A stretch of DNA of 64,000 bases from Pseudanabaena sp. FACHB-2040. Lineage in GTDB: Bacteria > Cyanobacteriota > Cyanobacteriia > Phormidesmidales > Phormidesmidaceae. A program made the position numbers and the translations under genes. Below, in pieces: positions 1 to 64,000 of this stretch (position 1 is its first letter; the number at the start of each line of letters is the position of its first letter). The stretch is taken from assembly GCF_014696715.1 (NCBI RefSeq), contig NZ_JACJQO010000005.1, positions 620,001 to 684,000 on the forward strand. Reading direction: 5' to 3'. The notes under the pieces are model-generated. The model was not told where the DNA came from, searched no databases, and was given only the letters and a program-made list of their open reading frames with translations.

Positions 1-312
1 AACAGCGATGAGAGCATTCGCCAGCTCAAGGGGCCAACCCGTCCGGTCAACTCGCTGGCGGATCGGCTGACGGTGCTGGCGGCTCTAGGCTGTGTGGATT
101 ACGTGGTGCCCTTTGGCGATCTTTCTCCGCGTGAGCTGATTCGCATTATCCGCCCCAACGTATATGCCAAGGGCGGTGACTACACCCGCGACACTCTGCC
201 CGAAACGCCGCTGATTGAAGAGCTGGGCGGCGAGGTGAAAATTTTGCCCTACCTGGGCGATCGCTCCACAACCCATCTAATTCAGCAAATTCTTGCAGGA
301 CACGCCGAATGA
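1..312 (+). CDS. D-glycero-beta-D-manno-heptose 1-phosphate adenylyltransferase, C-terminal part (5' end outside window)
   Basis: The frame is open from base 1 and ends at TGA 310-312; the start lies upstream of the window. The visible 103 residues match the C-terminal half of the cytidylyltransferase-fold RfaE2/HldE enzyme: NSDESIR, KGPTRPVN, DRLTVLAALGCVDYVV and a KGGDY motif near the end are typical. The enzyme transfers AMP to heptose-1-phosphate to make ADP-heptose for the LPS core. Its stop overlaps the ATG of the following heptosyltransferase (ATGA), so the two are probably co-translated, and the function fits. Whether this is a stand-alone RfaE2 or the end of a bifunctional HldE cannot be decided from this window. 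Confidence 0.88.
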   Translation, partial: NSDESIRQLKGPTRPVNSLADRLTVLAALGCVDYVVPFGDLSPRELIRIIRPNVYAKGGDYTRDTLPETPLIEELGGEVKILPYLGDRSTTHLIQQILAGHAE

Positions 313-1469
313 AGACTGCTGACTGGACCACAGCCAACCGCATTCTCTGCATTCGCCTAGACAGCCTGGGAGATGTGCTGATGACGACTCCGGCTCTCGG
401 CGCAATTAAGGAGACGAACCCTCAAGCTCATCTGACGCTGATGACCTCAGAGGCGGGAAGTGCGATCGCACCCCTCCTCCCCATCATTGACGAAACTCTG
501 GTCTACGATGCCCCCTGGCTTAAGGCCACTGCTCCCCGCACCAATAGCCAGCCCGAATATGCCCAGTTCGAGGCCCTGCGCCAGCAGTTTGATGCCGCCA
601 TCATCTTTACGGTCTACAGCCAAAACCCGTTGCCCTCGGCTTTTATGACCTACATGGCAGATATTCCTCTGCGGCTGGCCCATTGCCGCGAAAACCCCTA
701 CCAGCTTCTGACCCATACGGTCAAAGAACCGGAGCCAGAGCAGTTTATCCGTCATGAAGTGCAGCGCCAGCTCGACCTGGTCGCCAGCGTCGGCTTTCAC
801 ACAGCCACTCCCCGCATGAGCCTCGATATTCCCCTCAAGGCCCAAAAGCGGGTCGCCCTGCTGCTGTCGGAACTGGGTCTGAGCAGTTCAAGCCCTTGGG
901 TAGTCGTTCATGCTGGTGCATCGGCCCCCTCTCGCCGCTACTCGCCCGAGCAGTTTGCTCAGGTGGCTGATGCCCTTCAGACCAAAGGCATCCCAATCGT
1001 CTTCACCGGCACCAAAACCGAGCGTCCCCTGATTGACCAGATTCGGTCTCAAATGGGGACATCTTCTCTGTCTCTTGTGGGGATGCTGGATTTAGCGGGC
1101 TTAGCGGCCCTGCTCCAGACGGCACCGCTACTTCTGTCCAATAACACTGGCCCAGTTCACCTAGCAGCGGCGGTGGGAACCCCCGTCGTTGATCTGTACG
1201 CCCTAACCAATCTCCAGCATACTCCCTGGGGCGTGCCCAACCGGGTGCTCTACCACGAGGTGCCCTGCCGCCTTTGCTATAAGAGCATTTGCCCTGAGGG
1301 GCATCATGACTGTCTGCGGCGAGTGGAGCCAGAACAGGTAGTTGCGGCGGTTGTGGAGCTATTGGCCGAAACCCATCGCCCCTCCGATTCCTTTCCCTCC
1401 ATGGAGATGCAATTAGATAGTCCTTCGGGCAATAGCCCTTTGGGCATGGCTTCGTTAGGGTTTCGCTAG
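309..1469 (+). CDS. glycosyltransferase family 9 (heptosyltransferase-like)
   Basis: A 386-residue protein of the ADP-heptose:LPS heptosyltransferase family (GT9). The N-terminus has the family signature ILCIRLDSLGDVLMTTPAL (residues ~12-30). The C-terminal nucleotide-sugar site is marked by VVHAGAS (~200) and LLSNNTGPVHLAAAVGTP (~277-294). A Cys-rich tail (CRLCYKSICPEG) is common in cyanobacterial GT9 proteins. The ATG overlaps the upstream heptose adenylyltransferase stop by 4 bases, giving a donor-synthesis plus transfer pair. The likely role is adding heptose to the LPS core at the inner face of the cytoplasmic membrane; the exact acceptor is not evident. The last ~25 residues (rich in Ser/Pro/Met) look like a non-conserved tail. 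Confidence 0.9.
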   Translation: MKTADWTTANRILCIRLDSLGDVLMTTPALGAIKETNPQAHLTLMTSEAGSAIAPLLPIIDETLVYDAPWLKATAPRTNSQPEYAQFEALRQQFDAAIIFTVYSQNPLPSAFMTYMADIPLRLAHCRENPYQLLTHTVKEPEPEQFIRHEVQRQLDLVASVGFHTATPRMSLDIPLKAQKRVALLLSELGLSSSSPWVVVHAGASAPSRRYSPEQFAQVADALQTKGIPIVFTGTKTERPLIDQIRSQMGTSSLSLVGMLDLAGLAALLQTAPLLLSNNTGPVHLAAAVGTPVVDLYALTNLQHTPWGVPNRVLYHEVPCRLCYKSICPEGHHDCLRRVEPEQVVAAVVELLAETHRPSDSFPSMEMQLDSPSGNSPLGMASLGFR

Positions 1470-1530
1470 GGCACAGAGGCCTGTGCTCCGACCAGATTAT
1501 TCTGCCCTGTGCCCTTCTATTGGGTCGTGC

Positions 1531-1620
1531 TGCGCTTGACACCAACCTACAAGACCTCCCTTCTGGGTTTTGGGTGGTTGCGCTGTGCTTAACCCCAACA
1601 AGCCTTTTGTCCTTCCCCTC
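1531..1620. repeat. two adjacent copies of a dispersed intergenic repeat
   Basis: Copy A at 1531-1546 reads TGCGCTTGACACCAAC. Copy B at 1578-1620 starts TTGCGCTGTGCTTAACCCCA and runs into a C/T-rich end. Closely similar stretches occur at 19945-19985, 20878-20892 and 33407-33418, always between genes and often next to C/T-rich microsatellites. Copy B and the 19945 copy resemble each other over about 40 bases. TTGACA resembles a -35 box, but I see no matching -10 box 16-18 bases downstream, so I call it a repeat rather than a promoter. Confidence 0.5.
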
Positions 1621-1630
1621 TGCTTTCTCC

Positions 1631-2038
1631 ATGTCCACCCTCAACGTCCTTATTCCTACCTACAATCGGCCTACGGTGCTAGCGATCACGCTGACTGGCC
1701 TGTGCGCCCAAACGTTTCAAGATTGCAGCGTAATTGTTTTTGACCAGACCGAAGGTCAGGCTGTAGTCAATGTCAGTGAAGTTCAGGCGGTGGCGAGAGG
1801 GTTGCGATCGCACCAGCACCCCGTCCAAATTCTCCAGCACCTGCCGCGCCAAGGCGTGGCCGAGCACCGTCAGTTCCTCTTGGAGCAGGCTACTGCGCCC
1901 GTGCTGGCCCAGCAGCGGGTGACGGCCCGCTACGGAGACTGCGGCATTCTGCCTTCAGGGGCCTACCACCAAGAGATGGTGACGACAATTTGCGATCGCA
2001 CCCATGACGCCCACCACCTTTTCCCGGTTGAGGTGTAG
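1631..2038 (+). pseudogene. glycosyltransferase family 2 remnant with internal deletion
   Basis: From the ATG at 1631 the frame gives 135 residues starting STLNVLIPTYNRPTVLAITL, the typical GT2 (GT-A fold) N-terminus. The end (RVTARYGDCGILPSGAYHQE) resembles the C-terminal region of cyanobacterial GT2 proteins of about 300 residues. The middle is missing: after VAEHRQFLLEQATAP the sequence jumps directly to VLAQQRV, so the metal-binding DxD segment and acceptor region are absent. This looks like an in-frame internal deletion. The frame can be opened up to 1520 but the extra part lies in intergenic repeats. A catalytically active product is unlikely. The stop lies 6 bases before the next start. 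Confidence 0.6.
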
Positions 2039-2044
2039 GGGCCT

Positions 2045-4171
2045 ATGCAGCGGATTCTGTTTATTGAACTTTTGGGCGGCCTAGGCGATACGCTGATTGC
2101 CCTACCGGCAATGCAAGCCCTAGCGGCTTCCCATCCCCAAGCCCAGCTCAGCGTCCTCACCTTCGAGCCGGGAGGTGAACTGCTGCGCCACCATGCCCTC
2201 ATTCACAAAGTCATCCAAACGCCTAAAGGAACCGCACGACAGGCAGTCGAGCAGCAGCTTGCCCAAGCCACCTACGACCTGATCGTGACGGACGTGACCT
2301 ACGAAGGCATTGCCAACCTAGTGCAGCAGAGCGGTGCAGCCCGAGTAGTGACAAACCTGTGGCGCAACCCGCCCAGTGATCAGCTAGTTTGCGATCGCTT
2401 CCTGCAAATCCTGCTGTTCGAAAACCTCATCGACGAAAGCGCCGCCCGCCGCTACCGCCATCCCCAAATTCACCTCACCCACACCGAGCACACCCAGACC
2501 CAAAACCGGCTAGGAGCCACCTATCGCCCGCTTATCTGCCTCTATCCCGACGCTGGGATGTCCATCAAGCACTGGTCAACTGACCATTTTGTAACCCTGG
2601 GCAAAGCACTGCAAGAACGCTACAGCGCCAGCCTAATCGTGCCAGAAGGCAATAACCCCGATCAGGTCAAAGCCATCACCAGCGCCCTACCCAGTGCCCG
2701 CCCCTGGCCCCGAGGTTCCCTGCGCGAACTCGCTGCCCTCTTTGCCCAGGCCGACTGCGTCATCGCCGGAGACACGGGTCCCGCCCGCATCGCCGCCGCC
2801 CTCGGCACCCCCACCATCACCCTGTTTGGCCCCTCCTGGCAAGGCCGGTACGGCCAACCCGCCCCCCACATCAACCTGCAAGGCTACCCCAACTGCCCCG
2901 AACGCAACCTCGCCAACTTCACCGAACAATCCTGCTGGTACAGCGGCAAGTGCCCCTTCGAATGGGCCACCTGCGTGGATCTGATCACCCCCGCTCAAGT
3001 ATTAACAGCAGTCGATCAGGCACTGTCCAATCAAAATAGCTCCCCCACCGAAATCACCCCAACAGCGCACACCCACACGCCCCCATCCACCCATCCACCC
3101 ATCCACTCATCCACCCTCCCTCCCTGGCCCGCCCCCCAAAATATCCTCATCATGCGGCTCGACAACATCGGGGACGTGCTCATGACCAGCCCCGCCCTAC
3201 AGGTCATCAAGGAGCACCAGCCCGATGCCAAGATCACCCTCATGGCCAGCCCCGGCGGCTCTCTAGCAGCCCCCCTTCTGCCCTGGATAGACGACGTGTT
3301 GACCTGGCGAGTCCTCTGGCAAGACCTGGGGAAGCTCGACTTCGACCCCCAGCGAGAATGGGAACTGGTGCAAATCCTCAAAGACCGAAAGTTCGATGCC
3401 GCCATCATCTTCACCAGCTTCAAGCAAAGCCCTCATCCCGCCGCCTTTCTATGCCAGCTCGCAGGTATCCCCCTCCGCCTAGGCGAATCTAAAGAAACCA
3501 GCCCTACCCTCACCCACCCCATCCCTGCTGCCCCCGACGACCTCCATCAAGTCGATCGCAACCTCCGCCTCATCGAATTCGTCGGCTACCCCGTCAACAA
3601 CCGCCACCTCTCCCTCTCCCTCCCGTCTTCCCCACCCCCCCAATCTCCCCAATCCACCCCCTACCTCCTCCTCAACCCTTGGGCCAGCTGCCAATCGCGC
3701 ACCTACCCCGCCGAACGATTTGCGATCGCAGCCCACCAACTCTCCCAAATCACCGGCTGGCCTGTCGTCGTAACGGGCGTGGAGAAGGATTGCGATCGCG
3801 CCGCCCCCCTGCTCGACATCCTGGGAGAGCGGGCCATCAACCTAATTGGCAAGACCACCCTGCCAGAGCTAGCAGCCCTGATCGATCAGGCCCAGCTCAT
3901 GCTCTCCAACAACACCTCGACTATGCACATTGCCGATGCGGTGCAAACTCCGAGCGTCATTCTCTTTGCGGGGACAGAGCTGGAGTGCCAGTGGCAGCCG
4001 CGCCAGACCCAAGCCATTTTGCTGCGCCGCCCAACCACCTGTAGCCCCTGCTATCAGTTCACCTGTCCCTACCAGCTAGAGTGTTTGGATATCGAACCAG
4101 AAGCAGTTGTCACCGCTGCTTTAGAACTGCTGCACATTCCGGCTCCCGCACCTTTTTCCCTCAAGAGTTAG
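2045..4171 (+). CDS. tandem GT9-GT9 fusion (two heptosyltransferase-like domains)
   Basis: This 708-residue protein holds two complete GT9 units in one frame. Unit 1 (about 1-335) starts ILFIELLGGLGDTLIALPA and carries AGDTGPARIAAALGTPTITL. Unit 2 (about 365-705) starts ILIMRLDNIGDVLMTSPAL and carries LSNNTSTMHIADAVQTP plus a Cys-rich tail (CSPCYQFTCPYQLECLD). The joint (about 336-364) is a Pro/Thr/His/Ser linker encoded by a CCATCCAC-type microsatellite, and a second C/T-rich low-complexity insert (SLPSSPPPQSPQ) lies inside unit 2. Single-domain GT9 enzymes are ~350 residues, so this is double length. The SD-like AGGGG overlaps the stop of the preceding GT2 remnant. Probable role: LPS-core or glycan heptosyl transfer; unit 2 is more like the gene at 309 than unit 1 is. 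Confidence 0.85.
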   Translation: MQRILFIELLGGLGDTLIALPAMQALAASHPQAQLSVLTFEPGGELLRHHALIHKVIQTPKGTARQAVEQQLAQATYDLIVTDVTYEGIANLVQQSGAARVVTNLWRNPPSDQLVCDRFLQILLFENLIDESAARRYRHPQIHLTHTEHTQTQNRLGATYRPLICLYPDAGMSIKHWSTDHFVTLGKALQERYSASLIVPEGNNPDQVKAITSALPSARPWPRGSLRELAALFAQADCVIAGDTGPARIAAALGTPTITLFGPSWQGRYGQPAPHINLQGYPNCPERNLANFTEQSCWYSGKCPFEWATCVDLITPAQVLTAVDQALSNQNSSPTEITPTAHTHTPPSTHPPIHSSTLPPWPAPQNILIMRLDNIGDVLMTSPALQVIKEHQPDAKITLMASPGGSLAAPLLPWIDDVLTWRVLWQDLGKLDFDPQREWELVQILKDRKFDAAIIFTSFKQSPHPAAFLCQLAGIPLRLGESKETSPTLTHPIPAAPDDLHQVDRNLRLIEFVGYPVNNRHLSLSLPSSPPPQSPQSTPYLLLNPWASCQSRTYPAERFAIAAHQLSQITGWPVVVTGVEKDCDRAAPLLDILGERAINLIGKTTLPELAALIDQAQLMLSNNTSTMHIADAVQTPSVILFAGTELECQWQPRQTQAILLRRPTTCSPCYQFTCPYQLECLDIEPEAVVTAALELLHIPAPAPFSLKS
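3056..3140. repeat. translated C-rich microsatellite (linker of the GT9-GT9 fusion)
   Basis: A run of CCCATCCAC-type repeats with CACACCCACACGCCC at its left end and CCCTCCCTCCC at its right end lies in frame between the two GT9 domains. Comparable C/T-rich repeats are intergenic elsewhere in the window (19983-20050, 20940-20975, 41878-41934 on the opposite strand), which suggests that intergenic repeat sequence became coding here. Confidence 0.7.
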
Positions 4172-4239
4172 ATGTGCTCGTCTCCCAACTTCCGCATCAT
4201 AGGGAGAGGTTGCTAGATCTGCCCTTCTTCTTTTGCAGC

Positions 4240-5451
4240 ATGGATTTTAGTCAAGCCCTTCTGGAAAAAAGCGACTACATCGTAGAGTCCTGGGTTTCTG
4301 CAGTCAGACAGGATGAGCAGATTTCGGTTACGCAAGAGCTGACCTACACCGCCATTCGCAATAGCCTTCCTGACGTGTTGTCGGCTTTGGGCACCGTTCT
4401 TTCCAAGTCTACAGACAACGACCTTCACAGCCTCGTAGAGGCCAGTCTAAAGCACGGCCAGATTCGTGCTGAGCAAGGCTTTGAACCTGCCGAGATCGCC
4501 CGCGAGTATCGCCTGCTGCGCTCCATCATCTTTTCTGAGCTAGAGCCTGACCTATTGCGCGGCAGCCCCGCCGACATGCTGCGGGCTGTGCGGCTGATCG
4601 ATACCGTGATTGATGAGGCTATTGCCCGCTGCTTCCACAGCTACACCGATGGCCGTATGGAAGAACTCAAGCAGCTGCAAGGCCAGTTAAATCTGACCAA
4701 CCAGGAGTTGACTCGGCTAGTGCGGGCCAGCAAAGAAAACCTATCGCACCTAGCCCATGAGCTAAAAACCCCGCTCACCTCAATCATTGGCTATACCGAT
4801 CTCTTTCTGCGGCAGCAGCGCAAACAGTCAGACCTCCGCGACACGTTTCCCAACTTGGAAAGCATTGAACGGGTGCTGCAGAGTGGCAGGCTGCTGCTGC
4901 GGCTGATCAACGATGCTCTAGAAATCTCCCGCTACGATGCTGGGAAAATGTCTCTACAGCTGATGCCAACCCATGTCCCGGAAGTTCTCAATGGGGTCAT
5001 GACAATGGTCGAACCTCTGGCTCGATCAAAGGATTTAGCCCTGATTTTGAGATGCGATCGCGCCCCCGCTTCGGTCACCACCGATCCACTGCGGCTGCAG
5101 CAGGTCATCACCAATCTGCTCAGCAATGCCATTCGCTACACCGAAACCGGCTCGATCAGCCTAGAATGCTACGCCCTCTCAGAAGAGCAATGGGCCATCA
5201 CTATTACTGACAGCGGTGTAGGCATTAGCCAAGAAGACCAGTCCCACATCTTCGAGCCCTACTTTCGGGCCCCCGCCTCAGAACTGGCCCCATCCCAAGA
5301 TGGCACCGGACTAGGCCTCTCCATTGTTTCTCGCTTGACCAAGCTGTTGCAGGGCGAAATCAAGCTGGAGTCTTCACCGGGGGTTGGCTCTGCATTTACT
5401 GTCGTTTTGCCCACGGTGCCACAGCCAGCGGCGGTGCAGGTGGCCCAATAG
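4240..5451 (+). CDS. sensor histidine kinase with RsbRD-like N-terminal domain
   Basis: 403 residues from ATG 4240 (an upstream extension to 4081 overlaps the GT9 gene and lacks homologous character). Residues ~1-145 form an all-helical, cytosolic domain like the RsbRD N-terminal sensor family. A short coiled coil follows, then the HisKA dimerisation/phosphoacceptor helix (LSHLAHELKTPLTSIIGYTD, His ~175). The HATPase_c domain shows an N box (NLLSNAIRYTE), G1 (DSGVGIS) and G2 (GTGLGLSIV). No membrane segment is visible, so it is probably a soluble two-component kinase. No response regulator is adjacent; the partner must be encoded elsewhere. Confidence 0.9.
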   Translation: MDFSQALLEKSDYIVESWVSAVRQDEQISVTQELTYTAIRNSLPDVLSALGTVLSKSTDNDLHSLVEASLKHGQIRAEQGFEPAEIAREYRLLRSIIFSELEPDLLRGSPADMLRAVRLIDTVIDEAIARCFHSYTDGRMEELKQLQGQLNLTNQELTRLVRASKENLSHLAHELKTPLTSIIGYTDLFLRQQRKQSDLRDTFPNLESIERVLQSGRLLLRLINDALEISRYDAGKMSLQLMPTHVPEVLNGVMTMVEPLARSKDLALILRCDRAPASVTTDPLRLQQVITNLLSNAIRYTETGSISLECYALSEEQWAITITDSGVGISQEDQSHIFEPYFRAPASELAPSQDGTGLGLSIVSRLTKLLQGEIKLESSPGVGSAFTVVLPTVPQPAAVQVAQ

Positions 5452-5536
5452 TCGGTCGAATCTCCCTTTTGGCAGCGGCAGGTCAAACTTCAAGAATTAC
5501 AATTTTAATAGAGAACTTAATCCTTCGTAACCTTGT

Positions 5537-6247
5537 ATGGCCCCTTCCAGCCGCCCCAGTCGATGCTTTGCCATCGGAGATATCCACGGCTGCGATGTGG
5601 CGCTAAAAGTTCTGCTGGAGGCAATTGACCTCCAGCCCCAAGACACTCTAATTACGCTGGGCGACTACATCAACAAAGGCCCAAACGCTAAATCGGTTTT
5701 AGACACCCTGATTAATCTACACGCCCAGGGGCAGCTCATCCCGCTGCGGGGCAACCACGAAATCTTTTTTCGCACTGCAGGCAAATACGGTAGAACCCGG
5801 CTCAACGGCAAAGACCTGATTGACCGCAAAACCCTGGTGTCTTACAGCCCTACCCGCAAACCGGCTGGCCTGAGCGACATCCCAGAGGCCCACTGGAGCT
5901 TTATCCAAAAGAAATGTCTGGACTGGTGGGAAACCGAGCGGCACATCTTCGTCCACGCTACGCTGGCTCCCGATAGGCCACTGTCGGAGCAGCCTGACAA
6001 GTCACTATTTTGGGATAAATTTACTGATCCGCAGCCCCATATGTCGGGTAAAACCTGGATCTGCGGCCACACCCCTCAAAAGAACGGTAAGCCCCGCAAC
6101 CTAGGCTATGCCGTCTGCCTGGATACCTGGGTGTATGGCAAGGGCTGGCTGACTGGCCTAGATGTAGACAGCGGCCAAGTGTGGCAGGCTAATCAGCGAG
6201 GCAAGCTCCAGAGCGCCCATATCGAGGACTTTAAAGAGGATTCTTGA
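5537..6247 (+). CDS. PPP-family metallophosphoesterase (serine/threonine phosphatase-like)
   Basis: A 236-residue calcineurin-like phosphoesterase with the dinuclear metal-binding motifs in order: GDIHGC (~13-18), GDYINKGPNAKSV (~44, replacing the usual GDYVDRGP), LRGNHE (~71), a HATL His (~138) and GHTPQ (~178). This resembles bacterial PrpA/ApaH-type enzymes that act on phosphoproteins or dinucleoside polyphosphates; the substrate cannot be told from sequence. It is soluble and cytoplasmic. The stop lies 4 bases before the ATG of the cupin gene, so the two are probably co-transcribed. The A/T-rich stretch at 5490-5525 is the likely promoter region. Confidence 0.88.
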   Translation: MAPSSRPSRCFAIGDIHGCDVALKVLLEAIDLQPQDTLITLGDYINKGPNAKSVLDTLINLHAQGQLIPLRGNHEIFFRTAGKYGRTRLNGKDLIDRKTLVSYSPTRKPAGLSDIPEAHWSFIQKKCLDWWETERHIFVHATLAPDRPLSEQPDKSLFWDKFTDPQPHMSGKTWICGHTPQKNGKPRNLGYAVCLDTWVYGKGWLTGLDVDSGQVWQANQRGKLQSAHIEDFKEDS

Positions 6248-6251
6248 GTTG

Positions 6252-6578
6252 ATGCCGCCCGCTAAAGCCAATCTGTTCTCACTGCCCAACCCCTTGTCCA
6301 ACATCGAGGTATTTGAACCGCTCTTTGATAAGGGTAATTGCCTAATAGAGCGCATCATTTCGAGTGGGCAAATCACCCCTGCCGGTGAATGGTACGACCA
6401 GAAACGCGACGAATGGGTGATCTTACTGCAGGGTCAGGCGAGGCTGGCCTACGAAGACGGCAGCGAAACCGCTCTAGAGTCAGGAGACTACGTTCTGATT
6501 CCGGCTCACTGTAAACACAGAGTTGTCTACACCAGTGCAGAACCCCCCTGTATCTGGCTAGCGGTTCATTTGGACTAG
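6252..6578 (+). CDS. small cupin-domain protein
   Basis: A 108-residue single-cupin protein. ATG 6252 is preferred over a TTG one codon earlier. The sequence shows a compact beta-barrel pattern: EWVILLQGQARLAYEDG, then LESGDYVLIPAHCKHRV, typical of the cupin motifs 1 and 2. Usual cupin 1 metal ligands (HxH) are here partly replaced (the region reads DEWVILL), while His residues in HCKHRV remain. Family members include cupin-2 isomerase-like and regulatory proteins; no substrate is evident. It is probably in one transcript with the upstream phosphatase and converges on ecfT. Confidence 0.75.
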   Translation: MPPAKANLFSLPNPLSNIEVFEPLFDKGNCLIERIISSGQITPAGEWYDQKRDEWVILLQGQARLAYEDGSETALESGDYVLIPAHCKHRVVYTSAEPPCIWLAVHLD

Positions 6579-6616
6579 GAAGCCAGGAAAAGACTCGCAA
6601 ACTCAATGAGTTGCCA

Positions 6617-7414
6617 TTAGCTAGAACCATCAGAGGAGCCAGAGAACCAAGGTAGCCAGGAATCTGGCAACCCACCTACCCGATCTGCCAAAGCTAGACC
6701 TAGGACTGCTACCCCGATGAGCAGCATAATCCAGTCCAAGAGATTCAGCTTCCCCAGCCCCGACGATTTGCGGCCAAAACCTCGGGTTTCCAGAGTGGCC
6801 ATTAAGGTAGGTGCCCGTCGCAGCACCGCAAATAAAATGGGTAACGACAGCCTCATAGAGTTCCAAACCAGCTTGAAAATGTTCTTCGTGTCCAACTCAA
6901 CACCCTTGAGCTGCATTGCTTTGCTGATTTGCATAGCTTCAGCCAGGGTGGTGTAAAGCAGGCGGTAAGACAGCCCTACTGCAAAGGCAACAATTCCAGG
7001 TAAGCGCAGCCCTCGCAGCCCTCGCGTCAGGTCATTGGGGTCCATCGTAGAGAGCAAGCTGATGCTGACGACAATGGCAGCTGTCCAAGCCAGAATCAGG
7101 CGCAGTTCAGTTGTTGCAACCTCTATCACTTTGCCGTAATCTCCTGCTAGGATTGCGCCTCCCGCCGGGATGATCATCAGCACGATGAAGGTCGGTAGGT
7201 GAATTGCCCACAATACAGCCAGCCATTTCCAGGGAGTGCGTGCCAGTACAGCAGTAAGAAATCCTAGGACGACGGGCACCAGCATCCATTGCCAGGTTGG
7301 AGCCACAAATAGATAAAAAAATAGTAGAAGCAGCAACAGGATTTTTACGCGCGGATCTCGGTCATGAACGACCGTATCGTAATCTCGATAAAGGACAGGT
7401 ACACGAGCTGTCAT
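6617..7414 (-). CDS. ECF transporter transmembrane (T) component, EcfT/CbiQ family
   Basis: 265 residues with about five to six hydrophobic segments (the first near 25-60), matching the CbiQ/EcfT scaffold of energy-coupling-factor importers. The cytoplasmic coupling helices carry AMQLKGVELD (~165) and LETRGFGRK (~210); the second has the usual Arg-Gly, whereas the first has Lys-Gly where an Arg is customary. An AGGAGG Shine-Dalgarno lies inside the 3' end of the ATPase gene, whose TAG abuts this ATG, so translation is coupled. It works with the adjacent ATPase and S component. Confidence 0.9.
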   Translation of the reverse strand: MTARVPVLYRDYDTVVHDRDPRVKILLLLLLFFYLFVAPTWQWMLVPVVLGFLTAVLARTPWKWLAVLWAIHLPTFIVLMIIPAGGAILAGDYGKVIEVATTELRLILAWTAAIVVSISLLSTMDPNDLTRGLRGLRLPGIVAFAVGLSYRLLYTTLAEAMQISKAMQLKGVELDTKNIFKLVWNSMRLSLPILFAVLRRAPTLMATLETRGFGRKSSGLGKLNLLDWIMLLIGVAVLGLALADRVGGLPDSWLPWFSGSSDGSS

Positions 7415-9163
7415 CTAGGCCTCCTGGTATTGAGATAGTTTTGCAATCAACTCATCGACCGTTGTGGCCTGAGTCTCTAACCGCTGAGCGAGCTGAGCCG
7501 CATAGGGGGGATGAATATATAGATCGGAAAGTTGAGGCCAATTTTGCTCGGCAAACACCTCTTGCACCGACCCTTGCAGCACGATCTGTCCCCGATCCAT
7601 TACGGTGATGGTGTCTGCAACTTCAGCAACAAAATCGACATCGTTTTCGGTGATTAGAATGGCTTTACCCATGTCACGGAGCCGGGCAATAGTTTCCTTG
7701 AGCTTGCGGCGGGAAGTTGCACTCAGCCCAACCGAGGGCTCATCTAGCGAAATGACCTGAGGGTCAACGGCTAAGGCCTCTGCAATCGTAACCAGTCGGC
7801 GCAACCCTGCAGGGAGTAGCACCGGGTCTTGATCAAGCAGCTTTTCTGAAATGCCGACCAGCTCGCAAGCTTGGGAAATCTTTTGTTGAATATACTGGTC
7901 GTCGTATCGCTGATGCTTACCAAATAACCCTTTGCGTTTGTATTGACGCTCCCGCAGCGGAAACCTAATTTCATCCCTGACGCTACGTTCGGTAATGTGT
8001 TCGTCTGGGTTTTGAAACACGGTGCCGACTTTCATGGCTAAATCGGTTGCACTGCTGCACTGGGTATCAATGCCGCAAACAGAAACCTTTCCGTTGCTGG
8101 GTTTTAACAGGCCTGCAATATTTAGCACTAGGGTGGTCTTACCGGCGCTGCTGTTGCCTACAATGGCACGGACTTCTCCTTCCCGCAGGGCGAAGTTCAC
8201 GTCTTTCAGAGCTTGAGTGCCGTCTGGGTAACAGAAGCTGAGCTGTTCAACTTGCACTAGGGTTTGACCAAGCTGAGGATCAGTTACTGAGGCCCCGTTG
8301 CCTAACTGCTGCTGTCTAGGCTCTGGGCCGAACTTAGGATCAAAAGCCTGCTCAAACTCCTCGAAGGTTAAGGGAGAACTGGGTAATCCTAACGCGCGAG
8401 CCAGCCGCAAGCTCACAGGAGGCGTCGCATCTGCATGGGATACCAGGTCGTCATCGCGCAGAATATCCTCTGGCTTCCCTTCGGCAACAACACTTCCATC
8501 AACAATGACCAGAATGCGATCAGCAATCTCTTGCAGCAGATGGGTGTCTTGCTCGACCACCACCAGCGTTTTTTCTCCGGCCAAGTCTTCAATAATTTGA
8601 CGGACTTTGTCTTGTCCCCGTGGGTCGAGACGATCGATTGCTTTGTCGAAAATCAGAATTTGGGGGTCGAGGGCAAGGGTCGCTGCGATCGCAAGCCGCT
8701 GTTGCTGTCCCCCCGAAAGCTCCCACACTCGCTTCTTCTGCAGCTCGTCGAGGTTTAACCCCACCTGATTTAGCAAATCTCGCGCCCGGTTTTCTGCCTC
8801 CTGATCCGAGAAACCCCGATTTATTAAGGGATTTTTAACTTCATCGAGTACTTTTAACTGCGTCAGTTGTCCGGCATAGTCTTCAAACACCATGCCAATG
8901 GGATGGTCAGCCTCTTCGTCCTGATTAGTCTGGGAAGGCTGGTGCCCATTCCGATGCACCTCCATTTCGCCGGAGGTTTCGCCCCCTGTGATGCGAGGTG
9001 CAAGCCCTGCAATCGCCATACACAACGTCGTTTTTCCGGCTCCAACGGGTCCAATAATCCCTAGGATTTCTCCTTTTTGAATGTCAAATGACACCCTATC
9101 CAAGGCACTCTTTTCAACTCCGGGGTAGGTGAACTTAAAATCTTTGGCTTTGACAATTTGCAT
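7415..9163 (-). CDS. fused ECF transporter ATPase (two ABC cassettes, asymmetric active sites)
   Basis: 582 residues with two ABC nucleotide-binding domains. NBD1: Walker A GPVGAGKTT (38-46), Q-loop position VFED (Glu94 instead of Gln), canonical signature LSGGQ (149-153), Walker B ILIFDK (Lys174 where the catalytic Glu is expected), H-loop EQD (Gln205 instead of His). NBD2: Walker A GNSSAGKTT (336-344), Q-loop VFQN (Gln384), degenerate signature LPAGL (450-454), Walker B VISLDE (Glu475 present), H-loop END (Asn507 instead of His). One composite site is thus near consensus and the other degenerate. It powers the EcfT/S-component importer encoded by its neighbours. SD AGGAAGGA precedes the ATG. 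Confidence 0.92.
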   Translation of the reverse strand: MQIVKAKDFKFTYPGVEKSALDRVSFDIQKGEILGIIGPVGAGKTTLCMAIAGLAPRITGGETSGEMEVHRNGHQPSQTNQDEEADHPIGMVFEDYAGQLTQLKVLDEVKNPLINRGFSDQEAENRARDLLNQVGLNLDELQKKRVWELSGGQQQRLAIAATLALDPQILIFDKAIDRLDPRGQDKVRQIIEDLAGEKTLVVVEQDTHLLQEIADRILVIVDGSVVAEGKPEDILRDDDLVSHADATPPVSLRLARALGLPSSPLTFEEFEQAFDPKFGPEPRQQQLGNGASVTDPQLGQTLVQVEQLSFCYPDGTQALKDVNFALREGEVRAIVGNSSAGKTTLVLNIAGLLKPSNGKVSVCGIDTQCSSATDLAMKVGTVFQNPDEHITERSVRDEIRFPLRERQYKRKGLFGKHQRYDDQYIQQKISQACELVGISEKLLDQDPVLLPAGLRRLVTIAEALAVDPQVISLDEPSVGLSATSRRKLKETIARLRDMGKAILITENDVDFVAEVADTITVMDRGQIVLQGSVQEVFAEQNWPQLSDLYIHPPYAAQLAQRLETQATTVDELIAKLSQYQEA

Positions 9164-9233
9164 AGATTTTTCCTTCCTACTTGCTGAGCATTAATGTCGT
9201 TGGCTACCCCTACGGAGCTAAAAATTGCACGTT

Positions 9234-9833
9234 CTAACTTGCGTTAGCAAAACCAGGCAAACGTCTTTTTCTGCGGTAATACTCAATTCCACGAGGAGCA
9301 AATCCTAAATATCGTTCAACTCGTCCATACAGCCGGGGCATGAGCAAAACTGCTGGAATTGCTCCTAAAATGATGCCGTCGTTGATGGTGTTGCCAATAG
9401 CACTCCAAATAGCAACTCGCAATAACTCTTGATCAAACAGGAGCAGCGCAGTCACTTCAATCACCGCATGCAGGAAGCCGGATACCAATACCGCAAAGGC
9501 TAAGCGAGCTTTGTTTAAGGGGCGATTGCCGACGATATAGCCACCTACAACAAACCCTACAAGGTAGCCTATAGCTCCAATCGGATCATCAATCTCATAT
9601 CCCTCAAGCAAATCCCGCAAAAACTCCCCTAGCATTCCGCCCAACCCAACAGCAAGGAGCGGCCCCCAAGCTCTTGGAACCAGGGCCGCAAATACCATCG
9701 GGATGAAAAAGGGCTTGAAATCGATATCAACCGGAATTTCAGGAATTGCTTCCACCAAAGTCAAAGCAAGGAAAAACGATACTGCAACGACGACCGAAAC
9801 TACAGTCAGCTTAGGAATATTGGCACTTTGCAT
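9234..9833 (-). CDS. ECF transporter substrate-binding (S) component, substrate unknown
   Basis: A 199-residue integral membrane protein with about five to six hydrophobic helices (e.g. VVSVVVAVSFFLALTL, FFIPMVFAALVPRAWGPLLA, AIGYLVGFVVGGYIVG). Size, topology and position upstream of a fused ECF ATPase and EcfT identify it as an S component. It does not show features I associate with BioY, ThiT, RibU or CbiM, so the vitamin or metal ligand is unknown. The acidic loop FLRDLLEGYEIDDPIG and a charged C-terminal tail (YYRRKRRLPG) are notable. The gene is first in the ecf operon and preceded by a long gene-free region. Confidence 0.8.
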   Translation of the reverse strand: MQSANIPKLTVVSVVVAVSFFLALTLVEAIPEIPVDIDFKPFFIPMVFAALVPRAWGPLLAVGLGGMLGEFLRDLLEGYEIDDPIGAIGYLVGFVVGGYIVGNRPLNKARLAFAVLVSGFLHAVIEVTALLLFDQELLRVAIWSAIGNTINDGIILGAIPAVLLMPRLYGRVERYLGFAPRGIEYYRRKRRLPGFANAS

Positions 9834-10589
9834 AGAGAAATCCCTATAACTTTAAATCAATTGTTTGCCTGAGAAACCACTTTTTAACTGACAAACAAGA
9901 AGAAGAAAATGCCTTTTTGTCTTGCAGAACACAATTCTCAAATTTAAGGTCGAATTAACCTTTTCTTATCCTAAACAAAGCGTTTCTCAAGCACTTTGAT
10001 TTTTGCAGATTGGTCAACAGTGCGTTTATAACTTTAGAGGGAATTGTACAAAGGCACGTTATTTATAAGCCGGGAAAAAAAGCGCTACCCACTCTTGAGA
10101 TAAGCAAAGCATAGGGCTGGCATTTGCAGTACTTGCGCTTATTTCCGTCCTCTCTAGCAATTTGAATCTGGCCATCAATCTGCACGATCTAAACTTGATC
10201 GTGTCAGAGCTAATAGATAACCTCTCTAGTCATCAATAGTGATGATTAAGAATGGAACTTATGTATTTACGAGAAAACCAGAGCAGCGGAACACACCTTT
10301 TCAAGCATTGAAGATCTTGGGCAGGAAGATCTTTTTCTCACCAGGCGGGTATGCATTCTGCTTTCCGAGCGATCGCTTCTGTTTTCGCCAAGATATGTGC
10401 TCCACTACCTTGTCTCTGCAATAAGTTGATCCATAGTCGATCAATCTGAAGCCAGTTCTAAGCAGTTCGGCCCGTGAGCCCACCCAGGATCAGGACAGTT
10501 CGATCAGCAGATGCTGTGACCACTAACGCTTATTCGCAGCATCGGGTTTGACCTCTACGTTGGCAAGACTGAGGCTATGTGCGATCGCA
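9834..10589. other. 756-base gene-free region upstream of the ECF operon
   Basis: No convincing gene was found. A short + frame at 10239-10424 has no recognisable similarity or ribosome site and is judged spurious. On the minus strand (towards the ECF operon) there is a weak hairpin with AGCGC/GCGCT ends at about 10140-10080 followed by a run of seven T (10080-10074), which could be a terminator for the peptidase E transcript or an attenuator in the ECF leader. A perfect 7-bp inverted repeat (CACGATC / GATCGTG) lies at 10183-10203. I do not recognise a known riboswitch. Confidence 0.4.
10183..10203. promoter_or_regulatory. inverted repeat, possible operator
   Basis: CACGATC, a 7-base spacer, then GATCGTG: perfect dyad symmetry about 350 bases upstream of the ECF S-component gene. 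The size suits a dimeric repressor site, and the lack of a T-run argues against a terminator. There is no direct evidence of function. Confidence 0.25.
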
Positions 10590-11306
10590 TCATTCCAGCG
10601 CACCGCCTAAATAAGTAGGCGTCAAAACGGTTTCTGTCACCGAATCTCCGCATTTCTCCACGCGGTAGGCTTTAGCCTCAAGGTGAGAACTCACAACTTT
10701 CTCTATCTGCTCGTTCACGAAATGTAGCGCAACCCCATCATCTGCTGCGTACCCATTGCTTAAGAGACTATTTGCTATAAGCTGATGATAAATAGGTCTT
10801 CTTTGAGGATGGTTATAGTGGGGAGAATGGCTGCCCTTGATGAATCCTAAACACTTCAACGGATTTAATTGCCCTGGCAGGTAGTCACTGACGCCTTCTT
10901 CAAACCAACAGAGTGACCCCGCACTTACCCCACAAAGAATTGTGCCTTTCTCCCAAGCTTCTTTGATAATTTGATCAAGTTCCCAAGCTTTCCACAGAGC
11001 CAATAAATTTCTTGTGTTGCCGCCACCCACATAAAGGATGTCTTGCTCCAACACAAAAGACCGTAGATCAACGGTGGGAGGGCTAAATAAAGAAAGGTGG
11101 CAGGGAGTGCAGGAAAACTGCATAAAGGCAGCGTAGAACTGAACAATATAAGAATCGCGATCGCCACCCGCTGTTGGCACCAAGCAAACTCGTGGTTTGT
11201 CTTTAGCAGCTAGGTTTAGGATGTACTGTTCGATTAATGGGTTGTCAGGCTCCTTTGAAAAACCGCCGCCACCTATTGCAACAATCTGGCGTTTGATTTC
11301 AGACAT
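10590..11306 (-). CDS. peptidase E-like protein (family S51)
   Basis: 238 residues, cytoplasmic, related to alpha-aspartyl dipeptidase (PepE) and cyanophycinase. The N-terminus IVAIGGGGFSKE matches Gram-positive and cyanobacterial PepE-like proteins. YVGGGNTRNLL (~92-102) and the nucleophile elbow GVSAGS (126-131, Ser128) are clear, and a His-rich segment (SHSPHYNHP) follows. S51 peptidase E enzymes cleave N-terminal Asp dipeptides; cyanophycinases cleave the beta-Asp-Arg polymer but are usually longer (~270 residues), so a dipeptidase role is more likely. It appears to be transcribed alone; men genes lie upstream on the same strand. Confidence 0.85.
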   Translation of the reverse strand: MSEIKRQIVAIGGGGFSKEPDNPLIEQYILNLAAKDKPRVCLVPTAGGDRDSYIVQFYAAFMQFSCTPCHLSLFSPPTVDLRSFVLEQDILYVGGGNTRNLLALWKAWELDQIIKEAWEKGTILCGVSAGSLCWFEEGVSDYLPGQLNPLKCLGFIKGSHSPHYNHPQRRPIYHQLIANSLLSNGYAADDGVALHFVNEQIEKVVSSHLEAKAYRVEKCGDSVTETVLTPTYLGGALE

Positions 11307-11425
11307 AGCACTTTCAATTCAAAAAATTCCTTCTACACAGTTAACGCTTGCTAAGCGCACACCGTATTCTCAGTCATTAAGCTGTCTTGCGCGGCAGCCT
11401 AGACACAGTTTAGCCATGTCATCCA

Positions 11426-12826
11426 CTACGAGACACTCTTCAACCGCTGCTTGGCTAGCTGTAAAACTGCCTGACGGTTGACCTTGCCCTGCGCATTAAG
11501 CAGCAGAGACTCAACCGCGATCCAGTGCTTAGGCTGCTTAAACTTGCTTAGCTGAGGCATAATTTGCTGCCGCAGTTTCCCCACTTCCGGGCCTGCCTCC
11601 CCCGGCACATACACAGCCGTTACCACCTGCCCCCAATCGGGGTCTGTTAGGCCCACCACGCACACGTCACTCACTAAGCCCGTCTCTCGAATCACTCGCT
11701 CCACTTCCTCAGGAAACACCTTTTCACCCCCGGTGATGATCTTCGTACTGTTGCGGCCCACGACAGACAGGTAGCCCTGTTCATCCAAGTAGCCCAAATC
11801 GCCGGGAAGAAAGCCGCGCCAGCCCTCAACACCAGTTGGGACTGACTGGGAACCAAAGTGTGTTTGGATATAGCGATGGGCTAGCGATCGCACATACACA
11901 CAGATCTGCCCCACCTCCCCTGGCGGCAGCACGGCCCCTGCCTCATCCCAGATCTCAATCCGGGCATGGGGCAGCACTCGCCCCGCACAGTTCCGCCCGC
12001 TGAGAAATTCTGCAGGCAGCAAAGTTGCTACCTGCGCTGCCGTCTCGGTCATGCCGTAGGTAAGCGCAACTGGCACTGCCTGTAGCCGCGCCTGCTCCAG
12101 CAGAGCTGACCAGGCGGGCGCTCCCCCCAATAGCACCGCCTGAAATTGGCTCAGCCAGGTTGCCGCTCCCTGGGTTAAGAGCCGCTGCAGCTGAGTTGGC
12201 ACCAGGGAGATAAAGCTGCCTTGGGCTGGAAGGGTCAATCGATTGCCGGTGCTCAATGCTTTAAACGGCTGAATTGCCAGCCTGCCCCTAGAGATAAACG
12301 CCCGCAGCGCCTGCATCAGCCCGCTAACGTGATACAGCGGCAGCACACAGTAGGCATGGACCTGCCCCACCTGAAAATGCTGCTGAAAGCCCTCAACCGC
12401 CGCCACAAGCGTTTCCCAGCTATGCACTGCAAACTTAATCTGTCCCCCAGATCCCCCAGTGGGAATGCCAACCCTGCCCCGTTCCAAGGCCAGCAGAGGC
12501 GCTGTCTGTGGGGGCAGGCAGTTGGGGGGCAGATCTCCCCAAATTGTGTCGGGTTTGCCCTGCGCCCACACCTGCTGCCACTCGCGCTCACCCCAGTCAG
12601 GGCTGCCTAGGTAAATCGGGCAATCTGCCGCCCAGGCCGCCCAGAAAGTAGAGAGAAACTTGAGCGGATCGCGTTCTGTAATTAGCACGACTGGAGATGC
12701 CTGCTCTCGGCACTGCTCTATCTGCACCTCGACCCTTTGCCAAAATACCTGACTGTCTATCCCCACCAGCCAGTCATCGCCCCACCGCTGCTGTAAAACC
12801 TCTCTAGGGTTCAAACTGCTTCCCAT
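11426..12826 (-). CDS. menE: 2-succinylbenzoate--CoA ligase (MenE)
   Basis: A 466-residue adenylate-forming enzyme. It shows a P-loop variant VGIPTGGSGGQIKF (~130), LTYGMTETAAQV (~260), a PGEVGQICV stretch, GDLGYLDEQGYLSVVGR (~345) and the C-terminal catalytic Lys region (LLNAQGKVNRQAVL). Together with menC and menA on the same strand this is the O-succinylbenzoate:CoA ligase of phylloquinone (vitamin K1) synthesis, needed for photosystem I. The start overlaps the end of menC by 16 bases, indicating a coupled operon menA-menC-menE. Confidence 0.92.
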   Translation of the reverse strand: MGSSLNPREVLQQRWGDDWLVGIDSQVFWQRVEVQIEQCREQASPVVLITERDPLKFLSTFWAAWAADCPIYLGSPDWGEREWQQVWAQGKPDTIWGDLPPNCLPPQTAPLLALERGRVGIPTGGSGGQIKFAVHSWETLVAAVEGFQQHFQVGQVHAYCVLPLYHVSGLMQALRAFISRGRLAIQPFKALSTGNRLTLPAQGSFISLVPTQLQRLLTQGAATWLSQFQAVLLGGAPAWSALLEQARLQAVPVALTYGMTETAAQVATLLPAEFLSGRNCAGRVLPHARIEIWDEAGAVLPPGEVGQICVYVRSLAHRYIQTHFGSQSVPTGVEGWRGFLPGDLGYLDEQGYLSVVGRNSTKIITGGEKVFPEEVERVIRETGLVSDVCVVGLTDPDWGQVVTAVYVPGEAGPEVGKLRQQIMPQLSKFKQPKHWIAVESLLLNAQGKVNRQAVLQLAKQRLKSVS

Positions 12827-13773
12827 AGCTGCTCCGCTGGGAGACTATCCCAATCATCATCAAACAGGCTGCCAGTGCCAAAGCCCAAGGCCCTTTTGGG
12901 GTTGAGCGAGATTTCCTGAGCTAGTGCGATCGCACCCCGTCTCCCTACCCCAGTTTCCAGAGCCGAAGACAGCACCACATCCAGAGAGCGATCGCAAATA
13001 AACCGCGTCAACTCAGCCGGATAGCCACAAATAGTAGGTTTAACGACGTAGATCCCTGACCACTGCAGCCGCCAACAGCCCTCAAGCTGGGCCAAAGTCG
13101 CCACCGATTCATCCAAGGCAATCGGGGTTTGACAGCGCTGGCTTAAACGCTGTAAAGCCTCAAACTGCTCAGGCGGCAAGGGCTGTTCTAGAAACTCGAT
13201 CTTTCCAGGCAGCGCATCACAAGCTTCTAGCCATTGCGCTGCCTCCACTTCTGTCAGGCCCCCATTGGCATCGAGCCGCAGTTGCCCCTCCGATGGCAAT
13301 TCCCTCGCTAGAGCCTGTAAGCCCTCCAGTTCAATGTCTAGGGCCTGCACGCCCACCTTCCACTTAAAAGTGCGGTGTCCTTGCTGCCATAGGGGTTGCC
13401 ACCGATGCAGCGCCGCTTCCCCCGCTGGCAGCAGGCCGCAAATCGCTCTCGGTTCCAGTTTTGGCAGGGGTAAAAGAGCCTCTAAATCGGCTAGGGCCAG
13501 CCCAAAGCCAAACTGACAGGCGGGCAGCGCTGCCGAAATTTCTCGCAACTGCAGATCATCCTGCCAGCCGCTCAGGCTTTGACAAAACGCTAGGGCCGCT
13601 GCCGTTGTCTCAGAGCCAAACCAAGGAATCGGCGCAACCTCGCCATAGCCTACACGGCCTGTCGGGTCGGTCAGCCTGAGCAAAATCCCCTGCCGCACCG
13701 ACCACAGCCCATGCGCCGTTTTTAGCGGCTGACAGAACGGCCTCTCGTAAGGACGATACTCAACCCACCGCAT
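12811..13773 (-). CDS. menC: o-succinylbenzoate synthase (MenC)
   Basis: A 320-residue enolase-superfamily enzyme. Visible motifs are the catalytic lysine pair FKWKVGV (~139), metal-ligand strands LRLDANGG (~166), EQPLPPEQ (~197) and ALDES (~221), and the second lysine region VVKPT (~247). It dehydrates SHCHC to o-succinylbenzoate in the phylloquinone pathway. Its ATG shares a base with the menA stop (TGATG), so it is translationally coupled to menA; its own end overlaps menE. Confidence 0.92.
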   Translation of the reverse strand: MRWVEYRPYERPFCQPLKTAHGLWSVRQGILLRLTDPTGRVGYGEVAPIPWFGSETTAAALAFCQSLSGWQDDLQLREISAALPACQFGFGLALADLEALLPLPKLEPRAICGLLPAGEAALHRWQPLWQQGHRTFKWKVGVQALDIELEGLQALARELPSEGQLRLDANGGLTEVEAAQWLEACDALPGKIEFLEQPLPPEQFEALQRLSQRCQTPIALDESVATLAQLEGCWRLQWSGIYVVKPTICGYPAELTRFICDRSLDVVLSSALETGVGRRGAIALAQEISLNPKRALGFGTGSLFDDDWDSLPAEQLWEAV

Positions 13774-14681
13774 CAGACGCCGGTAGGCAGCAGTAGCCCC
13801 AGCGCCAGCAGCACGCCGCTCCAGAAGTGAAAGCCAATGGCAATGAACTTAGAGTTACTGACCTTTTCCGGCACGTGATGGAATTGCCCCACATACTGGC
13901 TCAGCCTTACTGCTGGAGGCACACTGGCTAGCACCAGCAGCGTCCACAGCGGGAAATAATCAGCCGCTACAGCAAAGACGATTAGAGCAAAGACGCTGGC
14001 ACAGGCCCAGGGAATCAGAGCTGCCCCGCGCTTTGTCCCCATCCTGACAATGGGCGATCGCTTGCCTGCGGCGAGGTCATCTTCGACCTGATGAAAGTGC
14101 GAGCAAAACAGCACCAGCGTGGTTGTCAGGCCGATGATTAAGCCCGCTAGCTGGCTACTCCACGACCAGGTCTGGGCCTGACTGTAGTAAGCCGCTCCCA
14201 CACCCAAAGGCCCAAAGGCCAGGAAGCAGAGGATTTCGCCTAGCCCCTGATAGCCCAATCGAAATGGCGGCCCTTGATAAAGGTAGCCCAGCCCGCAACA
14301 GGCCAAAATCAGGGCCAACACTGTGGGGTCTTGCTGGCCGATTGCGATCGCAACAATCCCCGCAATACCAACTCCCAAAAACAGATTACTAATCCAAAAG
14401 ATCATCCGCTTATTGCGGGTTAGGTTGACCAAAGAATGGGCTTTGTTCACATCAATGCCCGTCTCTGAGTCAAAGACATCATTGCTGAGGTTTTCCCAGG
14501 CCAAAATCAGCACGGCAGACAGGGCAAAGGTACAGAAAACGCCTGCCTTAAAGACCTGAGTTTCAGCATAGGCGGCGGCGCTGCCCACCAAAATCGGCAT
14601 AACTGCCACGCTATACATCGGTGGCTTAATAGCAGCAAGCCAGAGCTTACGAGGGGTGTATTGAACCGAGCGAGTGGTCAT
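13773..14681 (-). CDS. menA: 1,4-dihydroxy-2-naphthoate phytyltransferase (MenA)
   Basis: A 302-residue UbiA-family prenyltransferase with about eight to nine hydrophobic helices. The first Asp-rich motif is seen in ENLSNDVFDSETGID (~63-77) and the second in HFHQVEDDLAAGKRS (~197-211). In cyanobacteria this enzyme joins a phytyl chain to DHNA in the membrane, giving demethylphylloquinone. It is the first gene of the menA-menC-menE group; the ATG at 14681 faces the gene-free region containing the candidate RNA. Confidence 0.93.
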   Translation of the reverse strand: MTTRSVQYTPRKLWLAAIKPPMYSVAVMPILVGSAAAYAETQVFKAGVFCTFALSAVLILAWENLSNDVFDSETGIDVNKAHSLVNLTRNKRMIFWISNLFLGVGIAGIVAIAIGQQDPTVLALILACCGLGYLYQGPPFRLGYQGLGEILCFLAFGPLGVGAAYYSQAQTWSWSSQLAGLIIGLTTTLVLFCSHFHQVEDDLAAGKRSPIVRMGTKRGAALIPWACASVFALIVFAVAADYFPLWTLLVLASVPPAVRLSQYVGQFHHVPEKVSNSKFIAIGFHFWSGVLLALGLLLPTGV

Positions 14682-14941
14682 CGTCTACGTTTTTACTCCA
14701 GGGCTAGCATATCGCTTTCCCTAAACCCGCTCAAAGGCCTTTCCTCAGTGGCATTGAGGCCCGTAAATCTGACGAGGGCGCGGCCCCTCAGCCTCAAAAT
14801 TCAGTAAATTCCCTTAGCAATTCTTCAAGGAGCGCGGTCCATATTAGAAGCATCGACCCAGTCTGCAGCGATTTCTTATCTCATCTAGCCAAATTAGCAA
14901 TGGATTTTCAAGTTCCTGCTCACTGTCACAAGCTTTTCCTC
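14682..14941. other. gene-free stretch upstream of menA; possible 24-codon reading frame
   Basis: No gene of normal size is present. Small hairpins such as CCTCA/TGAGG (about 14741-14758) and GAGGG/CCCTC (about 14774-14789) occur. A 24-codon frame starts at ATG 14900 and ends at TAG 14974, encoding MDFQVPAHC...EQAA; it has no Shine-Dalgarno sequence and no similarity that I recognise. The promoters for menA (-) and for the RNA below (+) should lie here. Confidence 0.35.
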
Positions 14942-15062
14942 GACTCCCAACCCCGCAGCGAGCAGGCGGCCTAGGAGCCGACTAGGAGTCAACAAGTTTC
15001 TCCCTTCGAGAAAAAGTGGTTTGAGAGCCACAGGACGCAGAGTTATCTGCGTCCTTTTTTTT
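14942..15062 (+). ncRNA. candidate structured small RNA ending in an intrinsic terminator
   Basis: Four consecutive helices can be drawn on the + strand. An outer GACTCC/GGAGTC (14942-14947 with 14985-14990) encloses CGGC/GCCG. Then come TTTCTC/GAGAAA (14997-15013), GTGGT/GCCAC (15016-15031) and a 9-bp terminator stem with eight T (15032-15062). No + strand gene lies upstream (menA runs leftwards) and the next gene is on the minus strand, so this terminator needs its own transcript. The 5' end is unknown and could be as early as ~14880. I do not recognise a known family (Yfr1, 6S and tmRNA hallmarks are not evident). Confidence 0.5.
15032..15062 (+). terminator. intrinsic terminator (orphan)
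   Basis: AGGACGCAG and CTGCGTCCT form a perfect 9-bp stem around the loop AGTTAT, followed by a run of eight T. The orientation is clearly + because the other side has no T-run. It ends the candidate RNA described above. Confidence 0.85.
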
Positions 15063-15074
15063 GTTTGGCCTGCC

Positions 15075-15440
15075 TTACTCGGTTGGATGCGCCTTCAGGT
15101 AGCTCAGCAGCCAGTTAGCCATTGTTGCGCGGCGGGTCAGCCGGGGAACGAGCTGATCGATACTGTAGCCCTTAAAGCCAAGCTGCTCTTTCAGCAGCTG
15201 CTTATTTTCAGGGGGGATAGAGCGGGTGAGCTGCACAGTGGCCGGACGGCTTTCGATAAAGTTGGGCGGCTCAGGGTATTTCTCGCTCCAGGCGGGCTCT
15301 ACGTGAGCGGTGTTCCAACCCTCTGCGGTCTGCTGGTAGCCCAGGTAGTACCAGACCAGGCGGTTGACGGTGTCGTCGTCTAGCTTCTCGTTGAGGATGG
15401 CCCAAATGGTGTCTGTATTCAGGGGGGGCAGGTCAGGCAT
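15075..15440 (-). CDS. conserved cyanobacterial protein, DUF1823-like
   Basis: A 121-residue soluble protein starting PDLPPLNTDTIWAILNEKLDD. The pattern TVNRLVWYYLGYQ (~23-35) followed by W-N-P-rich segments and an end with LTRRATMANWLLSYLK resembles the DUF1823 family found in cyanobacteria and plastid-containing organisms. No catalytic motif, signal peptide or membrane helix is visible, and the function is unknown. It is flanked by the orphan terminator on its 3' side; an alpha/beta hydrolase gene lies 65 bases upstream on the same strand. The family name is from memory of the pattern and less certain than the gene itself. Confidence 0.8.
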   Translation of the reverse strand: MPDLPPLNTDTIWAILNEKLDDDTVNRLVWYYLGYQQTAEGWNTAHVEPAWSEKYPEPPNFIESRPATVQLTRSIPPENKQLLKEQLGFKGYSIDQLVPRLTRRATMANWLLSYLKAHPTE

Positions 15441-15505
15441 GGCGGCAGCGCTAGGATTGGGATGTCAGTTATTTTAAGGGTTTGACGGGCGCTGCTAAGA
15501 GCGCT

Positions 15506-16420
15506 TTAGGCAGAGGCGATTCCCTCTTCAGCCCTAATCACGTCTAGCGTCTGCTGCAGCTCTTTCTCATGAAACCAGCCGATGAATCCGGAGTAGAGGC
15601 ACTGGCCATCGGGAGCCGCTACGTAGATGTGTAGGATTCCGAGGGAATTTCTCCAGGTGCGCAAAGTGCTGCCGTCTTTGAGCGCGATTAGGGTCTTGGC
15701 TTTGGCAAAATCTCGGGGATGTCCGTCAGTCACCCACTCAATTGCTCGCAGGCGGTTGATCACCGGAATAATGACTAGCGGCTCGCCCCGATTGGTATCG
15801 GTCCAAAATTCCTGAATGGCTGAAGCGACAGCGGGGTGATTCCGCATGACCGCATGGGATAGCCCCGGCAGACAAAGAAACTGGGCATTGGCGAACTGGG
15901 TGCAGGCTACGGGTACAGTGCCGTCGCTGCCGCCATCAATGTCGCCCGCAATGATCAAAGTGGGAATTTGGGCGGCAATGGGTTCTGCGATCGCACATCG
16001 AGTTTTGCCCAGATCTGCTGCAATACCCACCCCAAAGCCTATGGGATCTATCAGCCTGCTCAGGTCAGAACCGCCCACCGGAGAAGCCACCAGCACCAGG
16101 GAATGAACCCGGCTCCACCACTCTGGATGACGATGCAACAGTTCCAGCCAGATTAGCCCACCCATCGAATGGCCCACAATCCGTAGGGGTAAATCAGGGT
16201 GCTGAGCGAGAGTTTGTCGAGCAATCTGCTCCGCCGCCTCAATTAGGGGCATTATTCTCAGCCACGTCTGGAGGTAGCCGAGGCTAGGGGCCACAATATG
16301 CGCCTGTGGGGTTGCTAGTGCCTGTGCTAGAGCCAGCATGGCCCGGTTGTCGTCAGCCCATCCATGTTGAGCAAACAGAATAAAACCAGGCGAGGCCAAA
16401 TCCATAAAAGAAGAATACAT
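15506..16420 (-). CDS. alpha/beta hydrolase
   Basis: About 304 residues from ATG 16420; a TTG at 16456 and an ATG at 16405 are alternatives and none has a clear ribosome site. ILFAQHGWADDNRAM supplies the oxyanion-hole region, GHSMGG (~85) is the nucleophile elbow with the catalytic Ser, IIAGDIDGGSDGTVP carries the acid and LPGLSHAVMRNHP the His. After the hydrolase fold (to ~205) there is a C-terminal extension (~90 residues, from about VIIPVINRLRAIEWV) that I cannot assign. The substrate is unknown. Confidence 0.8.
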   Translation of the reverse strand: MYSSFMDLASPGFILFAQHGWADDNRAMLALAQALATPQAHIVAPSLGYLQTWLRIMPLIEAAEQIARQTLAQHPDLPLRIVGHSMGGLIWLELLHRHPEWWSRVHSLVLVASPVGGSDLSRLIDPIGFGVGIAADLGKTRCAIAEPIAAQIPTLIIAGDIDGGSDGTVPVACTQFANAQFLCLPGLSHAVMRNHPAVASAIQEFWTDTNRGEPLVIIPVINRLRAIEWVTDGHPRDFAKAKTLIALKDGSTLRTWRNSLGILHIYVAAPDGQCLYSGFIGWFHEKELQQTLDVIRAEEGIASA

Positions 16421-16914
16421 AGCGCAGAATGTAAGTGAAGTATAGGCGTCGGCCAACCTTATTGTTAGTCTCTCCGACTACTCCTATCTGTCTTTTGAAG
16501 GAGACCTTTTGACAGAGGGAACTAAGCAGTATGGTCGTTAGACTCTTGAGTGTTGTGACAGATAATGTGCCAGTTTGGCCGAGTGACCTTTTGGTGGGGT
16601 CAATTTGATCCACTGCTCGACCTTGTTTGGCGGCTTTAAGCGACCCGATCTGAAGCTTGAGGCCCTTGTAGCGTCTCCCTTTGAGGGATTTACCGGAATG
16701 GCTCTTAATGCCAAAGAGATTGCTGTTGCCACTGCACTAAGTGGCATAAAGGTGCAATCCATTCCCTCTCTCTTAGCGCTACAACTATGAATACGAGGGC
16801 GAGCAACACCTCAAACTCGACACTCAAACCTCCCTGAATCAGCAAGGCTCAAACAACCTCTAACGCCTCAGGGAATGTCTCAACTACACGCAGTCTGTTT
16901 CTTGGAGAACGTTC
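16421..16914. other. gene-free region upstream of the beta-barrel gene
   Basis: About 490 bases without a convincing gene. Both strands are open for 60-75 codons around 16540-16790 (a + frame at 16605-16790 and a minus frame at 16538-16762), but neither has a ribosome site or recognisable similarity. A TCCCTGA/TCAGGGA pair flanks about 30 bases just before the beta-barrel gene and may shape its 5' leader. The leader ends with a GGAG ribosome site 7 bases before ATG 16915. Confidence 0.35.
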
Positions 16915-17400
16915 ATGAAAGCTCGTCTATTCACTTCTATCTCTTTGGGTCTCGCTGCTGCTGCGATCGCAGTTATGCCCACTGCTGCTAACGCTCAAAC
17001 CGCCGCTACAGACTACAACTACATCGGTGCTGGTGTCGGCGCTGGTGGCCTAGGTGGCAGCAACATCGGTCTATCTGTTAACAGCAAGCTCTCCGTTGCT
17101 GACCAGGTTTCTGTTCGCCCCGGTGTAATCACCAACTTTGACTTCGACAGCGAAGGCACCATCATCTCTGTGCCTGTGACCTACGACCTAGGTGCCATCA
17201 CTGATGATGGTCGTCTGCTGCCCTACGTCGGCGGCGGTGTCTCTGTTGTCACTGGCGGTAACACCTCAGTAGGTCCGATGGCAACTGCAGGTGTTGACTA
17301 TCTGCTGACCGACAACTTCGTCCTCAACGGCGGCGTCAACGTGTCTTTCACCGGCAACACCCGCGTTAATGGCACTCTGGGCGTAGGCTACACGTTCTAG
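16915..17400 (+). CDS. small outer-membrane beta-barrel-like secreted protein
   Basis: 161 residues. A clear Sec signal peptide (KARLFTSISLGLAAAAIAVM, cleavage near ANAQ-TAA at ~27) precedes a Gly/Val/Thr-rich mature part with alternating hydrophobic residues that suggests eight short beta strands. The C-terminus LGVGYTF ends in aromatic Phe, as outer-membrane barrel proteins do for BAM recognition. It resembles small opacity/OmpW-like barrels, but I cannot name a specific family. It is monocistronic: a strong ribosome site (GGAG) lies upstream and hairpins plus a terminator lie downstream. Probably abundant in the outer membrane; the function is unknown. Confidence 0.8.
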   Translation: MKARLFTSISLGLAAAAIAVMPTAANAQTAATDYNYIGAGVGAGGLGGSNIGLSVNSKLSVADQVSVRPGVITNFDFDSEGTIISVPVTYDLGAITDDGRLLPYVGGGVSVVTGGNTSVGPMATAGVDYLLTDNFVLNGGVNVSFTGNTRVNGTLGVGYTF

Positions 17401-17416
17401 GCTGAAGCGCTACAGA

Positions 17417-17450
17417 CCTTGAAGGCTGATCTAGCTTTCAACCTTCAAGG
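17417..17450 (+). other. inverted repeat after the beta-barrel gene
   Basis: CCTTGAAGG (17417-17425) and CCTTCAAGG (17442-17450) are perfectly complementary. An alternative nested hairpin, TTGAAGGCT/AGCTTTCAA with loop GATCT, is also possible. There is no T-run, so it may act as a 3' stabiliser rather than a terminator. Confidence 0.4.
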
Positions 17451-17500
17451 TTCACCCTTAGGTAAAAGGTTGCTCTCCTAAGTTCTTTAAAGTAGCTGAC

Positions 17501-17545
17501 AAGGATATGAAGCTGACCCGTCTGGGAAGGTTTCATATCCTTTTT
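17501..17545 (+). terminator. intrinsic terminator of the beta-barrel gene
   Basis: AAGGATATGAA (17501-17511) pairs perfectly with TTCATATCCTT (17532-17542) over a 20-base loop, and the T-run continues to 17545. It lies 100 bases after the beta-barrel stop in + orientation. Confidence 0.8.
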
Positions 17546-17601
17546 GTGTTGTGTATTTGTCAGGCTACTCGGTTGGGCGGGCACTGCCCCTCGGAGAAAT
17601 T

Positions 17602-18330
17602 CTAGATGGTGTCAAAGTTCTCAATGAGCGGAAAGCTTTCAGCGTCTTTGGAGGGGTTGCCGGGGCGATAGGAAAACAGGGTTTTCATGCCGGCTGCCTG
17701 GGCTGCTTGGAGCTCTGCAGCGATATCAGAGATGAAAAGGATTTGCTCTGGAGGCAGGCCGATAGTAGAAGCAATTTTCTGGTAGCTTTCAGCTTCTTTT
17801 TTCGGGCCGGTAGTGGTGTCGAAATAGCCGCTGAGCCAGGTTGTCAAATCGCCTTGATCAGTGTGGGCAAACAGCAGCTTTTGCGCCTGGATGCTGCCCG
17901 AGGAGAAGATAAATAGCGCTTTACCCGCCGCTTTCCAGCGCTTAAAAGCGGGATAGACATCGGGGTAGATTTGGGATTGGAGGCTGCCGTCGGCGTAGCC
18001 CTGGTTCCACAGTTTGCCCTGGAGGGATTTGAGGCCGATGGACTTGCGATCGCACCCAATCAAATACTGAATATACGCCACTGCTGCTGTCGGCTCGTCC
18101 CCCTGCCAGTCCGGCAGATCCAGCCCTTGAACCCGGTCTGCTTCATACTCCTGTCGCAGCAGAGCCAGGTCGGCCTGAACCGCTGCCTCCTGTCCGTGGG
18201 CCTGGAGGAATCTTTCAGCTTGGTCGCGGGCAAAGGGAAAGAGGACGCCAAACACGAAGTCTACAGGGGTAGTCGTGCCCTCAATATCTAGAAGAATCGC
18301 CTCAACCTGATCTGAAATTCGCTCTGCCAT
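17602..18330 (-). CDS. mtnC: enolase-phosphatase E1 (MtnC), methionine salvage
   Basis: 242 residues from ATG 18330 (a frame extension to 18414 would run into a repeat). HAD-superfamily phosphatase: LLDIEGTTTPVDFVFGVLFPFA (~11-32) is the diagnostic MtnC motif I, FIFSSGS the motif II, and ILFISDIAAEL the motif IV. The enzyme enolises and dephosphorylates 2,3-diketo-5-methylthiopentyl-1-phosphate to the acireductone used by MtnD. It follows mtnB and mtnD on the same strand; a palindromic repeat lies between it and mtnD. Confidence 0.93.
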   Translation of the reverse strand: MAERISDQVEAILLDIEGTTTPVDFVFGVLFPFARDQAERFLQAHGQEAAVQADLALLRQEYEADRVQGLDLPDWQGDEPTAAVAYIQYLIGCDRKSIGLKSLQGKLWNQGYADGSLQSQIYPDVYPAFKRWKAAGKALFIFSSGSIQAQKLLFAHTDQGDLTTWLSGYFDTTTGPKKEAESYQKIASTIGLPPEQILFISDIAAELQAAQAAGMKTLFSYRPGNPSKDAESFPLIENFDTI

Positions 18331-18358
18331 TGCCCATCCCCGCGCATCAGTTAAACCT

Positions 18359-18432
18359 GTAGGGTGGGTTGAGGCTTTGCAAAACCCACAATCCTCGCCA
18401 ATGTTGGGTTTCACGTCTTCGACCCAACCTAC
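18359..18432. repeat. palindromic REP/MITE-like repeat inside the mtn operon
   Basis: The 74-base element begins GTAGGGTGGGTT and ends GACCCAACCTAC, which are nearly inverse complements. Internal AACCCACA and TGTTGGGTT also pair. Elements of this GTAGGGTGGGTT type are widespread in cyanobacterial and other bacterial genomes. It lies between mtnD and mtnC and may affect mRNA stability or reduce mtnC expression. Confidence 0.65.
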
Positions 18433-18503
18433 CAGTCGAATGGTCCTAAGTTGCTGTAGTGCATTAGTAGTAAGGGGGCATCATCGCATGACGCCCCCAT
18501 TTG

Positions 18504-19055
18504 CTAAGCCGTTACAAAAGCAGGGCCAAAGCACATCGGCACATAGCTCTGCTCTTTAGCGCTTTCGGTGTAGTGGGGAGCCCAACCCGACATCTCCTGA
18601 AACATGCGAATGGCGCGAATTCTGCGATCGCCGCAGAGTCCAAACCAGTGGTGCGTGCCGCGCGGCACGACCAGCAGATCTCCCGGCCCAACCTCAATGC
18701 CAACGACCGGACCAGTCTTCGGATTGATATGGAAAAGCCCGTGTCCAGACAGTGTGAAGCGCACCTCGTCTTCATCGTGCCAGTGCTCTTTACTGAACTT
18801 ATCCAGCATGACCTCCAGGTTGGGAGTGTCGGGCTTGATATCGATCACGTCGGCGGTAACATACGCCCCAGACTGCTTCAGCACTTCAATTTCTTTAGAG
18901 TATGCCGCTAGCACCTCTTCAGCCGTGGCCTCTTCTGGCAGCGGGTGGGATGGTTCCCAGCGCTCAAAGCCAATGCCGATGTTGGCCAGATAGGCCTTGA
19001 TCTCTTCGGGATCCGTGATTCTGCGATTTTCTTCAGCGATATTGAGAACAGCCAT
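18504..19055 (-). CDS. mtnD: acireductone dioxygenase (MtnD), methionine salvage
   Basis: 183 residues from ATG 19055, chosen because GAGGTGACT gives a ribosome site at ideal spacing. Cupin-fold ARD: the metal ligands lie in KEHWHDEDEVRF (HxH...E, ~94-105) and RGTHHWF (~136-142). It oxidises acireductone to the keto acid precursor of methionine (Fe form) or to an off-pathway product with CO (Ni form); sequence cannot tell which metal is used. It lies in an operon with mtnB (upstream) and mtnC (downstream). Confidence 0.94.
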   Translation of the reverse strand: MAVLNIAEENRRITDPEEIKAYLANIGIGFERWEPSHPLPEEATAEEVLAAYSKEIEVLKQSGAYVTADVIDIKPDTPNLEVMLDKFSKEHWHDEDEVRFTLSGHGLFHINPKTGPVVGIEVGPGDLLVVPRGTHHWFGLCGDRRIRAIRMFQEMSGWAPHYTESAKEQSYVPMCFGPAFVTA

Positions 19056-19171
19056 AGTCACCTCGTAAGAATTCAAAAAAGAGAAGGTTCAAAACTTTAG
19101 GAGTGTCACCCATCACCGCATTCAGGGTGGTGATCTGCTCGCCCCGGTGCAACATTCTGGGCTTAAGCGGG

Positions 19172-19795
19172 CTACATTGCAGGCAGCGTCAGTTTGCGGT
19201 AGGTCAATTCAAACAAAAATTCCAAAATTTCCAGGTGTCGTCGTGCCTGAAATAACGTATTACCCCAGGTATACAGGCCATGACCGGATAAAAGAACCCC
19301 GTGGGAATGCGGGTTCTGCTGCAAAATAGGGCGGATCTCTTGACTCAACTGCTGCATGTCTTGGGAATTGGGCAGCACCGGAATCTGCACTGTCGTGTCG
19401 TGGGTGGTGATGCCCTCTAGACCCTTGAGCATTTCATAGCCCGCTAAAGGCACCGCCCCCTGAGCCGCATAGACAACCGACAGCAGCGTATTAAAAACCG
19501 AGTGAGTATGCAGCACCGCTCCGGCCCCAGTCGCTTCGACAATAGCTAAGTGCAGCGGCGTTTCTGCCGAGGCTTTGCCGCTACCCTCAATTACCACCCC
19601 CTGCTGGTTCACCCGAATCAGGTCTGCCGGAGTCACCATGCCCTTATCCACTCCACTGGGAGCCATCAGCAGCGCCAGCGGCTCACGACTATCCACCGCA
19701 CTGAAGTTGCCGCCAGTGCCCGTCGCCCAGCCCTTTCCATGAATCTCCTTAATTACCCAACTCAGCGCTTCCCGCTGATCCGGGGAATACAGCAT
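19172..19795 (-). CDS. mtnB: methylthioribulose-1-phosphate dehydratase (MtnB)
   Basis: 207 residues from ATG 19795, with AGGAG eight bases upstream. Class II aldolase fold: TGTGGNFSAVD (~26-36) binds the phosphate, HTHSVF (~95) and SGHGLYTWG (~168) supply the zinc ligands. The enzyme dehydrates 5-methylthioribulose-1-phosphate, the step before MtnC. It is the first gene of the mtnB-mtnD-mtnC group, recycling the methylthio group from polyamine synthesis. The upstream genes of the pathway (mtnA, mtnK or mtnP) are not in the window. Confidence 0.93.
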   Translation of the reverse strand: MLYSPDQREALSWVIKEIHGKGWATGTGGNFSAVDSREPLALLMAPSGVDKGMVTPADLIRVNQQGVVIEGSGKASAETPLHLAIVEATGAGAVLHTHSVFNTLLSVVYAAQGAVPLAGYEMLKGLEGITTHDTTVQIPVLPNSQDMQQLSQEIRPILQQNPHSHGVLLSGHGLYTWGNTLFQARRHLEILEFLFELTYRKLTLPAM

Positions 19796-19944
19796 CGCCT
19801 GACTCCTGCCCCTGGCCGCGATAAAAATTCTCCGAATTAAATACAATAGCTTAGAAATTTGGGCTTTATCAGCCGCTTTGTATCGCCGGATACGGGTGCT
19901 CTACAAAAGTTAAAGTGCGGGGAGGGAGTTGGGATTGTTAGGCC

Positions 19945-19985
19945 GCGCTGTGCTTGACACCAACTACGAGGCTTCTTGTCTTCCC
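19945..19985. repeat. copy of the dispersed intergenic repeat
   Basis: GCGCTGTGCTTGACACCAAC at 19945-19964 is followed by TACGAGGCTTCTTGTCTTCC; the whole is very like the stretch at 1581-1615 and shares its core with 1531-1546, 20878-20892 and 33407-33418. It leads directly into a C/T-rich tandem repeat. Confidence 0.5.
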
Positions 19986-20050
19986 CATCTCCTCCCCGCA
20001 CCCCCATCTCCCCCCCCATCTCCTCCCCGCACCCCCATCTCCCCCCCTTG
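19983..20050. repeat. 31-bp C/T-rich tandem repeat, two copies
   Basis: The unit at 19983-20013 (CCCCATCTCCTCCCCGCACC then CCCATCTCCCC) is repeated exactly at 20014-20044. The complementary strand is G-rich and could form G-quadruplexes. It lies between mtnB and a divergent ABC ATPase gene. Confidence 0.8.
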
Positions 20051-20116
20051 TGTCCCCCTCCCTAGTGTCTCTTTCGCTGAGATAGAGTAGGCGTATCTCC
20101 TACCTTCTCCCACGCC

Positions 20117-20836
20117 ATGACCCATCCCCTGATCGAATTTCGCCACGTTCGCAAGGTCTACGGTGCTGGCAACACAGAAGTTCACGCGCTGTGGGATGTG
20201 GATCTGCAGATTGAAACAGGCGAGTACTGTGCCATCATGGGGCCTTCGGGTTCGGGCAAATCCACGGCGATGAATGTCATTGGCTGCCTCGATCGACCTA
20301 GTGCAGGCGATTACTATCTAGATGGGGAAAACGTGGCTACCTTGGATGACGATACCCTGGCCCACGTTCGCAACCGCAAGATTGGCTTTGTGTTTCAGCA
20401 GTTTCACCTGCTGCCCCAACTGACGGCTCAAGAGAATGTAGAGCTGCCGATGGTCTATGCCAGCGTGCCTGCAGCAGAGCGGCACCAGCGCGCCCAAGAA
20501 GCCTTGAAACAAGTAGGCCTGGGGGATCGGATGCAGAACCGCCCCAACCAGCTATCAGGAGGTCAGCAGCAGCGAGTTGCGATCGCACGCGCCATCGTCA
20601 ACCGGCCTCTGTTGCTACTGGCTGACGAACCCACGGGAGCGCTCGACTCTCGCACCACTCAAGATGTGCTGGATATCTTCTCAGACCTTAATGCCAGCGG
20701 CATCACCGTCGTCATGGTGACCCACGAACCTGAGGTTGCCCGCACTACCCGTCGGGTTGTTTGGTTCCGCGACGGGCAGGTGCTCAATGCCCACCTTAGC
20801 CCGGATGAGGTGGGGCAGTTGGCGGCGGTGGGTTAG
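20117..20836 (+). CDS. ABC transporter ATP-binding protein (MacB/LolD type)
   Basis: 239 residues: Walker [10 protein letters not shown] (~41), Q-loop [20 protein letters not shown] (~94), signature [15 protein letters not shown] (~143), Walker [13 protein letters not shown] (~166) and H-loop THEPEVA. The wording of the Q-loop and D-loop is typical of the MacB/LolD/DevA subfamily, which drives mechanotransmission-type exporters of lipoproteins, glycolipids or peptides from the inner membrane. No MacB-like permease is adjacent, so its partner is elsewhere. The C-terminus is the usual length. Confidence 0.9.
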
Positions 20837-20892
20837 GGGGTGAAGGGTTAGGGGGTAAAGGGTGAAGGGTGGAGTGTTGCGCTTGACACTAA
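20830..20892. repeat. G-rich short repeats plus a dispersed-repeat copy
   Basis: After the ABC gene stop there are repeated GGGTTAGGGGGTGAAGGG-type units (about 20830-20873), followed by a core of the dispersed repeat (TGCGCTTGACACTAA, 20878-20892). C/T-rich sequence follows at 20928-20980. Confidence 0.5.
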
Positions 20893-21052
20893 GCCCATAG
20901 GGCTGAAACTCAAAACTTAAAGCTTTATCCCCTACCGCTCCTACCTCCCCTCACTCATCCACCCTGCTACCCACCTCGACCCACTCGTGCCAAAGCGCAG
21001 ATCAGGTGCTAACCTTAGACTCAAATTTCTGCAGCACGCGCTTCAAGTTGCC

Positions 21053-21967
21053 ATGATTTACCGGAAGCAGCTTTGGTATCGGGTTTTGTCTTTTCGCCCT
21101 TGGCTGGTGGCGCTGTCTCTGGCGGCTCTTGTAGGGGCGTGGCCTAGTTTTACGGCTGCTCAGAGTGAGCCTGCGCCCCCGACGGCTGCTGAGGCGGAGC
21201 TTAATCGAGGCCTCATGCTGATTCAGCAGGGGCAGTTTGAGGCGGCGATGGCGGCTTTTCAGCAGGCGGCGGCGATTGACCCGAGTTTGGCGGCTGCTTA
21301 CTACAACTTGGGGCTGGGCTATCGGCAGCAGGGCAAGCTGCAGGAGGCGGCGGATGCTTTTTGGCGAGCGACTCAAGCCGACCCTCAGTTTGCGATGGCC
21401 TATGCCAACCTGGGTGCGGCCTTAATTGAGGGCACTAACGCTGACCAAGCCCAGTCTTATCTGGAGCGGGCCATCCAGATTCAGCCGGATCTGGGTAATG
21501 CTTACTACAATCTGGGGCTGGTATATCAGGCGCAGGGGCGGGTAGAAGATGCGATCGCAACTCTCCAGCGGGCTGCCGAGCTTACGCCTAATGCGCCCGA
21601 ACCTTATTTCCATGTGGGCCTAATCTACTCTCGTCGCCAACAGTACACCGAGGCCGTAGCGGCCTTTCAAAAAGCTCTGGAGGTGCGGCAGCAGTATCCT
21701 GAGGCCCACTACAACCTGGGCATTGCTCTGTTTAATCAGGGGCAAGGAGAACCGGCTCTCGATGCATTTCGATCGGCAACCCAGCTCAATCCTAACTACG
21801 CGGATGCTTATTACAGCGCTGGGCTGGTGCTGCTGCAGCAAGGCAAATATGACGAGGCCAAGCGCGTCTTGGAATATGCCAAGGGCCTCTACATCGCCCA
21901 GCGCAATCCTCAGTGGGCCGCCACGGCGCAAGCCCAGCTAGACCGCATTCCGGCTACACCGCAGTGA
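21053..21967 (+). CDS. secreted or membrane-anchored tetratricopeptide repeat protein
   Basis: 304 residues from ATG 21053 (GTG 20987 is an alternative in the same frame). A signal peptide or N-terminal anchor (PWLVALSLAALVGAWPSFTAAQ, ~17-38) precedes six to seven TPR units of 34 residues covering ~48-290 (e.g. AYYNLGLGYRQQGKLQEAADAF, AYYNLGLVYQAQGRVEDAI). TPR arrays are protein-binding scaffolds; the partner is unknown. The product probably resides in the periplasm or thylakoid lumen. The coding sequence is rich in CAG/GCG codons and shows internal repeat similarity. Confidence 0.88.
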   Translation: MIYRKQLWYRVLSFRPWLVALSLAALVGAWPSFTAAQSEPAPPTAAEAELNRGLMLIQQGQFEAAMAAFQQAAAIDPSLAAAYYNLGLGYRQQGKLQEAADAFWRATQADPQFAMAYANLGAALIEGTNADQAQSYLERAIQIQPDLGNAYYNLGLVYQAQGRVEDAIATLQRAAELTPNAPEPYFHVGLIYSRRQQYTEAVAAFQKALEVRQQYPEAHYNLGIALFNQGQGEPALDAFRSATQLNPNYADAYYSAGLVLLQQGKYDEAKRVLEYAKGLYIAQRNPQWAATAQAQLDRIPATPQ

Positions 21968-22025
21968 GGGGGGGCAGTCCCCTTGCCTCAAAGACGGCTT
22001 TCTCAGGGCTCTAAAAACAAACTGC

Positions 22026-22928
22026 CTACTGCACCAGAGAAAGCATAGGGTCAAACTCTGCTTCGAGGGCCAGTTCGTTAGCGGCCAGTTCATCAGAAGA
22101 CAGGGTCTCTGAAGTTGGCAGCTCTGCTGCGCGGATGGCTTCTAACCCAGCAAAATCAAATAAATTTGGATCGGCCAGTTGAGAAGGGGCCACGTTTTGC
22201 AGGCTGTGAAACAGCGTTTCTAAGCGGCCTGGCCACTGCCGCTCCCAGTCTTGCAGCATCTGCTTAACTTGCGATCGCTGCAAGTTTTCCTGAGAGCCGC
22301 AGAGGGTGCAGGGGATGATGGGAAACTGCCGCTGGCGGGCATAGCGGGCAATATCTTTTTCCGGGCAGTAGGCCAAGGGCCGGATGACGATGTGCTGCCG
22401 GTCATCAGTCAGCAGCTTGGGCGGCATGGCCTTGAGTCGTCCGCCGTGAAACAGGTTGAGAAACAGCGTTTCTACCATGTCGTCTCGGTGGTGGCCCAGA
22501 GCAATTTTGGTTGCCCCTACTTCAGCAGCGGCTCGGTAGAGTGCGCCCCGACGCAGGCGGGAGCACAGGCTGCACATCGTCTTGCCCTCGGGGATAATGC
22601 GCTTGACAGTGCTGTAGGTATCTTGCTCGACGATGCGATAGGGCACCCCAATCGACTCAAAATATTCTGGTAAAACGTGGGCTGGAAAGCCGGGCTGCTT
22701 TTGATCTAGGTTAACCGCCAAAAGCTCAAAGTGAACCGGGGCGCTACGCTGAAGCAAGAGGAGGATATCTAGCAGGGTATGGGAGTCTTTGCCGCCAGAC
22801 AGACAGACCATGACTTTGTCGCCATCCTGGATCATGTCGTAGTCGTGGATAGCTTTGCCGACCTGGCCCCGCAGCCACGACTGGAGCTTTTTGAAGCTCT
22901 TGGAGGTGGGAATTTTCACCTCATCCAT
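22026..22928 (-). CDS. ttcA: tRNA 2-thiocytidine synthetase (TtcA)
   Basis: A 300-residue ATP pyrophosphatase: PP-loop [17 protein letters not shown] (~46-62), then the Fe-S cluster cysteines in [10 protein letters not shown] (~118) and CTLCGSQEN (~205), and [14 protein letters not shown] (~142). TtcA thiolates cytidine 32 of some tRNAs using a [4Fe-4S] cluster. It has a C-terminal acidic extension (~40 residues, from [14 protein letters not shown]) beyond the catalytic core. Monocistronic; the C-terminus faces the TPR gene. Confidence 0.92.
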
Positions 22929-23094
22929 GAATGGGTTCCTCTGCCTATTTCACTTTTATCCTAATCGCCAGTTTAGCCAAGACTCAAGCACCTGCGCGGG
23001 GTATCTTGAAGGGAATTCGCCTCTAAGGCGGAATGTCAAAGAAGTCGCAACTGTTAGTTGAACCAGGGGCATCCCCTTATGTAGTCGGAGGGCT

Positions 23095-25227
23095 ATGAAC
23101 GCGGTATTAGCTTTTTTTCGGGAAAATCCCATCGGTCTGTTTACCCTACTACTAGCCATCATCCTGACCGTTCCCCCGCTGTTTAAGCAGCTGCGGCTAC
23201 CAGATCTGGTGGGCCTACTGGCGGCTGGGATAGTGTTTGGCCCGCAGGGGCTAGGCTGGCTAGACGGCAACTCTGAAACAATTGAGCTGCTTTCAGACAT
23301 TGGGGTGGTGTATCTCTTGTTTGTCGCGGGACTGGAGATTGACCTGGAAGAGTTTCGCAAGATCCGCAACCGCTCGATGAGTTTTGGCCTGCTGACTTTT
23401 TCGCTGCCTCTAATCACCGGTACCGTAATTGGCCGATCTTTTGGCTTTGGTTGGAACGCGGCCATTTTGATGGGATCTCTCCTGGCCTCCCACACACCCT
23501 TGGGTTATCCAATTGTTCGCAGCTTTGGGGCAGTGCGGGATGAGTCGGTGATTGTCACCATTGGCGGCACTATTTTTACCGACATTGGCGCGCTGCTAGT
23601 GCTGGCCCTGTGTGTGGCTTTTAATACTGGGGATCTGACGCTGGCTACTGGGGCACGACTGCTAGGTGCGATCGCACTCTACGTCTTCGTCGTCTTATTC
23701 AGCCTAAAACGAATTGGCCGTGCCTTTTTCCGCCGCAGTGGTGACAACGAGGGTAACCAGTTTCTGTTTATCTTGCTGGCCCTGTTTCTAGCAGCAGTAG
23801 GGGCCGAGGTAGTTGGCATTGAAAAGATTGTCGGCGCGTTTTTAGCGGGTCTCGCTGTCAACAGTGTGGTGCCCGAAGGTCCGGCAAAGGAAAAGGTAAT
23901 CTTTGTCGGCAGTGTCCTCTTCATTCCCATCTTCTTTATCGATATGGGGCTGCTCATCGACCTGCCTGCCTTTATTCGCACCCTATCTGCAATCTGGCTA
24001 TGTTTGGCGATTGTGGTGGGGCTGATTGCCAGCAAGTTTGCCGCCGCCTTTATCACTCGGCTGATGTACCGCTACAGCTGGGCCCAGACTATGACCATCT
24101 GGTCTCTCTCTCTGCCTCAAGTGGCGGCGACCCTGGCGGCGACTCTGGTGGGCTACCGGGTGGGGCTACTCAACGATGCCGTACTCAATAGCGTTTTGGT
24201 GCTGATGCTGGTCACGGCAACGCTCGGCCCTTCTATCACGGCTCAGGCAGTCCCTCGACTGATCAAGTCGGCCCCCCCGGCTTCCCTTTCCCCCGAAACT
24301 ACAGGGACTCTAGCCCTGCGGCGAGAGTCTCTAACGCTGCTGGTGCCCGTGGCCAACCCCCTGACCGAGCAGCCCCTGATTCACTTAGCGGCCCGGTTAG
24401 TACAGGGTTCTGGCAAATTGATTCCCCTAGCAGTCACCATTGCCCACGCCAAATTGGGCGACGAGCAGCTAGCCGAGGGCATGGCCCGCAGCCAACAGCT
24501 GCTGGATCGAGCCGAAGAAACCACCCAAACTCTGCAGGTACAGGCCCAATCGCTGCTGCGCATTGACGACAACATCGCTCAGGGTATCACCCGGGCTGCC
24601 CGAGAGCAGCGAACGGATCTCATTTTGATGGGCTGGGGCAAAACCAACACCCTGCAAACTCGGCTGTTTGGCAGCATCATTGACTCGGTTTGCTGGTCGG
24701 CTCACTGCCCGGTTGCCGTGACCCGGCTACTAGACGATCCAGGACGGTTCCAGCGAATTTTGGTGCCCTTAAAAGATCTCTCAGAATATGCCCTGGAGCA
24801 GGTGCAGCTAGCAGAGCGCCTAGCCCTAAGCACCGAGGGGCAAATTACGCTACTGCACATATACCATCCCCGCACCCCGGCTCAGCAGATTGCCAGCTTC
24901 AAGACTCAGCTAGCCCGGTGGATCGACGTTCAGCAGAAGCCGCCTGCCACGATTGAGCTGGTGCCGTCTATTGCGATCGCACAAATCATCACCCGCTTCT
25001 CGCGGGCCCATGACCTAGTGATTTTGCGAACCACTCGCCGACAAACTGCGGGCGGGCTGATGGCAGCCAGCGAGGTTACCAACCAGCTGGTCGTCGATCT
25101 GGCCTGCTCGGTGATGATGCTGAGCGACCCTCCCAACCTCGCTCAGACAATTCGCCCCTGGTCCGATGATCTGCGGCAAGACCCCCCAAAAGATCCCGAC
25201 ACCTCAGGGAAGAGCTTCCTTGCTTGA
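23095..25227 (+). CDS. CPA2-family cation:proton antiporter with two USP domains
   Basis: 710 residues. Residues ~1-395 form about 12 membrane helices of the Na+/H+ exchanger (CPA2/KefB-like) fold, with features such as LVGLLAAGIVFGPQGLG and GVVYLLFVAGLEIDLEEF; the ion-binding region includes SHTPLGYPIVRSFG. Residues ~405-540 and ~545-690 are universal-stress-protein-like cytosolic domains, the first carrying RTDLILMGWGK. This architecture is common in cyanobacterial antiporters, where the USP domains may bind nucleotide and gate transport. A strong ribosome site (GGAGG) precedes the ATG. Whether it carries Na+ or K+ is not evident. Confidence 0.9.
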   Translation: MNAVLAFFRENPIGLFTLLLAIILTVPPLFKQLRLPDLVGLLAAGIVFGPQGLGWLDGNSETIELLSDIGVVYLLFVAGLEIDLEEFRKIRNRSMSFGLLTFSLPLITGTVIGRSFGFGWNAAILMGSLLASHTPLGYPIVRSFGAVRDESVIVTIGGTIFTDIGALLVLALCVAFNTGDLTLATGARLLGAIALYVFVVLFSLKRIGRAFFRRSGDNEGNQFLFILLALFLAAVGAEVVGIEKIVGAFLAGLAVNSVVPEGPAKEKVIFVGSVLFIPIFFIDMGLLIDLPAFIRTLSAIWLCLAIVVGLIASKFAAAFITRLMYRYSWAQTMTIWSLSLPQVAATLAATLVGYRVGLLNDAVLNSVLVLMLVTATLGPSITAQAVPRLIKSAPPASLSPETTGTLALRRESLTLLVPVANPLTEQPLIHLAARLVQGSGKLIPLAVTIAHAKLGDEQLAEGMARSQQLLDRAEETTQTLQVQAQSLLRIDDNIAQGITRAAREQRTDLILMGWGKTNTLQTRLFGSIIDSVCWSAHCPVAVTRLLDDPGRFQRILVPLKDLSEYALEQVQLAERLALSTEGQITLLHIYHPRTPAQQIASFKTQLARWIDVQQKPPATIELVPSIAIAQIITRFSRAHDLVILRTTRRQTAGGLMAASEVTNQLVVDLACSVMMLSDPPNLAQTIRPWSDDLRQDPPKDPDTSGKSFLA

Positions 25228-25328
25228 TTCGCAGTTCCCTTTAATGACTTAATAGAACTCACCCGTCAAAGGCTGTCTCTCTTGAGTAGAAGTCTCTGGC
25301 GCTGACTGTTTGGGCTTTTCCCTAAGTT

Positions 25329-26918
25329 ATGACCCTCGCAATTGACTTTGGCACCAGCAACACCGTTGTAGCCCGCTGGAATGCCGCTACCCAATCTGCC
25401 GAAACGCTCACCCTGCCTGGCCTGAGCTACAGCCTCAGCGACAATCCCCCTCTAATTCCCAGCCTAGTCTATATCGAGCAGGCCAGCACCGGAGCCGTAC
25501 TGGCCGGTCAGACGGTGCGCGATCGTGGCCTCGACGTGGTCAGCGACCCCCGCTTTTTCCGCAACTTCAAGCGCGGCATCGGGATTCCTTGGCAGGGGTT
25601 TTTGCCTGAAATCGAGGGGCAGAGCGTGTCCTTTGAACAGGTGGGGCACTGGTTTTTGACCCGCGTGCTGAGTGAGCTCAAGACAACTGCAGGCGATCTA
25701 GACGCCCTCACCTTCACGGTGCCCGTCGACAGCTTCGAAGCTTATCGTCATTGGCTAGGCCAGCTTTGCGACTCGCTCGATATCCAGCAGGTACGAATGC
25801 TCGATGAACCCACCGCTGCCGCCCTGGGTTACGGCCTCAGCGGCGGGCAGACCCTGCTAGTGGTAGACTTTGGCGGCGGCACCCTGGATCTATCTCTGGT
25901 GCGCCTAGAGCTGCCTGCGAACCGCAAACCTCTGGGGTTTGTGCTCAAGTGGGGCAACCGCTCCCTGGCCGATAGCTCGTCCCAGAAGGTGCAAACCGCC
26001 CGCGTATTTGCCAAGTCCGGAGAGAATCTGGGCGGTGCCGACATCGACAACTGGCTGGCCGACCACTTCGCGGCCCAAGGGCTGTCCCTCTCGCCGCTGA
26101 CGCTGCGGCTGGCCGAACGGGTCAAAATTGCGCTTTCTAGCCAGCCGCAGGCCAGCGAAGTTTACTTCAATGATGAAACGCTAGAGACCTTCGAACTCAG
26201 CCTTAATCGGGAACAGTTCAACGCCATTTTGCAAGAAAACCAGTTCTTTGAGCGTCTAGATAATCGCCTGACTCAAGTGCTTCAGCAGGCCCACCGTCAG
26301 GGTATCGAAACCAGCGATATTGATGCGGTATTGCTGGTGGGAGGAACCGCCCAAATTCCGGCAGTGCAAAGCTGGATTGGAGAGTATTTTCCAGCAGACA
26401 AGATCCGGTGCGATCGCCCCTTTGAGGCCATTGCCCAGGGAGCGCTTCAGCTTCAGCAGGGGGTGGCTCTAAAAGACTTTCTCTACCACAGCTACGGCAT
26501 TCGTTACTGGGATCGCCGCAACAAACGCCACGGCTGGCACCCCATCGTCAAGCAAGGGCAGCCCTACCCCATGGCAGAGCCGGTAGAACTCACCCTAGGA
26601 GCCTCGGTAGAAAAACAGCCCAGCATTGAGCTGATCTTGGGAGAATTGGGCGATGAGTCGGGTCGCACCGAGGTCTACTTTGAGGGCGACCGTCTAATCA
26701 CCCGCCAGGTTAGCCAGGGCAGTACCCAGGTGCAGCCCCTCAACGACCGCGACGGAGCCCGCACCATTGCCCAGCTTATGCCGCCGGGAATGCCGGGTAG
26801 CGATCGCATTCGAGTGCAGTTTCAGGTCGATAGCGATCGCTTTCTCCGTATCACTGTCGAGGACATTTTGACCGGAGACGTGGTGTTGACCAATCAGCCG
26901 GTGGTGCAGCTGCGCTAA
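25329..26918 (+). CDS. Hsp70-family protein without the usual C-terminal lid
   Basis: 529 residues. The actin-like ATPase domain shows phosphate-1 LAIDFGTSNTVVARW (~2-16), the connect-1 region DEPTAAALGYGL (~160), phosphate-2 VVDFGGGTLDLSLV (~178) and adenosine motif VLLVGGTAQIPAVQSWI (~335). The C-terminal ~130 residues form a short beta-rich part resembling a substrate-binding domain, but there is no helical lid or EEVD-type end. The length is well under the ~630 of DnaK. It probably acts as a specialised chaperone; it has no J-protein neighbour and converges with the MlaD-like gene. Confidence 0.88.
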   Translation: MTLAIDFGTSNTVVARWNAATQSAETLTLPGLSYSLSDNPPLIPSLVYIEQASTGAVLAGQTVRDRGLDVVSDPRFFRNFKRGIGIPWQGFLPEIEGQSVSFEQVGHWFLTRVLSELKTTAGDLDALTFTVPVDSFEAYRHWLGQLCDSLDIQQVRMLDEPTAAALGYGLSGGQTLLVVDFGGGTLDLSLVRLELPANRKPLGFVLKWGNRSLADSSSQKVQTARVFAKSGENLGGADIDNWLADHFAAQGLSLSPLTLRLAERVKIALSSQPQASEVYFNDETLETFELSLNREQFNAILQENQFFERLDNRLTQVLQQAHRQGIETSDIDAVLLVGGTAQIPAVQSWIGEYFPADKIRCDRPFEAIAQGALQLQQGVALKDFLYHSYGIRYWDRRNKRHGWHPIVKQGQPYPMAEPVELTLGASVEKQPSIELILGELGDESGRTEVYFEGDRLITRQVSQGSTQVQPLNDRDGARTIAQLMPPGMPGSDRIRVQFQVDSDRFLRITVEDILTGDVVLTNQPVVQLR

Positions 26919-28226
26919 TCAAGGTTGACTGGGCTGCTGCGCCTGAGCGGGCGCAGCCGACTTAACTGCGATCCCTGGCTGGGCAAACTCTAGACGATAA
27001 TACTGGCCATTGCCTGCCATCAGCAGCGGTCCTGACACAGTCGCTGCTTGAGATGCGCTCATGTCGGGTAGGGCTGTTAGCGTCAGGGTTGCTGTCTCGT
27101 GTCCTGCTACCGGGGCCAGCATCTGAGCTAGCTGTACCTGCTGCTCCAGCGTGCCTGTAGACGACACCAGATTGCTGAGGCCATTGACCAAGTCGCGCAG
27201 GTTATTCCGAAAGGCCGGATCTCCCGTCAGCTCATCCACATCGGCCAGCACTTTTTGTGCATTCTGAAAAACATTACGGGCTGAGTCAAGCGTCTGCTGC
27301 AGCACCGCCAGGTTTTCGCGGGTACTAACCGCTCCTGTGAGGTCGCGCAAACTATTTGTAGCCAGCAGCGCATTGGCCGAGAGCGCATCTAGGTTAGCAA
27401 TGAACTGACTGTCTCGAACTGCCGGTTCCAGGCTGTTCATGATTGTCAGCAGCTGCTGACTGCTGACGTTGAGGTTGGTCAAGGTGCTACTGAGATTGGC
27501 CTGGTTGGCAAGCACCAGGCGATTCACTTCGGCCCCTGTCAGCTCAAACTGGCCTGCCGCGCTGCTCACGCTGTCTGCGGCCCGACGGGCTGAGGCTGAT
27601 AGTGGCTGCACCTCAGCCCGCACCGACTGTGACAATCCCGTCAGCTCATCCGCTACAACTCCTGCCTTGGCTGCCGCTACTGAGGCATTGGTCAAAGTTG
27701 ATCTGAGCTCAGCAACCAGCAGCGGGTCGGAATAGGTACTGGCCAGTCTTTCCGCTGAGCGCAGCAGCGATTCATAGCTCGCGCCTACCAGGCCTGGCAG
27801 CACATCGCCATCGCACACAATCAGCTGCGAATTACAGTCCTCACCGTAGGGGGTCAAAGCCAAACTGGTTTCAGGAAGAATTTCTAGAGGCGTGATGTCA
27901 ATCGTAGTGTCGCCAATCAGGCCCGATTGGTTGGCATAAGCCTCTACGGCTTTCGGAATTCTTAGGTTAGTGGCGGTAATTTCAGTTAGCACCGTCACTT
28001 CATTAGCCCCTGGACTGATGGCCAGCACGCGCCCCACAGGAACTCCCCGATAGCGCACTACCGTCCCCGCCTGCATGCCTAGAGTGTTTTCAAACACAAA
28101 GCCCACTTGATAAGTGCGTCTTCCTGGACTGATACCCCGCAGCCACAAAACCAGCGCACCAAACAGCCCTACACTGATCAAAATTAATAGTCCAACCGAA
28201 CCCTCACGAATTGCCCGTGCTCGCAT
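26919..28226 (-). CDS. MlaD/MCE-family lipid transport protein
   Basis: 435 residues with an N-terminal membrane anchor (VGLLILISVGLFGALVLWLRG, ~11-31) and an MCE domain (~37-115: YQVGFVFENTLGMQAGTVVRYRGVPVGRV). A long helical/coiled region (~130-370) rich in Leu, Ala, Asn and Ser follows. MCE proteins form hexameric tunnels that carry phospholipids across the periplasm, working with MlaE/MlaF. The ATPase gene lies directly upstream on the same strand, 35 bases away. An AGAGGAA ribosome site precedes the ATG. In cyanobacteria and chloroplasts (TGD2) the related complex supplies lipids to inner membranes. Confidence 0.9.
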   Translation of the reverse strand: MRARAIREGSVGLLILISVGLFGALVLWLRGISPGRRTYQVGFVFENTLGMQAGTVVRYRGVPVGRVLAISPGANEVTVLTEITATNLRIPKAVEAYANQSGLIGDTTIDITPLEILPETSLALTPYGEDCNSQLIVCDGDVLPGLVGASYESLLRSAERLASTYSDPLLVAELRSTLTNASVAAAKAGVVADELTGLSQSVRAEVQPLSASARRAADSVSSAAGQFELTGAEVNRLVLANQANLSSTLTNLNVSSQQLLTIMNSLEPAVRDSQFIANLDALSANALLATNSLRDLTGAVSTRENLAVLQQTLDSARNVFQNAQKVLADVDELTGDPAFRNNLRDLVNGLSNLVSSTGTLEQQVQLAQMLAPVAGHETATLTLTALPDMSASQAATVSGPLLMAGNGQYYRLEFAQPGIAVKSAAPAQAQQPSQP

Positions 28227-28261
28227 TTCCTCTTCCTAACGCTTGCGCGTGAATCTCCCCG

Positions 28262-29092
28262 CTAATGTACCAGCTGGATAGGGCCTTCTACCCGACCGCT
28301 AAAAAACTGACGCATGAACGGGTTATCTGTTTTATCAACGTCTTCTACCGAACCGCTCCAGCGGATTCTCCCCTGGTGCAAGAATATCACCCGATTCGCT
28401 GTTCTCCGTATTGTGCTGTCTTGATGGGTAACAATCAGGTAGGAGCTACAGCCGTTTCCCCTCTGAATGCTCCGAATTAGGTCTTCAATCACCGTTGAGG
28501 CTATCGGATCTAGTCCCGCAGTTGGCTCATCGTAGAGCAGCAGGGCAGGCCGATCCGTAGGGTTTTCTGGGTTAGACACAATGGCGCGGGCAAAACTCAC
28601 CCGCTTACGCATTCCTCCCGACAGTTCTGCTGGAAAGCGGCTGCCAATTCCTGGCAACCCCACCATGTCTAAAACTTCATCCACAATCCGCCTGATCTCT
28701 CTAGCAGGAAGATCAGAGTGCTGATACAGCAGAAAACCGACGTTTTCCTCCACCGTGAGGGAATCAAACAGAGCGGCCTGCTGAAAGACCATACCAATGC
28801 CCAAAGGGTCGGGAGAATCTTCAATCAGACCGAGCCGCCGCTTGCCCTGAACGAAGATATCGCCTGATCCGGGCGCTTCAAGGCCTGCGATAATGCGCAA
28901 GATGGTCGATTTACCTGTGCCAGAAGGACCAATAATCGCGATGGCTTCGCCGGGATAAACCGTGAGGTCAACGCCGTCTAGGACCTTGTTATTCCCAAAC
29001 TGCTTGGTAATGCCGCGCAGCTCTAGCAGCGGAGCTTCCCCGCCACAATCTCCGGTGTCAGAGTTCCGTTGGTTCGTCAGTTGATCCACCAT
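28262..29092 (-). CDS. MlaF-like ABC transporter ATP-binding protein
   Basis: 276 residues with Walker A GPSGTGKSTILR (~54), Q-loop VFQQAALFDSLTVEENVGF (~101), signature LSGGMRKRVSFARAI (~157) and Walker B LLLYDEPTAGLDP (~185). The LSGGM(R/K)KR signature and FDSLTV Q-loop are hallmarks of the MlaF/TGD3 subfamily. It energises phospholipid transport with MlaD (next gene) and an MlaE permease not present here. The probable -10/-35 region lies in the A/T-rich stretch at 29093-29315 shared with the divergent yvcK-like gene. Confidence 0.92.
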   Translation of the reverse strand: MVDQLTNQRNSDTGDCGGEAPLLELRGITKQFGNNKVLDGVDLTVYPGEAIAIIGPSGTGKSTILRIIAGLEAPGSGDIFVQGKRRLGLIEDSPDPLGIGMVFQQAALFDSLTVEENVGFLLYQHSDLPAREIRRIVDEVLDMVGLPGIGSRFPAELSGGMRKRVSFARAIVSNPENPTDRPALLLYDEPTAGLDPIASTVIEDLIRSIQRGNGCSSYLIVTHQDSTIRRTANRVIFLHQGRIRWSGSVEDVDKTDNPFMRQFFSGRVEGPIQLVH

Positions 29093-29315
29093 AGGTCAGG
29101 TTTTAGCCGCTACCCTTTATTGTTTGGTTAAAACTTCACACCCCATTGAAGCTGTGGAAAAGTCCCCCTAGAGTTTACCCACCCTTTCCTTAGAGTCTGC
29201 CAAACGATAGATAAAATCAAAGGCATCTATAGAACGTCACAGAAGTTACACTAATCCATCGAAGCGTCTGTCTTAGGGACGCTACTATCTTGCCGCGTTT
29301 TTACTGCCCTATGCA

Positions 29316-30698
29316 ATGTTGCTTAAGCCGCTCAACGCTGTGATTATTAAGTTCTTCCGTCAATTAGACCGAGACCGGAGCTGGTTAGCGTCGTCGCGCC
29401 GCATTAACCGTTGGATGGGCTGGTTAGCGCCCGGTCTGCTCGTGAAACGGTGGCTGTTTCTCAGTGTCGCTGGCGTTTTGTTGGTGGGCTTTGGGATGTT
29501 GGTCTGGCTGAAGCTAACCCCGGTGTTTTACACGGGGCAGCTAGTGGGCTCAGTGCTGCGGCTGATCACGAGGTTCTTTCCCAGCTATATCAGTGGGCCT
29601 CTAGCAATCTTGACTGGGGTGTTAATTATTCTTTGGGGTCAAACTCGCACCCTGGGGGTGATCACCGATGTGCTGATGCCGGGGCAGGAGGAGGAACTGC
29701 TCGATGTGCTGTTGAACCAGCGACGGCTCTCTAGAGGCCCCAAAATTGTGGTGTTGGGGGGCGGCACTGGGCTCTCTAATCTGCTGCGGGGCCTAAAGCA
29801 GTTTAGCTCTAACATTACGGCCATTGTCACTGTAGCCGATGACGGGGGCTCGTCGGGGCGGCTGCGGCGCGAGATTGGGGTCTTGCCACCGGGGGATATC
29901 CGCAACTGTTTAGCGGCTCTAGCCGATGAGGAGAAACTGCTGACGGAGCTGTTTCAGTACCGTTTTAAGGCCGGGAGTGGTCTGGTGGGCCACAGCTTTG
30001 GCAATCTGTTTCTAACGGCCATGAATGAAATTACGGGCAACCTGGAGCAGGCCGTGGAGGCCAGCTCTAAAGTGCTGGCGGTGCGGGGGCAGGTGCTCCC
30101 CGCAACGCTCACTGATGTCCAGCTCTGGGCAGAACTGAGCGACGGTCGCAGGATTGTTGGGGAGTCCAAAATCGCCGAAGCCCGAGGCCGGATTGTCACT
30201 ATCGGCTGTTTGCCAGCCAACCCACCGGCGCTGCCCAACGCTGTCAAGGCAATTGAAGAAGCAGACTACATCGTGATTGGCCCTGGCAGCCTGTATACCA
30301 GCATTATTCCAAACCTGCTGGTGCCTGAGATAGTCGAAGCGATCGCAAGCCGCCAGGTGCCCCGCATCTATGTTTGCAACATCATGACTGAGCCGGGAGA
30401 GACCGACGGATATAAGGTTTCTGACCACATTCGGGCCATCGATCGAGCTTGTGGCCGCTACCTATTTGATGCGGTGCTGGTGCAGCGAGAACCGGCCTCA
30501 GTCTCAGCTCAAGAGCGCTACGCCCGTGAAGGCGCTATTCCGGTGGAGCTAGACCGAGAAGCCATTGTTGAGTCGGGCCGCCGCATTATTGCTGCCAACG
30601 TCATGCTGGAAAGCGAGATCCACACGGTCCGCCACGACCCCCACCGACTGGCGCGAGTGCTGCTGCGCTGGTATAGCCGCACCCAGCGGCTGTGGTAA
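29316..30698 (+). CDS. yvcK: YvcK/CofD-like gluconeogenesis factor with N-terminal membrane anchor
   Basis: 460 residues. Two N-terminal hydrophobic segments (~45-65 and ~95-112) precede the CofD-like Rossmann domain (from ~145), with [40 protein letters not shown] and HSFGNLF all clear. Bacterial YvcK homologues bind UDP-sugars and affect carbon metabolism and cell-wall synthesis; the membrane-anchored form is a cyanobacterial variant. The stop is followed directly by a convergent small membrane gene. Start ATG 29316 fits the family; another ATG 5 bases earlier is out of frame. Confidence 0.9.
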
Positions 30699-30709
30699 GG
30701 CCAACAGGC

Positions 30710-30964
30710 TTAAACTCCAGCATCTTTGGCGCTGAGCTTTTTGGTAATCCAGCTCATCACACCACTTGCGATCGCGCCTGCCATCAATACACTAATAGCC
30801 GGTAAAATCAGCGGATTCCAGAGGCTGTACCACAGGTCTAGCCCCAAATTGAGGTTCATGCTCTGGCCCAATACTGCTGCCATAAACCAACCAAAGGCAG
30901 CCAGTACAACAAATAAATCAGCGACTAAAATCCAGCCAATCCAGCGTGAGATCTGTTCTTTCAT
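30710..30964 (-). CDS. small membrane protein of unknown function
   Basis: 84 residues with two hydrophobic segments: IGWILVADLFVVLAAFGWFMAAVLG (~8-32) and PLILPAISVLMAGAIASGVMSWI (~47-69), so a two-helix integral membrane protein with a short lysine-bearing tail. ATG 30964 is chosen because AAGGAGGATG gives a strong ribosome site; a TTG 18 bases upstream is less likely. No family is recognised. Confidence 0.7.
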   Translation of the reverse strand: MKEQISRWIGWILVADLFVVLAAFGWFMAAVLGQSMNLNLGLDLWYSLWNPLILPAISVLMAGAIASGVMSWITKKLSAKDAGV

Positions 30965-31053
30965 ACGGTCATCCTCCTTCAACCATTCTTAGCCAACGGG
31001 GGACAAAGCGAAATAGCGCTGCCCCGCTGTTTGCAGAATTTTCCTCGTTCACC

Positions 31054-31091
31054 AAAAAGTATGGCTGTCCGTTTTAGAACAGCCATACTTT
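31054..31091 (-). terminator. intrinsic terminator of the small gene at 31152-31346
   Basis: AAAGTATGGCTGT (31056-31068) and ACAGCCATACTTT (31079-31091) form a perfect 13-bp stem with a 10-base loop. Read on the minus strand the stem is followed by a five-T run (complement of 31054-31058). It lies 60 bases after the stop of the minus-strand gene. Confidence 0.8.
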
Positions 31092-31151
31092 AGAAGTTAA
31101 ATTTTGCCAGGTTAAGTAATCTGAGAATTACTCGCCGGGGAGAGATAAATA

Positions 31152-31346
31152 TCACTCCATTTCATGCCCTTCCCCAATTGGCACCAAAAGATTATCCGGG
31201 TCAACGTAGTGACAAACGGCTTCATCGATGCAGATCAGGGCCCATCCGGTCTGCTCAATGCTGACCAATTCGTAGGCGGCATCTTGAACGAAAAAACCCT
31301 TATGGTTGCGGGTTTCAGGCTTTACTTCTACAGAACGTCTAACCAT
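31152..31346 (-). CDS. small hypothetical protein
   Basis: A 64-residue acidic protein, VRRSVEVKPETRNHKGFFVQ then DAAYELVSIEQTGWALICIDEAVCHYVDPDNLLVP. It has no membrane helix or signal, and one short beta-type hydrophobic stretch (WALICIDEA). I chose ATG 31346, nine bases after GGAG; ATG 31352 and TTG 31367 are in the same frame. The clear terminator downstream supports a real transcript. No family is recognised. Confidence 0.55.
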   Translation of the reverse strand: MVRRSVEVKPETRNHKGFFVQDAAYELVSIEQTGWALICIDEAVCHYVDPDNLLVPIGEGHEME

Positions 31347-32070
31347 GACCATTAACTCCAAGAACAACGACCAGCAAAGGAAAAGAATTTCTTATCTCCG
31401 GATTGACCAAATCTTATCATTGGCTTTCTGGGAATTTCATTAAGTTATTTAATTGAATGTTGCAGCGAGCCACCGTTGCATTCTGTAATGAAGCCCCTTT
31501 TAAGGGGAGCAAGTATTGAAATTGCGTCCTTGAGCGGGTCAATCGCATTTTCATTCCACAGTCAAGGGAAAGTTTACATTCAAATTTATTTACAGAAAAT
31601 TCTTGCTCATCTATCGGCTCCATCTCTAGGCATAGGTATAATTGCTAACTACAAAAACTTAGCAGGGATCAACCTTGAAAGAACCACAAACGACGAATAA
31701 CTAGATGCTTTTGCAGGCTTAAGGATTTCATAGGTAGCTAAAAAGCTTGAAGTAATACTTTTGTTCAGGTTCCTCCTCAAACATCTTCTCTCTACCCTTC
31801 GATAGATTTATGAGAGCCTATAGGAAGACTCTTAGTGAGCCTTGTCCCTTAATGTCGGTGTCAGCTATTTTGGCTTTTGAAGAAAACGGCAGTGCTGCTT
31901 GAGGCCGTACAAGAGCTACTTCTTTGACCCCTTGCGATCGCACTTCTGCCGCCTTCAAGCCGAAATAAAGACCCAGCCAACCGCCTTATGAGAGGCTCTG
32001 TAACGGGTTAATAACGATTCATAGGGGCATGAAGTGAGCTGTTAGTCAGCCCATCTCTAGCTTTAATCGC
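31347..32070. other. gene-free region
   Basis: About 720 bases between the small gene and the terminator of the TPR-like gene. Short open frames at 31417-31623 (-) and 31476-31700 (+) overlap each other, lack ribosome sites and show no familiar sequence. The stretch is A/T-richer than its neighbours and has one HIP1 site at ~31935. Nothing else could be identified. Confidence 0.35.
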
Positions 32071-32105
32071 ACAAAAGCCCTGCAAAGCTTAGCTTTGCAG
32101 GGCTT
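32071..32105 (-). terminator. intrinsic terminator of the TPR-like gene
   Basis: AAGCCCTGCAAAGC (32075-32088) and GCTTTGCAGGGCTT (32092-32105) form a perfect 14-bp stem with loop TTA. On the minus strand it is followed by a TTTTGTG tract. It lies 68 bases beyond the stop of the minus-strand gene at 32174. Confidence 0.8.
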
Positions 32106-32173
32106 CTAATAGGACTGATTTGTATGGCTTTAGAGGCTTCTGGTCGGGGCCATCCTCGGGTTCAAGAGCCGCA

Positions 32174-32596
32174 TTAGGCTCCAAACAGCCAGTTCTGAAC
32201 ACGGATTAGAGAGGGCCATTCGGGCCTGCGGCTAAGGCCATCTTGAATGCTCTGCTGCACCTCTTCCTTTAGTTCAGGCACTGCCATCATGACCTGCCCA
32301 GCCACTTCAATGTGCTCGCGCACCCCGGCTTTGCCTGAGTCGAGCATAGCAGTCGCCAGGTTGACCCGCGCCTGCGGATCTTGAGGATTGAGCTTGACCG
32401 CCCTTTGAGCCGCCTTGAGAGCAGAGCTGGCCTTGCCCTCTAACAGATATAGCCAGGCCAGACAGGTCCAGGCTGGACTACTCTTAGGTGCGCGATCGCA
32501 CACTTCCTTAAAGACCGGAATCAGCACCTCAGGGGATTCACCTGCCTTGTAACGCTCAATCCCCGTATCAAACAGGGTCTCAACGGTCTGAGTCAT
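32174..32596 (-). CDS. small TPR-like protein
   Basis: 140 residues from ATG 32596 (an upstream TTG-type extension of 18 codons is unlikely). Two to three helical hairpins of TPR type are visible: VETLFDTGIERYKAGESPEVLI (~5), AWTCLAWLYLLEGKASSALKAAQRAVKLNPQ (~38-68) and ARVNLATAMLDSGKAG (~72). Short cyanobacterial proteins of this form are conserved but uncharacterised. Soluble; a strong terminator follows. Confidence 0.8.
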   Translation of the reverse strand: MTQTVETLFDTGIERYKAGESPEVLIPVFKEVCDRAPKSSPAWTCLAWLYLLEGKASSALKAAQRAVKLNPQDPQARVNLATAMLDSGKAGVREHIEVAGQVMMAVPELKEEVQQSIQDGLSRRPEWPSLIRVQNWLFGA

Positions 32597-32753
32597 GGTA
32601 GGAACGAAAATTCTGTAAGGTCTACAACAGTACAACAGACCCAGACGCAATGGTCCAGGTCTGCTTAGGAGATTATCTTAACGTTAGCCCTGCTGGAGAA
32701 AATAGAGAAGGTAGGAGAAAGGAAATGCTCCAACGCACGCTCCCCCAGCTTTC

Positions 32754-33110
32754 CTAGGCTCCAAACGACTTCCCACAGCCACAAGTCTGGGCCGCGTTGG
32801 GATTGGTGAACTGGAAGCCGCCGCCGATGAGGGCGTTGCTGTAGTCAAGCATCATGCCATAGACATAGAGCAGGCTCTTAGGGTCGCACACCACTCTAAA
32901 GCCATCGTAGTCGTAGACTTCATCCTGCTCAGTAATATTGCTGGCGTCTTCAAAGTCCATTGTGTAAGACATGCCGGAGCAGCCCCCCTGACGCACACCT
33001 ACCCGCAGACAAAGCGCCTGGTCACCCTGCTGGGCTTGCAGTGCCTTGACGTGCTGGAGCGCCGCCTCGGTCATCAAAATGCCTTTTTGTTGTTCAGCTG
33101 TCTGTGTCAT
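32754..33110 (-). CDS. iron-sulfur cluster assembly A-type carrier (IscA/SufA family)
   Basis: A 118-residue HesB/IscA-like protein. The three conserved cysteines are in [10 protein letters not shown] (~43-52) and the C-terminal CGCGKSFGA (~110-118). [15 protein letters not shown] (~12) is the typical N-terminal helix (here [13 protein letters not shown]). A-type carriers bind Fe or an Fe-S cluster and pass it to apoproteins. It has an N-terminal [10 protein letters not shown] extension; no other isc/suf gene is adjacent. The 413 bases upstream separate it from a divergent hypothetical gene. Confidence 0.92.
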
Positions 33111-33523
33111 GAGAACCTACATGCCCTTCAAAAACTTCATCCACAGGTGCAACGGCTGCTGAATTACAAAATCCTTCAATCCCCTGGTATTTTGGGCAGC
33201 TTGCCACCAACATCATTGAATACGGTATTCCCAGTTTAGCTCACCCCTTAGAGCGTCGTTCTATCCCAAGAGCTAGGGAGATCCCTAGAACCATTAAATT
33301 GCCCTATGTCCTGGCTAAACCCTTCCCTAGGAGGCCATCTCACCTTGCTCCATCTGTCCCCCAGAAGTGTCATGCTTTAAATCCTACTTCTCTAAAAATC
33401 GTGCTCTGCGCTTGACATCTAGGCGGCTGCCCCGATTTATCGACCCCTTGTTAGACTGTTCGCGAACTGCTTGCCAAAATCCGCCATTCTCTGTTTCTGA
33501 ACGTTAAGAGATCGTCGCTGCCC
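33111..33523. other. gene-free divergent promoter region with a dispersed-repeat copy
   Basis: No gene is seen between the iscA-like gene (-) and the hypothetical at 33524 (+). A core of the dispersed repeat (TGCGCTTGACAT) is at 33407-33418, preceded by TCGTGCTC much as copy A at 1526 is preceded by TCGTGC. Promoters for both flanking genes must lie here but no clear -10/-35 pair stood out. Confidence 0.4.
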
Positions 33524-35194
33524 ATGAGTACGCTGAGCCGCATCATCCTCCAACGCCTCAAACAAATCCCTAAAATCCCCAGCGTCTGGGAGGCTGACCG
33601 ACGTGAAATTAGCGACTATGTAGCCGACAGCATAGACGAGGGAAATGATGCCGGATCTAGCCACAGCGACTGCATTATTTGGGTAGACGGCACGCAGGGA
33701 ACGGTGCGATCGCTCTCTGTTGTGCCCTCTGACAGCGGCCCTGAACCTCTGGTACGGGCCTTTCTGCAGGCTATGGAAAACCCCCAGGGGCCTCAGAGCC
33801 CAGCCCGACCCCAAAAAATCGTGGTACGGGACCGACAGATCCAGTTTTACCTGCGGGGCGTACTCCAGGATCTTGATATTGCCGTTGACTACGTGCCCGA
33901 ACTGCCCCTGATTGATGAGCTGTTTGAGACACTGCAGCAGGGCTCAGAACCCCACGAGGCCGAACTTCCAGAGCGCTACGCCAGCACCCTGGTCGAAAAA
34001 GCCTTTGATATGTGGGAGGCCGCCCCCTGGAACATTCTCAACGAGCAGCAGATTTTAGCCGTTGAACTCAATACCTGGGACATTGACACCCTTTACGTAT
34101 CGGTCCTCGGCATGGCGGGGGTAGAATACGGCCTGCTGATGTACCGCTCTCTGGAGTCACTGAAACAGTTTCGGCAGCGCGTCTTGGTGGGGGACCAGTC
34201 GCCCAAGCAAATGCAGGAGGCTTTTCTTGAGCAAGATTGCCTTTACCTCAACTTTGAGCTGATTGAAGGCCCAACTAGACCGCGCAACCCCCTGCCCGGT
34301 CTAGACTGGCTGCAAGATTCACCCGAGGCCATCAACCCAGAGTTTGGCAGCCTGCATCCTTTGGAAGGACTGCGAACCACTCTGGTAGAAGAGGAGGGCG
34401 CGACGCTAGTGGTGGCCCTAGAAGCCTTGAACCGTTTTTTTGTAAAGCACTATGACAGCTTAGAAGGCCCCCCTTTTCCAGCCCTGCAGGCTCGCTACCG
34501 CATTCCTAACCCAGCGGACGACCCTGGCCGCAAAACCATTTCGATAACGGTAAAAACCCTGCCGGAGGTGGCCGATGAGCTGATGGAGCAAACGAGCCAG
34601 GCATTTTCTGATCAGGTTGGGCTAGGGTCAGGCTTTCCGGTCTTGCGAGATGATTTTGTGCCGGAAGGGTCGCTGATTCTGCTGATGCAGTTTTCTCTAG
34701 AATGGGTCCAGCACTTGCGGCACAGTCCGGTCGTTTACTACCAGGCCCTGATCGAACCCCAGGCTGCTCCAATCGGTCTGCCCGTCGTGCTCATTCAGAC
34801 AACCCGACCCAAAGCTCAAATCCTGATCCAGGATTTGCAGCAGGCTGGGGGCATTAAGGCGGTTTGCTTTAACCAGGGTCGCGACCTGATCAGCGGGGAG
34901 AGCTACGAATTGGGGCTGCTGCAGAGCGGCGACGGCGAGTTTCACCTGTTTGCCGAGTACCAGCCTTCAGAATTGACCGACAAGCGAATTCTCAAGCACT
35001 GGCAGCAGTGGCAGCAGGAGCATAACGGAGCCTGCGGCGTGGTGATTGCGGGTGGCGTGACCGGCACCTCTAAGGGCAAGCCTCAGATTAAGGATATATA
35101 CGCCTTCTTTGAAACCACTGCTCAAACCTCTGAGGCGCTGGGGCTACCGCCGCTGCAGTTGCAGTACGCCCTAGACTGGGAACTAGACCGCTAG
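33524..35194 (+). CDS. conserved cyanobacterial hypothetical protein
   Basis: A 556-residue soluble protein without signal peptide or membrane helices. The N-terminal third ([17 protein letters not shown]..., then [18 protein letters not shown]) and a later segment ([39 protein letters not shown], ~190-228) look like conserved globular domains; the latter resembles what I recall as a DUF6930-type domain, but this is uncertain. It is acidic, rich in Gln and Glu. No catalytic motif is apparent. It precedes zds by 73 bases in the same direction and might share its transcript. Confidence 0.75.
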
Positions 35195-35267
35195 GGCAAG
35201 AGGTCGTAGCCTCAAACCCCCGCAAAGAATTAATATATGTAAAGCAAATCTAAGGATACGGCGGCGA

Positions 35268-36707
35268 ATGCGAGTTGCGATTGTCGGTGCGGGGCTGGCT
35301 GGAATGGTTACCGCCCTAGAGCTGGTAGATGCGGGCCACGAGGTTGAGATTTTTGAGTCTCGTTCTTTTGTTGGCGGCAAGGTCGGCAGTTGGATCGATA
35401 AAGACGGCAACCATGTCGAGATGGGGCTGCACGTCTTCTTTGGCTGCTACTACAACCTGTTTGAGGTGATGAAGAAGGTAGGGGCCTTTGATCACCTGCT
35501 GCTCAAGGAACACACCCACACCTTTGTCAACCGAGGCGGGCAAACTGGAGCCTTGGACTTTCGCTTTATTACTGGGGCTCCCTTTAACGGGCTGAAGGCT
35601 TTTTTTACTACCACCCAACTTACGGTGCAGGACAAGCTGCAAAATGCGATCGCACTTGCCACCAGCCCCATCGTGCGCGGTTTGGTTGACTTTGAAGGGG
35701 CAATGAGAAACATTCGATCCCTCGATCACATCAGCTTTGCCGACTGGTTTCGCAAGCAGGGCGGCTCCAACGGCAGCCTCAAGCGCATGTGGAACCCGAT
35801 CGCCTATGCCCTCGGCTTCATTGACACCGAAAACATCTCAGCTCGCTGCATGCTCACCATCTTCCAGTTTTTTGCCGCTCGCACCGAGGCTTCGGTGCTG
35901 CGAATGCTGGAAGGTTCACCCGATACTTACCTGCACCAGCCCATTGTTAACTACCTGACCGAGCGGGGGGCTCAGATTCATACCCGCAGGGGCGTACGGC
36001 AGGTTTTATTTGAGGGCGAAGGCGATCAGATCCAAGTGACGGGCTTGGTGATTGCCAACGGAGAGAGCGAAGAAACTATCACTGCCGATGCCTACGTCTG
36101 TGCCTGCGACGTCCCCGGCATTAAGCGGCTGATTCCCGATGACTGGCGCAAGTGGCCCCAGTTCGACAATATCTTCAAGCTAGAGGCGGTGCCTGTTGCC
36201 ACGGTGCAGCTCCGCTTTGACGGCTGGGTCACGGAACTAAACGACTCCGAGGCCCGTCAACAGCTGCAGAGAGCGGTGGGTTTAGATAATTTGCTCTATA
36301 CCCCCGATGCCGACTTCTCCTGCTTTGCCGACCTGGCTCTAACTAGCCCTAGCGACTACTACCGCGAAGGTCAGGGTTCGCTGATGCAGCTGGTGCTGAC
36401 TCCCGGCGATCCCTTCATTAAGCAGAGCAATGAAGAAATTGTTCAGCATGTTCTCAAGCAGGTGCATGACCTGTTCCCCTCCTCGCGGGAGCTAAATCTA
36501 ACCTGGTCTGGTGTAGTCAAGCTGGCCCAGTCCCTCTATCGAGAAGCCCCAGGTGTGGAGCCCTACCGCCCTGATCAGGCGACCCCTATCTCTAACTTTT
36601 TCCTAGCGGGCAGCTACACCCAGCAGGACTACATCGATAGTATGGAAGGGGCAACACTTTCTGGCCGTCGGGCTGCCCAGGCAATTTTGGAACACCCCCA
36701 TGAGTGA
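35268..36707 (+). CDS. zds: 9,9'-di-cis-zeta-carotene desaturase (Zds/CrtQ)
   Basis: 479 residues. FAD-binding Rossmann motif [30 protein letters not shown] (~3-32), then the Zds/Pds-type [33 protein letters not shown] (~33-65) and the C-terminal [27 protein letters not shown] (~443-469). These are diagnostic for plant/cyanobacterial zeta-carotene desaturase, which converts zeta-carotene via neurosporene to prolycopene at the membrane. Its end overlaps the SRPBCC gene by 8 bases. AAGGA about 10 bases upstream is the ribosome site. Confidence 0.95.
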
Positions 36708-37146
36708 TTGGCTCGATCACAGTGTATTGGTTGATGTGGATGTCCCGGTGGAGATGGCTTGGGGGCTTTGGTCTGATCTAGAGCAAATGCCCCGCTGGAT
36801 GAAGTGGATTGACTCGGTCACTGTCTTGCCAGAAAACCCCGAGCTGTCTCGCTGGAAGCTGGCCACACGAGGGCTTGAGTTTACCTGGCTGTCTCGCATT
36901 ACAAACCTGGTGCCAGAGCAGATTATTCAGTGGGAGTCGGTCGATGGGCTGCCCAACCGAGGCGCTATCCGGTTTTACGACCGCAAAGGCAGCACCACCG
37001 TTAAGCTAACGGTCTCTTACGATGTGCCTGCCATTGTCAAGTGGATGGACAATCTCTTTTTGGGCAGGGTAGTGGAGGGAGAGCTACAGGCTGACCTAAA
37101 CCGCTTTAGGACATACGCCCTGGCTGTAAAGCAGCAGTCTTCCTAG
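36700..37146 (+). CDS. SRPBCC (START-like) family protein coupled to zds
   Basis: A 148-residue SRPBCC/polyketide-cyclase-like protein: [34 protein letters not shown] (~9-42) is the usual coenzyme-Q-binding-type N-terminus, and [25 protein letters not shown] the closing helix. Such domains form a hydrophobic pocket for lipids or isoprenoids. The 8-base overlap with zds implies coupled translation, and the gene pair suggests a role in carotenoid handling or desaturase function, though this is inference. No catalytic residue can be named. Confidence 0.85.
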
Positions 37147-37150
37147 CCCT

Positions 37151-39739
37151 ATGAATACGCTGACTCAACAGGTTCAGTCTCGACTGGAGCGGTTTGAGTT
37201 TACGGCCCTGTTTAGGGAGGTATTGGGCTGGGCTGCTGTTGGGGTGAGTCCGGCTCTGTTAGCTACAGAATCTAAAGATGGTGTGCTCTCTGGCTTGAGC
37301 TGGCGGGCCATTGCCCAGCGATCGCACTACACGGTCGTTGAAGTTTCCCTAAACAGGCCCTGGGATTTAGACCCCGATCTGCGGCAGCAAGTCTATTGGG
37401 CCATTGCGGCAGAAGTTTCTCACCTGCTGCTGATCTTTTTGGAGGCATCTGGCCAGCGCAGTCTTTGGATGTGGCCAGGATCGGCTGAACCCGCGGAGTA
37501 TTTGCATAGTCAGATCTACATTCGCGGTCAGGTGGATAAGGGCTGGGCGAGTCGGCTGGCCCGCCTGCACCCGCAAATCTCAGAGGATCCGGAGCAACTA
37601 CACAGCCACCTGCTGACGGCCTTGAGTGATGGCAGCGAGCAGTTTGGGGATGTGCAGGCTCACTTTCAGGCATTTCAGGCCAGCCTAGAGCAGATCTATA
37701 GCGGCATTACCGGGATTGGCCGGATTTGCGATCGCAAGCACTATGCCCTGGTTGTGCTCTGTCGCCTTTTAGCCTTAGCGCAGCAGCAGCGCCAGGGCTG
37801 GCTTGACCAGGGAGATGAGTGGTACCTACACAATCGGTTTGGCCAGAGCCAGCAGCGAGGAGCCAACCAGTTTTTCAGCGAGTTTTTGCAGCCTCTCTGG
37901 TTTCAAGGGTTCATTCTGCCGTCTCAAGAGCGTCCTCTGCTGGTGCAGGAGCTGGGGGAAGTGCCCTTTTTGCCCACCGGGCCATTTCAGCCCCATCCAC
38001 TAGAGCAACAGTATGACCAAATTCAGATTGCCGATGTTGCCTTTGAAGCTGCGCTGACCTGGTTGGGCGATCTGGCAGAATCCGCCGCGCCCGACCAAAT
38101 TTTGGATCTGCTCGGCCCCCTCTTTGAGCGATTTGTAAATCAGCCGGGCGATCTGCCCCTGATTACGCCCGAGCCGATGCTGAGGGCGCTGTGCGATCGC
38201 ACCCTAGAGCGCTGCCTGCTGCAGCAGAGCCAGCCTTTTGCAGCCATCCCCCCACCGTCTTTAGACGATCTGCTGATGGCAATGGCCGCCCCGAATGCGC
38301 GGGTTCTCCTAGAGCAGATGCCCAGCCTGACAATTTTAGATCCAGCCTGTGGTTCGGGTCGCTACCTGGCAAGGGCACTGCAGTTTTTAACCCAGACAGG
38401 GGCAGCACTGGCCGCCATTCTAAAAACGACTTCTGGCATTAGCCTGCCTGATTGGCTGAAGTTGGAGCCGGAATCTTCTCTGACCCTGGCCCTACAGCGA
38501 CGGCTCCTAAATCGGTCGTTTTTGGGCGTTGAGCTGTCGGCTCAGGCGCTAGAGCTGGCCCGTCTGCAGATTTTTCTGCAGCTGGTGCAACAGGTCAAGC
38601 AAGTGCAGGAGCTGCAGGGCCTACCGGATTTGGCTCTCACCGTTTTGCAGGGCAATTCTCTAATTGGCCTTATCAAAGTAGACTCCGAGCGGTTTGACCA
38701 AGTGGAGGACAAAGCCGCAGCCGAGCAGCCAGAAACGGAAGCCGACCTGGCCCTCCAAGGCAACCTGCTGCAGCCCCTACTGGCGGAAAACTACCGCAGC
38801 ACCTTAGCCGAGCGGCAGATCTGGCTGGAGCACTACCGAGATCAGACCCACCTGCTCTCGGAGGTAAACGGCATTCCCGGCTATGTGCAGGCAGAGTTTC
38901 TGCGCGACCGCCTGCTAGAACTTAACCGCACTGTCCAAGACGAGCTCAACCAGCTGCTGCTGAGCGAGTTTAGTCAGCAGCTCGGCATTCGCTACCGGCA
39001 GAGTGATAGTCAGGGTCGGCAGCAGCGGCGGCTATTGACACTGGCCGATATAGAAGCGCTGCAGCCTTTTCACTGGGGCTTTCATGTCCATCAGCTGCTG
39101 GAGCAAGGCGGCTTTGACATAGTGCTGTGCCACCCGCCGTGGAGTGGGGTGCAGAGCACAGCGGAAGGCTTTTTTACGGCTTTTCAAGATCTCTTTGAGC
39201 GCAAGGGCATCCCACTAGAAGCCTTTCGCCACCATCGCAAAGAGCTCCTCAGCATCGATGCGGCTCTAGCTACCGCCTGGCGAGACTACTGCGGGCAGTT
39301 TACCCTTCTCAGCGACTATTTTCGTCGAGCTGAGCCATTTCGCAACGCTGCCCAACCCCCCCCTAACCATTCCCAAATGCGGCTCAGTCAGGCCAGACTG
39401 CTGCTAGAGCGCAGCCAGCAGCTCCTGCGCCCTGGAGGGATTGGGGCGTTTTTGCTGCCGCCTGACCTGTGGCACCACGACAACGCCGTCCGGCTACGGC
39501 ACTGGCTGAGGGAAGAAAACCAAGTTTTGAGTGTGATTGAAGTTTCCAATCAGCAGGGAGCTTTGGGAGATTTGCCAGCCCGCACAGCAGTCAGCTTACT
39601 TTGGCTAGAGAAAGGCAGCCCTACCCCAGAAAATGCCGCGCTTTACGAGCAGCCTGCCCCCTCTCCAACTGCCGCCGCGCTATGGAGCCTGCTGCAAAGC
39701 CCAATCCACCTGCTGGAAGAGAGCGTTGAGGTCGGCTGA
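37151..39739 (+). CDS. Eco57I-like N6-adenine DNA methylase-type protein with altered catalytic motif
   Basis: 862 residues. The N-terminal part (~1-150) resembles the nuclease-like or uncharacterised N-domain of type IIG proteins. The methylase core has motif I ILDPACGSGRYL (~394-405), an acidic loop FLGVELSAQALELARLQIFLQ (~457) and, at motif IV, IVLCHPPWSG (~657-666), with His661 where Asn of NPP(Y/F/W) is expected. A Gln-rich helical section lies between motifs I and IV. After RPGGIGAFLLPPDLWHHDNA (~758-777) and IEVSNQQGALGD the protein ends soon, lacking the target-recognition domain typical of >1000-residue relatives. The last 60 bases overlap coaE on the other strand. It may be a truncated or repurposed methylase. 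Confidence 0.75.
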   Translation: MNTLTQQVQSRLERFEFTALFREVLGWAAVGVSPALLATESKDGVLSGLSWRAIAQRSHYTVVEVSLNRPWDLDPDLRQQVYWAIAAEVSHLLLIFLEASGQRSLWMWPGSAEPAEYLHSQIYIRGQVDKGWASRLARLHPQISEDPEQLHSHLLTALSDGSEQFGDVQAHFQAFQASLEQIYSGITGIGRICDRKHYALVVLCRLLALAQQQRQGWLDQGDEWYLHNRFGQSQQRGANQFFSEFLQPLWFQGFILPSQERPLLVQELGEVPFLPTGPFQPHPLEQQYDQIQIADVAFEAALTWLGDLAESAAPDQILDLLGPLFERFVNQPGDLPLITPEPMLRALCDRTLERCLLQQSQPFAAIPPPSLDDLLMAMAAPNARVLLEQMPSLTILDPACGSGRYLARALQFLTQTGAALAAILKTTSGISLPDWLKLEPESSLTLALQRRLLNRSFLGVELSAQALELARLQIFLQLVQQVKQVQELQGLPDLALTVLQGNSLIGLIKVDSERFDQVEDKAAAEQPETEADLALQGNLLQPLLAENYRSTLAERQIWLEHYRDQTHLLSEVNGIPGYVQAEFLRDRLLELNRTVQDELNQLLLSEFSQQLGIRYRQSDSQGRQQRRLLTLADIEALQPFHWGFHVHQLLEQGGFDIVLCHPPWSGVQSTAEGFFTAFQDLFERKGIPLEAFRHHRKELLSIDAALATAWRDYCGQFTLLSDYFRRAEPFRNAAQPPPNHSQMRLSQARLLLERSQQLLRPGGIGAFLLPPDLWHHDNAVRLRHWLREENQVLSVIEVSNQQGALGDLPARTAVSLLWLEKGSPTPENAALYEQPAPSPTAAALWSLLQSPIHLLEESVEVG

Positions 39740-40276
39740 GTTGTCTAGCACCACATCAGCCTGAGCTATCTTCTCGGCTAGCGGCATTTGGCTACGGATA
39801 CGGGCCTGGGCCTGGTCAGCGGTGAGCCGATTGCGCGCCATTAATCGCTGCTGCTGCTGAGTTTCGCTGCAAGCAACCACCCAAATCTCGCTTACCTGAT
39901 CAGTCAAGTTAGCTTCAAACAGCAGGGGAATGGACTGCACCACAATGGGCAACTCTGTCAGCGCTGCCATTGCCTCGGTAAACTGCTGTCGCACAAAGGG
40001 GTGGATCTGCTGCTCTAGCCAGCGCTTTTCTGCCGTGTCGTTGAAAACAATCTCCCCCAGGCGCGCCCGGTTCAAACTGCCCTCAGGCTGCAGAATGGTC
40101 GGGCCATAGCGATGTGCGATCGCACCCAAAATTGGCGACCCTAGTTCTACCGCCTGCCGAGCATAGTGGTCGGCATCGAGCACCGGAATTGAGTGCTGCG
40201 ACTGCAAATACTGAGATACCGTAGATTTGCCGGTGGCAATGCCGCCGGTCAGACCGATGATCCGCTGCCTGCCCAT
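39680..40276 (-). CDS. coaE: dephospho-CoA kinase (CoaE)
   Basis: A 198-residue P-loop kinase: IIGLTGGIATGKSTVSQYLQ (~6-25) is diagnostic, followed by VLDADHYARQAVELGSP (~33) and VVQSIPLLFEANL (~111; the usual motif is DxPLLFE). It carries out the last step of coenzyme A synthesis in the cytoplasm. The start overlaps the end of cobA-hemD by 28 bases (coupled translation); the 3' end overlaps the convergent methylase by 60 bases. Confidence 0.93.
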   Translation of the reverse strand: MGRQRIIGLTGGIATGKSTVSQYLQSQHSIPVLDADHYARQAVELGSPILGAIAHRYGPTILQPEGSLNRARLGEIVFNDTAEKRWLEQQIHPFVRQQFTEAMAALTELPIVVQSIPLLFEANLTDQVSEIWVVACSETQQQQRLMARNRLTADQAQARIRSQMPLAEKIAQADVVLDNSADLNALFQQVDWALQQAP

Positions 40277-41835
40277 GTGCTGATCGCCTCAGTCAGGCCG
40301 TCTAGGGTATACTCTGCCGCTTCGATGTCTACCCGTCCTAGCAATTCCTGACAGGTGATTGAAGTTTGTGGCCCAATCGAGGCAATGGCAACCTCTGCCA
40401 GGAAGCTCAGCCAATCGGGGCCTAACCCCTGCTCTACTAGGGCGCTAAAGTGCCGCACCGTCTTAGAGCTGGCAAAGGTGACCACGTCTACCGAACCAGA
40501 CTGTAGCGCGGCGATGGCTTGCGGATCCAGTTCGCGGGGGCAGCCCGACTCATAGGCTGCTACTGCCACCACCTGTGCCCCCGCAGCCGTGAGTTCTTCG
40601 ATCAGCACTTCCCGGCTGCCGCTCTCGACGCGGGGAAAAAGCACTTTCAGCCCGTCTACCGGCTCCGGAAAATGCTCCACCAGCGCATCGGCCACAAAGT
40701 CTGGGGGCACAAAGTCCGGCGCTAGCCCCCACTGCCCCAATACCGCTGCCGTTTTTTTGCCCACCACAGCAATTTTGATCCCGGCGAGCGATCGCACATC
40801 CTTTCCAGCCGCCAGCAGTCGCTCTAGAAAATAGTTCACCCCGTTAGCCGAAGTTAGGATCAGCCAGTTAAAGCGGGAGAGATGTGCGATCGCATCATCC
40901 AACTCTGCCCAACTAGAAGGGGGGCAAATCTCCAGGGCAGGCATCTCCACCACCTGGGCTCCTTGAGCCTGCAGCAGCTTGGTGAACTGGCTCGACTGCC
41001 CGAGTGAGCGCGTGACCAAGATGGTTTTGCCAGTTAAAGGCATTGCTGGGGCTGCAGCCGGGGGAACGGTATTAGCGAGGCTTCCCAGTTCAGACATGGT
41101 TAATGCTGGCCGCTCACTTCCCATTAAATACGGACGCAATCCTACCACTTCTCCAATCACAATCACGCAGGGCGATAGCTTTTCCCCTTTCGTCACCTGG
41201 TCAATATTGAGCAGCGTGCCCTGCCAAACCTGCTGCTGAGGCTGACCAGCCCAACGAATCACCGCTACTGGAGTTTCGGGCCGCTTGCCGCTAGCGCGCA
41301 GTCGAGCTGCGATCGCACCTAAATTACGCGCCCCCATCAGCACAACCACCGTCTGTATCTGAGCTAAGGCCCGCCAGTCCAGCAAATCCATATCGTGAGC
41401 TGTGACTACCGAAAATCCGTGCCCCCACACCGAATCGGTCAGCGGAATTCCAGCTAACAGCGGCGCAGCCAGCGCCGAGGAAAGGCCCGGTACCACTTCA
41501 AAGGCACACCCCGCCCCCTTGAGCGCCTGAATCTCTGAAGTCGTGCGTCCAAAGATAAAAGGGTCGCCACTTTTCAGCCGCACCACCTGCCGCCCCTGCT
41601 GGCACAGATCCACCAGCAGCCGATCGATCTCAGTCTGCGGTGGGCTGGGTTGGCCGCCCCGTTTGCCTACATCAAACTGCTCACACGTTGGCGGCAGCAG
41701 CGCCAACCAGTCGCTATTCACTAGCGCATCGTGCACCAGCGCCTCGGCTTGCCCCAGCACTTGATACCCCCTCAAGGTGAGATAGGCCAGATCCCCTGGC
41801 CCTGCTCCTACCAGATACACCTTACCTGTGGTCAC
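40249..41835 (-). CDS. cobA-hemD: uroporphyrinogen-III C-methyltransferase / uroporphyrinogen-III synthase fusion (CobA-HemD)
   Basis: 528 residues. The N-terminal ~240 are SUMT: VYLVGAGPGDLAYLTLRG (~6), LKSGDPFIFGR (~83), the PGLSSALAAPLLAGIPLT motif (~110) and VVLMGARNL (~158). The C-terminal part (~265-520) is HemD, with TGKTILVTRSLGQSSQFTKLL and LTSANGVNYFLERL. The fusion makes uro'gen III and methylates it towards sirohaem/cobalamin. It begins with GTG 41835; no better start is visible. CoaE overlaps downstream. The promoter should lie in 41836-41880 beside a G-rich repeat. Confidence 0.92.
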   Translation of the reverse strand: MTTGKVYLVGAGPGDLAYLTLRGYQVLGQAEALVHDALVNSDWLALLPPTCEQFDVGKRGGQPSPPQTEIDRLLVDLCQQGRQVVRLKSGDPFIFGRTTSEIQALKGAGCAFEVVPGLSSALAAPLLAGIPLTDSVWGHGFSVVTAHDMDLLDWRALAQIQTVVVLMGARNLGAIAARLRASGKRPETPVAVIRWAGQPQQQVWQGTLLNIDQVTKGEKLSPCVIVIGEVVGLRPYLMGSERPALTMSELGSLANTVPPAAAPAMPLTGKTILVTRSLGQSSQFTKLLQAQGAQVVEMPALEICPPSSWAELDDAIAHLSRFNWLILTSANGVNYFLERLLAAGKDVRSLAGIKIAVVGKKTAAVLGQWGLAPDFVPPDFVADALVEHFPEPVDGLKVLFPRVESGSREVLIEELTAAGAQVVAVAAYESGCPRELDPQAIAALQSGSVDVVTFASSKTVRHFSALVEQGLGPDWLSFLAEVAIASIGPQTSITCQELLGRVDIEAAEYTLDGLTEAISTWAGSGSSV

Positions 41836-41877
41836 ACTGCTTTCCTGGGATGTGTCTTTTTTATGATGCCTGAGAAT

Positions 41878-41934
41878 GGGGGGTGGGGGAGATGGGGATG
41901 GTGGGGGAGATGGGGAGGGTGGGGAAGGTGGGGA
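41878..41934. repeat. G-rich microsatellite with G-quadruplex potential
   Basis: Repeated GGGGGAGATGGGGATGGT-type units give at least seven runs of four or more G within 57 bases on the + strand. The complement is the same C/T-rich family seen at 19983-20050 and in the GT9 fusion linker. It sits about 45 bases upstream of the cobA-hemD start and 190 upstream of the PEP-CTERM gene. Confidence 0.75.
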
Positions 41935-42122
41935 GCAAATGCGGTAGGGGCAGGTCTAGGCAGAGACGTTTACTTCTCTTCCCCAATTTCTCAAGACTTG
42001 CTTGACGTGTGGCTACGCCTAACTTCCTGCTCTCTGTCTGGAAAATTAAATTAAAAAACAGGTGCTTTCCCTGCCTCCTCAGTCCGGCTATCTTAAGGCA
42101 ATAGCCCCCTCTTTAACGGCAC

Positions 42123-42815
42123 ATGTCACATTCCTCAGCGCTGGTGCTTAAACGTGTTTTTTCGGGTTTTGCGATCGCAGCCGCAGCAATTACACTCTCG
42201 GCTCAGGCAGCACCAGCGGCTACCCTGAGCTTTGTGCAGCCAGGAGACGGCGGTACCTTTAGACCTCTAGTGCCTGTGGCTCCGGGGGAGTATGGTTTTG
42301 AAGGCCGGGGCGGCAGCCCAACTACCTGGGAGCTGGGGGTGGGCACTCAGACTAGCGTTGTCGGCAGCTTTAACGAGGCGGATTTTGCTTGGGGGGCGCT
42401 GCAGCCTTTTGAGATGACTTGGGCCCCTGGATCTCTAGTTAGCGTCACTGTTGGGACGACTAGCCTGTCTTACAGCGCTGACTGGCTGGTGGGCAACGCT
42501 ATCCGCGTGATCGCCAAGCAAAAGGCCCTGCTTTCTATTTCCGAGGTGGATGGGCAAAGTTTGAGGGGCAGCATTGGCGATATTGCAGGCACGACTCTGG
42601 AAAAGCTCTACCTCACAGGAGACAGTCTGCTAGATGGTTGGACGCTGAAAGGGCAGATTCAAATTGCGCCGGGCGGCAACTCCCGCAATGAGATCTTGAT
42701 CACCAGCGGCAACTTCACCCCCGCTGAACCGGTTCCCGAACCACTGACTACGGCGGCGCTCTTTCTGGTAGCAACGGCAGGATTGGGGCTGACTCAACGG
42801 GTTATCAAAGCCTGA
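42123..42815 (+). CDS. PEP-CTERM sorting-domain protein
   Basis: 230 residues. Signal peptide (VFSGFAIAAAAITLSAQAAPAA, ~12-33), a mature beta-rich domain (Gly/Ser/Thr, no Cys) of a choice-of-anchor-like type with LGVGTQTSVVGSF and TWAPGSLVSVTVG, and a C-terminal PEP-CTERM signal: VPEPLTTAALFLVATAGLGLTQRVIKA (VPEP, hydrophobic helix, Arg/Lys end). Such proteins are processed by exosortase and often associate with exopolysaccharide, which fits the polysaccharide locus that starts 720 bases downstream. No exosortase gene is in the window. Confidence 0.88.
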   Translation: MSHSSALVLKRVFSGFAIAAAAITLSAQAAPAATLSFVQPGDGGTFRPLVPVAPGEYGFEGRGGSPTTWELGVGTQTSVVGSFNEADFAWGALQPFEMTWAPGSLVSVTVGTTSLSYSADWLVGNAIRVIAKQKALLSISEVDGQSLRGSIGDIAGTTLEKLYLTGDSLLDGWTLKGQIQIAPGGNSRNEILITSGNFTPAEPVPEPLTTAALFLVATAGLGLTQRVIKA

Positions 42816-42868
42816 TCGGCGGGGATGGTTTCGTGGCATTCTGGTAGCCAGCATTCAAGAGAGCCCCG

Positions 42869-43531
42869 ATGATCACGCTGTACCACACACCCATTTCGCT
42901 TAATTCCCGCCGAGTCTGGGTAACCCTGTTGGAAAAGGGTCTGTCCTTTGATCTGGTGAAGGTCAACCTTACCGGGGGCGAGCAGTACCAGCCAGAGTTC
43001 CTGGCAATGAACCCGTTTCACCACATTCCGGTGCTGGTGGACGATGAGACTACAGTGATCGAGTCCTTCGCCATATTGGATTACCTGGAAGCGAAGTATC
43101 CGACTCCGGCACTGCTGCCAAAAGAGGCAAATGCGATCGCAAAAGTCCGCATGGTGCAGATGGTTGTGCTAAATGAGCTGACGACCGCTCTTGGCCCACT
43201 CACCCGCCAGTTTATGGGGTTTGGCGAAGCGTCACCGGAAGAACTGGACAAGGCTAAGCAGCAGGTTGCCGTCTCCCTAAAATTCTTTGAGTCAAAGCTG
43301 GGAGATCAGACCTTCTTCGGCGGCGAACAGCTGACGCTGGCCGACATTGTTTTAGGCATTATCACGCCTTGGTTCGACGAGCTGGCGCTGCCCCTGGCCG
43401 ACTATCCGGGCCTGCAAGCCTGGACGGCTCGACTGATGGAGCGACCCGCCTGGAAGACCACCCAGGCCACACCGGAGGAAATCGAAGCCTTTAAGGTGCG
43501 CGCCCGCGAAATGATGGCACGCCGACGTTAG
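42869..43531 (+). CDS. glutathione S-transferase family protein
   Basis: 220 residues. N-terminal thioredoxin fold (~1-80): ITLYHTPISLNSRRVWVTLLEKGL, HIPVLVDDETTVIESFAILDYLEAKYP with the cis-Pro of IPVL and the ES glutathione contact. The C-terminal all-helical domain (~90-215) contains LTLADIVLGII, the GST N-capping box. The catalytic residue is probably Ser near PISLNSRR. Function is general detoxification or redox; the specific substrate is unknown. It ends 1 base before the convergent rfbB gene. Confidence 0.9.
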   Translation: MITLYHTPISLNSRRVWVTLLEKGLSFDLVKVNLTGGEQYQPEFLAMNPFHHIPVLVDDETTVIESFAILDYLEAKYPTPALLPKEANAIAKVRMVQMVVLNELTTALGPLTRQFMGFGEASPEELDKAKQQVAVSLKFFESKLGDQTFFGGEQLTLADIVLGIITPWFDELALPLADYPGLQAWTARLMERPAWKTTQATPEEIEAFKVRAREMMARRR

Positions 43532-43532
43532 A

Positions 43533-44606
43533 TCAGCCGTAAATCTTGCGGTAGTAGCTCTGATACTCGGCCGACAGCAGCGGCATCCACCAGTCGCGGT
43601 GAGTTAGATACCACTGAACAGTCTGCCGCAGCCCTTGCTCTAGCGTCACACTGGGCGACCAGCCGAGCTGAGTCTGGATCTTGGTAATGTCCATCGCGTA
43701 GCGACGGTCGTGACCAGGCCGATCCTTGACGAAGGTGATCAGGTCGCGGCAGGGGCGTACCGGCAGATCCTCTGCCAGTTCATCCATCAGGTCGCACAGG
43801 GTATGAACCAGGTCAATGTTTTTGACCTCGGCTTGGCCCCCGATATTGTAGGTTTCGCCTGGCTGGGCCTGGTGCAGCACTCTGTCGATGGCGCGGCAGT
43901 GATCTTCCACATACAGCCAATCCCGGATGTTCTGGCCGTCACCGTAGACGGGCAGAGGCTTGCCCAGCAGCATGTTGACGCACATCAGGGGAATGAGCTT
44001 TTCAGGGAAGTGGTAGGGGCCGTAGTTGTTGGAGCAGTTGGTAATCAGGGTGGGCAGGCCGTAGGTGTGGAAGTAGGCACGGGCCAGGTGGTCGCTGCCC
44101 GCCTTAGAAGCTGAGTAGGGGCTGTTGGGAGCATAGGGCGTGGTTTCTGAAAAGGCCGGGTCTTCTGGCCCTAGGCTGCCGTACACCTCGTCGGTAGAGA
44201 CATGCAAAAAGCGAAACTGTGACGGCTGCCCCTGAGCCTGCCAATACTGGCGAAAGGCTTCGAGCAGGGTGAAGGTGCCAACGACGTTGGTCTGCACAAA
44301 GGCCTCGGGTCCGAGGATAGAGCGATCCACGTGGGACTCGGCAGCGAAGTGAACCACAGCGTCGATCGCATGATCCTGCAGCAGGGTGGTAACGAGGGTG
44401 CGATCGCAAATATCCCCCTTCACTAGCTCCACCGCCCCAGTCTCAACCAAATCGGCTAGGGTTTTGGCATTGCCCGCGTAGGTCAGGGCATCTAGCACCC
44501 AAATCTTTTCGCCCGGTCGCTGTTGGGCCCAGTGCCGCACAAAGTTAGAGCCAATAAAGCCCGAACCGCCAGTCACCAGCAGCCGCTTTAAAGAAAGTTC
44601 TGTCAA
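43533..44606 (-). CDS. rfbB: dTDP-glucose 4,6-dehydratase
   Basis: 357 residues, extended SDR family: TGGSGFIGSNFVRHW (~12-26), FAAESHVDRSI (~86), the YxxxK pair in YSASKAGSDHL (~158) and the STDEVYG motif (~137). It converts dTDP-glucose to dTDP-4-keto-6-deoxyglucose, the second step to dTDP-L-rhamnose. It begins with TTG 44606, supported by GAGGAG eight bases upstream. It is separated from the thymidylyltransferase gene by a 14-bp tandem duplication. Confidence 0.95.
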   Translation of the reverse strand: MTELSLKRLLVTGGSGFIGSNFVRHWAQQRPGEKIWVLDALTYAGNAKTLADLVETGAVELVKGDICDRTLVTTLLQDHAIDAVVHFAAESHVDRSILGPEAFVQTNVVGTFTLLEAFRQYWQAQGQPSQFRFLHVSTDEVYGSLGPEDPAFSETTPYAPNSPYSASKAGSDHLARAYFHTYGLPTLITNCSNNYGPYHFPEKLIPLMCVNMLLGKPLPVYGDGQNIRDWLYVEDHCRAIDRVLHQAQPGETYNIGGQAEVKNIDLVHTLCDLMDELAEDLPVRPCRDLITFVKDRPGHDRRYAMDITKIQTQLGWSPSVTLEQGLRQTVQWYLTHRDWWMPLLSAEYQSYYRKIYG

Positions 44607-44620
44607 CTGCTTATCTCCTC

Positions 44621-44648
44621 ACCGTCTACACCAAACCGTCTACACCAA
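44621..44648. repeat. 14-bp tandem duplication in the rfbA-rfbB spacer
   Basis: ACCGTCTACACCAA occurs twice directly in tandem (44621-44634 and 44635-44648) just upstream of the rfbB ribosome site. It is a perfect two-copy duplication and could alter spacing or be a recent replication slip. Confidence 0.85.
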
Positions 44649-44663
44649 AGCTTTGAACAGCCT

Positions 44664-45737
44664 CTAAACCAGCTCAATCTGCGAGTCGTCACCGACCAAA
44701 AACCGCAAGGCCTTAGGTCTTTGAGGCGTCGTTTTCAGGTGGACGCGCTGACCAATCACGCTGTCTACAATGCGGTGGGGAATGCCCTCAATCCGCGCTC
44801 CGCCTAAAATAACGCTGTGATCGACTTCTGTCTCAATCAGCGTAACTGAGTCAGAAATACTGCTGTAGGGGCCGATAAAGCAGTTCTCGATGTGACAGTT
44901 GCGGCCGATCACCACCGGCCCTCGAATCACAGATTTGATGATTGTGGTGCCAGAGCCAATCTGCACCCGACCACTGATCTGGCTGTCACGCCCCTCCACT
45001 TTGAGCGTAGTCGTCTGTAGACAGGTATCGAGCAAAATTCGGTTGGCCTCTAGCAGGTCGTCTTTTTTGCCGGTATCGAGCCACCAGCCCGACAGTTCGC
45101 TAGCCTTAACCACCTTGCCATCACTAATTAGCCGCTGGATGGCATCGGTAATCTCCAGTTCCCCCCGAGGGGAAGGCTGAATTCGATCAATTGCGGCATG
45201 GATAGCTGGGGAAAACAGGTAAACGCCCACTAGCGCCAGGTCGGAAGGAGGCACCTGAGGCTTTTCTACCAGCTCTAGCACCCGGCCATCTGCTGCCAGC
45301 TTAGCAACGCCAAAGGCCCGTGGATCGGTGACTCGCTTCAGCAAAATTGAGGCATCCAGGCACTCGCTCTCAAAGGAATAGACAAACAGATCGAGGCTGT
45401 CTTGAATTAGGTTGTCGCCCAGATACATCACGAAAGGCGAGTCTTGCAGAAAGGGCCGGGCTACCTTAACGGCATGGGCCAAGCCGCTGGGAGTATCTTG
45501 CAAAATATAGGTAATGCGGGCTCCAAAACGGCTGCCGTCGCCTGTACGAACCTTAATCTCGTCGCCGGTCTCTGGGCTAATCACGATACCGATTTCGGTG
45601 ATGCCCGCCGCCACAATATTTTCAATTCCGTACCACAGGATGGGCTTGTTCATCACCGGCACCAGCTGCTTCGCGCCGGTATAGGTGATGGGCCTCAGAC
45701 GGGTTCCCTTTCCTCCGGAAAGGATTAGCGCTTTCAT
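44664..45737 (-). CDS. rfbA: glucose-1-phosphate thymidylyltransferase, long form (RmlA/RfbA-like)
   Basis: 357 residues from ATG 45737 (ATG 45743 two codons earlier is equally possible; the AGGA ribosome site lies before both). GT-A nucleotidyltransferase: KALILSGGKGTRLRPITYTGAKQLVPVMNKP (~2-32), MYLGDNLI (~103) and EKPQVPPSDLALVGVYLF (~160). The C-terminal left-handed beta-helix region (~255-345) with repeated I/V-G-x patterns marks the long RmlA type, rather than the ~290-residue RfbA. It produces dTDP-glucose for rhamnose or other deoxysugars. It is followed by rfbB. Confidence 0.92.
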   Translation of the reverse strand: MKALILSGGKGTRLRPITYTGAKQLVPVMNKPILWYGIENIVAAGITEIGIVISPETGDEIKVRTGDGSRFGARITYILQDTPSGLAHAVKVARPFLQDSPFVMYLGDNLIQDSLDLFVYSFESECLDASILLKRVTDPRAFGVAKLAADGRVLELVEKPQVPPSDLALVGVYLFSPAIHAAIDRIQPSPRGELEITDAIQRLISDGKVVKASELSGWWLDTGKKDDLLEANRILLDTCLQTTTLKVEGRDSQISGRVQIGSGTTIIKSVIRGPVVIGRNCHIENCFIGPYSSISDSVTLIETEVDHSVILGGARIEGIPHRIVDSVIGQRVHLKTTPQRPKALRFLVGDDSQIELV

Positions 45738-45812
45738 CGTCATGCTTCCTCAGCCCAGTGGGTCATGGCTTAAATTTCAACCGTACATTCAAACCCCATT
45801 ACTGCCGGTTCC

Positions 45813-46694
45813 TTAAGGCGGTGCGGCCAGCTCAGCCAGCATTTTCCGCAGGCTCGCTCGCCAGTAGGGGGGTCTGCGCCCAAGTAGCTGCGAGATCTTT
45901 TGTGAGGAGAGCACCGAGTAGGCAGGTCGCTGGGCCGGTAGAGGGTACTCCGAGGTTGGAATGGGCACAACCTCGGGCAGGGTTTCGATCAGCCCCAGCG
46001 TTTGAGCCTCTTCAAAGATTGCGATCGCAAAGTCAAACCAGCTCGCCACCCCGCTGCTAGCAAAGTGGTAGAGCCCGCCCTGACCAGACTGCACCGGAGC
46101 CAGCAAATCACTCACCGTAGCCGCAATATCGTAGGCCCAGGTCGGTGCGCCCACCTGATCTACCACTACCCTTACCAGGCCCCGCTCAGGCCCTACCCGC
46201 AGCATGGTCTTAACGAAATTTTTAGCTGAGGGAGCCGCCCCATAAACCCAAGCTGTTCGCAGCACAATCGCTCGGTCAGTGGCCTGCAAAACAGCCACTT
46301 CCCCGGTTCGCTTAGAGTGACCGTAGATGCCGAGGGGAGCCGTTGTGTCGGTTTCCTCGTAAGGCGTGTTTTTGGTTCCGTTAAACACGTAGTCGGTGGA
46401 GAGGTGAATCATTGCAGCCCCGCACTGTTTTGCGGCCTCAGCCAGCAGACCGGGGACTGTTCCATTAATGCAATGGGCTAGCTCCGGCTCGGTTTCGGCT
46501 TTGTCAACAGCGGTGTAGGCTGCTGCATTGACCACTACCTGTGGCTGCAGGCTGCTCACCGTCTCAACCAGATGATCTAAGTGCGTCAAATCTAGCTCTT
46601 GGCGAGACAGGCAAACCAATTCACCCTGGCGGGCCAGCGTTCGCTGTAGCTCTTGCCCCACCTGCCCCTGACTGCCCAGCAGCACAATTCTCAT
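45813..46694 (-). CDS. rfbD: dTDP-4-dehydrorhamnose reductase
   Basis: 293 residues from ATG 46694. RmlD-type SDR: RIVLLGSQGQVGQELQRTL (~2-20), VVNAAAYTAVDKAE (~62), STDYVFNGTKNTPYEETD (~104) and YGHSKRTGE (~128, YxxxK). It reduces dTDP-4-keto-L-rhamnose to dTDP-L-rhamnose. Its ATG shares a base with the rfbC stop (TGATG), so rfbC-rfbD are translationally coupled; rfbA lies 75 bases downstream. Confidence 0.95.
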   Translation of the reverse strand: MRIVLLGSQGQVGQELQRTLARQGELVCLSRQELDLTHLDHLVETVSSLQPQVVVNAAAYTAVDKAETEPELAHCINGTVPGLLAEAAKQCGAAMIHLSTDYVFNGTKNTPYEETDTTAPLGIYGHSKRTGEVAVLQATDRAIVLRTAWVYGAAPSAKNFVKTMLRVGPERGLVRVVVDQVGAPTWAYDIAATVSDLLAPVQSGQGGLYHFASSGVASWFDFAIAIFEEAQTLGLIETLPEVVPIPTSEYPLPAQRPAYSVLSSQKISQLLGRRPPYWRASLRKMLAELAAPP

Positions 46695-47242
46695 CAGGCG
46701 TACACCTCTGCATCCTTCAGGCAAACGCCTGCCTCATCCTTAGCAGACAGAATAGGCTCTGCCTCGCCAAGAGGCCAGACTATCCCCACGTCTGGATCGT
46801 TCCAGAGCAGCGTGCGATCAAATTCGGGAGCATAGTAAGCCGTAGTTTTATACAAAACTTCGGCCCGCTCAGAAGTCACCAAAAAACCGTGGGCAAATCC
46901 GGGGGGAATCCAGAGCTGGCGCTTGTTTTCAGCGCTGAGCAAGACACCGACCCACTGCCCAAAGGTAGGGGAAGACTGCCTCAAATCAACGGCCACATCA
47001 AACACTTCGCCCACCACCGCCCGCAGCAGCTTGCCCTGAGGTTGCTGAATCTGATAGTGCAGCCCTCTGAGGATGTGGGCCCCTGAAGCGGAGTGATTGT
47101 CCTGTACAAAGTCTATATTCAGGCCGGTTTTGTCGCGAAAAACCCGCAGGCTAAAACTCTCCATAAAAAAGCCGCGATGATCGCCAAACACCTGCGGCTC
47201 CAAAATCAGCACTTCAGGAATCTCTGTCGGTGTAACTTTCAT
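46694..47242 (-). CDS. rfbC: dTDP-4-dehydrorhamnose 3,5-epimerase
   Basis: 182 residues from ATG 47242. Cupin-fold RmlC: VLILEPQVFGDHRGFFMESF (~10-29), QDNHSASGAHILRGLHYQ (~47-64) with the catalytic His of LRGLHYQ, and IPPGFAHGFLVTSE (~116). It epimerises C3 and C5 of dTDP-4-keto-6-deoxyglucose. It is the first gene of the four-gene rhamnose block in the order rfbC-rfbD-rfbA-rfbB. Confidence 0.95.
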   Translation of the reverse strand: MKVTPTEIPEVLILEPQVFGDHRGFFMESFSLRVFRDKTGLNIDFVQDNHSASGAHILRGLHYQIQQPQGKLLRAVVGEVFDVAVDLRQSSPTFGQWVGVLLSAENKRQLWIPPGFAHGFLVTSERAEVLYKTTAYYAPEFDRTLLWNDPDVGIVWPLGEAEPILSAKDEAGVCLKDAEVYA

Positions 47243-47398
47243 CCCAATCTTGGCAGCCCCAAACCCGAAAGATGTCCACACCACTTATACCAGAAGACGG
47301 CTGTTCCCCACCGCCCAAGCAGGATCGCTCGGAGGGCAGTGCTGCAAAAACTTCTGTCGTTTCACAGCAATCCGGCTCACAGCAATTCAAAAGGCCGT

Positions 47399-48730
47399 TT
47401 AAGACCCTAGCTCTTCTGCTACAGGCGTATTCACCAAATGGCGGAACTTAGAGCGCCAGCCCACCCGCTTTAGGTCGTTGAAGGTGACGAATTCAAGCGC
47501 GACGTGCTCTCCCCACCAGGCCGTGACTCGCTGCTGAATCTGCTCTGGATCGGCATGGGGGGCCAGCACGAGCCGTAGCAGGCAACGCTCTGGGCCTACC
47601 TGCTCTAGCTGAAACTCATCAATACCCCCCAACCGATCCAGCAAATCCTGCAGGTAGTGGGTCGGGTACTGGCGATTGCCCAGCCGCACCATATCGTGAA
47701 TGCGACCGGCAATATTGGTGATGTAAAACTCACCATCGACCCGCACCAGATCGCCCAAGTCGCCGGTTTTATAGCGCAGCAGCGGCATGGCGGCGTTCCT
47801 CAACCCAGTAAAGACGATCTCGTTTTGGGTGTCGGCAGCTACGGCTTCGCTCCAGACCATGAAGTCTAGAACTTTGAGGTGGCTCGACTGGGGAAATTCA
47901 GAGTGGGCTACGACGCCAAACTCAGCATTGCCATAGCGATCAAAAATCTGGCACTTGAACACGTCTGCGATCGCATCTCGCTGCTTGCCATCCAAAACTT
48001 CGCCCGTGGACTCAAAGACTTTAAACAGGGATTGAGGGGTCGCAAAGTGGCGCTTGGCGTAAAGGGCCAGGGTGTAGAGAGTAGAAGGGTGCCCCTGCAC
48101 GCTGTAGGGCCGGGTTCGCTGAAGCTGTCGCAAAATGTTCTCTAGAGAAGCATCATCGAAATCAGCAGTGCGAATGTTGACCCGGTTTAGGGTGATGCAC
48201 TTAATCGATTCACGGAGGCGATCGCGCCAGGGAATCTCCTCCGGAAACTCTGAGGAAAAGTGGGCTTCCTTGGTGTAGCGCTTTTTGCCGGTCCACTCCA
48301 GCACAAACAGGTTGGCAGCAGCCGTCCAGTCAAGGGCCTCGTCATCGTAATAAATCAGGGTGGAGGGGCCGGTGGATCCGCCTGTTTTACGGACGTGGAG
48401 CCCAGTGCGATCGCAGCTCTCGCTCAGCAGCCGCTCTCCCTGCTCGCGGATGATGTCTTTGGTCAAGTAGGGAATGTCTTGGAAGTAGGCGCTATCTTTA
48501 GCCAGCCGCTCCGGGTCAAAGCCAATCGCTTGGAACAGGTCGCGGTAGTAGGGCACTGTTGCAGCAGCAGCGGCTACCATCTCGGCTAGGCGCTGCTGAA
48601 TGGCTTGCGATCGCGCCTCCCGCGAGAGCGCCGAGAACGCCCTAAGCTGAGCCAGCTTTGGCAAAATGTTGCGCTTTTGCTGCCGCTCTACCAGCGGGTA
48701 GAGCACATAACTAATTAGAGCCTTGCTCAT
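47399..48730 (-). CDS. adenylate-forming CapK/PaaK-like enzyme
   Basis: 443 residues from ATG 48730, with GGGGAGAG ribosome site. It resembles the phenylacetate-CoA ligase-like CapK family found in capsule loci: AATVPYYRDLFQAIGFDPERL (~53-73), the P-loop VRKTGGSTGPSTLIYYD (~110-126), QGHPSTLYTLALYA (~212), IFDRYGNAEFGVVAHSE (~262) and YKTGDLGDLVRVD (~320). CapK-like enzymes are thought to activate carboxylates for polysaccharide modification; the substrate here is unknown. It is the gene immediately following the GT4 pair, 14 bases after the stop of one of them. Confidence 0.85.
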   Translation of the reverse strand: MSKALISYVLYPLVERQQKRNILPKLAQLRAFSALSREARSQAIQQRLAEMVAAAAATVPYYRDLFQAIGFDPERLAKDSAYFQDIPYLTKDIIREQGERLLSESCDRTGLHVRKTGGSTGPSTLIYYDDEALDWTAAANLFVLEWTGKKRYTKEAHFSSEFPEEIPWRDRLRESIKCITLNRVNIRTADFDDASLENILRQLQRTRPYSVQGHPSTLYTLALYAKRHFATPQSLFKVFESTGEVLDGKQRDAIADVFKCQIFDRYGNAEFGVVAHSEFPQSSHLKVLDFMVWSEAVAADTQNEIVFTGLRNAAMPLLRYKTGDLGDLVRVDGEFYITNIAGRIHDMVRLGNRQYPTHYLQDLLDRLGGIDEFQLEQVGPERCLLRLVLAPHADPEQIQQRVTAWWGEHVALEFVTFNDLKRVGWRSKFRHLVNTPVAEELGS

Positions 48731-48744
48731 TTTTGGACTCTCCC

Positions 48745-49725
48745 CTAGACAATTCGCGAATAGGCTTCTTGCAGCTGCTCCGCCGCCCGCCGCCAAGTGT
48801 AATGGGTCGCGACGTGCTCCTTCAAGCCAACCGGCCGAGCCGCCCCAAGCTGAGCCTCAACCCCCGCTCGAATGCTCTCCACCGACATCGGATCAACATA
48901 CTCCACAAAGTCACCAAAATATTCGCGCGTGCAGCCCTCCTCGGTCAGCACAATCTTGGCCCCCGCCGCTGCGGCCTCTAGGGCAGATAGCCCCGGCGTT
49001 TCCAGAGTGCTCGGCAGAACAAACAGCTCACAGGCGTAATAGGCAGACAGCAGCAGCTCACTCCGGTGAGGAACATACCCAAGATACTTCATACACCCCT
49101 GGCTTTCCTCCAGGCAGCGATTGAAGTAGTCTCGATCACGAATATTGCCCAGCACCACCAGATCGATGCCCAGATCTCGCACCGCCTGCACCAGACGCCG
49201 CTGGTTTTTGCGCGGCTCAATATTGCCGACATTCAGCAAAAACGGCCCCTCAATGCCAAATTTCTGACGAAACAGGTCTGGCGAAATGCCTTCCTGAAAG
49301 AAAAAGTTGTCGATCCCGTTTACCACCGGATGAAACTTCTCTATCGGCACCCCAAACACCTGAGCCAGATTCACCGCCTCAATTTGAGAGTTGGGCAGCA
49401 GTACGTCGGCCAAGTGCAGCAAATGCCGAATTTCATCCACTGGGTACAGGCCCGCTCCGTAAGTCTCTTTGGTGATCCAGAGAATGGGGGAAATCGCCAG
49501 CGGCAGCTGGCGATTGTGCTTGACATAGTTGCAAAACACAGACGATCCGCCCATGACCGAAAAGAAATGGACGGCTTGGGCCTGATCAAACTGAGGCTGC
49601 CAAGGGTCGTAGGGAATCACGTTTTCCCCCAGAGCCTCCAGCGCCTCTTTTGACTTCAGGAGTTGAATCTCGCCGCCTCCCGGACAGTCAAAGGCAACAG
49701 GATAGGTATTAAACAGGATATTCAT
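48745..49725 (-). CDS. glycosyltransferase family 4
   Basis: 326 residues from ATG 49725. GT-B fold: NILFNTYPVAFDCPGGGEIQLLKSKEAL (~2-29) binds the acceptor, FLLNVGNIEPRKNQRRLVQAV (~154-174) and the C-terminal nucleotide-sugar motif ELFVLPSTLETPGLSALEAAAAGAKIVLTEEG (~235-266, with ExxxxxxxE form). A retaining transferase of surface glycan assembly; sugar specificity unknown. It overlaps the upstream GT4 by 17 bases and is followed by the CapK-like gene. Confidence 0.9.
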   Translation of the reverse strand: MNILFNTYPVAFDCPGGGEIQLLKSKEALEALGENVIPYDPWQPQFDQAQAVHFFSVMGGSSVFCNYVKHNRQLPLAISPILWITKETYGAGLYPVDEIRHLLHLADVLLPNSQIEAVNLAQVFGVPIEKFHPVVNGIDNFFFQEGISPDLFRQKFGIEGPFLLNVGNIEPRKNQRRLVQAVRDLGIDLVVLGNIRDRDYFNRCLEESQGCMKYLGYVPHRSELLLSAYYACELFVLPSTLETPGLSALEAAAAGAKIVLTEEGCTREYFGDFVEYVDPMSVESIRAGVEAQLGAARPVGLKEHVATHYTWRRAAEQLQEAYSRIV

Positions 49726-50872
49726 CTTCAAATACCAGGGGCGCTTCTAAAAATTTCCAGATGGCTGAACCGTTGGCGTCAGCCTGCATTGCCTGCAGGC
49801 GTTGAGTCTGCCGGTTCAAAATCAGCTGCTGCTTTTGAGGATCTGACAAGACCTCGTACACATCCTGGGCCAGGCTATCAAACGCCTTCTCATAGAAAAC
49901 TTTGCCCGATCGTCCCAATGTCTCACGAACGGCCTCTTGACCATAGGCGAAAACGGGTACCCGAAAATGCATTGCCTCTACCAGGGGAATGCAAAAGCCC
50001 TCATGCTCACTCATCATCACTAGAGCGCTAGCAGACTGATAGGCAGTTTTGAGCTGACCATCGCTAATCATGCCCAAGAAGTGAATTTTGTCTTTTAGAA
50101 ACGGATAATCTGCGGCAAGAATGCGATCTAGAAAGTCTTTGTACACAGCAAAGTCGGTCGAGCCAATAACAACTAGATGGGCTGCTTCATCCAGTTTAGA
50201 GTAGGCAGCAAAGAGCTTAATTAGATCTTCCACTCGTTTGTGAGGTACGACTCTGCCTACGTAGAGCAGGAAGCGATCGCAACTCAAATCTGCGATCGCT
50301 TCCGCTTCCACCACACTCCACTTCTGAAAATCCACCAGCGGTGGAATAATCTGAATTTCCTCTAGCTTGAGGGGCTTGCGAACAATTTTTTGCAGCGCTC
50401 TCGCTGCCGATTCAGAGATTGCGCCATACTGATCAAAGGCATCTAACAAGTGCCCCTGCTGATACCCCTTCAAGCAGTGATCGGCTAGTTCGGGCTGATA
50501 TGCCTCTAGAAACTTGGGCGGCGTAATGCCGTAAAAAATAGCCGTCTTGTAGCAGCTAAGCTGCGATAGCGCCTCCAGCTCTGGCAAAAAAATAGAGAAG
50601 TTGACGATAAGAAGATCTGTAGGTTCTATCTCTTGATACAGCTCAGAAATTGGATAAACCTTCCCCTCTAGCTCCGGGCTATAGGCTCCAGAATAGTAAA
50701 GGCGGCAGGGCACTTTATTTCTCTGTAGCAGATCGTAAAAGTAAAGAATAAAGTTGCCAATGGCATCGCCAATATGAATATTATTTGAAACCATGTGAAC
50801 GGTTTTACCCGCTGGCCAGAAAAACCAGGGAAACACCAGTTCTTGACTTTTTAAAGACGACGCTTCTTGCAT
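49709..50872 (-). CDS. glycosyltransferase family 4
   Basis: 387 residues. The N-terminal half has HMVSNNIHIGDAIGNFILYFYDLLQ (~26-50), the C-terminal Rossmann domain FLLYVGRVVPHKRVEDLIKLFAAYSKLDEA (~201-230) and the donor motif ALVMMSEHEGFCIPLVEAMHFRVPVFAYG (~290-318, EHEGFCIPLVEAM). Typical retaining GT4 enzyme of O-antigen or EPS assembly. Overlaps the next GT4 (17 bases), so these two form one unit. Leu/Ala/Gln-rich N-terminal half with a long helical part. Confidence 0.9.
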   Translation of the reverse strand: MQEASSLKSQELVFPWFFWPAGKTVHMVSNNIHIGDAIGNFILYFYDLLQRNKVPCRLYYSGAYSPELEGKVYPISELYQEIEPTDLLIVNFSIFLPELEALSQLSCYKTAIFYGITPPKFLEAYQPELADHCLKGYQQGHLLDAFDQYGAISESAARALQKIVRKPLKLEEIQIIPPLVDFQKWSVVEAEAIADLSCDRFLLYVGRVVPHKRVEDLIKLFAAYSKLDEAAHLVVIGSTDFAVYKDFLDRILAADYPFLKDKIHFLGMISDGQLKTAYQSASALVMMSEHEGFCIPLVEAMHFRVPVFAYGQEAVRETLGRSGKVFYEKAFDSLAQDVYEVLSDPQKQQLILNRQTQRLQAMQADANGSAIWKFLEAPLVFEDEYPV

Positions 50873-51034
50873 ACAACAGTTATTGATTAAGTGAGCGATT
50901 GGTGTGTGAAAGCTGCGCTACCAGCTCAAGATTTGGCCCTAACCCCGTCATGCATTCCCCGCTACATGATGAGAAAGGCCCTATCCAGATTTAGTGACTG
51001 GAAAACCGCAACAGTAGATGCCTTCTAAATCAGT

Positions 51035-52222
51035 TCATCGGTTGTCCCAGACTCCCTGCAGTCGTTCTAACATCCCCCGGCATCTTCCTTCCCAAGTGTT
51101 TTCTTGGGCGGCAGCTATCATAGCCTGTTTTTTTAAGGCAGACTCTCCAACCAAAATTTCTTCAATCGCGCTAATGAATTTTCCGGAGGTAGAACAGACC
51201 TCATGCAGCCCTTGATAGCTCTCCAGGGCAGGCAGCGGAGTTGCCACAATCGGCTTGCCCGCCGCTAAATACTCAAAGAATTTCATGGGAAACATCGAGC
51301 GCGTATAGTCGTTTAGCAGGCAGGGCAGTGTCACCACATCAAAGCCCCGCAGGTAGTCTGGGAGCATCCCATAGGGACGCTCCCCTAAAAAATGAACATT
51401 CAAACCGCTAAATCGTTCCCGCAGAGCCTCCGGGGCAGCCACTTCAAAGGCCCCAATCAAAACCCAAGCCCACTCCGGTCGAGCTTGGGCAATTTGCTCA
51501 ATTAGGTCAAAGTCGATCTTGTAGTCTTTAATGGTGCCAACAAAGCCAATTCGGGGCGCGGCAATGGTCGCTAAGTCCTCAGGGATTTTTCCTGGGGTTT
51601 GCGCCTTTGAAAAGTGCCCATAGTCAGCCACGTTGGGAAAGTAGTGGGTTTTTTGAGGTGCGATCGCAGCCAGCCTTGCCTGTAGAGAGGGACTGGTGGT
51701 AAACACAACGTCAGCCTTATTTACCGTCTCCAGTTCTGCCGGTACCACCAGCTTGGCATCGATCCCGGGGACCGTAGCCAGATCATCGACGCAGTGGTAA
51801 ACGGTTAAAGACTCTCCCAACGTGCCCATCAGTTCATGGGCTAGCGGGTTATAAATCCAAAGGATCGGATTTTGCAGCCGCAGCAGCCTCGACAGAAGCC
51901 GCACGATGCCGCCCAAAACAGACCAGTTCAACCGACGAATCCAGGGGTTGTGGTAAAAGGGCAGCACCAGAGGCGAGTATGCCCAAACCTGAGGCTCTAC
52001 CCGGCGAACCAGCCGCAGCCCTTTTCTCAACCGGCGAAAAATTCGCTTAATATCTCTGGCCGACGCCGTTGGGCTTCTCAGTCCCTGAGACTCCACATAG
52101 AGCACCCGAAAGCCCTGACGCGCCAATTCATGGGCCATATGCTGATTGTTTGTCCAGCCCGACTGAGTCCAGTCTGCCGTTGACAGCACAATAATGCTGC
52201 TGGGTAATTGCCGACTGCCCAC
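51035..52222 (-). CDS. glycosyltransferase (GT4-like; acceptor-type, TuaH-related)
   Basis: 395 residues from GTG 52222; a TTG at 52306 directly after the preceding gene's stop is possible, but the segment between is G-rich and unlike coding sequence, and GTG has GGAGAGGCA upstream. N-terminal SSIIVLSTADWTQSGWTNNQHMAHELARQGFRVLYVES, then YHCVDDLATVPGID (~135) and a C-terminal Rossmann domain RIGFVGTIKDYKIDFDLIEQIAQARPEWAWVLIGAF (~225-260), with FFEYLAAGKPIVATPLPALE as donor motif. It resembles GTs with UDP-hexose or galactosyl donors, but the sugar is not known. Confidence 0.8.
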   Translation of the reverse strand: MGSRQLPSSIIVLSTADWTQSGWTNNQHMAHELARQGFRVLYVESQGLRSPTASARDIKRIFRRLRKGLRLVRRVEPQVWAYSPLVLPFYHNPWIRRLNWSVLGGIVRLLSRLLRLQNPILWIYNPLAHELMGTLGESLTVYHCVDDLATVPGIDAKLVVPAELETVNKADVVFTTSPSLQARLAAIAPQKTHYFPNVADYGHFSKAQTPGKIPEDLATIAAPRIGFVGTIKDYKIDFDLIEQIAQARPEWAWVLIGAFEVAAPEALRERFSGLNVHFLGERPYGMLPDYLRGFDVVTLPCLLNDYTRSMFPMKFFEYLAAGKPIVATPLPALESYQGLHEVCSTSGKFISAIEEILVGESALKKQAMIAAAQENTWEGRCRGMLERLQGVWDNR

Positions 52223-52306
52223 TGCCTCTCCCACTCCACGCCTTACAAGATCTAAGCAGATCCTGTGCAAATCCTGGTGCCGATATGCCTTGCCCAGCAG
52301 AACCAA

Positions 52307-53908
52307 CTAAATGCCGAGGTCGATAGTCTCCCCCCGCCAGCCAACAGAAATTGTAGGAAGGTCGCCCGGAATGCCTTTAGGATCGCAGCGCACCTGAAGC
52401 TGGTCAGCTTCGACAGATATCTGAACCTGGTCCCGCTTACGGACAAAATCAAGGCACTGCACCAGATTTGGGAACCAAATATCCTCGTGAGACTGAATGA
52501 ACCGGATCAGCTCAGCATGGGCTGCTAAGCGCTCAGTCTCACTCAACCAGCCGTACTGGTAGGTTGCCGAAAACGGGTGATCTAAGTATCCAAAAATGTT
52601 GCCCGCTTTCAGGTGATTACTAAAACTCTCCAGGTAGGGGTCTACTGAATTGCCGTAGCGATGGTAGCAGTCCCCGTGCAGCATACACTGCTGGCTGTGG
52701 GAAACAATCGGTGGCTCACAAAAAGGCACTCGGCCGGCCCGCCCAATCAAATACTCCGGATCGTTGTGGATAATGCCCCCCACAAAGCCCTGATACCCCG
52801 CATCAGTAAGGGCCTGGACTGCGTAGGGTGGATTTTGGTGAAAGGGAGACACCGCATAGCGAACTGAGCCGACTTCAGGCAGATGTTGCTCCAGCCAGCG
52901 CTTTGAGTCTTGTGCTTCCTGCAGTGCCTGGGCATGGTCAGCACCCCAGTTAGGCGGATGGGTAACTGAGTGAGACACGACCGATCCACCTGCGGCAATC
53001 ACGTCTCGCAGCAGGGCCATGTCTTCTACTTGAGGCGGCAACCCAGTGACCACGGCTAGGGAGAAGGGCAGCCCCGCATCTCTGTAAAGTTCAAACAGGG
53101 GCCGGGAAGTTGCGATCGCTTGATCACAGTCCAGCCGCATCGTGACAGCCCCCTGATACCCCGACGGAATTTCCCTGAGGTGAGGAATGCAGGGAAGCTC
53201 ATCAGAGCGATAGTGGCTGTAGAAGTCCTCTACAATTGCCCATTCCCAACTGTCTACTGGACCCACTTGGCGGTTGAACCACAAAACCTCCGAGGTCTCA
53301 AAGGAGGTTAAAGACGCATAGAGGCCAAAAGTTTGCCCGATCTGATTGGTTAGCTGAGCGAGCGAGCTGGCCGTTATTGCCCTGACTTTCTGGCAAATTG
53401 ACCAAGGGCTAGGCCCCTTTTGAATACCTCCAAAGCCCAAAGTGTTCCATTCGTCCGTAAAGTCATAGCGTAGTAAAGGCCGGCTCCGGGCCTTCAACCG
53501 AGCCAAAATAGGTGAATCTGAAACGTAATGAATGGACAACTGAGACTGATCGAATGTATCTGTTTCAATTAAGGACAGATAGTCCTGGAAATCTCCAGCT
53601 TCTAGCGCTTCAACTTCCAATCCAAGAGTTCTACCTAGGGCTACTCCTAAGGAGCCCAACAGGATGATCTTGGTCCGTTTTGCTAGCAGCTGTTCAATCA
53701 GGCCAGCCTGCTCGTCTTGCGGGTTTACAAACAAGTAGCAGCCGTCAACTTGCTCTGTAGCAACATAATTTAGCCGCTGCACCCCGGCCACAGAAAAAGA
53801 TCGAATCAAAGCAGCTTCCACAATAGAAACCAGCTCTATATCCTCTTGGCGGCCTATAAGGTTGATTGGCACAGTAGAGTATTCAAACTTAAAACTACTT
53901 TTGGACAC
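52307..53908 (-). CDS. NodB-type polysaccharide deacetylase-like protein
   Basis: 533 residues from GTG 53908 (SD AGGA upstream; TTG 53923 lacks one). The C-terminal half (from ~265) is a carbohydrate esterase 4-like domain: AVTMRLDCDQAI (acid pair LDCD in place of TFDD) and VVSHSVTHPPN (His pair). A downstream YAVSPFHQNPPYAVQALTDAGYQGFVGG fits the fold. The N-terminal ~260 residues are not recognised but contain a metal-free, alpha/beta-like stretch (GRQEDIELVSIVEAALIRSFS...). Probably cytoplasmic (no signal peptide), so it may deacetylate a nucleotide- or lipid-linked sugar. In the glycan locus, upstream of the GT at 51035. Confidence 0.75.
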   Translation of the reverse strand: MSKSSFKFEYSTVPINLIGRQEDIELVSIVEAALIRSFSVAGVQRLNYVATEQVDGCYLFVNPQDEQAGLIEQLLAKRTKIILLGSLGVALGRTLGLEVEALEAGDFQDYLSLIETDTFDQSQLSIHYVSDSPILARLKARSRPLLRYDFTDEWNTLGFGGIQKGPSPWSICQKVRAITASSLAQLTNQIGQTFGLYASLTSFETSEVLWFNRQVGPVDSWEWAIVEDFYSHYRSDELPCIPHLREIPSGYQGAVTMRLDCDQAIATSRPLFELYRDAGLPFSLAVVTGLPPQVEDMALLRDVIAAGGSVVSHSVTHPPNWGADHAQALQEAQDSKRWLEQHLPEVGSVRYAVSPFHQNPPYAVQALTDAGYQGFVGGIIHNDPEYLIGRAGRVPFCEPPIVSHSQQCMLHGDCYHRYGNSVDPYLESFSNHLKAGNIFGYLDHPFSATYQYGWLSETERLAAHAELIRFIQSHEDIWFPNLVQCLDFVRKRDQVQISVEADQLQVRCDPKGIPGDLPTISVGWRGETIDLGI

Positions 53909-53941
53909 CGCTTCCTGGAGCAAATAAAGGCTCAGACAACT

Positions 53942-54697
53942 TCATTCCTGGTTCCAGATTGTATGCATTAACCAATCTCGACCTGAAATGCCAGCTGCAT
54001 CCTCCGACAACAGGAAACGAATAAGGCCAGCCACCTCAGAAGGGGATGACAGCCTGCCTAACTCCAGAGGGCTCGTAATTTCCTGCAGGTAATTCTCAAG
54101 ACTCACACCCTTCTCATCTGCAATTCTCTGAGAGTCGACCCTGGACATCTCAGTATCTACCCAGCCAGGGCAAACAGCATTCACTGTGATTCTGCGGTGG
54201 CCCAACTCTTTAGCCCAACACTTGGTCAAGCCAATCAGCCCAAACTTTGATGCACAGTAAGCACCGTAGCCTCTCCTACCCTCTTTGCCAAGCTGAGAAG
54301 AAATGTTGATAATTCTGCCGCCATCCTGAATTTTGCTGAGCAGATTAGCAGTTAATAAATAAGGAGCAGCAAGATTAGTTGCCAATATCTCATCCCACTC
54401 ATCTAGGCTCTGATTCTCGTCAATTCGTCTAACCTTACAAATACCGGCATTATTAATCAATCCGTAAACGGGATCATTAACAGCCTCACAAAAGGAGAGG
54501 ACAGAGTCCCTATTGGATAGGTCAACTTCACAGGTTGAAACAGCACCAAAATCTTCTAAATCAGTTTTAGCCTGGTCTAGGCTAATTTTATTTTTACCCA
54601 CAACGACAACTTGATAACCGTCTTTTAGTGCGCCCCTTACGATCTCAAATCCAATCCCTCTGCTGCCTCCCGTAATAATTAGCTTTCGGCTGCTCAT
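53942..54697 (-). CDS. short-chain dehydrogenase/reductase next to sugar-phosphate cyclase
   Basis: 251 residues, classical SDR: cofactor motif ITGGSRGIGFEI (~8-19), NNAG (~85), catalytic Ser-Tyr-Lys in ISSQLGKEGRRGYGAYCASK (~133-152) and PGWVDTEM (~179). It probably uses NAD(P)H on a keto-sugar or cyclitol ketone. Its ATG overlaps the stop of the cyclase gene (ATGA), so the two are translated together and it is likely to act on the cyclase product. The DNA is AT-richer than the surrounding genes. Confidence 0.9.
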   Translation of the reverse strand: MSSRKLIITGGSRGIGFEIVRGALKDGYQVVVVGKNKISLDQAKTDLEDFGAVSTCEVDLSNRDSVLSFCEAVNDPVYGLINNAGICKVRRIDENQSLDEWDEILATNLAAPYLLTANLLSKIQDGGRIINISSQLGKEGRRGYGAYCASKFGLIGLTKCWAKELGHRRITVNAVCPGWVDTEMSRVDSQRIADEKGVSLENYLQEITSPLELGRLSSPSEVAGLIRFLLSEDAAGISGRDWLMHTIWNQE

Positions 54698-55824
54698 AAA
54701 GGATAATTCTTGTAGTCATCAAGAAGGGATGCAAAGTCCTGAATGCGAACTCTGGAGAAGTAAGAGTCCCCCTCTCGATGGGGTTCTCCAACCCGGGTCA
54801 ATAACCCTAAGGATACCTTGCCGTCATAGTAGTGCTTATCGTACTTGACATGGTAAATAATTTTATCAGCCTCCAGCTCAGCAGGAACTGTGAACGGCAA
54901 TCGGTAGTGCTTTAAGACACTAACGTGCTGACTGAGTAACTCTTCACTGCATAGACCTAATTTGTTTGCCGCAAAGGCTGAAAATGCCATACCGATAGCA
55001 ATGGCTTCCCCGTGCAGCATCTCATTCTCGCTAGCATGTTCTATCGCATGCCCCAAAGCGTGACCGTACTGCTTGATCGCTTCGTTGTAAAGGAAAGGAT
55101 CGTTAGCGGATGACTCATACTCCGACATAATATCCAGCTTCAGTGAGACACTTTTGCGGATAACGCTGTTCATTCTTGCCGGATCCCAAGCAAACGGGTC
55201 TTGAGTGAGCAGTTCTTGATAAAAGGAATAGTCTTGGCAGAGGGCATGCTTAATAACCTCTGCAAAACCATCGATCAAAAACCGCTCTGGCAGGGTGTTT
55301 AGAAAGTCAACACAAATAATGACTGCCGTTGGGGGGTAGTAGGAGCCTATGGAATTTTTAGCAAAAGTGGAGTTAATAGCTTGCTTAACGTCTACCGCTG
55401 CATCTGCTTGGGAAAGCAGGGTAGTAGGAATATGAACGAGCTGAATTCCTCGGTAGAGTGTAGAGGCAATAAAGCCAGCTAAATTGTTGACGACTCCGCC
55501 ACCAAAGCTAACGATGCTGGAGTATTTATCAATGCCGATGTTAAGAATTTTAGAAATACACTCGCCGTAAGTTTCTAAACTCTTTGAATCTTCACTCGCT
55601 GGAACTACGATCGGGAATACTTTGATGCCCAGATTCGCTAAGCAATCGAGCACAAAGTCTAGATGCAGAGCAGCAAGGTTCTCGTCTGTAATGAGAATGT
55701 TGGCCGACTCTTGACTGAAGAGATTGAGTCTAGCTAGAAAATCAGCTAGTTCCTGCTTCTGAGGATAATAAATTTTTACCTGAGATTTTTTTTCAAACTT
55801 AAAATCCTGAAAAAAGTCAGCCAT
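54694..55824 (-). CDS. sugar-phosphate cyclase, 2-deoxy-scyllo-inosose synthase-like (DHQS superfamily)
   Basis: 376 residues from ATG 55824 (SD AGAGG). NAD-dependent DHQ-synthase fold: SFGGGVVNNLAGF (~106-118), IPTT (132-135), metal ligands Glu189 (GFAEVIKH), His255 (YGHALGHA) and His271 (LHGEAIAIGM). The diagnostic loop reads ADAAVDVKQAINSTFAKNSIG (140-160), with KQAIN where DHQ synthases have SSVGGKTGVN and EEVS enzymes carry DAxxxxKxGVN. KQA(V/I)N and the following YYPP match 2-deoxy-scyllo-inosose synthases (BtrC type), which cyclise glucose-6-phosphate. It overlaps the SDR downstream and the DUF5672-like gene upstream. Confidence 0.82.
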   Translation of the reverse strand: MADFFQDFKFEKKSQVKIYYPQKQELADFLARLNLFSQESANILITDENLAALHLDFVLDCLANLGIKVFPIVVPASEDSKSLETYGECISKILNIGIDKYSSIVSFGGGVVNNLAGFIASTLYRGIQLVHIPTTLLSQADAAVDVKQAINSTFAKNSIGSYYPPTAVIICVDFLNTLPERFLIDGFAEVIKHALCQDYSFYQELLTQDPFAWDPARMNSVIRKSVSLKLDIMSEYESSANDPFLYNEAIKQYGHALGHAIEHASENEMLHGEAIAIGMAFSAFAANKLGLCSEELLSQHVSVLKHYRLPFTVPAELEADKIIYHVKYDKHYYDGKVSLGLLTRVGEPHREGDSYFSRVRIQDFASLLDDYKNYPL

Positions 55825-56659
55825 TTCTGAACCTCTTTCCGTCAAATTCCTTAATCAACTGTTCGAGGTCAAATCTTTCATTGAGAAGCCGAAGCCAAAA
55901 CTCTCTGGACTCTTTGAATTTGAACCAGGCATGAGCCCCGAATGGTAGTTCCCCATGATTCATCGTCAAGCATTTCTCAGGGTTGTACTCAAACCCAAAA
56001 GCGAGGGAGTCTTCAAGGGAGCCCAGCTTAAAGTCACCCTTAAAGCGATTGGCCCAAAATCCCCAGAACATATCCTCATTATTGCTAAAAACTTTACCTT
56101 TATGTAAAAGGCTAGAGTACCGCTGGATCATATCACCAAACGAGCAAAGTGAAGTATCTTTGCCAAGTGCCCGCTGGGCCTCTGCGATCGCACCTCTCAA
56201 AGCTTCAATGCAGGAGGAAACCTTGCGCAGAGAAAAACCACCGTTACCACACCCAAAATCGACGTAGTTCCAGGTTACATTTTCCCAGAACTCTATTTCA
56301 TTCCTATCCCACAAAGGACCAATGTAGTCGTACTGCTTCTGGCACCACTCAAGCAGGCGATCTGAAAGAACTAGAGAGTCCAACTGATAAATCAAAATAT
56401 AATCAAAATCTTTAAACTGAGTGTAAAAATCAATGTCAAGTAGAAGCTGACTGTAGTTGTTATGAGAGCGGAAGAACCAATCATCGAATGAGAACAAGGT
56501 CCAACCGGAAAATTTCAGGTTTAAGGAATGTGGTTTGACGATAACTCTCGTATGGTTAGCTAAGACATGATCTGCTAGCAGGAAGGAAATCTTCTCGTAT
56601 TCATTAAAATCTGGTTTGTATAGAGGCAGAACCACTGCAACTCGCAGATCTGTTGACAT
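55817..56659 (-). CDS. DUF5672-like (putative glycosyltransferase) protein
   Basis: 280 residues from ATG 56659. The pattern RVAVVLPLYKPDFNEYE (~5-21), YILIYQLDSLVLSDRLLEWCQKQYDYIGPLW (~88-118) with the D..D..WC..YDYIG series, and GCGNGGFSLRKVSSC (~134-148) matches the DUF5672 family that accompanies glycan loci and has a GT-A-like outline. The QLDS stretch may be the DxD-like donor site. Overlaps the sugar-phosphate cyclase by 8 bases. The DNA is AT-rich relative to the window. Activity is unproven. Confidence 0.75.
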   Translation of the reverse strand: MSTDLRVAVVLPLYKPDFNEYEKISFLLADHVLANHTRVIVKPHSLNLKFSGWTLFSFDDWFFRSHNNYSQLLLDIDFYTQFKDFDYILIYQLDSLVLSDRLLEWCQKQYDYIGPLWDRNEIEFWENVTWNYVDFGCGNGGFSLRKVSSCIEALRGAIAEAQRALGKDTSLCSFGDMIQRYSSLLHKGKVFSNNEDMFWGFWANRFKGDFKLGSLEDSLAFGFEYNPEKCLTMNHGELPFGAHAWFKFKESREFWLRLLNERFDLEQLIKEFDGKRFRNG

Positions 56660-56902
56660 TGCTAGCCACGGCAAAACTTTGACTGAACTAGAGGCGATCC
56701 AATTATCTCACCTAGCAGCAGTAATAAGCCTCGTTCAGAACACTTTATTCCGCTAAGGACAATTGAAGACCTTAAACCTCATAAACAGTTCCCTTGAGGG
56801 GGTGTAGGAGGAGGCAGGGCCGTATTTTGTTTGTGTACGTGATGCCCTAAAAGAAAATAGCGGATCTGAAGGCACTCCCCTGTACAGCGCTTTAAAGACG
56901 TT

Positions 56903-57994
56903 TTATAGGGCGGCAATTCTGCTTAAAGCTTTTTCTGCAACCGTGGCAGTGGAGAATTGCTCTGAAACAAACTTATAGGCAGCCTCAATTTTTTCCTGTC
57001 TCAAACCGGGATGCTCTGAGCAGGTCTTTAAAGCTGATACTGCAGATGCATGGGAAGGATCAAACCATTTAGCATCCCGCCAAAAAGGGTAAGCATAGGG
57101 CGCAACGTCTACCAATTTGCCCTCAACAAGAAAAGAAGTGTTTTCATTGCAGTAGTCAACATTGCCTGAGTAATCAGAAGTGACAACCGACTTCCCGAGC
57201 AGCATAGCCTCAGCCATAGTTCGACCAAATCCTTCTGATCGGTGTAGAGATACATAGGCATCTGAAAGTTTAAACAGAAGGTTGATTTGAGCTTTGCTGA
57301 AAGATTCATTGATAAAGATTACGTTGGGCGCAGCCGCAATCATCTCGCTTAGTTCTTCATCATGATGCCTGTAATTCATTGTTTTTAGAATTAAACAGGT
57401 CTCTTGACTTCTCCCAAAAGCGCTAGCAAAGGCCCGCAGTAGGCCCTTTGGATTTTTGCGAATCAGCGTTGAGTTAGCATCAAATACAAAAAGAAATTTG
57501 AAGGAGTCTGCCTCAAGAGCTTCAATAGAAGTGGGTAAGGCTTCAAACTGTAATGGCTCTTTAATAATTAAGGGAATGTGAAATACGGGTTTACTAAAAG
57601 AGTTCTGAAAGCAGTTTAAAGTAAAAGCTGATGAAGCCCAAATTTCATCAACCAAGTCCTGGATAAAGGAAAAATCCTTAGGCCATAGGGATAATTCCCA
57701 GGGCCAATAGCCGATGTTATACCTGCCTTCGAAAGGTTCTGGCCCAAATTCCAGAAAAAAATGCATTAGCTCAAACGCAGGAAAGCAGAAAATGTTGCAG
57801 CTATACTTCAAACTGTCTGAAACATACTGCTCGCAAGACCTATCACCCTGTCGTGTAGTTAACCTTTTGGGATAGTTAAAAATAGTCGTTGGCACTCCCG
57901 AACTAACAAGGGCTTCAGCCAATGTTCGAACATCTTCGCCAAGACCTAGTTCACCAAAAACAGGCCCAATAATATTTACGCCATCAACTGTCAT
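56903..57994 (-). CDS. glycosyltransferase family 4 (AT-rich island)
   Basis: 363 residues. N-terminal NIIGPVFGELGLGEDVRTLAEALVSSGVPTTIFNYP (~6-41), NIGYWPWELSLWPKDF (~92-107), and the C-terminal donor motif DAYVSLHRSEGFGRTMAEAMLLGKSVVTSDYSGNVDYC (~246-283) with the SEGFGR...E signature. Such EGFGR-type GT4 enzymes occur in O-antigen loci and on large multi-domain glycosyltransferases. The gene is AT-rich compared with flanking genes. 22 bases separate it from the repeat-protein gene upstream on the same strand. Confidence 0.88.
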   Translation of the reverse strand: MTVDGVNIIGPVFGELGLGEDVRTLAEALVSSGVPTTIFNYPKRLTTRQGDRSCEQYVSDSLKYSCNIFCFPAFELMHFFLEFGPEPFEGRYNIGYWPWELSLWPKDFSFIQDLVDEIWASSAFTLNCFQNSFSKPVFHIPLIIKEPLQFEALPTSIEALEADSFKFLFVFDANSTLIRKNPKGLLRAFASAFGRSQETCLILKTMNYRHHDEELSEMIAAAPNVIFINESFSKAQINLLFKLSDAYVSLHRSEGFGRTMAEAMLLGKSVVTSDYSGNVDYCNENTSFLVEGKLVDVAPYAYPFWRDAKWFDPSHASAVSALKTCSEHPGLRQEKIEAAYKFVSEQFSTATVAEKALSRIAAL

Positions 57995-58016
57995 TAAACG
58001 AATACCTCTAAGGTGA

Positions 58017-59114
58017 TTAGACCTCAGCAGTTAGATAATTTGACAAGAGCTGTTCGACTTCCTGTTTGTAATTATAGACCTTGACAAGTTCTGAATCCTG
58101 CAACTCTCCGCTGTTCCTAAGCCTCTCCCAGTTAAAAGACCAAAAGGCCATCCTACCCTCAGCTCGACCACAAGAGAGCCAATGCTGATATCCAGAAGTG
58201 ACCTGGCCTGCTTTAATTGCCTCCATTACGTCGAGATTTGCATTTAAATACTCAGTTTCGTTGAAGCATAAAGGTAGTTTAAATTTGTTAGACCAGAAAG
58301 CGGTTCTACCCTCTTCCTTGCCATGACGCACCCAGTGTTGGTGCCCAGAAACCATTAAACCTGCCCTGACTATTTCTGCAACATCGGGGTAGGTATTGAA
58401 ATACTCGGCCTCATTGAAGGAGGAAGGTAGGTCGAATTTGTCGGACCAAAAGGCCTTTCTGTCTTCCTCAATACCGCATTGAATCCAGTGCTGATATGCG
58501 GAGGCAAACACACCTGCTTCAATAGCTTCTATGACGTCAGGGTATGCCTTGATATATTTTGTTCCGTCAAAGCACAAGGACAAGTCAAATTCTCTCAAAG
58601 CTGTTAAAAACTGATTGTTTTCAACAAATGCTTCAAGCGGTAGTTTTTCGACAGCAGTTTCAATCAGATGGGACTTGGGCAGCGTACTATAGCCCCAATC
58701 CCTAATCCACAGTAAATATAAAATTAATCCCTCTACAGAGGTCAGATTGAACTTGTTTTTCAAATCTTCTCGAGTTAAGTAGAGGCAGTAAAAGAAAACA
58801 GGCAAGTAGAGCCTGTTTTCTTCTGATTCAGGCAGGATTGATTTCAAGAGAAAATCAACCATCTCGTTGTGGTCAAAAACATGTTCCAGGTGATGGAAAT
58901 TTTTGACCAACTCATCATATCCGAGCAAGAACCATCCTAAATAGCGGATTAATCCACTACGAGTATAAAGATCAAAGTTGGGCTGAAAACTGAATCCATG
59001 AGCAACCCACAAAGCAGCCAACATATTTGGCAAGTGCCAGGTAGAGTCTCCCGCCTTTAAAGAGAAGCTGCTGTTGCCCAACAGGGTTGAGTTTTTAAAG
59101 GTTTTCGGGCTCAC
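58017..59114 (-). CDS. hypothetical protein with three 51-residue C-terminal repeats
   Basis: 365 residues from GTG 59114. Residues ~1-180 are an unassigned alpha-helical domain rich in aromatic residues (WFLLGYDELVKNFHHLEHVF). From ~182 to 331 three repeats follow with exactly 51-residue spacing (HW at 209, 260, 311): consensus FNxxEYxxxYPDVxxAIxAG, then SGxQHWxxxGxxEGRxAFW. This YPDV...HW...GxxEGR pattern is known from glycan-related and RTX-like surface proteins. No signal peptide is visible, so a cytoplasmic partner role with the GTs is possible. The gene is AT-rich and lacks HIP1 sites. Confidence 0.75.
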   Translation of the reverse strand: MSPKTFKNSTLLGNSSFSLKAGDSTWHLPNMLAALWVAHGFSFQPNFDLYTRSGLIRYLGWFLLGYDELVKNFHHLEHVFDHNEMVDFLLKSILPESEENRLYLPVFFYCLYLTREDLKNKFNLTSVEGLILYLLWIRDWGYSTLPKSHLIETAVEKLPLEAFVENNQFLTALREFDLSLCFDGTKYIKAYPDVIEAIEAGVFASAYQHWIQCGIEEDRKAFWSDKFDLPSSFNEAEYFNTYPDVAEIVRAGLMVSGHQHWVRHGKEEGRTAFWSNKFKLPLCFNETEYLNANLDVMEAIKAGQVTSGYQHWLSCGRAEGRMAFWSFNWERLRNSGELQDSELVKVYNYKQEVEQLLSNYLTAEV

Positions 59115-59287
59115 ACAATACCTACACCAAGACTTATATCGAGCGAAGTTTTGATCAAATGTACTTTGTCTGCAGAGTTCTGACTTCTACTAAAGTAGAT
59201 CAAACTTTACTGGCTTGAGTTCCTCATGGAGTAAGAGATAAGCCTACTCATCCACAAAATGGGGGCCCCAGACTATGCCTTTGTAGT

Positions 59288-60067
59288 CTATACATTCTCC
59301 ATACTGACAGCCAGCGGTAGCGCAGAAGCAGCGCTACCAACATGATTCAGGTACATTTCAGTGATCTCCTTAGGCTCTCCTGAGGCTAGGATTTGGCTGT
59401 CTTGCAGCCAAATCACCCGATTGCAGGAGTCTTGGATCATCTCCATGCTGTGGGATACGACCAATACGGTTGTATGGTTGTTCCAAAGCTGATCCATGCG
59501 GGCTTTGCTCTTTTGCTTAAAATTTTCATCTCCTACCGATAGAACCTCGTCCACGATTAGGATGTCGGGCTTAACTTCAGTTGCGATCGCAAACGCCAAC
59601 CGCGCCACCATCCCCGAAGAAAGCCCCTTGAGTGGAGCCGAAGCATAGTCCTGCAAATCTGCAAAATTGAGGATATCGTAAGTGCGCCTCACCATCTCGC
59701 TGCGGGGAAACCCTAGCAGTACCCCGTAGAGAATAATATTGTCAATAACAGAAATATCGGCTTCAAACCCTGCCCCCAACTCGATCATAGGCGCGATCCG
59801 GCCTTTGACTCTGACTGTTCCTTGGGTAGGCTTTAAGATACCAGAGATCACCTTTAATAGGGTAGACTTTCCAGCTCCATTGGGGCCAATGATGCCAACT
59901 TTTTCCCCTTGCTGGATAACGAGGTCAACCTGTGTCAATACGCGCTTTCGAGCAGGCTTTCTGTACTTGCCTTCTAGAATAGAAAATAAGGTTCGCTTCA
60001 GATCGTAGGAAAACTCTTCCTGCGTCCTTCTCCAAAGGGAAACTTGATCCAGCCGTATAGCTTCCAT
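59288..60067 (-). CDS. wzt: O-antigen/polysaccharide ABC exporter ATPase (Wzt-like)
   Basis: 259 residues: Walker A GPNGAGKSTLLKVISGILKP (~61-80), RIAPMIELGAGF (~91) characteristic of Wzt/TagH-type exporters, signature GLSSGMVARLAFAIATE (~148-164) with LSSGM rather than LSGGQ, and Walker B ILIVDEVLSVGD (~168-179), the DEVL..GD wording typical of polysaccharide exporters. The short C-terminus has no carbohydrate-binding extension, suggesting export of a glycan without a terminating cap. Its partner permease gene lies 6 bases upstream. Confidence 0.92.
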   Translation of the reverse strand: MEAIRLDQVSLWRRTQEEFSYDLKRTLFSILEGKYRKPARKRVLTQVDLVIQQGEKVGIIGPNGAGKSTLLKVISGILKPTQGTVRVKGRIAPMIELGAGFEADISVIDNIILYGVLLGFPRSEMVRRTYDILNFADLQDYASAPLKGLSSGMVARLAFAIATEVKPDILIVDEVLSVGDENFKQKSKARMDQLWNNHTTVLVVSHSMEMIQDSCNRVIWLQDSQILASGEPKEITEMYLNHVGSAASALPLAVSMENV

Positions 60068-60073
60068 AGGGTT

Positions 60074-60883
60074 TTATAGTAAATCCATAAACTGAGGTTT
60101 GAGCCACTTAAAGGTAAACCACCCAAAACTCATAAAAATAATGCCGCTGAGCCAAGAGGTTGCCACCAAGGTTAGGTCGGGAGCCTCCCCTGAAAGCACG
60201 ATTTGCCGTGTACTTTCTATAATCGGATACATGGGATTTAGCTGCAAAAAACCGGCCACTTCCTCGGGCACAATAGCTGATGGGTAGAAAATTGGGCTAG
60301 TGATCCAAAGGGCAAAAGTGACCAGCTCATACATGTAGGGTAAGTCCCTAAAGAAGACGTTCAAAGCAGCCATCAGTAGCCCAATACCAGTACAGACCAT
60401 AGTCAGACCAACAAAAGGCAAAATAACAGCTGCCGCATTGAGAACGCTATAGGAGATCAATAGGGTCATAACCACTAGAAGCGGCCAGACAGTGAGGCAA
60501 AATTGGAAGGCATTGGCTGCAATTATAGAGAGGGGGAAAGCACTCATTGGTAAGTGCATCTTATTGAGCAAGCTGCCGTTGTTGACCAGGCTTGAGAGTG
60601 CCTGTGATGTAGAAGTCGAGAAGAAGTTAATTACGGCCATCCCCGTGAAGGCCGCCAAGATATAGTTAAGAATCGAGTTGTTATAGTATTCTGCGAAGGT
60701 AGTTCCAAAGATAGTGGTGTAAACCCCTGTCATAATAAGTGGGTTTAATAGAGACCAGTAAATTCCTAAAAGTGAGCCACGATAGCGCACCTTTAGGTTT
60801 CGCTCCACCAAAACCTGTAAAATTTCCCAGTATCTATAGGCTTCGACCTGGGTTGGCAGTAGCTTCTTCACAGTGAGCGCCAA
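60074..60883 (-). CDS. wzm: O-antigen/polysaccharide ABC exporter permease (Wzm-like)
   Basis: 269 residues with six membrane helices. The N-terminal amphipathic part RYWEILQVLVERNLKVRYRGSLLGIYWSLLNPLIM (~17-51) is the hallmark of ABC-2 polysaccharide permeases; near the C-terminus PMYPIIESTRQIVLSGE is also typical. It begins with TTG 60883, with AGGA eight bases upstream; GTG 60871 is an alternative. Together with the adjacent Wzt it exports a lipid-linked glycan across the cytoplasmic membrane. It is the first gene of the leftward wzm-wzt unit. Confidence 0.92.
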   Translation of the reverse strand: MALTVKKLLPTQVEAYRYWEILQVLVERNLKVRYRGSLLGIYWSLLNPLIMTGVYTTIFGTTFAEYYNNSILNYILAAFTGMAVINFFSTSTSQALSSLVNNGSLLNKMHLPMSAFPLSIIAANAFQFCLTVWPLLVVMTLLISYSVLNAAAVILPFVGLTMVCTGIGLLMAALNVFFRDLPYMYELVTFALWITSPIFYPSAIVPEEVAGFLQLNPMYPIIESTRQIVLSGEAPDLTLVATSWLSGIIFMSFGWFTFKWLKPQFMDLL

Positions 60884-61049
60884 GGACCGTTTCCTACTGA
60901 GTTTTACATCATCGATTCACTTTAGGTGGCTTAGAACGGCATTGTCAATCTGACCCATACGGGGGATCTCTGCGGCTGAGGCTGCTTTTGCGTCCACCTC
61001 GTTTCCTTATTGCCCGATACTTGAAGGCTAGCTCTAGCCGCAGTTGAAG

Positions 61050-62186
61050 ATGACATTGAAAGTTGCCTTAGTGCATGAGTGGCTAGTGAGCCATGCGGGT
61101 TCGGAGAAGGTTGTCGAGCAGGTTCTGGAGTGCTTTCCATCCAGCGATATTTTCTGCCTGGTGGACTTCCTGCAAGGCACAGATCGGAACTTTTTGGGCG
61201 ATCACCAGGTCTACCCTTCTGTCATTCAACGGCTGCCCCTAGCGCAGAGGCACTTTCGGCAGTACTTACCTCTAATGCCCTTAGCGATTGAAAGGTTTGA
61301 TCTCTCTGACTACAACCTGGTGCTCTCCAGCCACCACGCAGTGGCGAAAGGGGTGCTGACTCGGGCCGATCAGCTGCATATCAGCTATGTGCATACGCCT
61401 TTGCGCTACGGCTGGGATCTGCAACACCAGTACCTGCAGCAAAGCGGCCTCAATCGGGGCCTCAAGGGCTGGGTGACTCAAGTGATACTGCACTACCTGC
61501 GCCTGTGGGATGTGGCTAGCGCTAATCGGGTTGACTGCTTTGTGGCCAATTCCCGCTATGTCGCCCGGCGCATCTGGAAAACCTACCGTCGTCCGGCCCA
61601 AGTTATTTACCCCCCAGTAGAAACGACCCGCTTTGTGGCCTCCCCCCAGCGAGACGACTTTTACCTAACTGTTTCTCGGTGTGTTCCTTATAAGCGGCTC
61701 GATTTGACGGTGGCGGCTTTTAACCAGCTGGGCCTGCCGCTGGTCGTTATTGGAGACGGGCCGGGGCTAAATGATTTGCGATCGCAAGCCAAGCCCAACA
61801 TCCACTTCCTCGGCCATCAACCCGATTCAGCTGTAGAAGACCACATGAGCCGCTGCAAAGCCTTCGTTTTTCCGGCCGAGGAAGACTTTGGCATTGCCAT
61901 TGTGGAAGCTCAGGCAGCAGGCGCACCCGTCATCGCCTTTGGTCGGGGAGGAGCAACAGAAACCGTTATGCCTGGAAAAACGGGCCTGCTGTTTCCCTCA
62001 CAAACGGTTCCCAGCTTAATGGAATGGGTACAAGCTTTTGAAGCAGGACAATTTTCCTTTAGCTCAGAGCAAATCCAAAACCATGCTGAGAAATTTTCGG
62101 TAGAACGATTTCGCCGAGAATTTAAGACCTTTGTTGAAGCGATGTGGAGGAAATTTGAGCAAGGCGAAGCGTTGGAGATGCATTAG
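61050..62186 (+). CDS. glycosyltransferase family 4
   Basis: 378 residues from ATG 61050 (TTG 61044 is possible). KVALVHEWLVSHAGSEKVVEQVLECFP (~4-30) is typical of the GT4 (WbaZ-like, mannosyl- or rhamnosyl-type) family. YVHTPLRYGWD (~118) and the donor site CKAFVFPAEEDFGIAIVEAQAAGAPVIAFGRGGATETV (~272-309, with E-D-F-G-I-A...E) follow. Retaining transferase of the glycan repeat or linker. It is divergent from the wzm-wzt unit and precedes the WbaP-type gene by 37 bases. Confidence 0.9.
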   Translation: MTLKVALVHEWLVSHAGSEKVVEQVLECFPSSDIFCLVDFLQGTDRNFLGDHQVYPSVIQRLPLAQRHFRQYLPLMPLAIERFDLSDYNLVLSSHHAVAKGVLTRADQLHISYVHTPLRYGWDLQHQYLQQSGLNRGLKGWVTQVILHYLRLWDVASANRVDCFVANSRYVARRIWKTYRRPAQVIYPPVETTRFVASPQRDDFYLTVSRCVPYKRLDLTVAAFNQLGLPLVVIGDGPGLNDLRSQAKPNIHFLGHQPDSAVEDHMSRCKAFVFPAEEDFGIAIVEAQAAGAPVIAFGRGGATETVMPGKTGLLFPSQTVPSLMEWVQAFEAGQFSFSSEQIQNHAEKFSVERFRREFKTFVEAMWRKFEQGEALEMH

Positions 62187-62223
62187 AGTATTTACGGTGA
62201 TGCAGGAGTGAGCTGCGGCTGGC

Positions 62224-63669
62224 ATGATTCCCCTACGCCGAACTCTGAAACCGGCTATTTCGACTCTGAAAATCTCGTCCCAATCATGGCCCATGATTGG
62301 GGTTTTTCTGGCCTCAGATACCTTAGCTTTACTAGGGGCTGCCCTGGCCGGTGTTTATCTTCGTCTAGCTTTTAATGGAGAGTACCATCCCTCTCTGTAT
62401 TGGCATTTGTGGCCCGTCATTGGGCTTTTTTTACTGGCCTATTGGGCCTCAGGGCTCTATCCCACGGTAGGGTTAAGCCCGGTTGATGAACTGAGGCGAA
62501 TTTGCCTCTGCACCACGCTGACCTACCTGGCGCTCGGAGCGGCTATTTTTCTATTCCAAGAAGGTGAAACCTACTCCCGAGGCATTTTTTTGCTGGCCTG
62601 GCTGTTTTCCCTAATAGCCGTTTTGGCGGGTCGTCTTATCGTTCGTCAGCTATTTTCCCGCTACACGTGGTGGGGATATCCAGTCTTAATTTTGGGCGCG
62701 GGCCGCACCGGAGAACTGGTGATTAAAACCCTACAGCACCAGCCGGGCTTCGGGCTCAAGCCGCTGGCTGTTTTAGATGACAATCCCAACAAGCGAGGTG
62801 AACTGGCAGGCGTACCTATTTTAGGCCCCCTGTCTTTGGCCCCAGCACTGGCGGTAGAGCGGGAGATTAGCTACGCCATTATTGCCATGCCTGGGGTGCA
62901 GCGGGAAAAGCTGATGACCATCCTGGAGCGATACGCTCACACCTTTCCCCACCTGCTGATGATTCCCGATCTCTTTGGCATTGCCAGCCTGTGGGTAGCG
63001 ACCAAAGACCTAGGCGGTGTTTTGGGGCTAGAGCTGCGGCAAAACTTGCTGCTGCCGGGCCCCCGCATGACCAAAGCCTGCCTGGATGTCTGCCTGACAG
63101 TGGTGATAGGGCTGCTGCTGCTGCCGCTGATTGCGCTGATTGCAGTGCTGATCAAGATCGACTCGCCAGGGCCTATTCTATATAGTCAGGAGCGGCTCGG
63201 TCGAGGCGCTCAGCACTTCACGGTTTGGAAATTTCGCTCTATGCGCCTAGATGCCGATCAAGCTCTAGAGCGCTACCTCAGGGAAAACCCTAACCTGAAG
63301 GAAAATTGGGAGCTAGACCACAAGCTGAAGGACGATCCGCGCATCACCCGAGTCGGCAAACTTCTTCGCCGCACCAGCCTAGACGAACTGCCCCAGCTCT
63401 GGAACGTACTGCGCCGAGAAATGAGCCTAGTAGGGCCTAGGCCCATTGTTGATCGAGAAGTTTGGCGCTACGCCGATAAATTCGAGCTCTATGCTCGGGT
63501 TTCACCGGGCCTAACTGGGCTCTGGCAAGTCTCTGGGCGAAATGATGTGTCGTATGATGAGCGAGTCAATTTAGATGCTTACTATGTCCGGAACTGGTCC
63601 GTTTGGCTCGATATTTATATATTAATTCGTACAGTTTGGGTGGTTTTGGTTTGGGATGGCGCCTACTAA
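62224..63669 (+). CDS. WbaP-type undecaprenyl-phosphate sugar phosphotransferase
   Basis: 481 residues. Five N-terminal membrane helices (to ~145), a cytosolic Rossmann-like domain ([17 protein letters not shown], ~157-173) and the C-terminal catalytic PHPT domain (~280-481): [30 protein letters not shown] (~316-345), the [33 protein letters not shown] series and GPRPIV. The WbaP pattern (KLKDDPR, DELPQ, SLVGPRP) indicates transfer of a sugar-1-phosphate, galactose in the type enzyme, to undecaprenyl phosphate, starting glycan assembly at the inner membrane. It overlaps the ligase/polymerase-type gene by 14 bases. Confidence 0.92.
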
Positions 63670-64000
63670 ATTTGGTAAGTTCGGAAGACTCACAACTTCT
63701 CTAAATCCTGAAGCAGGGCTGCTGGGATGTCTATTGATTTTGCCCTATGCCAGCTACCTTGCCTTGGTAGGTATGGCCTCTTTAACCCTCTGGATCTGGC
63801 TGCAGCACAGTCAGGCCGCTTGGCGGCTTTTAGCCCGTCAGGGATGGCTCGTGCTGGCGATCGGGATGGGAATTACTGCGGCTACGGCCTATGACCCGGT
63901 CGAAGCTGGGCTACAGCTCACGAATTTTCTGCCTTTCTTCCTGTTTTTTGCGGCTCTTTCTGTTTGGATTGGTCATCTCCAGCGCCCCCTCTCTACCCTT
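63656..64000 (+). CDS. O-antigen ligase/polymerase-family membrane protein (3' end outside window)
   Basis: The frame begins at ATG 63656 inside the WbaP gene and stays open to the last base, giving 115 residues. At least three hydrophobic segments are visible: LLGCLLILPYASYLALVGMASLTLWIWL (~22-49), GWLVLAIGMGITAATAYDP (~64-82) and FLPFFLFFAALSVWIG (~93-108). This pattern is typical of the N-terminus of cyanobacterial Wzy/WaaL (O-antigen ligase family) proteins. The coupling to WbaP by 14-base overlap supports a joint role in glycan assembly. Whether it is ligase or polymerase cannot be told because the C-terminal part is missing. Confidence 0.7.
   Translation, partial: MAPTKFGKFGRLTTSLNPEAGLLGCLLILPYASYLALVGMASLTLWIWLQHSQAAWRLLARQGWLVLAIGMGITAATAYDPVEAGLQLTNFLPFFLFFAALSVWIGHLQRPLSTL

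Follow-up and report, generated by a model that had tools for sequence, protein, structure and literature searches.

The window analyzed here, a 64,000-nucleotide stretch of the genome of Pseudanabaena sp. FACHB-2040, carries a dedicated ECF transporter operon in the order S-AA'-T, with the gene for a fused ATPase in the middle. Taken together, its motif residues, relatives and gene neighborhoods make it rather probable that the encoded system is an ECF importer with one hydrolyzing and one binding-only ATP site, belonging to a small clade linked to phosphorus acquisition. The initial annotation of this region had drawn attention to the unequal ATP sites of the ATPase; that observation is confirmed and its interpretation is partly supported, and the apparent phosphorus link of the clade, absent from that annotation, is new in the present analysis.

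Organization of the ECF transporter operon

The central gene of the operon is a single unbroken open reading frame at positions 7415-9163, as previously given, on the minus strand, which had not been stated. It encodes a 582-aa fused ECF ATPase, EcfAA', in which Pfam recognizes two ABC_tran stretches, with NBD1 spanning approximately residues 1-245 and NBD2 approximately residues 301-548 (AlphaFold2 model, pLDDT 82.7). The protein exceeds the cut-offs of two NCBIfam profiles, TIGR04521 (348.8 bits; cut-off 330) and TIGR04520 (321.8 bits; cut-off 315), giving the two ECF-type ABC ATPase domains expected of an ECF transporter and bearing out its earlier identification as a fused ECF ATPase. The start of the T gene directly abuts the end of the AA' gene; its 265-aa product EcfT (6617-7414, minus strand) matches Pfam CbiQ with 72.7 bits against a cut-off of 25 (E=4.5e-20), as expected of the T component of an ECF transporter.

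The third gene, at 9234-9833 on the minus strand, encodes a 199-aa protein assigned as the S component from Pfam and structure matches and modeled as a six-helix membrane protein. Its match to Pfam ECF-ribofla_trS (22.6 bits) lies below the cut-off of 26.7, and its AlphaFold2 model, with three rows in the alignment, is of low confidence (pLDDT 60.7). When this model was used in a structure search, the top 21 matches were all ECF S components (Z 8.1-14.6), with the next row at 6.5. Despite the low pLDDT and the sub-cut-off Pfam score, the predicted fold is the six-helix S fold of ECF transporters. A search of PDB sequences with an S-component profile returned a chance match only (E 0.077).

In the operon, S, AA' and T genes have third-position GC contents of 44.0, 52.8 and 54.5% (values not assigned to individual genes here), below those of all 14 other sampled genes of the window (57.6-72.1%). 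Together with the rarity of the operon in cyanobacteria, this is compatible with its acquisition by transfer. Other genes were recorded around the operon: a peptidase family S51 protein (Pfam) is encoded upstream on the same strand (10590-11306), a small cupin protein with a sub-cut-off nif11_cupin match lies at 6249-6578, and three minus-strand genes at 17602-19846 resemble, by eye, a methionine salvage set (enolase-phosphatase, acireductone dioxygenase and an MtnB-like protein).

Motif residues of the two ATP sites

Motif residues were checked by position in the window's AA' protein and the key ones also by codon, and every residue and residue number named in the initial annotation proved correct; all coordinates below refer to the minus strand. 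NBD1 has an A-loop Tyr13, a Walker A of GPVGAGKTT (residues 38-46) and a Walker B of LIFDK, in which Asp173 is kept and Lys174 (codon AAA, 8642-8644) replaces the catalytic Glu; Gln205 (8549-8551) replaces the switch His, Glu94 (8882-8884, read from the codon) occupies the Q-loop, and the signature is LSGGQ (residues 149-153; 8705-8719). NBD2 has a Walker A of GNSSAGKTT (residues 336-344), the Q-loop Gln384, the catalytic Glu475 (7739-7741) and the signature LPAGL (residues 450-454; 7802-7816), with Asn507 (7643-7645) in place of the switch His; Glu475 and Asn507 were read by both codon and comparison.

In ABC ATPases, each composite site is formed by the Walker A/B motifs of one NBD and the signature of the other. 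This standard geometry supports the earlier proposal that the site joining the NBD1 Walker A/B motifs with the NBD2 signature is degenerate, whereas the one joining the NBD2 Walker A/B motifs with LSGGQ is near consensus. Specifically, the NBD1-side site keeps Tyr13, Walker A and Asp173 but has lost both the catalytic Glu and the switch His; in the NBD2-side site, Walker A, Gln384 and Glu475 are all present opposite the intact LSGGQ. With the NBD1 Glu and His absent, the protein would not have the two hydrolysis-competent ATP sites that are usual, rather than strictly defining, for ECF transporters.

Phyletic distribution of the clade

Among overlapping samples of 386, 63 and 291 genomes, close cyanobacterial matches came only from the window's own genome and from one other (G114), whose AA' protein is identical to that encoded at a Kastovskya adunca locus (L025); the next-best cyanobacterial matches had 31-34% identity. 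A plasmid collection contributed five further records with 44-48% identity, from Rubrobacter radiotolerans, Haladaptatus halobius, Halorussus limi (two plasmids) and Halorussus aquaticus, all of which also match the S component and keep the order S-AA'-T found in the window. After one Rubrobacter (L077) and one Halorussus aquaticus (L144) row identical to other rows were dropped before counting, the clade comprised six distinct AA' proteins from four lineages: that of the window, those of Kastovskya and Rubrobacter, and three haloarchaeal ones, which are close kin. The open reading frame is uninterrupted in every member.

These six were set against 85 further fused AA' proteins, drawn from the phyla of G664 (30) and G663 (25), from Bacillota (16), from cyanobacteria (4) and from elsewhere (10). 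The 4 cyanobacterial proteins come from the loci with 31-34% identity, of which 12 were inspected and found to keep the catalytic Glu and switch His of each NBD. Of the 20 Bacillota loci, four were left out, two for want of an extracted sequence (L168, L175) and two for a wrong reading frame (L169, L170), as were two loci that by annotation belong to other ABC systems with permease pairs (L151, L152). Matches occurred in 81 plasmid records, 16 of which were read for motifs, and haloarchaea were covered through plasmids only. A scan of genome contigs by N-terminal patterns returned one clade member in 30 loci; from loci L025-L054, the comparison drew on L025 directly and on the G664 locus L063 indirectly. 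Searches of Bacillota (398 genomes) and of the phylum of G664 (250 genomes) yielded lower-scoring fused AA' proteins, the examined loci falling outside the clade by motif, and no relatives were found in viral contigs. In a tree of 75 rows, the six AA' proteins formed a single clade with 100/100 support, which was retained when the motif columns were removed (SH-aLRT 100).

Two neighboring genes were seen in the relatives. The haloarchaeal copies carry, after the T gene, a gene for a protein of about 148 aa (L071, 8540-8986; L072, 8531-8977; L073, 8615-9061), the L071 copy of which has no match in Pfam or NCBIfam. In Kastovskya, the gene next after the operon encodes a Na/Ca exchanger (Pfam Na_Ca_ex; L025, 8685-9701).

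Conservation of the asymmetry

The check proposed with the initial annotation, an alignment with other fused AA' proteins, places the two key losses in the clade as a whole. The NBD1 catalytic Glu is missing from all six members (K in one, T in four, S in one) but present in 82 of the 85 others, the remaining three having Gln; the NBD1 switch His is likewise missing from all six (Q in one, R in one, N in four) but kept in 77/85. On the other side, the NBD2 catalytic Glu is kept throughout (6/6 and 85/85). A composite site without catalytic residues is therefore a conserved property of all six orthologs, and because these losses span the whole clade while most other proteins keep the residues, the NBD1 site is, as judged from sequence, degenerate by descent. 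On the tree built without motif columns, loss of the NBD1 Glu maps to two changes, and its three occurrences outside the clade are in Thermomicrobium, Halomarina and Haladaptatus pallidirubidus. Sequencing or annotation error was considered as a source of the main feature and ruled out, since independent relatives lack the same residues and have different replacements.

The clade is further marked by an insertion in NBD2. Between residues 398 and 425 its members have 27-29 residues as against 13-16 in all others, an excess of 12-14; in the window's protein the insertion covers approximately residues 406-420 (7904-7948, minus strand), and the AlphaFold2 model predicts a beta-hairpin there, with strands at 408-410 and 416-418.

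Not every substitution originally read as a sign of degeneracy has that meaning. Glu at the NBD1 Q-loop, as in Glu94, occurs in 18/85 of the other proteins, including cyanobacterial ones in which each NBD keeps its catalytic Glu and switch His, and does not mark a degenerate site. Nor does the LPAGL signature mark one: a non-canonical second signature is the usual state (80/85 others, with LSGGQ, LSGGE or MSGGQ in 5/85); only Pro451 leans to the clade (6/6 against 5/85), and Leu454 is peculiar to the window's protein. Asn507 is indeed present, but it is shared by the window and Kastovskya only; Rubrobacter and the haloarchaea keep His at this position, as do 85/85 of the other fused proteins, so that in the two cyanobacteria the supposedly good site is itself not fully consensus.

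One could ask whether the NBD1 site is simply decaying by drift under relaxed selection in an operon that is being lost. The presence of the operon in only two of the cyanobacterial genomes searched and the variety of the replacement residues (K, T, S) would fit such decay. However, the intact reading frames speak against it, as does the invariance of the binding residues Y13, D173, Y312 and D474 (6/6), together with a loss common to one clade that extends across bacteria and archaea. Moreover, NBD1 is about as conserved as NBD2 (57% versus 53% between the window and Kastovskya), indicating that NBD1 is under selection and arguing against decay. We regard this explanation as very improbable and retain that of a conserved, binding-only NBD1-side site.

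Asn507 bears on a further alternative, namely that the cyanobacterial members hydrolyze little or no ATP because both sites are impaired, the complex serving in ATP-gated facilitated transport, slow pumping or nutrient sensing and not as a normal importer. Besides the missing His, Kastovskya reads LAQGQ where LSGGQ is expected, and residue 481 of the D-loop is S or G instead of D in both cyanobacteria; the hydrolyzing site of these members may itself be failing. Against so impaired a motor, the S-AA'-T operon is intact throughout, as are Walker A, Gln384 and Glu475, and Rubrobacter and the haloarchaea retain the NBD2 His. According to PMC9867378, changing the switch His abolished ATPase activity in several transporters, with Pdr5 H1068A as an exception, so that at least one ABC transporter is active without this residue. 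We therefore consider a near-inactive motor unlikely, and favor one hydrolyzing site throughout the clade; with Asn in place of the switch His, hydrolysis in the two cyanobacterial members would probably be slower or differently regulated.

Genomic context and a probable phosphorus link

A Pho-box-like site of three 8-bp repeats at an 11-bp period lies at 9943-9972 on the plus strand, upstream of the S gene at 109 bp from its start codon and in the orientation opposite to the operon. With a matrix built from 27 published Pho boxes (PMC1906773), it scores 20.04, the best of 127,942 positions on both strands, the next being 12.86; on the operon strand the site reaches only 10.51, and a shuffle test of this operon-strand score attained it in 29/1000 intergenic shuffles. 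The best match in the 13.8-kb Kastovskya locus (19.98) is likewise upstream of S, so that three tandem Pho boxes precede the operon in both cyanobacteria, in opposite orientation in the window. None of 1000 shuffles of the Kastovskya intergenic region reaches 19.98, nor does any of 292,034 positions in other cyanobacterial loci, where the best score is 19.0. For scale, the published Pho boxes themselves score 3.7-25.0 when left out one at a time, and the box before one pstS-like gene of the window's genome (L159) scores 6.66. No sigma-70-like promoter was found near the window's site, and visual inspection of the window's genes around the operon revealed none recognizable as a phosphorus gene. 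Upstream of the Rubrobacter and haloarchaeal copies there was no strong match (best 9.8) to this matrix; other regulators are expected in those organisms.

In these other lineages it is the gene neighborhoods that point to phosphorus. The Haladaptatus halobius operon sits in an island whose annotation lists four alkaline phosphatases (three of PhoD type, one of PhoX type), a 5'-nucleotidase and a pair of PhoU genes; the PhoU domain of the gene downstream of the operon is confirmed by Pfam. On two Halorussus plasmids, two pstS genes, pstC and pstA lie divergently upstream, joined by pstB in the longer stretch, and the third, Halorussus limi plasmid 3, has a PhoU gene (Pfam PhoU) downstream. The Rubrobacter operon adjoins remnant fragments of PhnC (TIGR02315, 1.5e-30), PhnE (TIGR01097, 2.6e-30) and an FAD oxidoreductase (TIGR03364, HpnW, 9.4e-33), the last being phosphonate-associated. 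Collectively, gene context and Pho boxes suggest that the operon would be expressed under phosphorus limitation, and on this genomic evidence the clade seems to be tied to phosphorus starvation or acquisition.

The S component offers a hint of the substrate. Ten acidic residues are invariant across the six S components (E28, E32, D36, D38, E70, D74, E77, E80, D82 and E126), which would favor a metal or other cation, or a molecule bearing one, over bare phosphate or another bare anion. A riboswitch hinting at the substrate was sought in Rfam, with no match at the gathering score in the window or in L025, L104, L071, L072 and L073; window positions 9500-10700 gave a single chance-level match (E 4.8).

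The acidic S component would also suit an importer outside phosphorus metabolism, for an unrelated vitamin or metal, with the Pho-like site and the neighboring genes being coincidental; the Na/Ca exchanger gene next to the Kastovskya operon and the arsenic genes that also lie near the operon on the Halorussus plasmids are in keeping with such a function. Nevertheless, separate phosphorus signals occur in all four lineages, so that coincidence appears the less likely account, although it deserves somewhat more credence than a near-inactive motor, and we continue to favor a phosphorus-linked importer.

Comparison with known transporters

The window's system resembles known ECF transporters with a fused A1-A2 ATPase and a dedicated S component in that a single operon encodes S, fused AA' and T, the ATPase exceeds the cut-offs of the ECF families and the S component has the predicted S fold. 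It differs in that the clade has lost the NBD1 catalytic Glu and switch His, has the extra 12-14-residue hairpin in NBD2 and a phosphorus-linked context, and in that the window's S component matches no known S family above cut-off.

Asymmetric ATP sites had been described initially as better known in exporters. Such exporters include TAP, TM287/288 and TmrAB (named in the review PMC7756269) and BmrCD (PMC4046567). As in the clade, one of their sites is without catalytic residues and the other near consensus, but they are built of two homologous membrane halves, whereas the window's system is an importer with one T and one S component. The description is also incomplete, because PMC11466899 presents RbsA and NupO of B. 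subtilis as importers with two NBDs in one chain and one degenerate site. In those proteins the second Walker A has no Lys, which affects binding, while the window's AA' keeps its binding residues and loses those for hydrolysis; their membrane proteins also differ from those of the window's system.

Also comparable are the three fused AA' proteins outside the clade in which NBD1 Glu is replaced by Gln and the His is also replaced, from Halomarina (L076), Haladaptatus pallidirubidus (L145) and Thermomicrobium (L075); their gene partners differ from those of the clade and they fall outside it on the tree. The haloarchaeal pair, from Halomarina sp. BND7 and Haladaptatus pallidirubidus, is encoded beside nucleoside hydrolase genes and has an NBD1 Walker B reading QQ or RQ for DE and Gln for the switch His; by these motifs it is a second, different lineage of putatively degenerate ECF ATPases. 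The Thermomicrobium roseum plasmid (L075, 3932-6643) encodes a 903-aa ECF ATPase protein whose NBD1 has a Walker A without Lys (GASGSGLTT), with Gln and Arg replacing the Walker B Glu and the switch His, respectively.

A proposed model for the asymmetric motor

In the ECF transporters studied, according to PMC10368641 and PMC7755397, the motor closes on binding ATP and the S component is expelled; Glu-to-Gln changes in both ATPases together trap the closed state and block transport. In the clade described here, ATP at the NBD1-side site would stay in place over several cycles and serve structurally, as one half of the closed dimer. Hydrolysis solely at the NBD2-side site would then reopen the motor and let S re-dock after its expulsion by ATP binding, in an operon that would be expressed when phosphorus is limiting.

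A more far-reaching version of this model can be proposed only tentatively, and we give it less than even weight, though more than any of the alternatives above. The clade might represent a class of phosphorus-starvation ECF importers exchanged among haloarchaea, Rubrobacter and cyanobacteria, in which one ATP is hydrolyzed per cycle and the acidic S component imports a phosphorus-scavenging product; it would then be the first ECF family in which evolution has fixed a motor with a single hydrolysis. In the titles and abstract openings searched, a coverage outside of which most subscription journals lie, we found no description of a degenerate ECF ATPase or of a Pho-regulon ECF transporter.

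Implications for ECF transporters

The clade bears on how many of its two ATPs an ECF transporter must hydrolyze per transport cycle; in the studies cited above, both sites were mutated together. A natural clade in which one site has been given up makes this question directly testable, and a naturally asymmetric ECF motor may trap intermediate states. For the organisms themselves, an ECF importer linked to phosphorus would indicate that cyanobacteria and haloarchaea scavenge this element through a step that has yet to be described.

Follow-up and report, generated by a model that had tools for sequence, protein, structure and literature searches.

A sugar phosphate cyclase of an unnamed clade in a cyanobacterial surface-glycan locus: a possible route from hexose phosphate to an exported glycan

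What would a sugar phosphate cyclase (SPC) make in the middle of a surface-glycan locus? To our knowledge, the products described for SPCs so far comprise the shikimate precursor and, beyond that, small molecules of secondary metabolism. The gene for one such enzyme, P0001, lies among glycosyltransferase and polysaccharide-exporter genes in a 64,000-nucleotide stretch of Pseudanabaena sp. FACHB-2040 DNA (the window). A loop in the protein had led to the original prediction of a cyclase resembling the 2-deoxy-scyllo-inosose synthases (DOIS) of aminoglycoside producers rather than the 3-dehydroquinate synthases (DHQS). Among the papers searched, we found none on an SPC in a polysaccharide locus; one match, in a capsule paper (PMC6461280), goes back to nothing more than an automatically assigned "DOI aminotransferase" label. 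The reading we prefer, to which we would give an even chance, is that P0001 belongs to an unnamed clade outside both DOIS and DHQS and would convert a hexose phosphate to a deoxyinosose that is reduced by the adjoining dehydrogenase and used in an exported glycan.

The cyclase gene and its surroundings

P0001 is read from the minus strand (54694-55845), with a length of 376 aa if translation begins at the ATG at 55824 and of 383 aa if it begins at the TTG at 55845, while the plus strand of 54694-55824 has many stops and no open frame. The protein (HIPTTLLSQADAAVDVKQAINSTFAKNSIGSYYPP) matches Pfam DHQ_synthase with E 3.7e-35, through both PF01761 and PF24621. Its AlphaFold2 model (mean pLDDT 92, pTM 0.91) superimposes on DHQS 1nr5 with Z 45 and on DOIS 2gru with Z 41, and Foldseek returns 2gru at E 6.5e-27. 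The Pfam match and the agreement of the model with SPC structures put membership in the superfamily far beyond chance, although the fold comparison matches DHQS and DOIS alike and does not tell them apart. In addition to the DHQS-type fold, P0001 retains the expected metal ligands E189, H255, and H271 and the lysines K81, K147, K156, and K192, all of which are invariant among 33 SPCs. Judged by its sequence, P0001 is a complete SPC with its catalytic residues intact. The best NCBIfam score is to aroB (TIGR01357), at 276.4 bits below the cut-off of 305. TIGR04425, an AroB-related putative sugar phosphate phospholyase (cyclizing), resembles P0001 in being an SPC with no product assigned; P0001 is not a member, since its score of 202 bits falls short of the cut-off of 400.

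The neighborhood is as had been predicted from the sequence. The stop codon of P0001 lies within a 4-base overlap (54694-54697) with the start of a short-chain dehydrogenase/reductase (SDR) gene, and at its 5′ end P0001 shares 8 bases with a gene for a DUF5672 protein (55817-56674; PF18922, E 3.3e-45); all genes of the locus listed in this paragraph are on the minus strand. The SDR (53942-54697) carries the Tyr-x3-Lys motif as YCASK. Beyond it lie a polysaccharide-deacetylase-like protein (52307-53923, a weak match to PF01522), the glycosyltransferases GT_a (51035-52306), GT_b (49709-50872), and GT_c (48745-49731), and an adenylate-forming ligase of PaaK/CapK type (47399-48796) with GGSTG and YGNAEFG motifs; the dTDP-rhamnose genes rfbB, rfbA, rfbD, and rfbC (43533-47284) adjoin the locus. 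On the other side are a further glycosyltransferase, GT_d (56903-57994), a 365-aa protein with no function label (58017-59114), and the ABC exporter formed by a Wzt-like ATPase (59288-60067) and a Wzm-like permease (60074-60883). The 365-aa protein contains internal repeats (FNEAEYFNTYPDVAEIVRAG...) and has no match in Pfam, NCBIfam, or PHROGs. No cyclitol kinase or cyclitol nucleotidyltransferase is recognized within this locus, and no 2-deoxystreptamine-type aminotransferase gene is adjacent to P0001. The GC content is 43-46% in the SDR, SPC, and DUF5672 genes, mostly 52-57% on the side running from the ligase to the deacetylase-like gene (47% in GT_b), and 42-49% on the exporter side.

Placement among the sugar phosphate cyclases

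The loop KQAIN and the YYPP that follows it are both present in P0001, and BtrC, a DOIS (PDB 2d2x), has KQAVN and FYYPP at the same place. The loop is also distinct from that of the genome's own aroB (GGKTGVN) and of its own DDGS (IKVAVN). Thus far the motif is as described; its use as a mark of the DOIS of aminoglycoside producers does not stand, because it is shared by many other SPC groups. The pattern KQA[IV]N...[GA]KN..G, run on the genome_contigs collection, matched at least 117 stretches. Almost all of those listed encode SPCs, the exceptions being two other proteins (L069 and L125), and the matches listed come from Actinomycetota, Bacillota, Pseudomonadota, Cyanobacteriota, Chloroflexota, Planctomycetota, Myxococcota, and other phyla. 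A loop that is easily taken for a DOIS signature marks several SPC groups that have no assignment.

More informative are two positions counted from the metal-binding His of the "GH" motif. DHQS have Arg at −7 and Asn at −3 (7/7), DOIS-type proteins have Gly and Glu (9/9), and the clade of P0001 has Glu and Gln (4/4; E248 and Q252 in P0001), a signature that offers a simple sequence test for this clade. Proteins in which an SPC is fused to a nucleotidyltransferase, considered below, have Ala or Gly at −7 and Gln at −3 (6/6), and the other KQA groups have Ala or Gly, with a few Ser or Cys, followed by Glu (82/82); at −3, Leu or Glu is found in a handful of minor KQA groups that are not part of the sets counted here. 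In DHQS structures, the Arg/Asn pair contacts the substrate carboxylate. As far as these residues go, the DHQS pair is gone from the P0001 clade and an amide stands in place of the DOIS acid. Two side observations concern the same position. A separate group of SPCs with the loop SNKQAVNG (loci L037, L097, L126, and L134 among them) is widespread in cyanobacteria (Brasilonema, Moorena, Okeania, Crocosphaera), Clostridia, Desulfobacteria, and Planctomycetes; 38/38 of its members carry Glu at this position. The protein encoded at L062 3092-4162 has a KQAIN loop with Leu at this position and scores 325.9 bits against the aroB equivalog cut-off of 305, so automatic annotation will name it a DHQS; since a KQA-loop protein passes the cut-off, the aroB model is not decisive.

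We placed P0001 in a tree of 78 SPCs, with supports given as SH-aLRT from a quick search. Because the loop pattern selects for the loop itself, the trees were rerun without the loop columns. P0001 shares 46-47% identity with proteins of Ralstonia, Trinickia, and Sulfurovum; its identity to the SPC domains of the fusion proteins (from Myxococcota-type MAGs) is 38-43%, and that to DOIS and DHQS is about 33%. The four proteins of P0001, Ralstonia, Trinickia, and Sulfurovum form a clade (support 98, or 97 without the loop columns), and the fusion proteins are its sister (92, or 95 without them). Also without the loop columns, the KQA-loop proteins fall on one side of a branch (98) with DHQS and EEVS/DDGS on the other, and EEVS and DDGS make up a distant separate group (100). 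The best tree puts P0001 outside DHQS (98), as had been proposed, although a forced grouping with DHQS survives the AU test (p-AU 0.18 for the P0001 clade with the fusions and 0.07 for the clade alone), and the branch of P0001 is long (1.27-1.34). Uniting the P0001 group with the BtrC/Streptomyces-type DOIS group, on the other hand, is rejected (p-AU 0.0005).

This last result bears on the proposal that P0001 is a true DOIS, recruited from antibiotic biosynthesis and turning glucose 6-phosphate into 2-deoxy-scyllo-inosose as BtrC does, which we consider improbable. P0001 does share with BtrC (2d2x, 2gru) the SPC fold, the KQA[IV]N loop, YYPP, and the metal and NAD site, and 2gru is among the structures that Foldseek retrieved. 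However, the two are only ∼32% identical over the matched part. The Glu at BtrC position 243, found in 9/9 DOIS-type proteins, is Gln252 in P0001 and Gln in every member of its clade; the Asn after the VK of CELVKN is His, and the DNK motif is DKH. BtrC is encoded in an antibiotic locus and P0001 in a glycan locus that has no 2-deoxystreptamine-type aminotransferase beside the cyclase. The chemistry could still be common to both enzymes, and P0001 is more than a stray DOIS-like loop, but the label DOIS is not supported.

The genome (6.28 Mb, carrying zeta-carotene-desaturase-like and mycosporine genes) has two further SPCs: a true aroB with GGKTGVN, ∼9.4 kb from P0001, and a DDGS. The DDGS gene lies in a mycosporine-type cluster (L005 5524-9135, at about 1096 kb of G000:C5) together with methyltransferase and ATP-grasp-like genes. 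With a separate aroB and a separate DDGS at hand, P0001 is relieved of both jobs. The same can be said with regard to aroB for the P0001-type genes of Ralstonia, Trinickia, and Sulfurovum, whose genomes have a second, aroB-like SPC elsewhere. P0001 is like AroB in its fold, in its top generic HMM score, and in an identity of ∼33% to the genome's own aroB; it differs in falling below the curated cut-off and in lacking the GGKTGVN-type loop as well as the Arg and Asn that precede the YGH motif in DHQS. The view of P0001 as a non-DHQS cyclase in a surface-glycan locus accords with its position on the KQA side of the branch and with the presence of this aroB.

SPCs that act on heptulose phosphates exist, and carba-sugars are nucleotide-activated in acarbose-type pathways. 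A C7 carbasugar, formed from sedoheptulose 7-phosphate in the manner of EEVS/EVS and leading to a carba-hexose for sugar-like activation, would fit this general knowledge. We nevertheless find it highly unlikely for P0001, which shares with EEVS/DDGS (4p53, 5tpr) membership in the superfamily and, in the case of DDGS, the genome. The sedoheptulose 7-phosphate cyclases form their own distant group, have the loop K[TV]A[IV]N, and carry Ala or Asp at the key position, none of which applies to P0001.

A gene set shared across three phyla

We compared five loci with a cyclase of this clade: that of the window and those of Ralstonia (G059), Trinickia (G060), another member of Burkholderiaceae (G973), and Sulfurovum (G061). 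Besides the cyclase, all five keep four genes at 38-53% identity, namely the SDR (49-53%), the PaaK/CapK-like ligase (41-43%), the deacetylase-like protein (38-40%), and GT_c (46-49%). The Wzt-like ATPase is likewise found in 5/5 loci and GT_a in 4/5 (43% in the three Burkholderiaceae loci); the DUF5672 gene was found in none of the other loci compared. The members carrying the set belong to three phyla, as Cyanobacteria, Burkholderiaceae, and Campylobacterota.

Relatives within the family show what the locus looks like when the cyclase is missing. The genomes G1174 and G1163 have the ligase, GT_c, GT_b, GT_a, deacetylase-like, and rfb genes at 45-78% identity (54-56% for the deacetylase-like protein), and neither has an ortholog of P0001, both being drafts and the G1163 contig short. 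Where the window has the SDR, SPC, and DUF5672 genes, G1174 has a 296-aa protein, a large glycosyltransferase, and an epimerase; on the far side, GT_d (46%), Wzt, and Wzm follow in the order of the window, and the 365-aa protein has a partial match (32%). From this comparison, the SDR-SPC-DUF5672 block reads as a cassette swapped within a glycan locus. Since these two relatives have the genes for the glycan backbone but not the cyclase, the linkage could reflect cassette traffic instead of one pathway.

Orthologs of P0001 are correspondingly sparse. None was found in 58 other genomes of the nearest relatives, where the best matches are at most 36% identical. We found the clade marker motif KQYGHAxGHA in 1 of 386 genomes of the phylum, in 3 of 200 genomes of the family of Trinickia, and in 1 of 150 of the order of Sulfurovum, the query genomes being included in each count. 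A scan of genome_contigs and viral_contigs for exact 8-mers of the P0001 protein alone gave no relatives, the family being too divergent for such a search. For P0001, plasmid searches yielded only generic SPCs (up to 36%), and for the deacetylase-like protein they yielded nothing. This scarcity, the cassette-free relatives with other genes at the same place, and the low GC of the cassette relative to most glycan genes on one side would all suit a horizontally acquired passenger whose product is a soluble cyclitol with no connection to the polysaccharide. Against it are the recurrence of the five-gene set in three phyla and the overlaps of a few bases that join the genes in one apparent operon, and we regard the passenger reading as quite unlikely.

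Sister fusions and a proposed route to the glycan

The best hint as to the product comes from the sister clade. Its members (L026, L029, L073, L076, L092, and L094; ∼620-690 aa, in Myxococcota-type genomes) begin with a nucleotidyltransferase domain whose nearest solved relatives are the inositol-1-phosphate cytidylyltransferases 2xme (E 8e-16) and 4mnd (E 4e-15). The same family is the best NCBIfam nucleotidyltransferase match in 4/4 fusions tested, at scores far below the equivalog cut-off. In the three fusion loci that we examined further, an SDR (34-39% identical to that of the window) adjoins the fusion gene, and in two of them, G063 and G064, a PfkB kinase follows. This arrangement suggests an order of cyclization, reduction, phosphorylation, and nucleotide activation, and these loci probably encode a pathway to a nucleotide-activated cyclitol. 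By the likeness of the fused domain to inositol-1-phosphate cytidylyltransferases, the product of the P0001 clade may be inositol-like as well. The nucleotidyltransferase and kinase steps of the sister clade are absent from the window locus, and searches of the genomes that carry these cyclases with the fused domain gave weak generic matches only (E 5e-6 in the genome of the window).

In the route that we favor, P0001 would cyclize a carboxylate-free hexose phosphate, with glucose 6-phosphate as the first candidate, to a deoxyinosose, with NAD+ and a divalent metal as cofactors. The neighboring SDR, which has its Tyr-x3-Lys motif, would reduce the ketone to a deoxyinositol or a related cyclitol. 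The cyclitol would then be added to the glycan of this locus, either as a glycosyltransferase acceptor or after activation by a gene elsewhere, and exported via Wzm/Wzt. The earlier suggestion of a deoxy-cyclitol, or of a cyclitol pathway not yet described, still stands, and both the conserved gene set and the sister fusions add weight to it; that the cyclitol is a constituent of the polysaccharide we infer from the setting of the gene.

Two conserved genes, the adenylate-forming ligase and the deacetylase-like gene, would find a role in a different scheme, in which a DHQS-like cyclase forms 3-dehydroquinate or an analogue and the SDR reduces this to an acid resembling quinate. Once activated by the ligase, the acid would be joined through an amide or ester bond to an amino sugar that the deacetylase-like protein has uncovered. 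The aroB model as top HMM score (276 bits, under 305) and the unrejected union with DHQS (p-AU 0.18) are in keeping with such a carboxylated product. However, the Arg and Asn that meet the carboxylate in DHQS are Glu and Gln in P0001, the loop reads KQAIN instead of GGKTGVN, G1174 and G1163 carry the ligase and deacetylase-like genes but lack the cyclase, and the evidence from the sister clade favors a product of the inositol type. On balance, we think this scheme unlikely.

Returning to the deoxyinosose route, a clade of SPCs tied to Wzm/Wzt loci would, if the route is right, mean that carbocyclic non-sugar units are added to surface polysaccharides. More broadly, and somewhat more tentatively than for P0001 itself, we propose that a distinct SPC class builds an inositol-like carbocycle into surface glycans by way of a mobile five-gene set (cyclase, SDR, PaaK/CapK-like ligase, deacetylase-like protein, and glycosyltransferase) in Cyanobacteria, Burkholderiaceae, and Campylobacterota, and that the sister fusion class makes a nucleotide-activated deoxyinositol.

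We also note KQA-loop SPCs in Chloroflexota (L048 4071-5192, L065, and L074 2750-3838). Those at L048 and L074 are flanked by methyltransferase-like ORFs and an apparent UbiA-type prenyltransferase, labels assigned by reading the sequences, and these neighbors suggest a quinone-like or lipid pathway.
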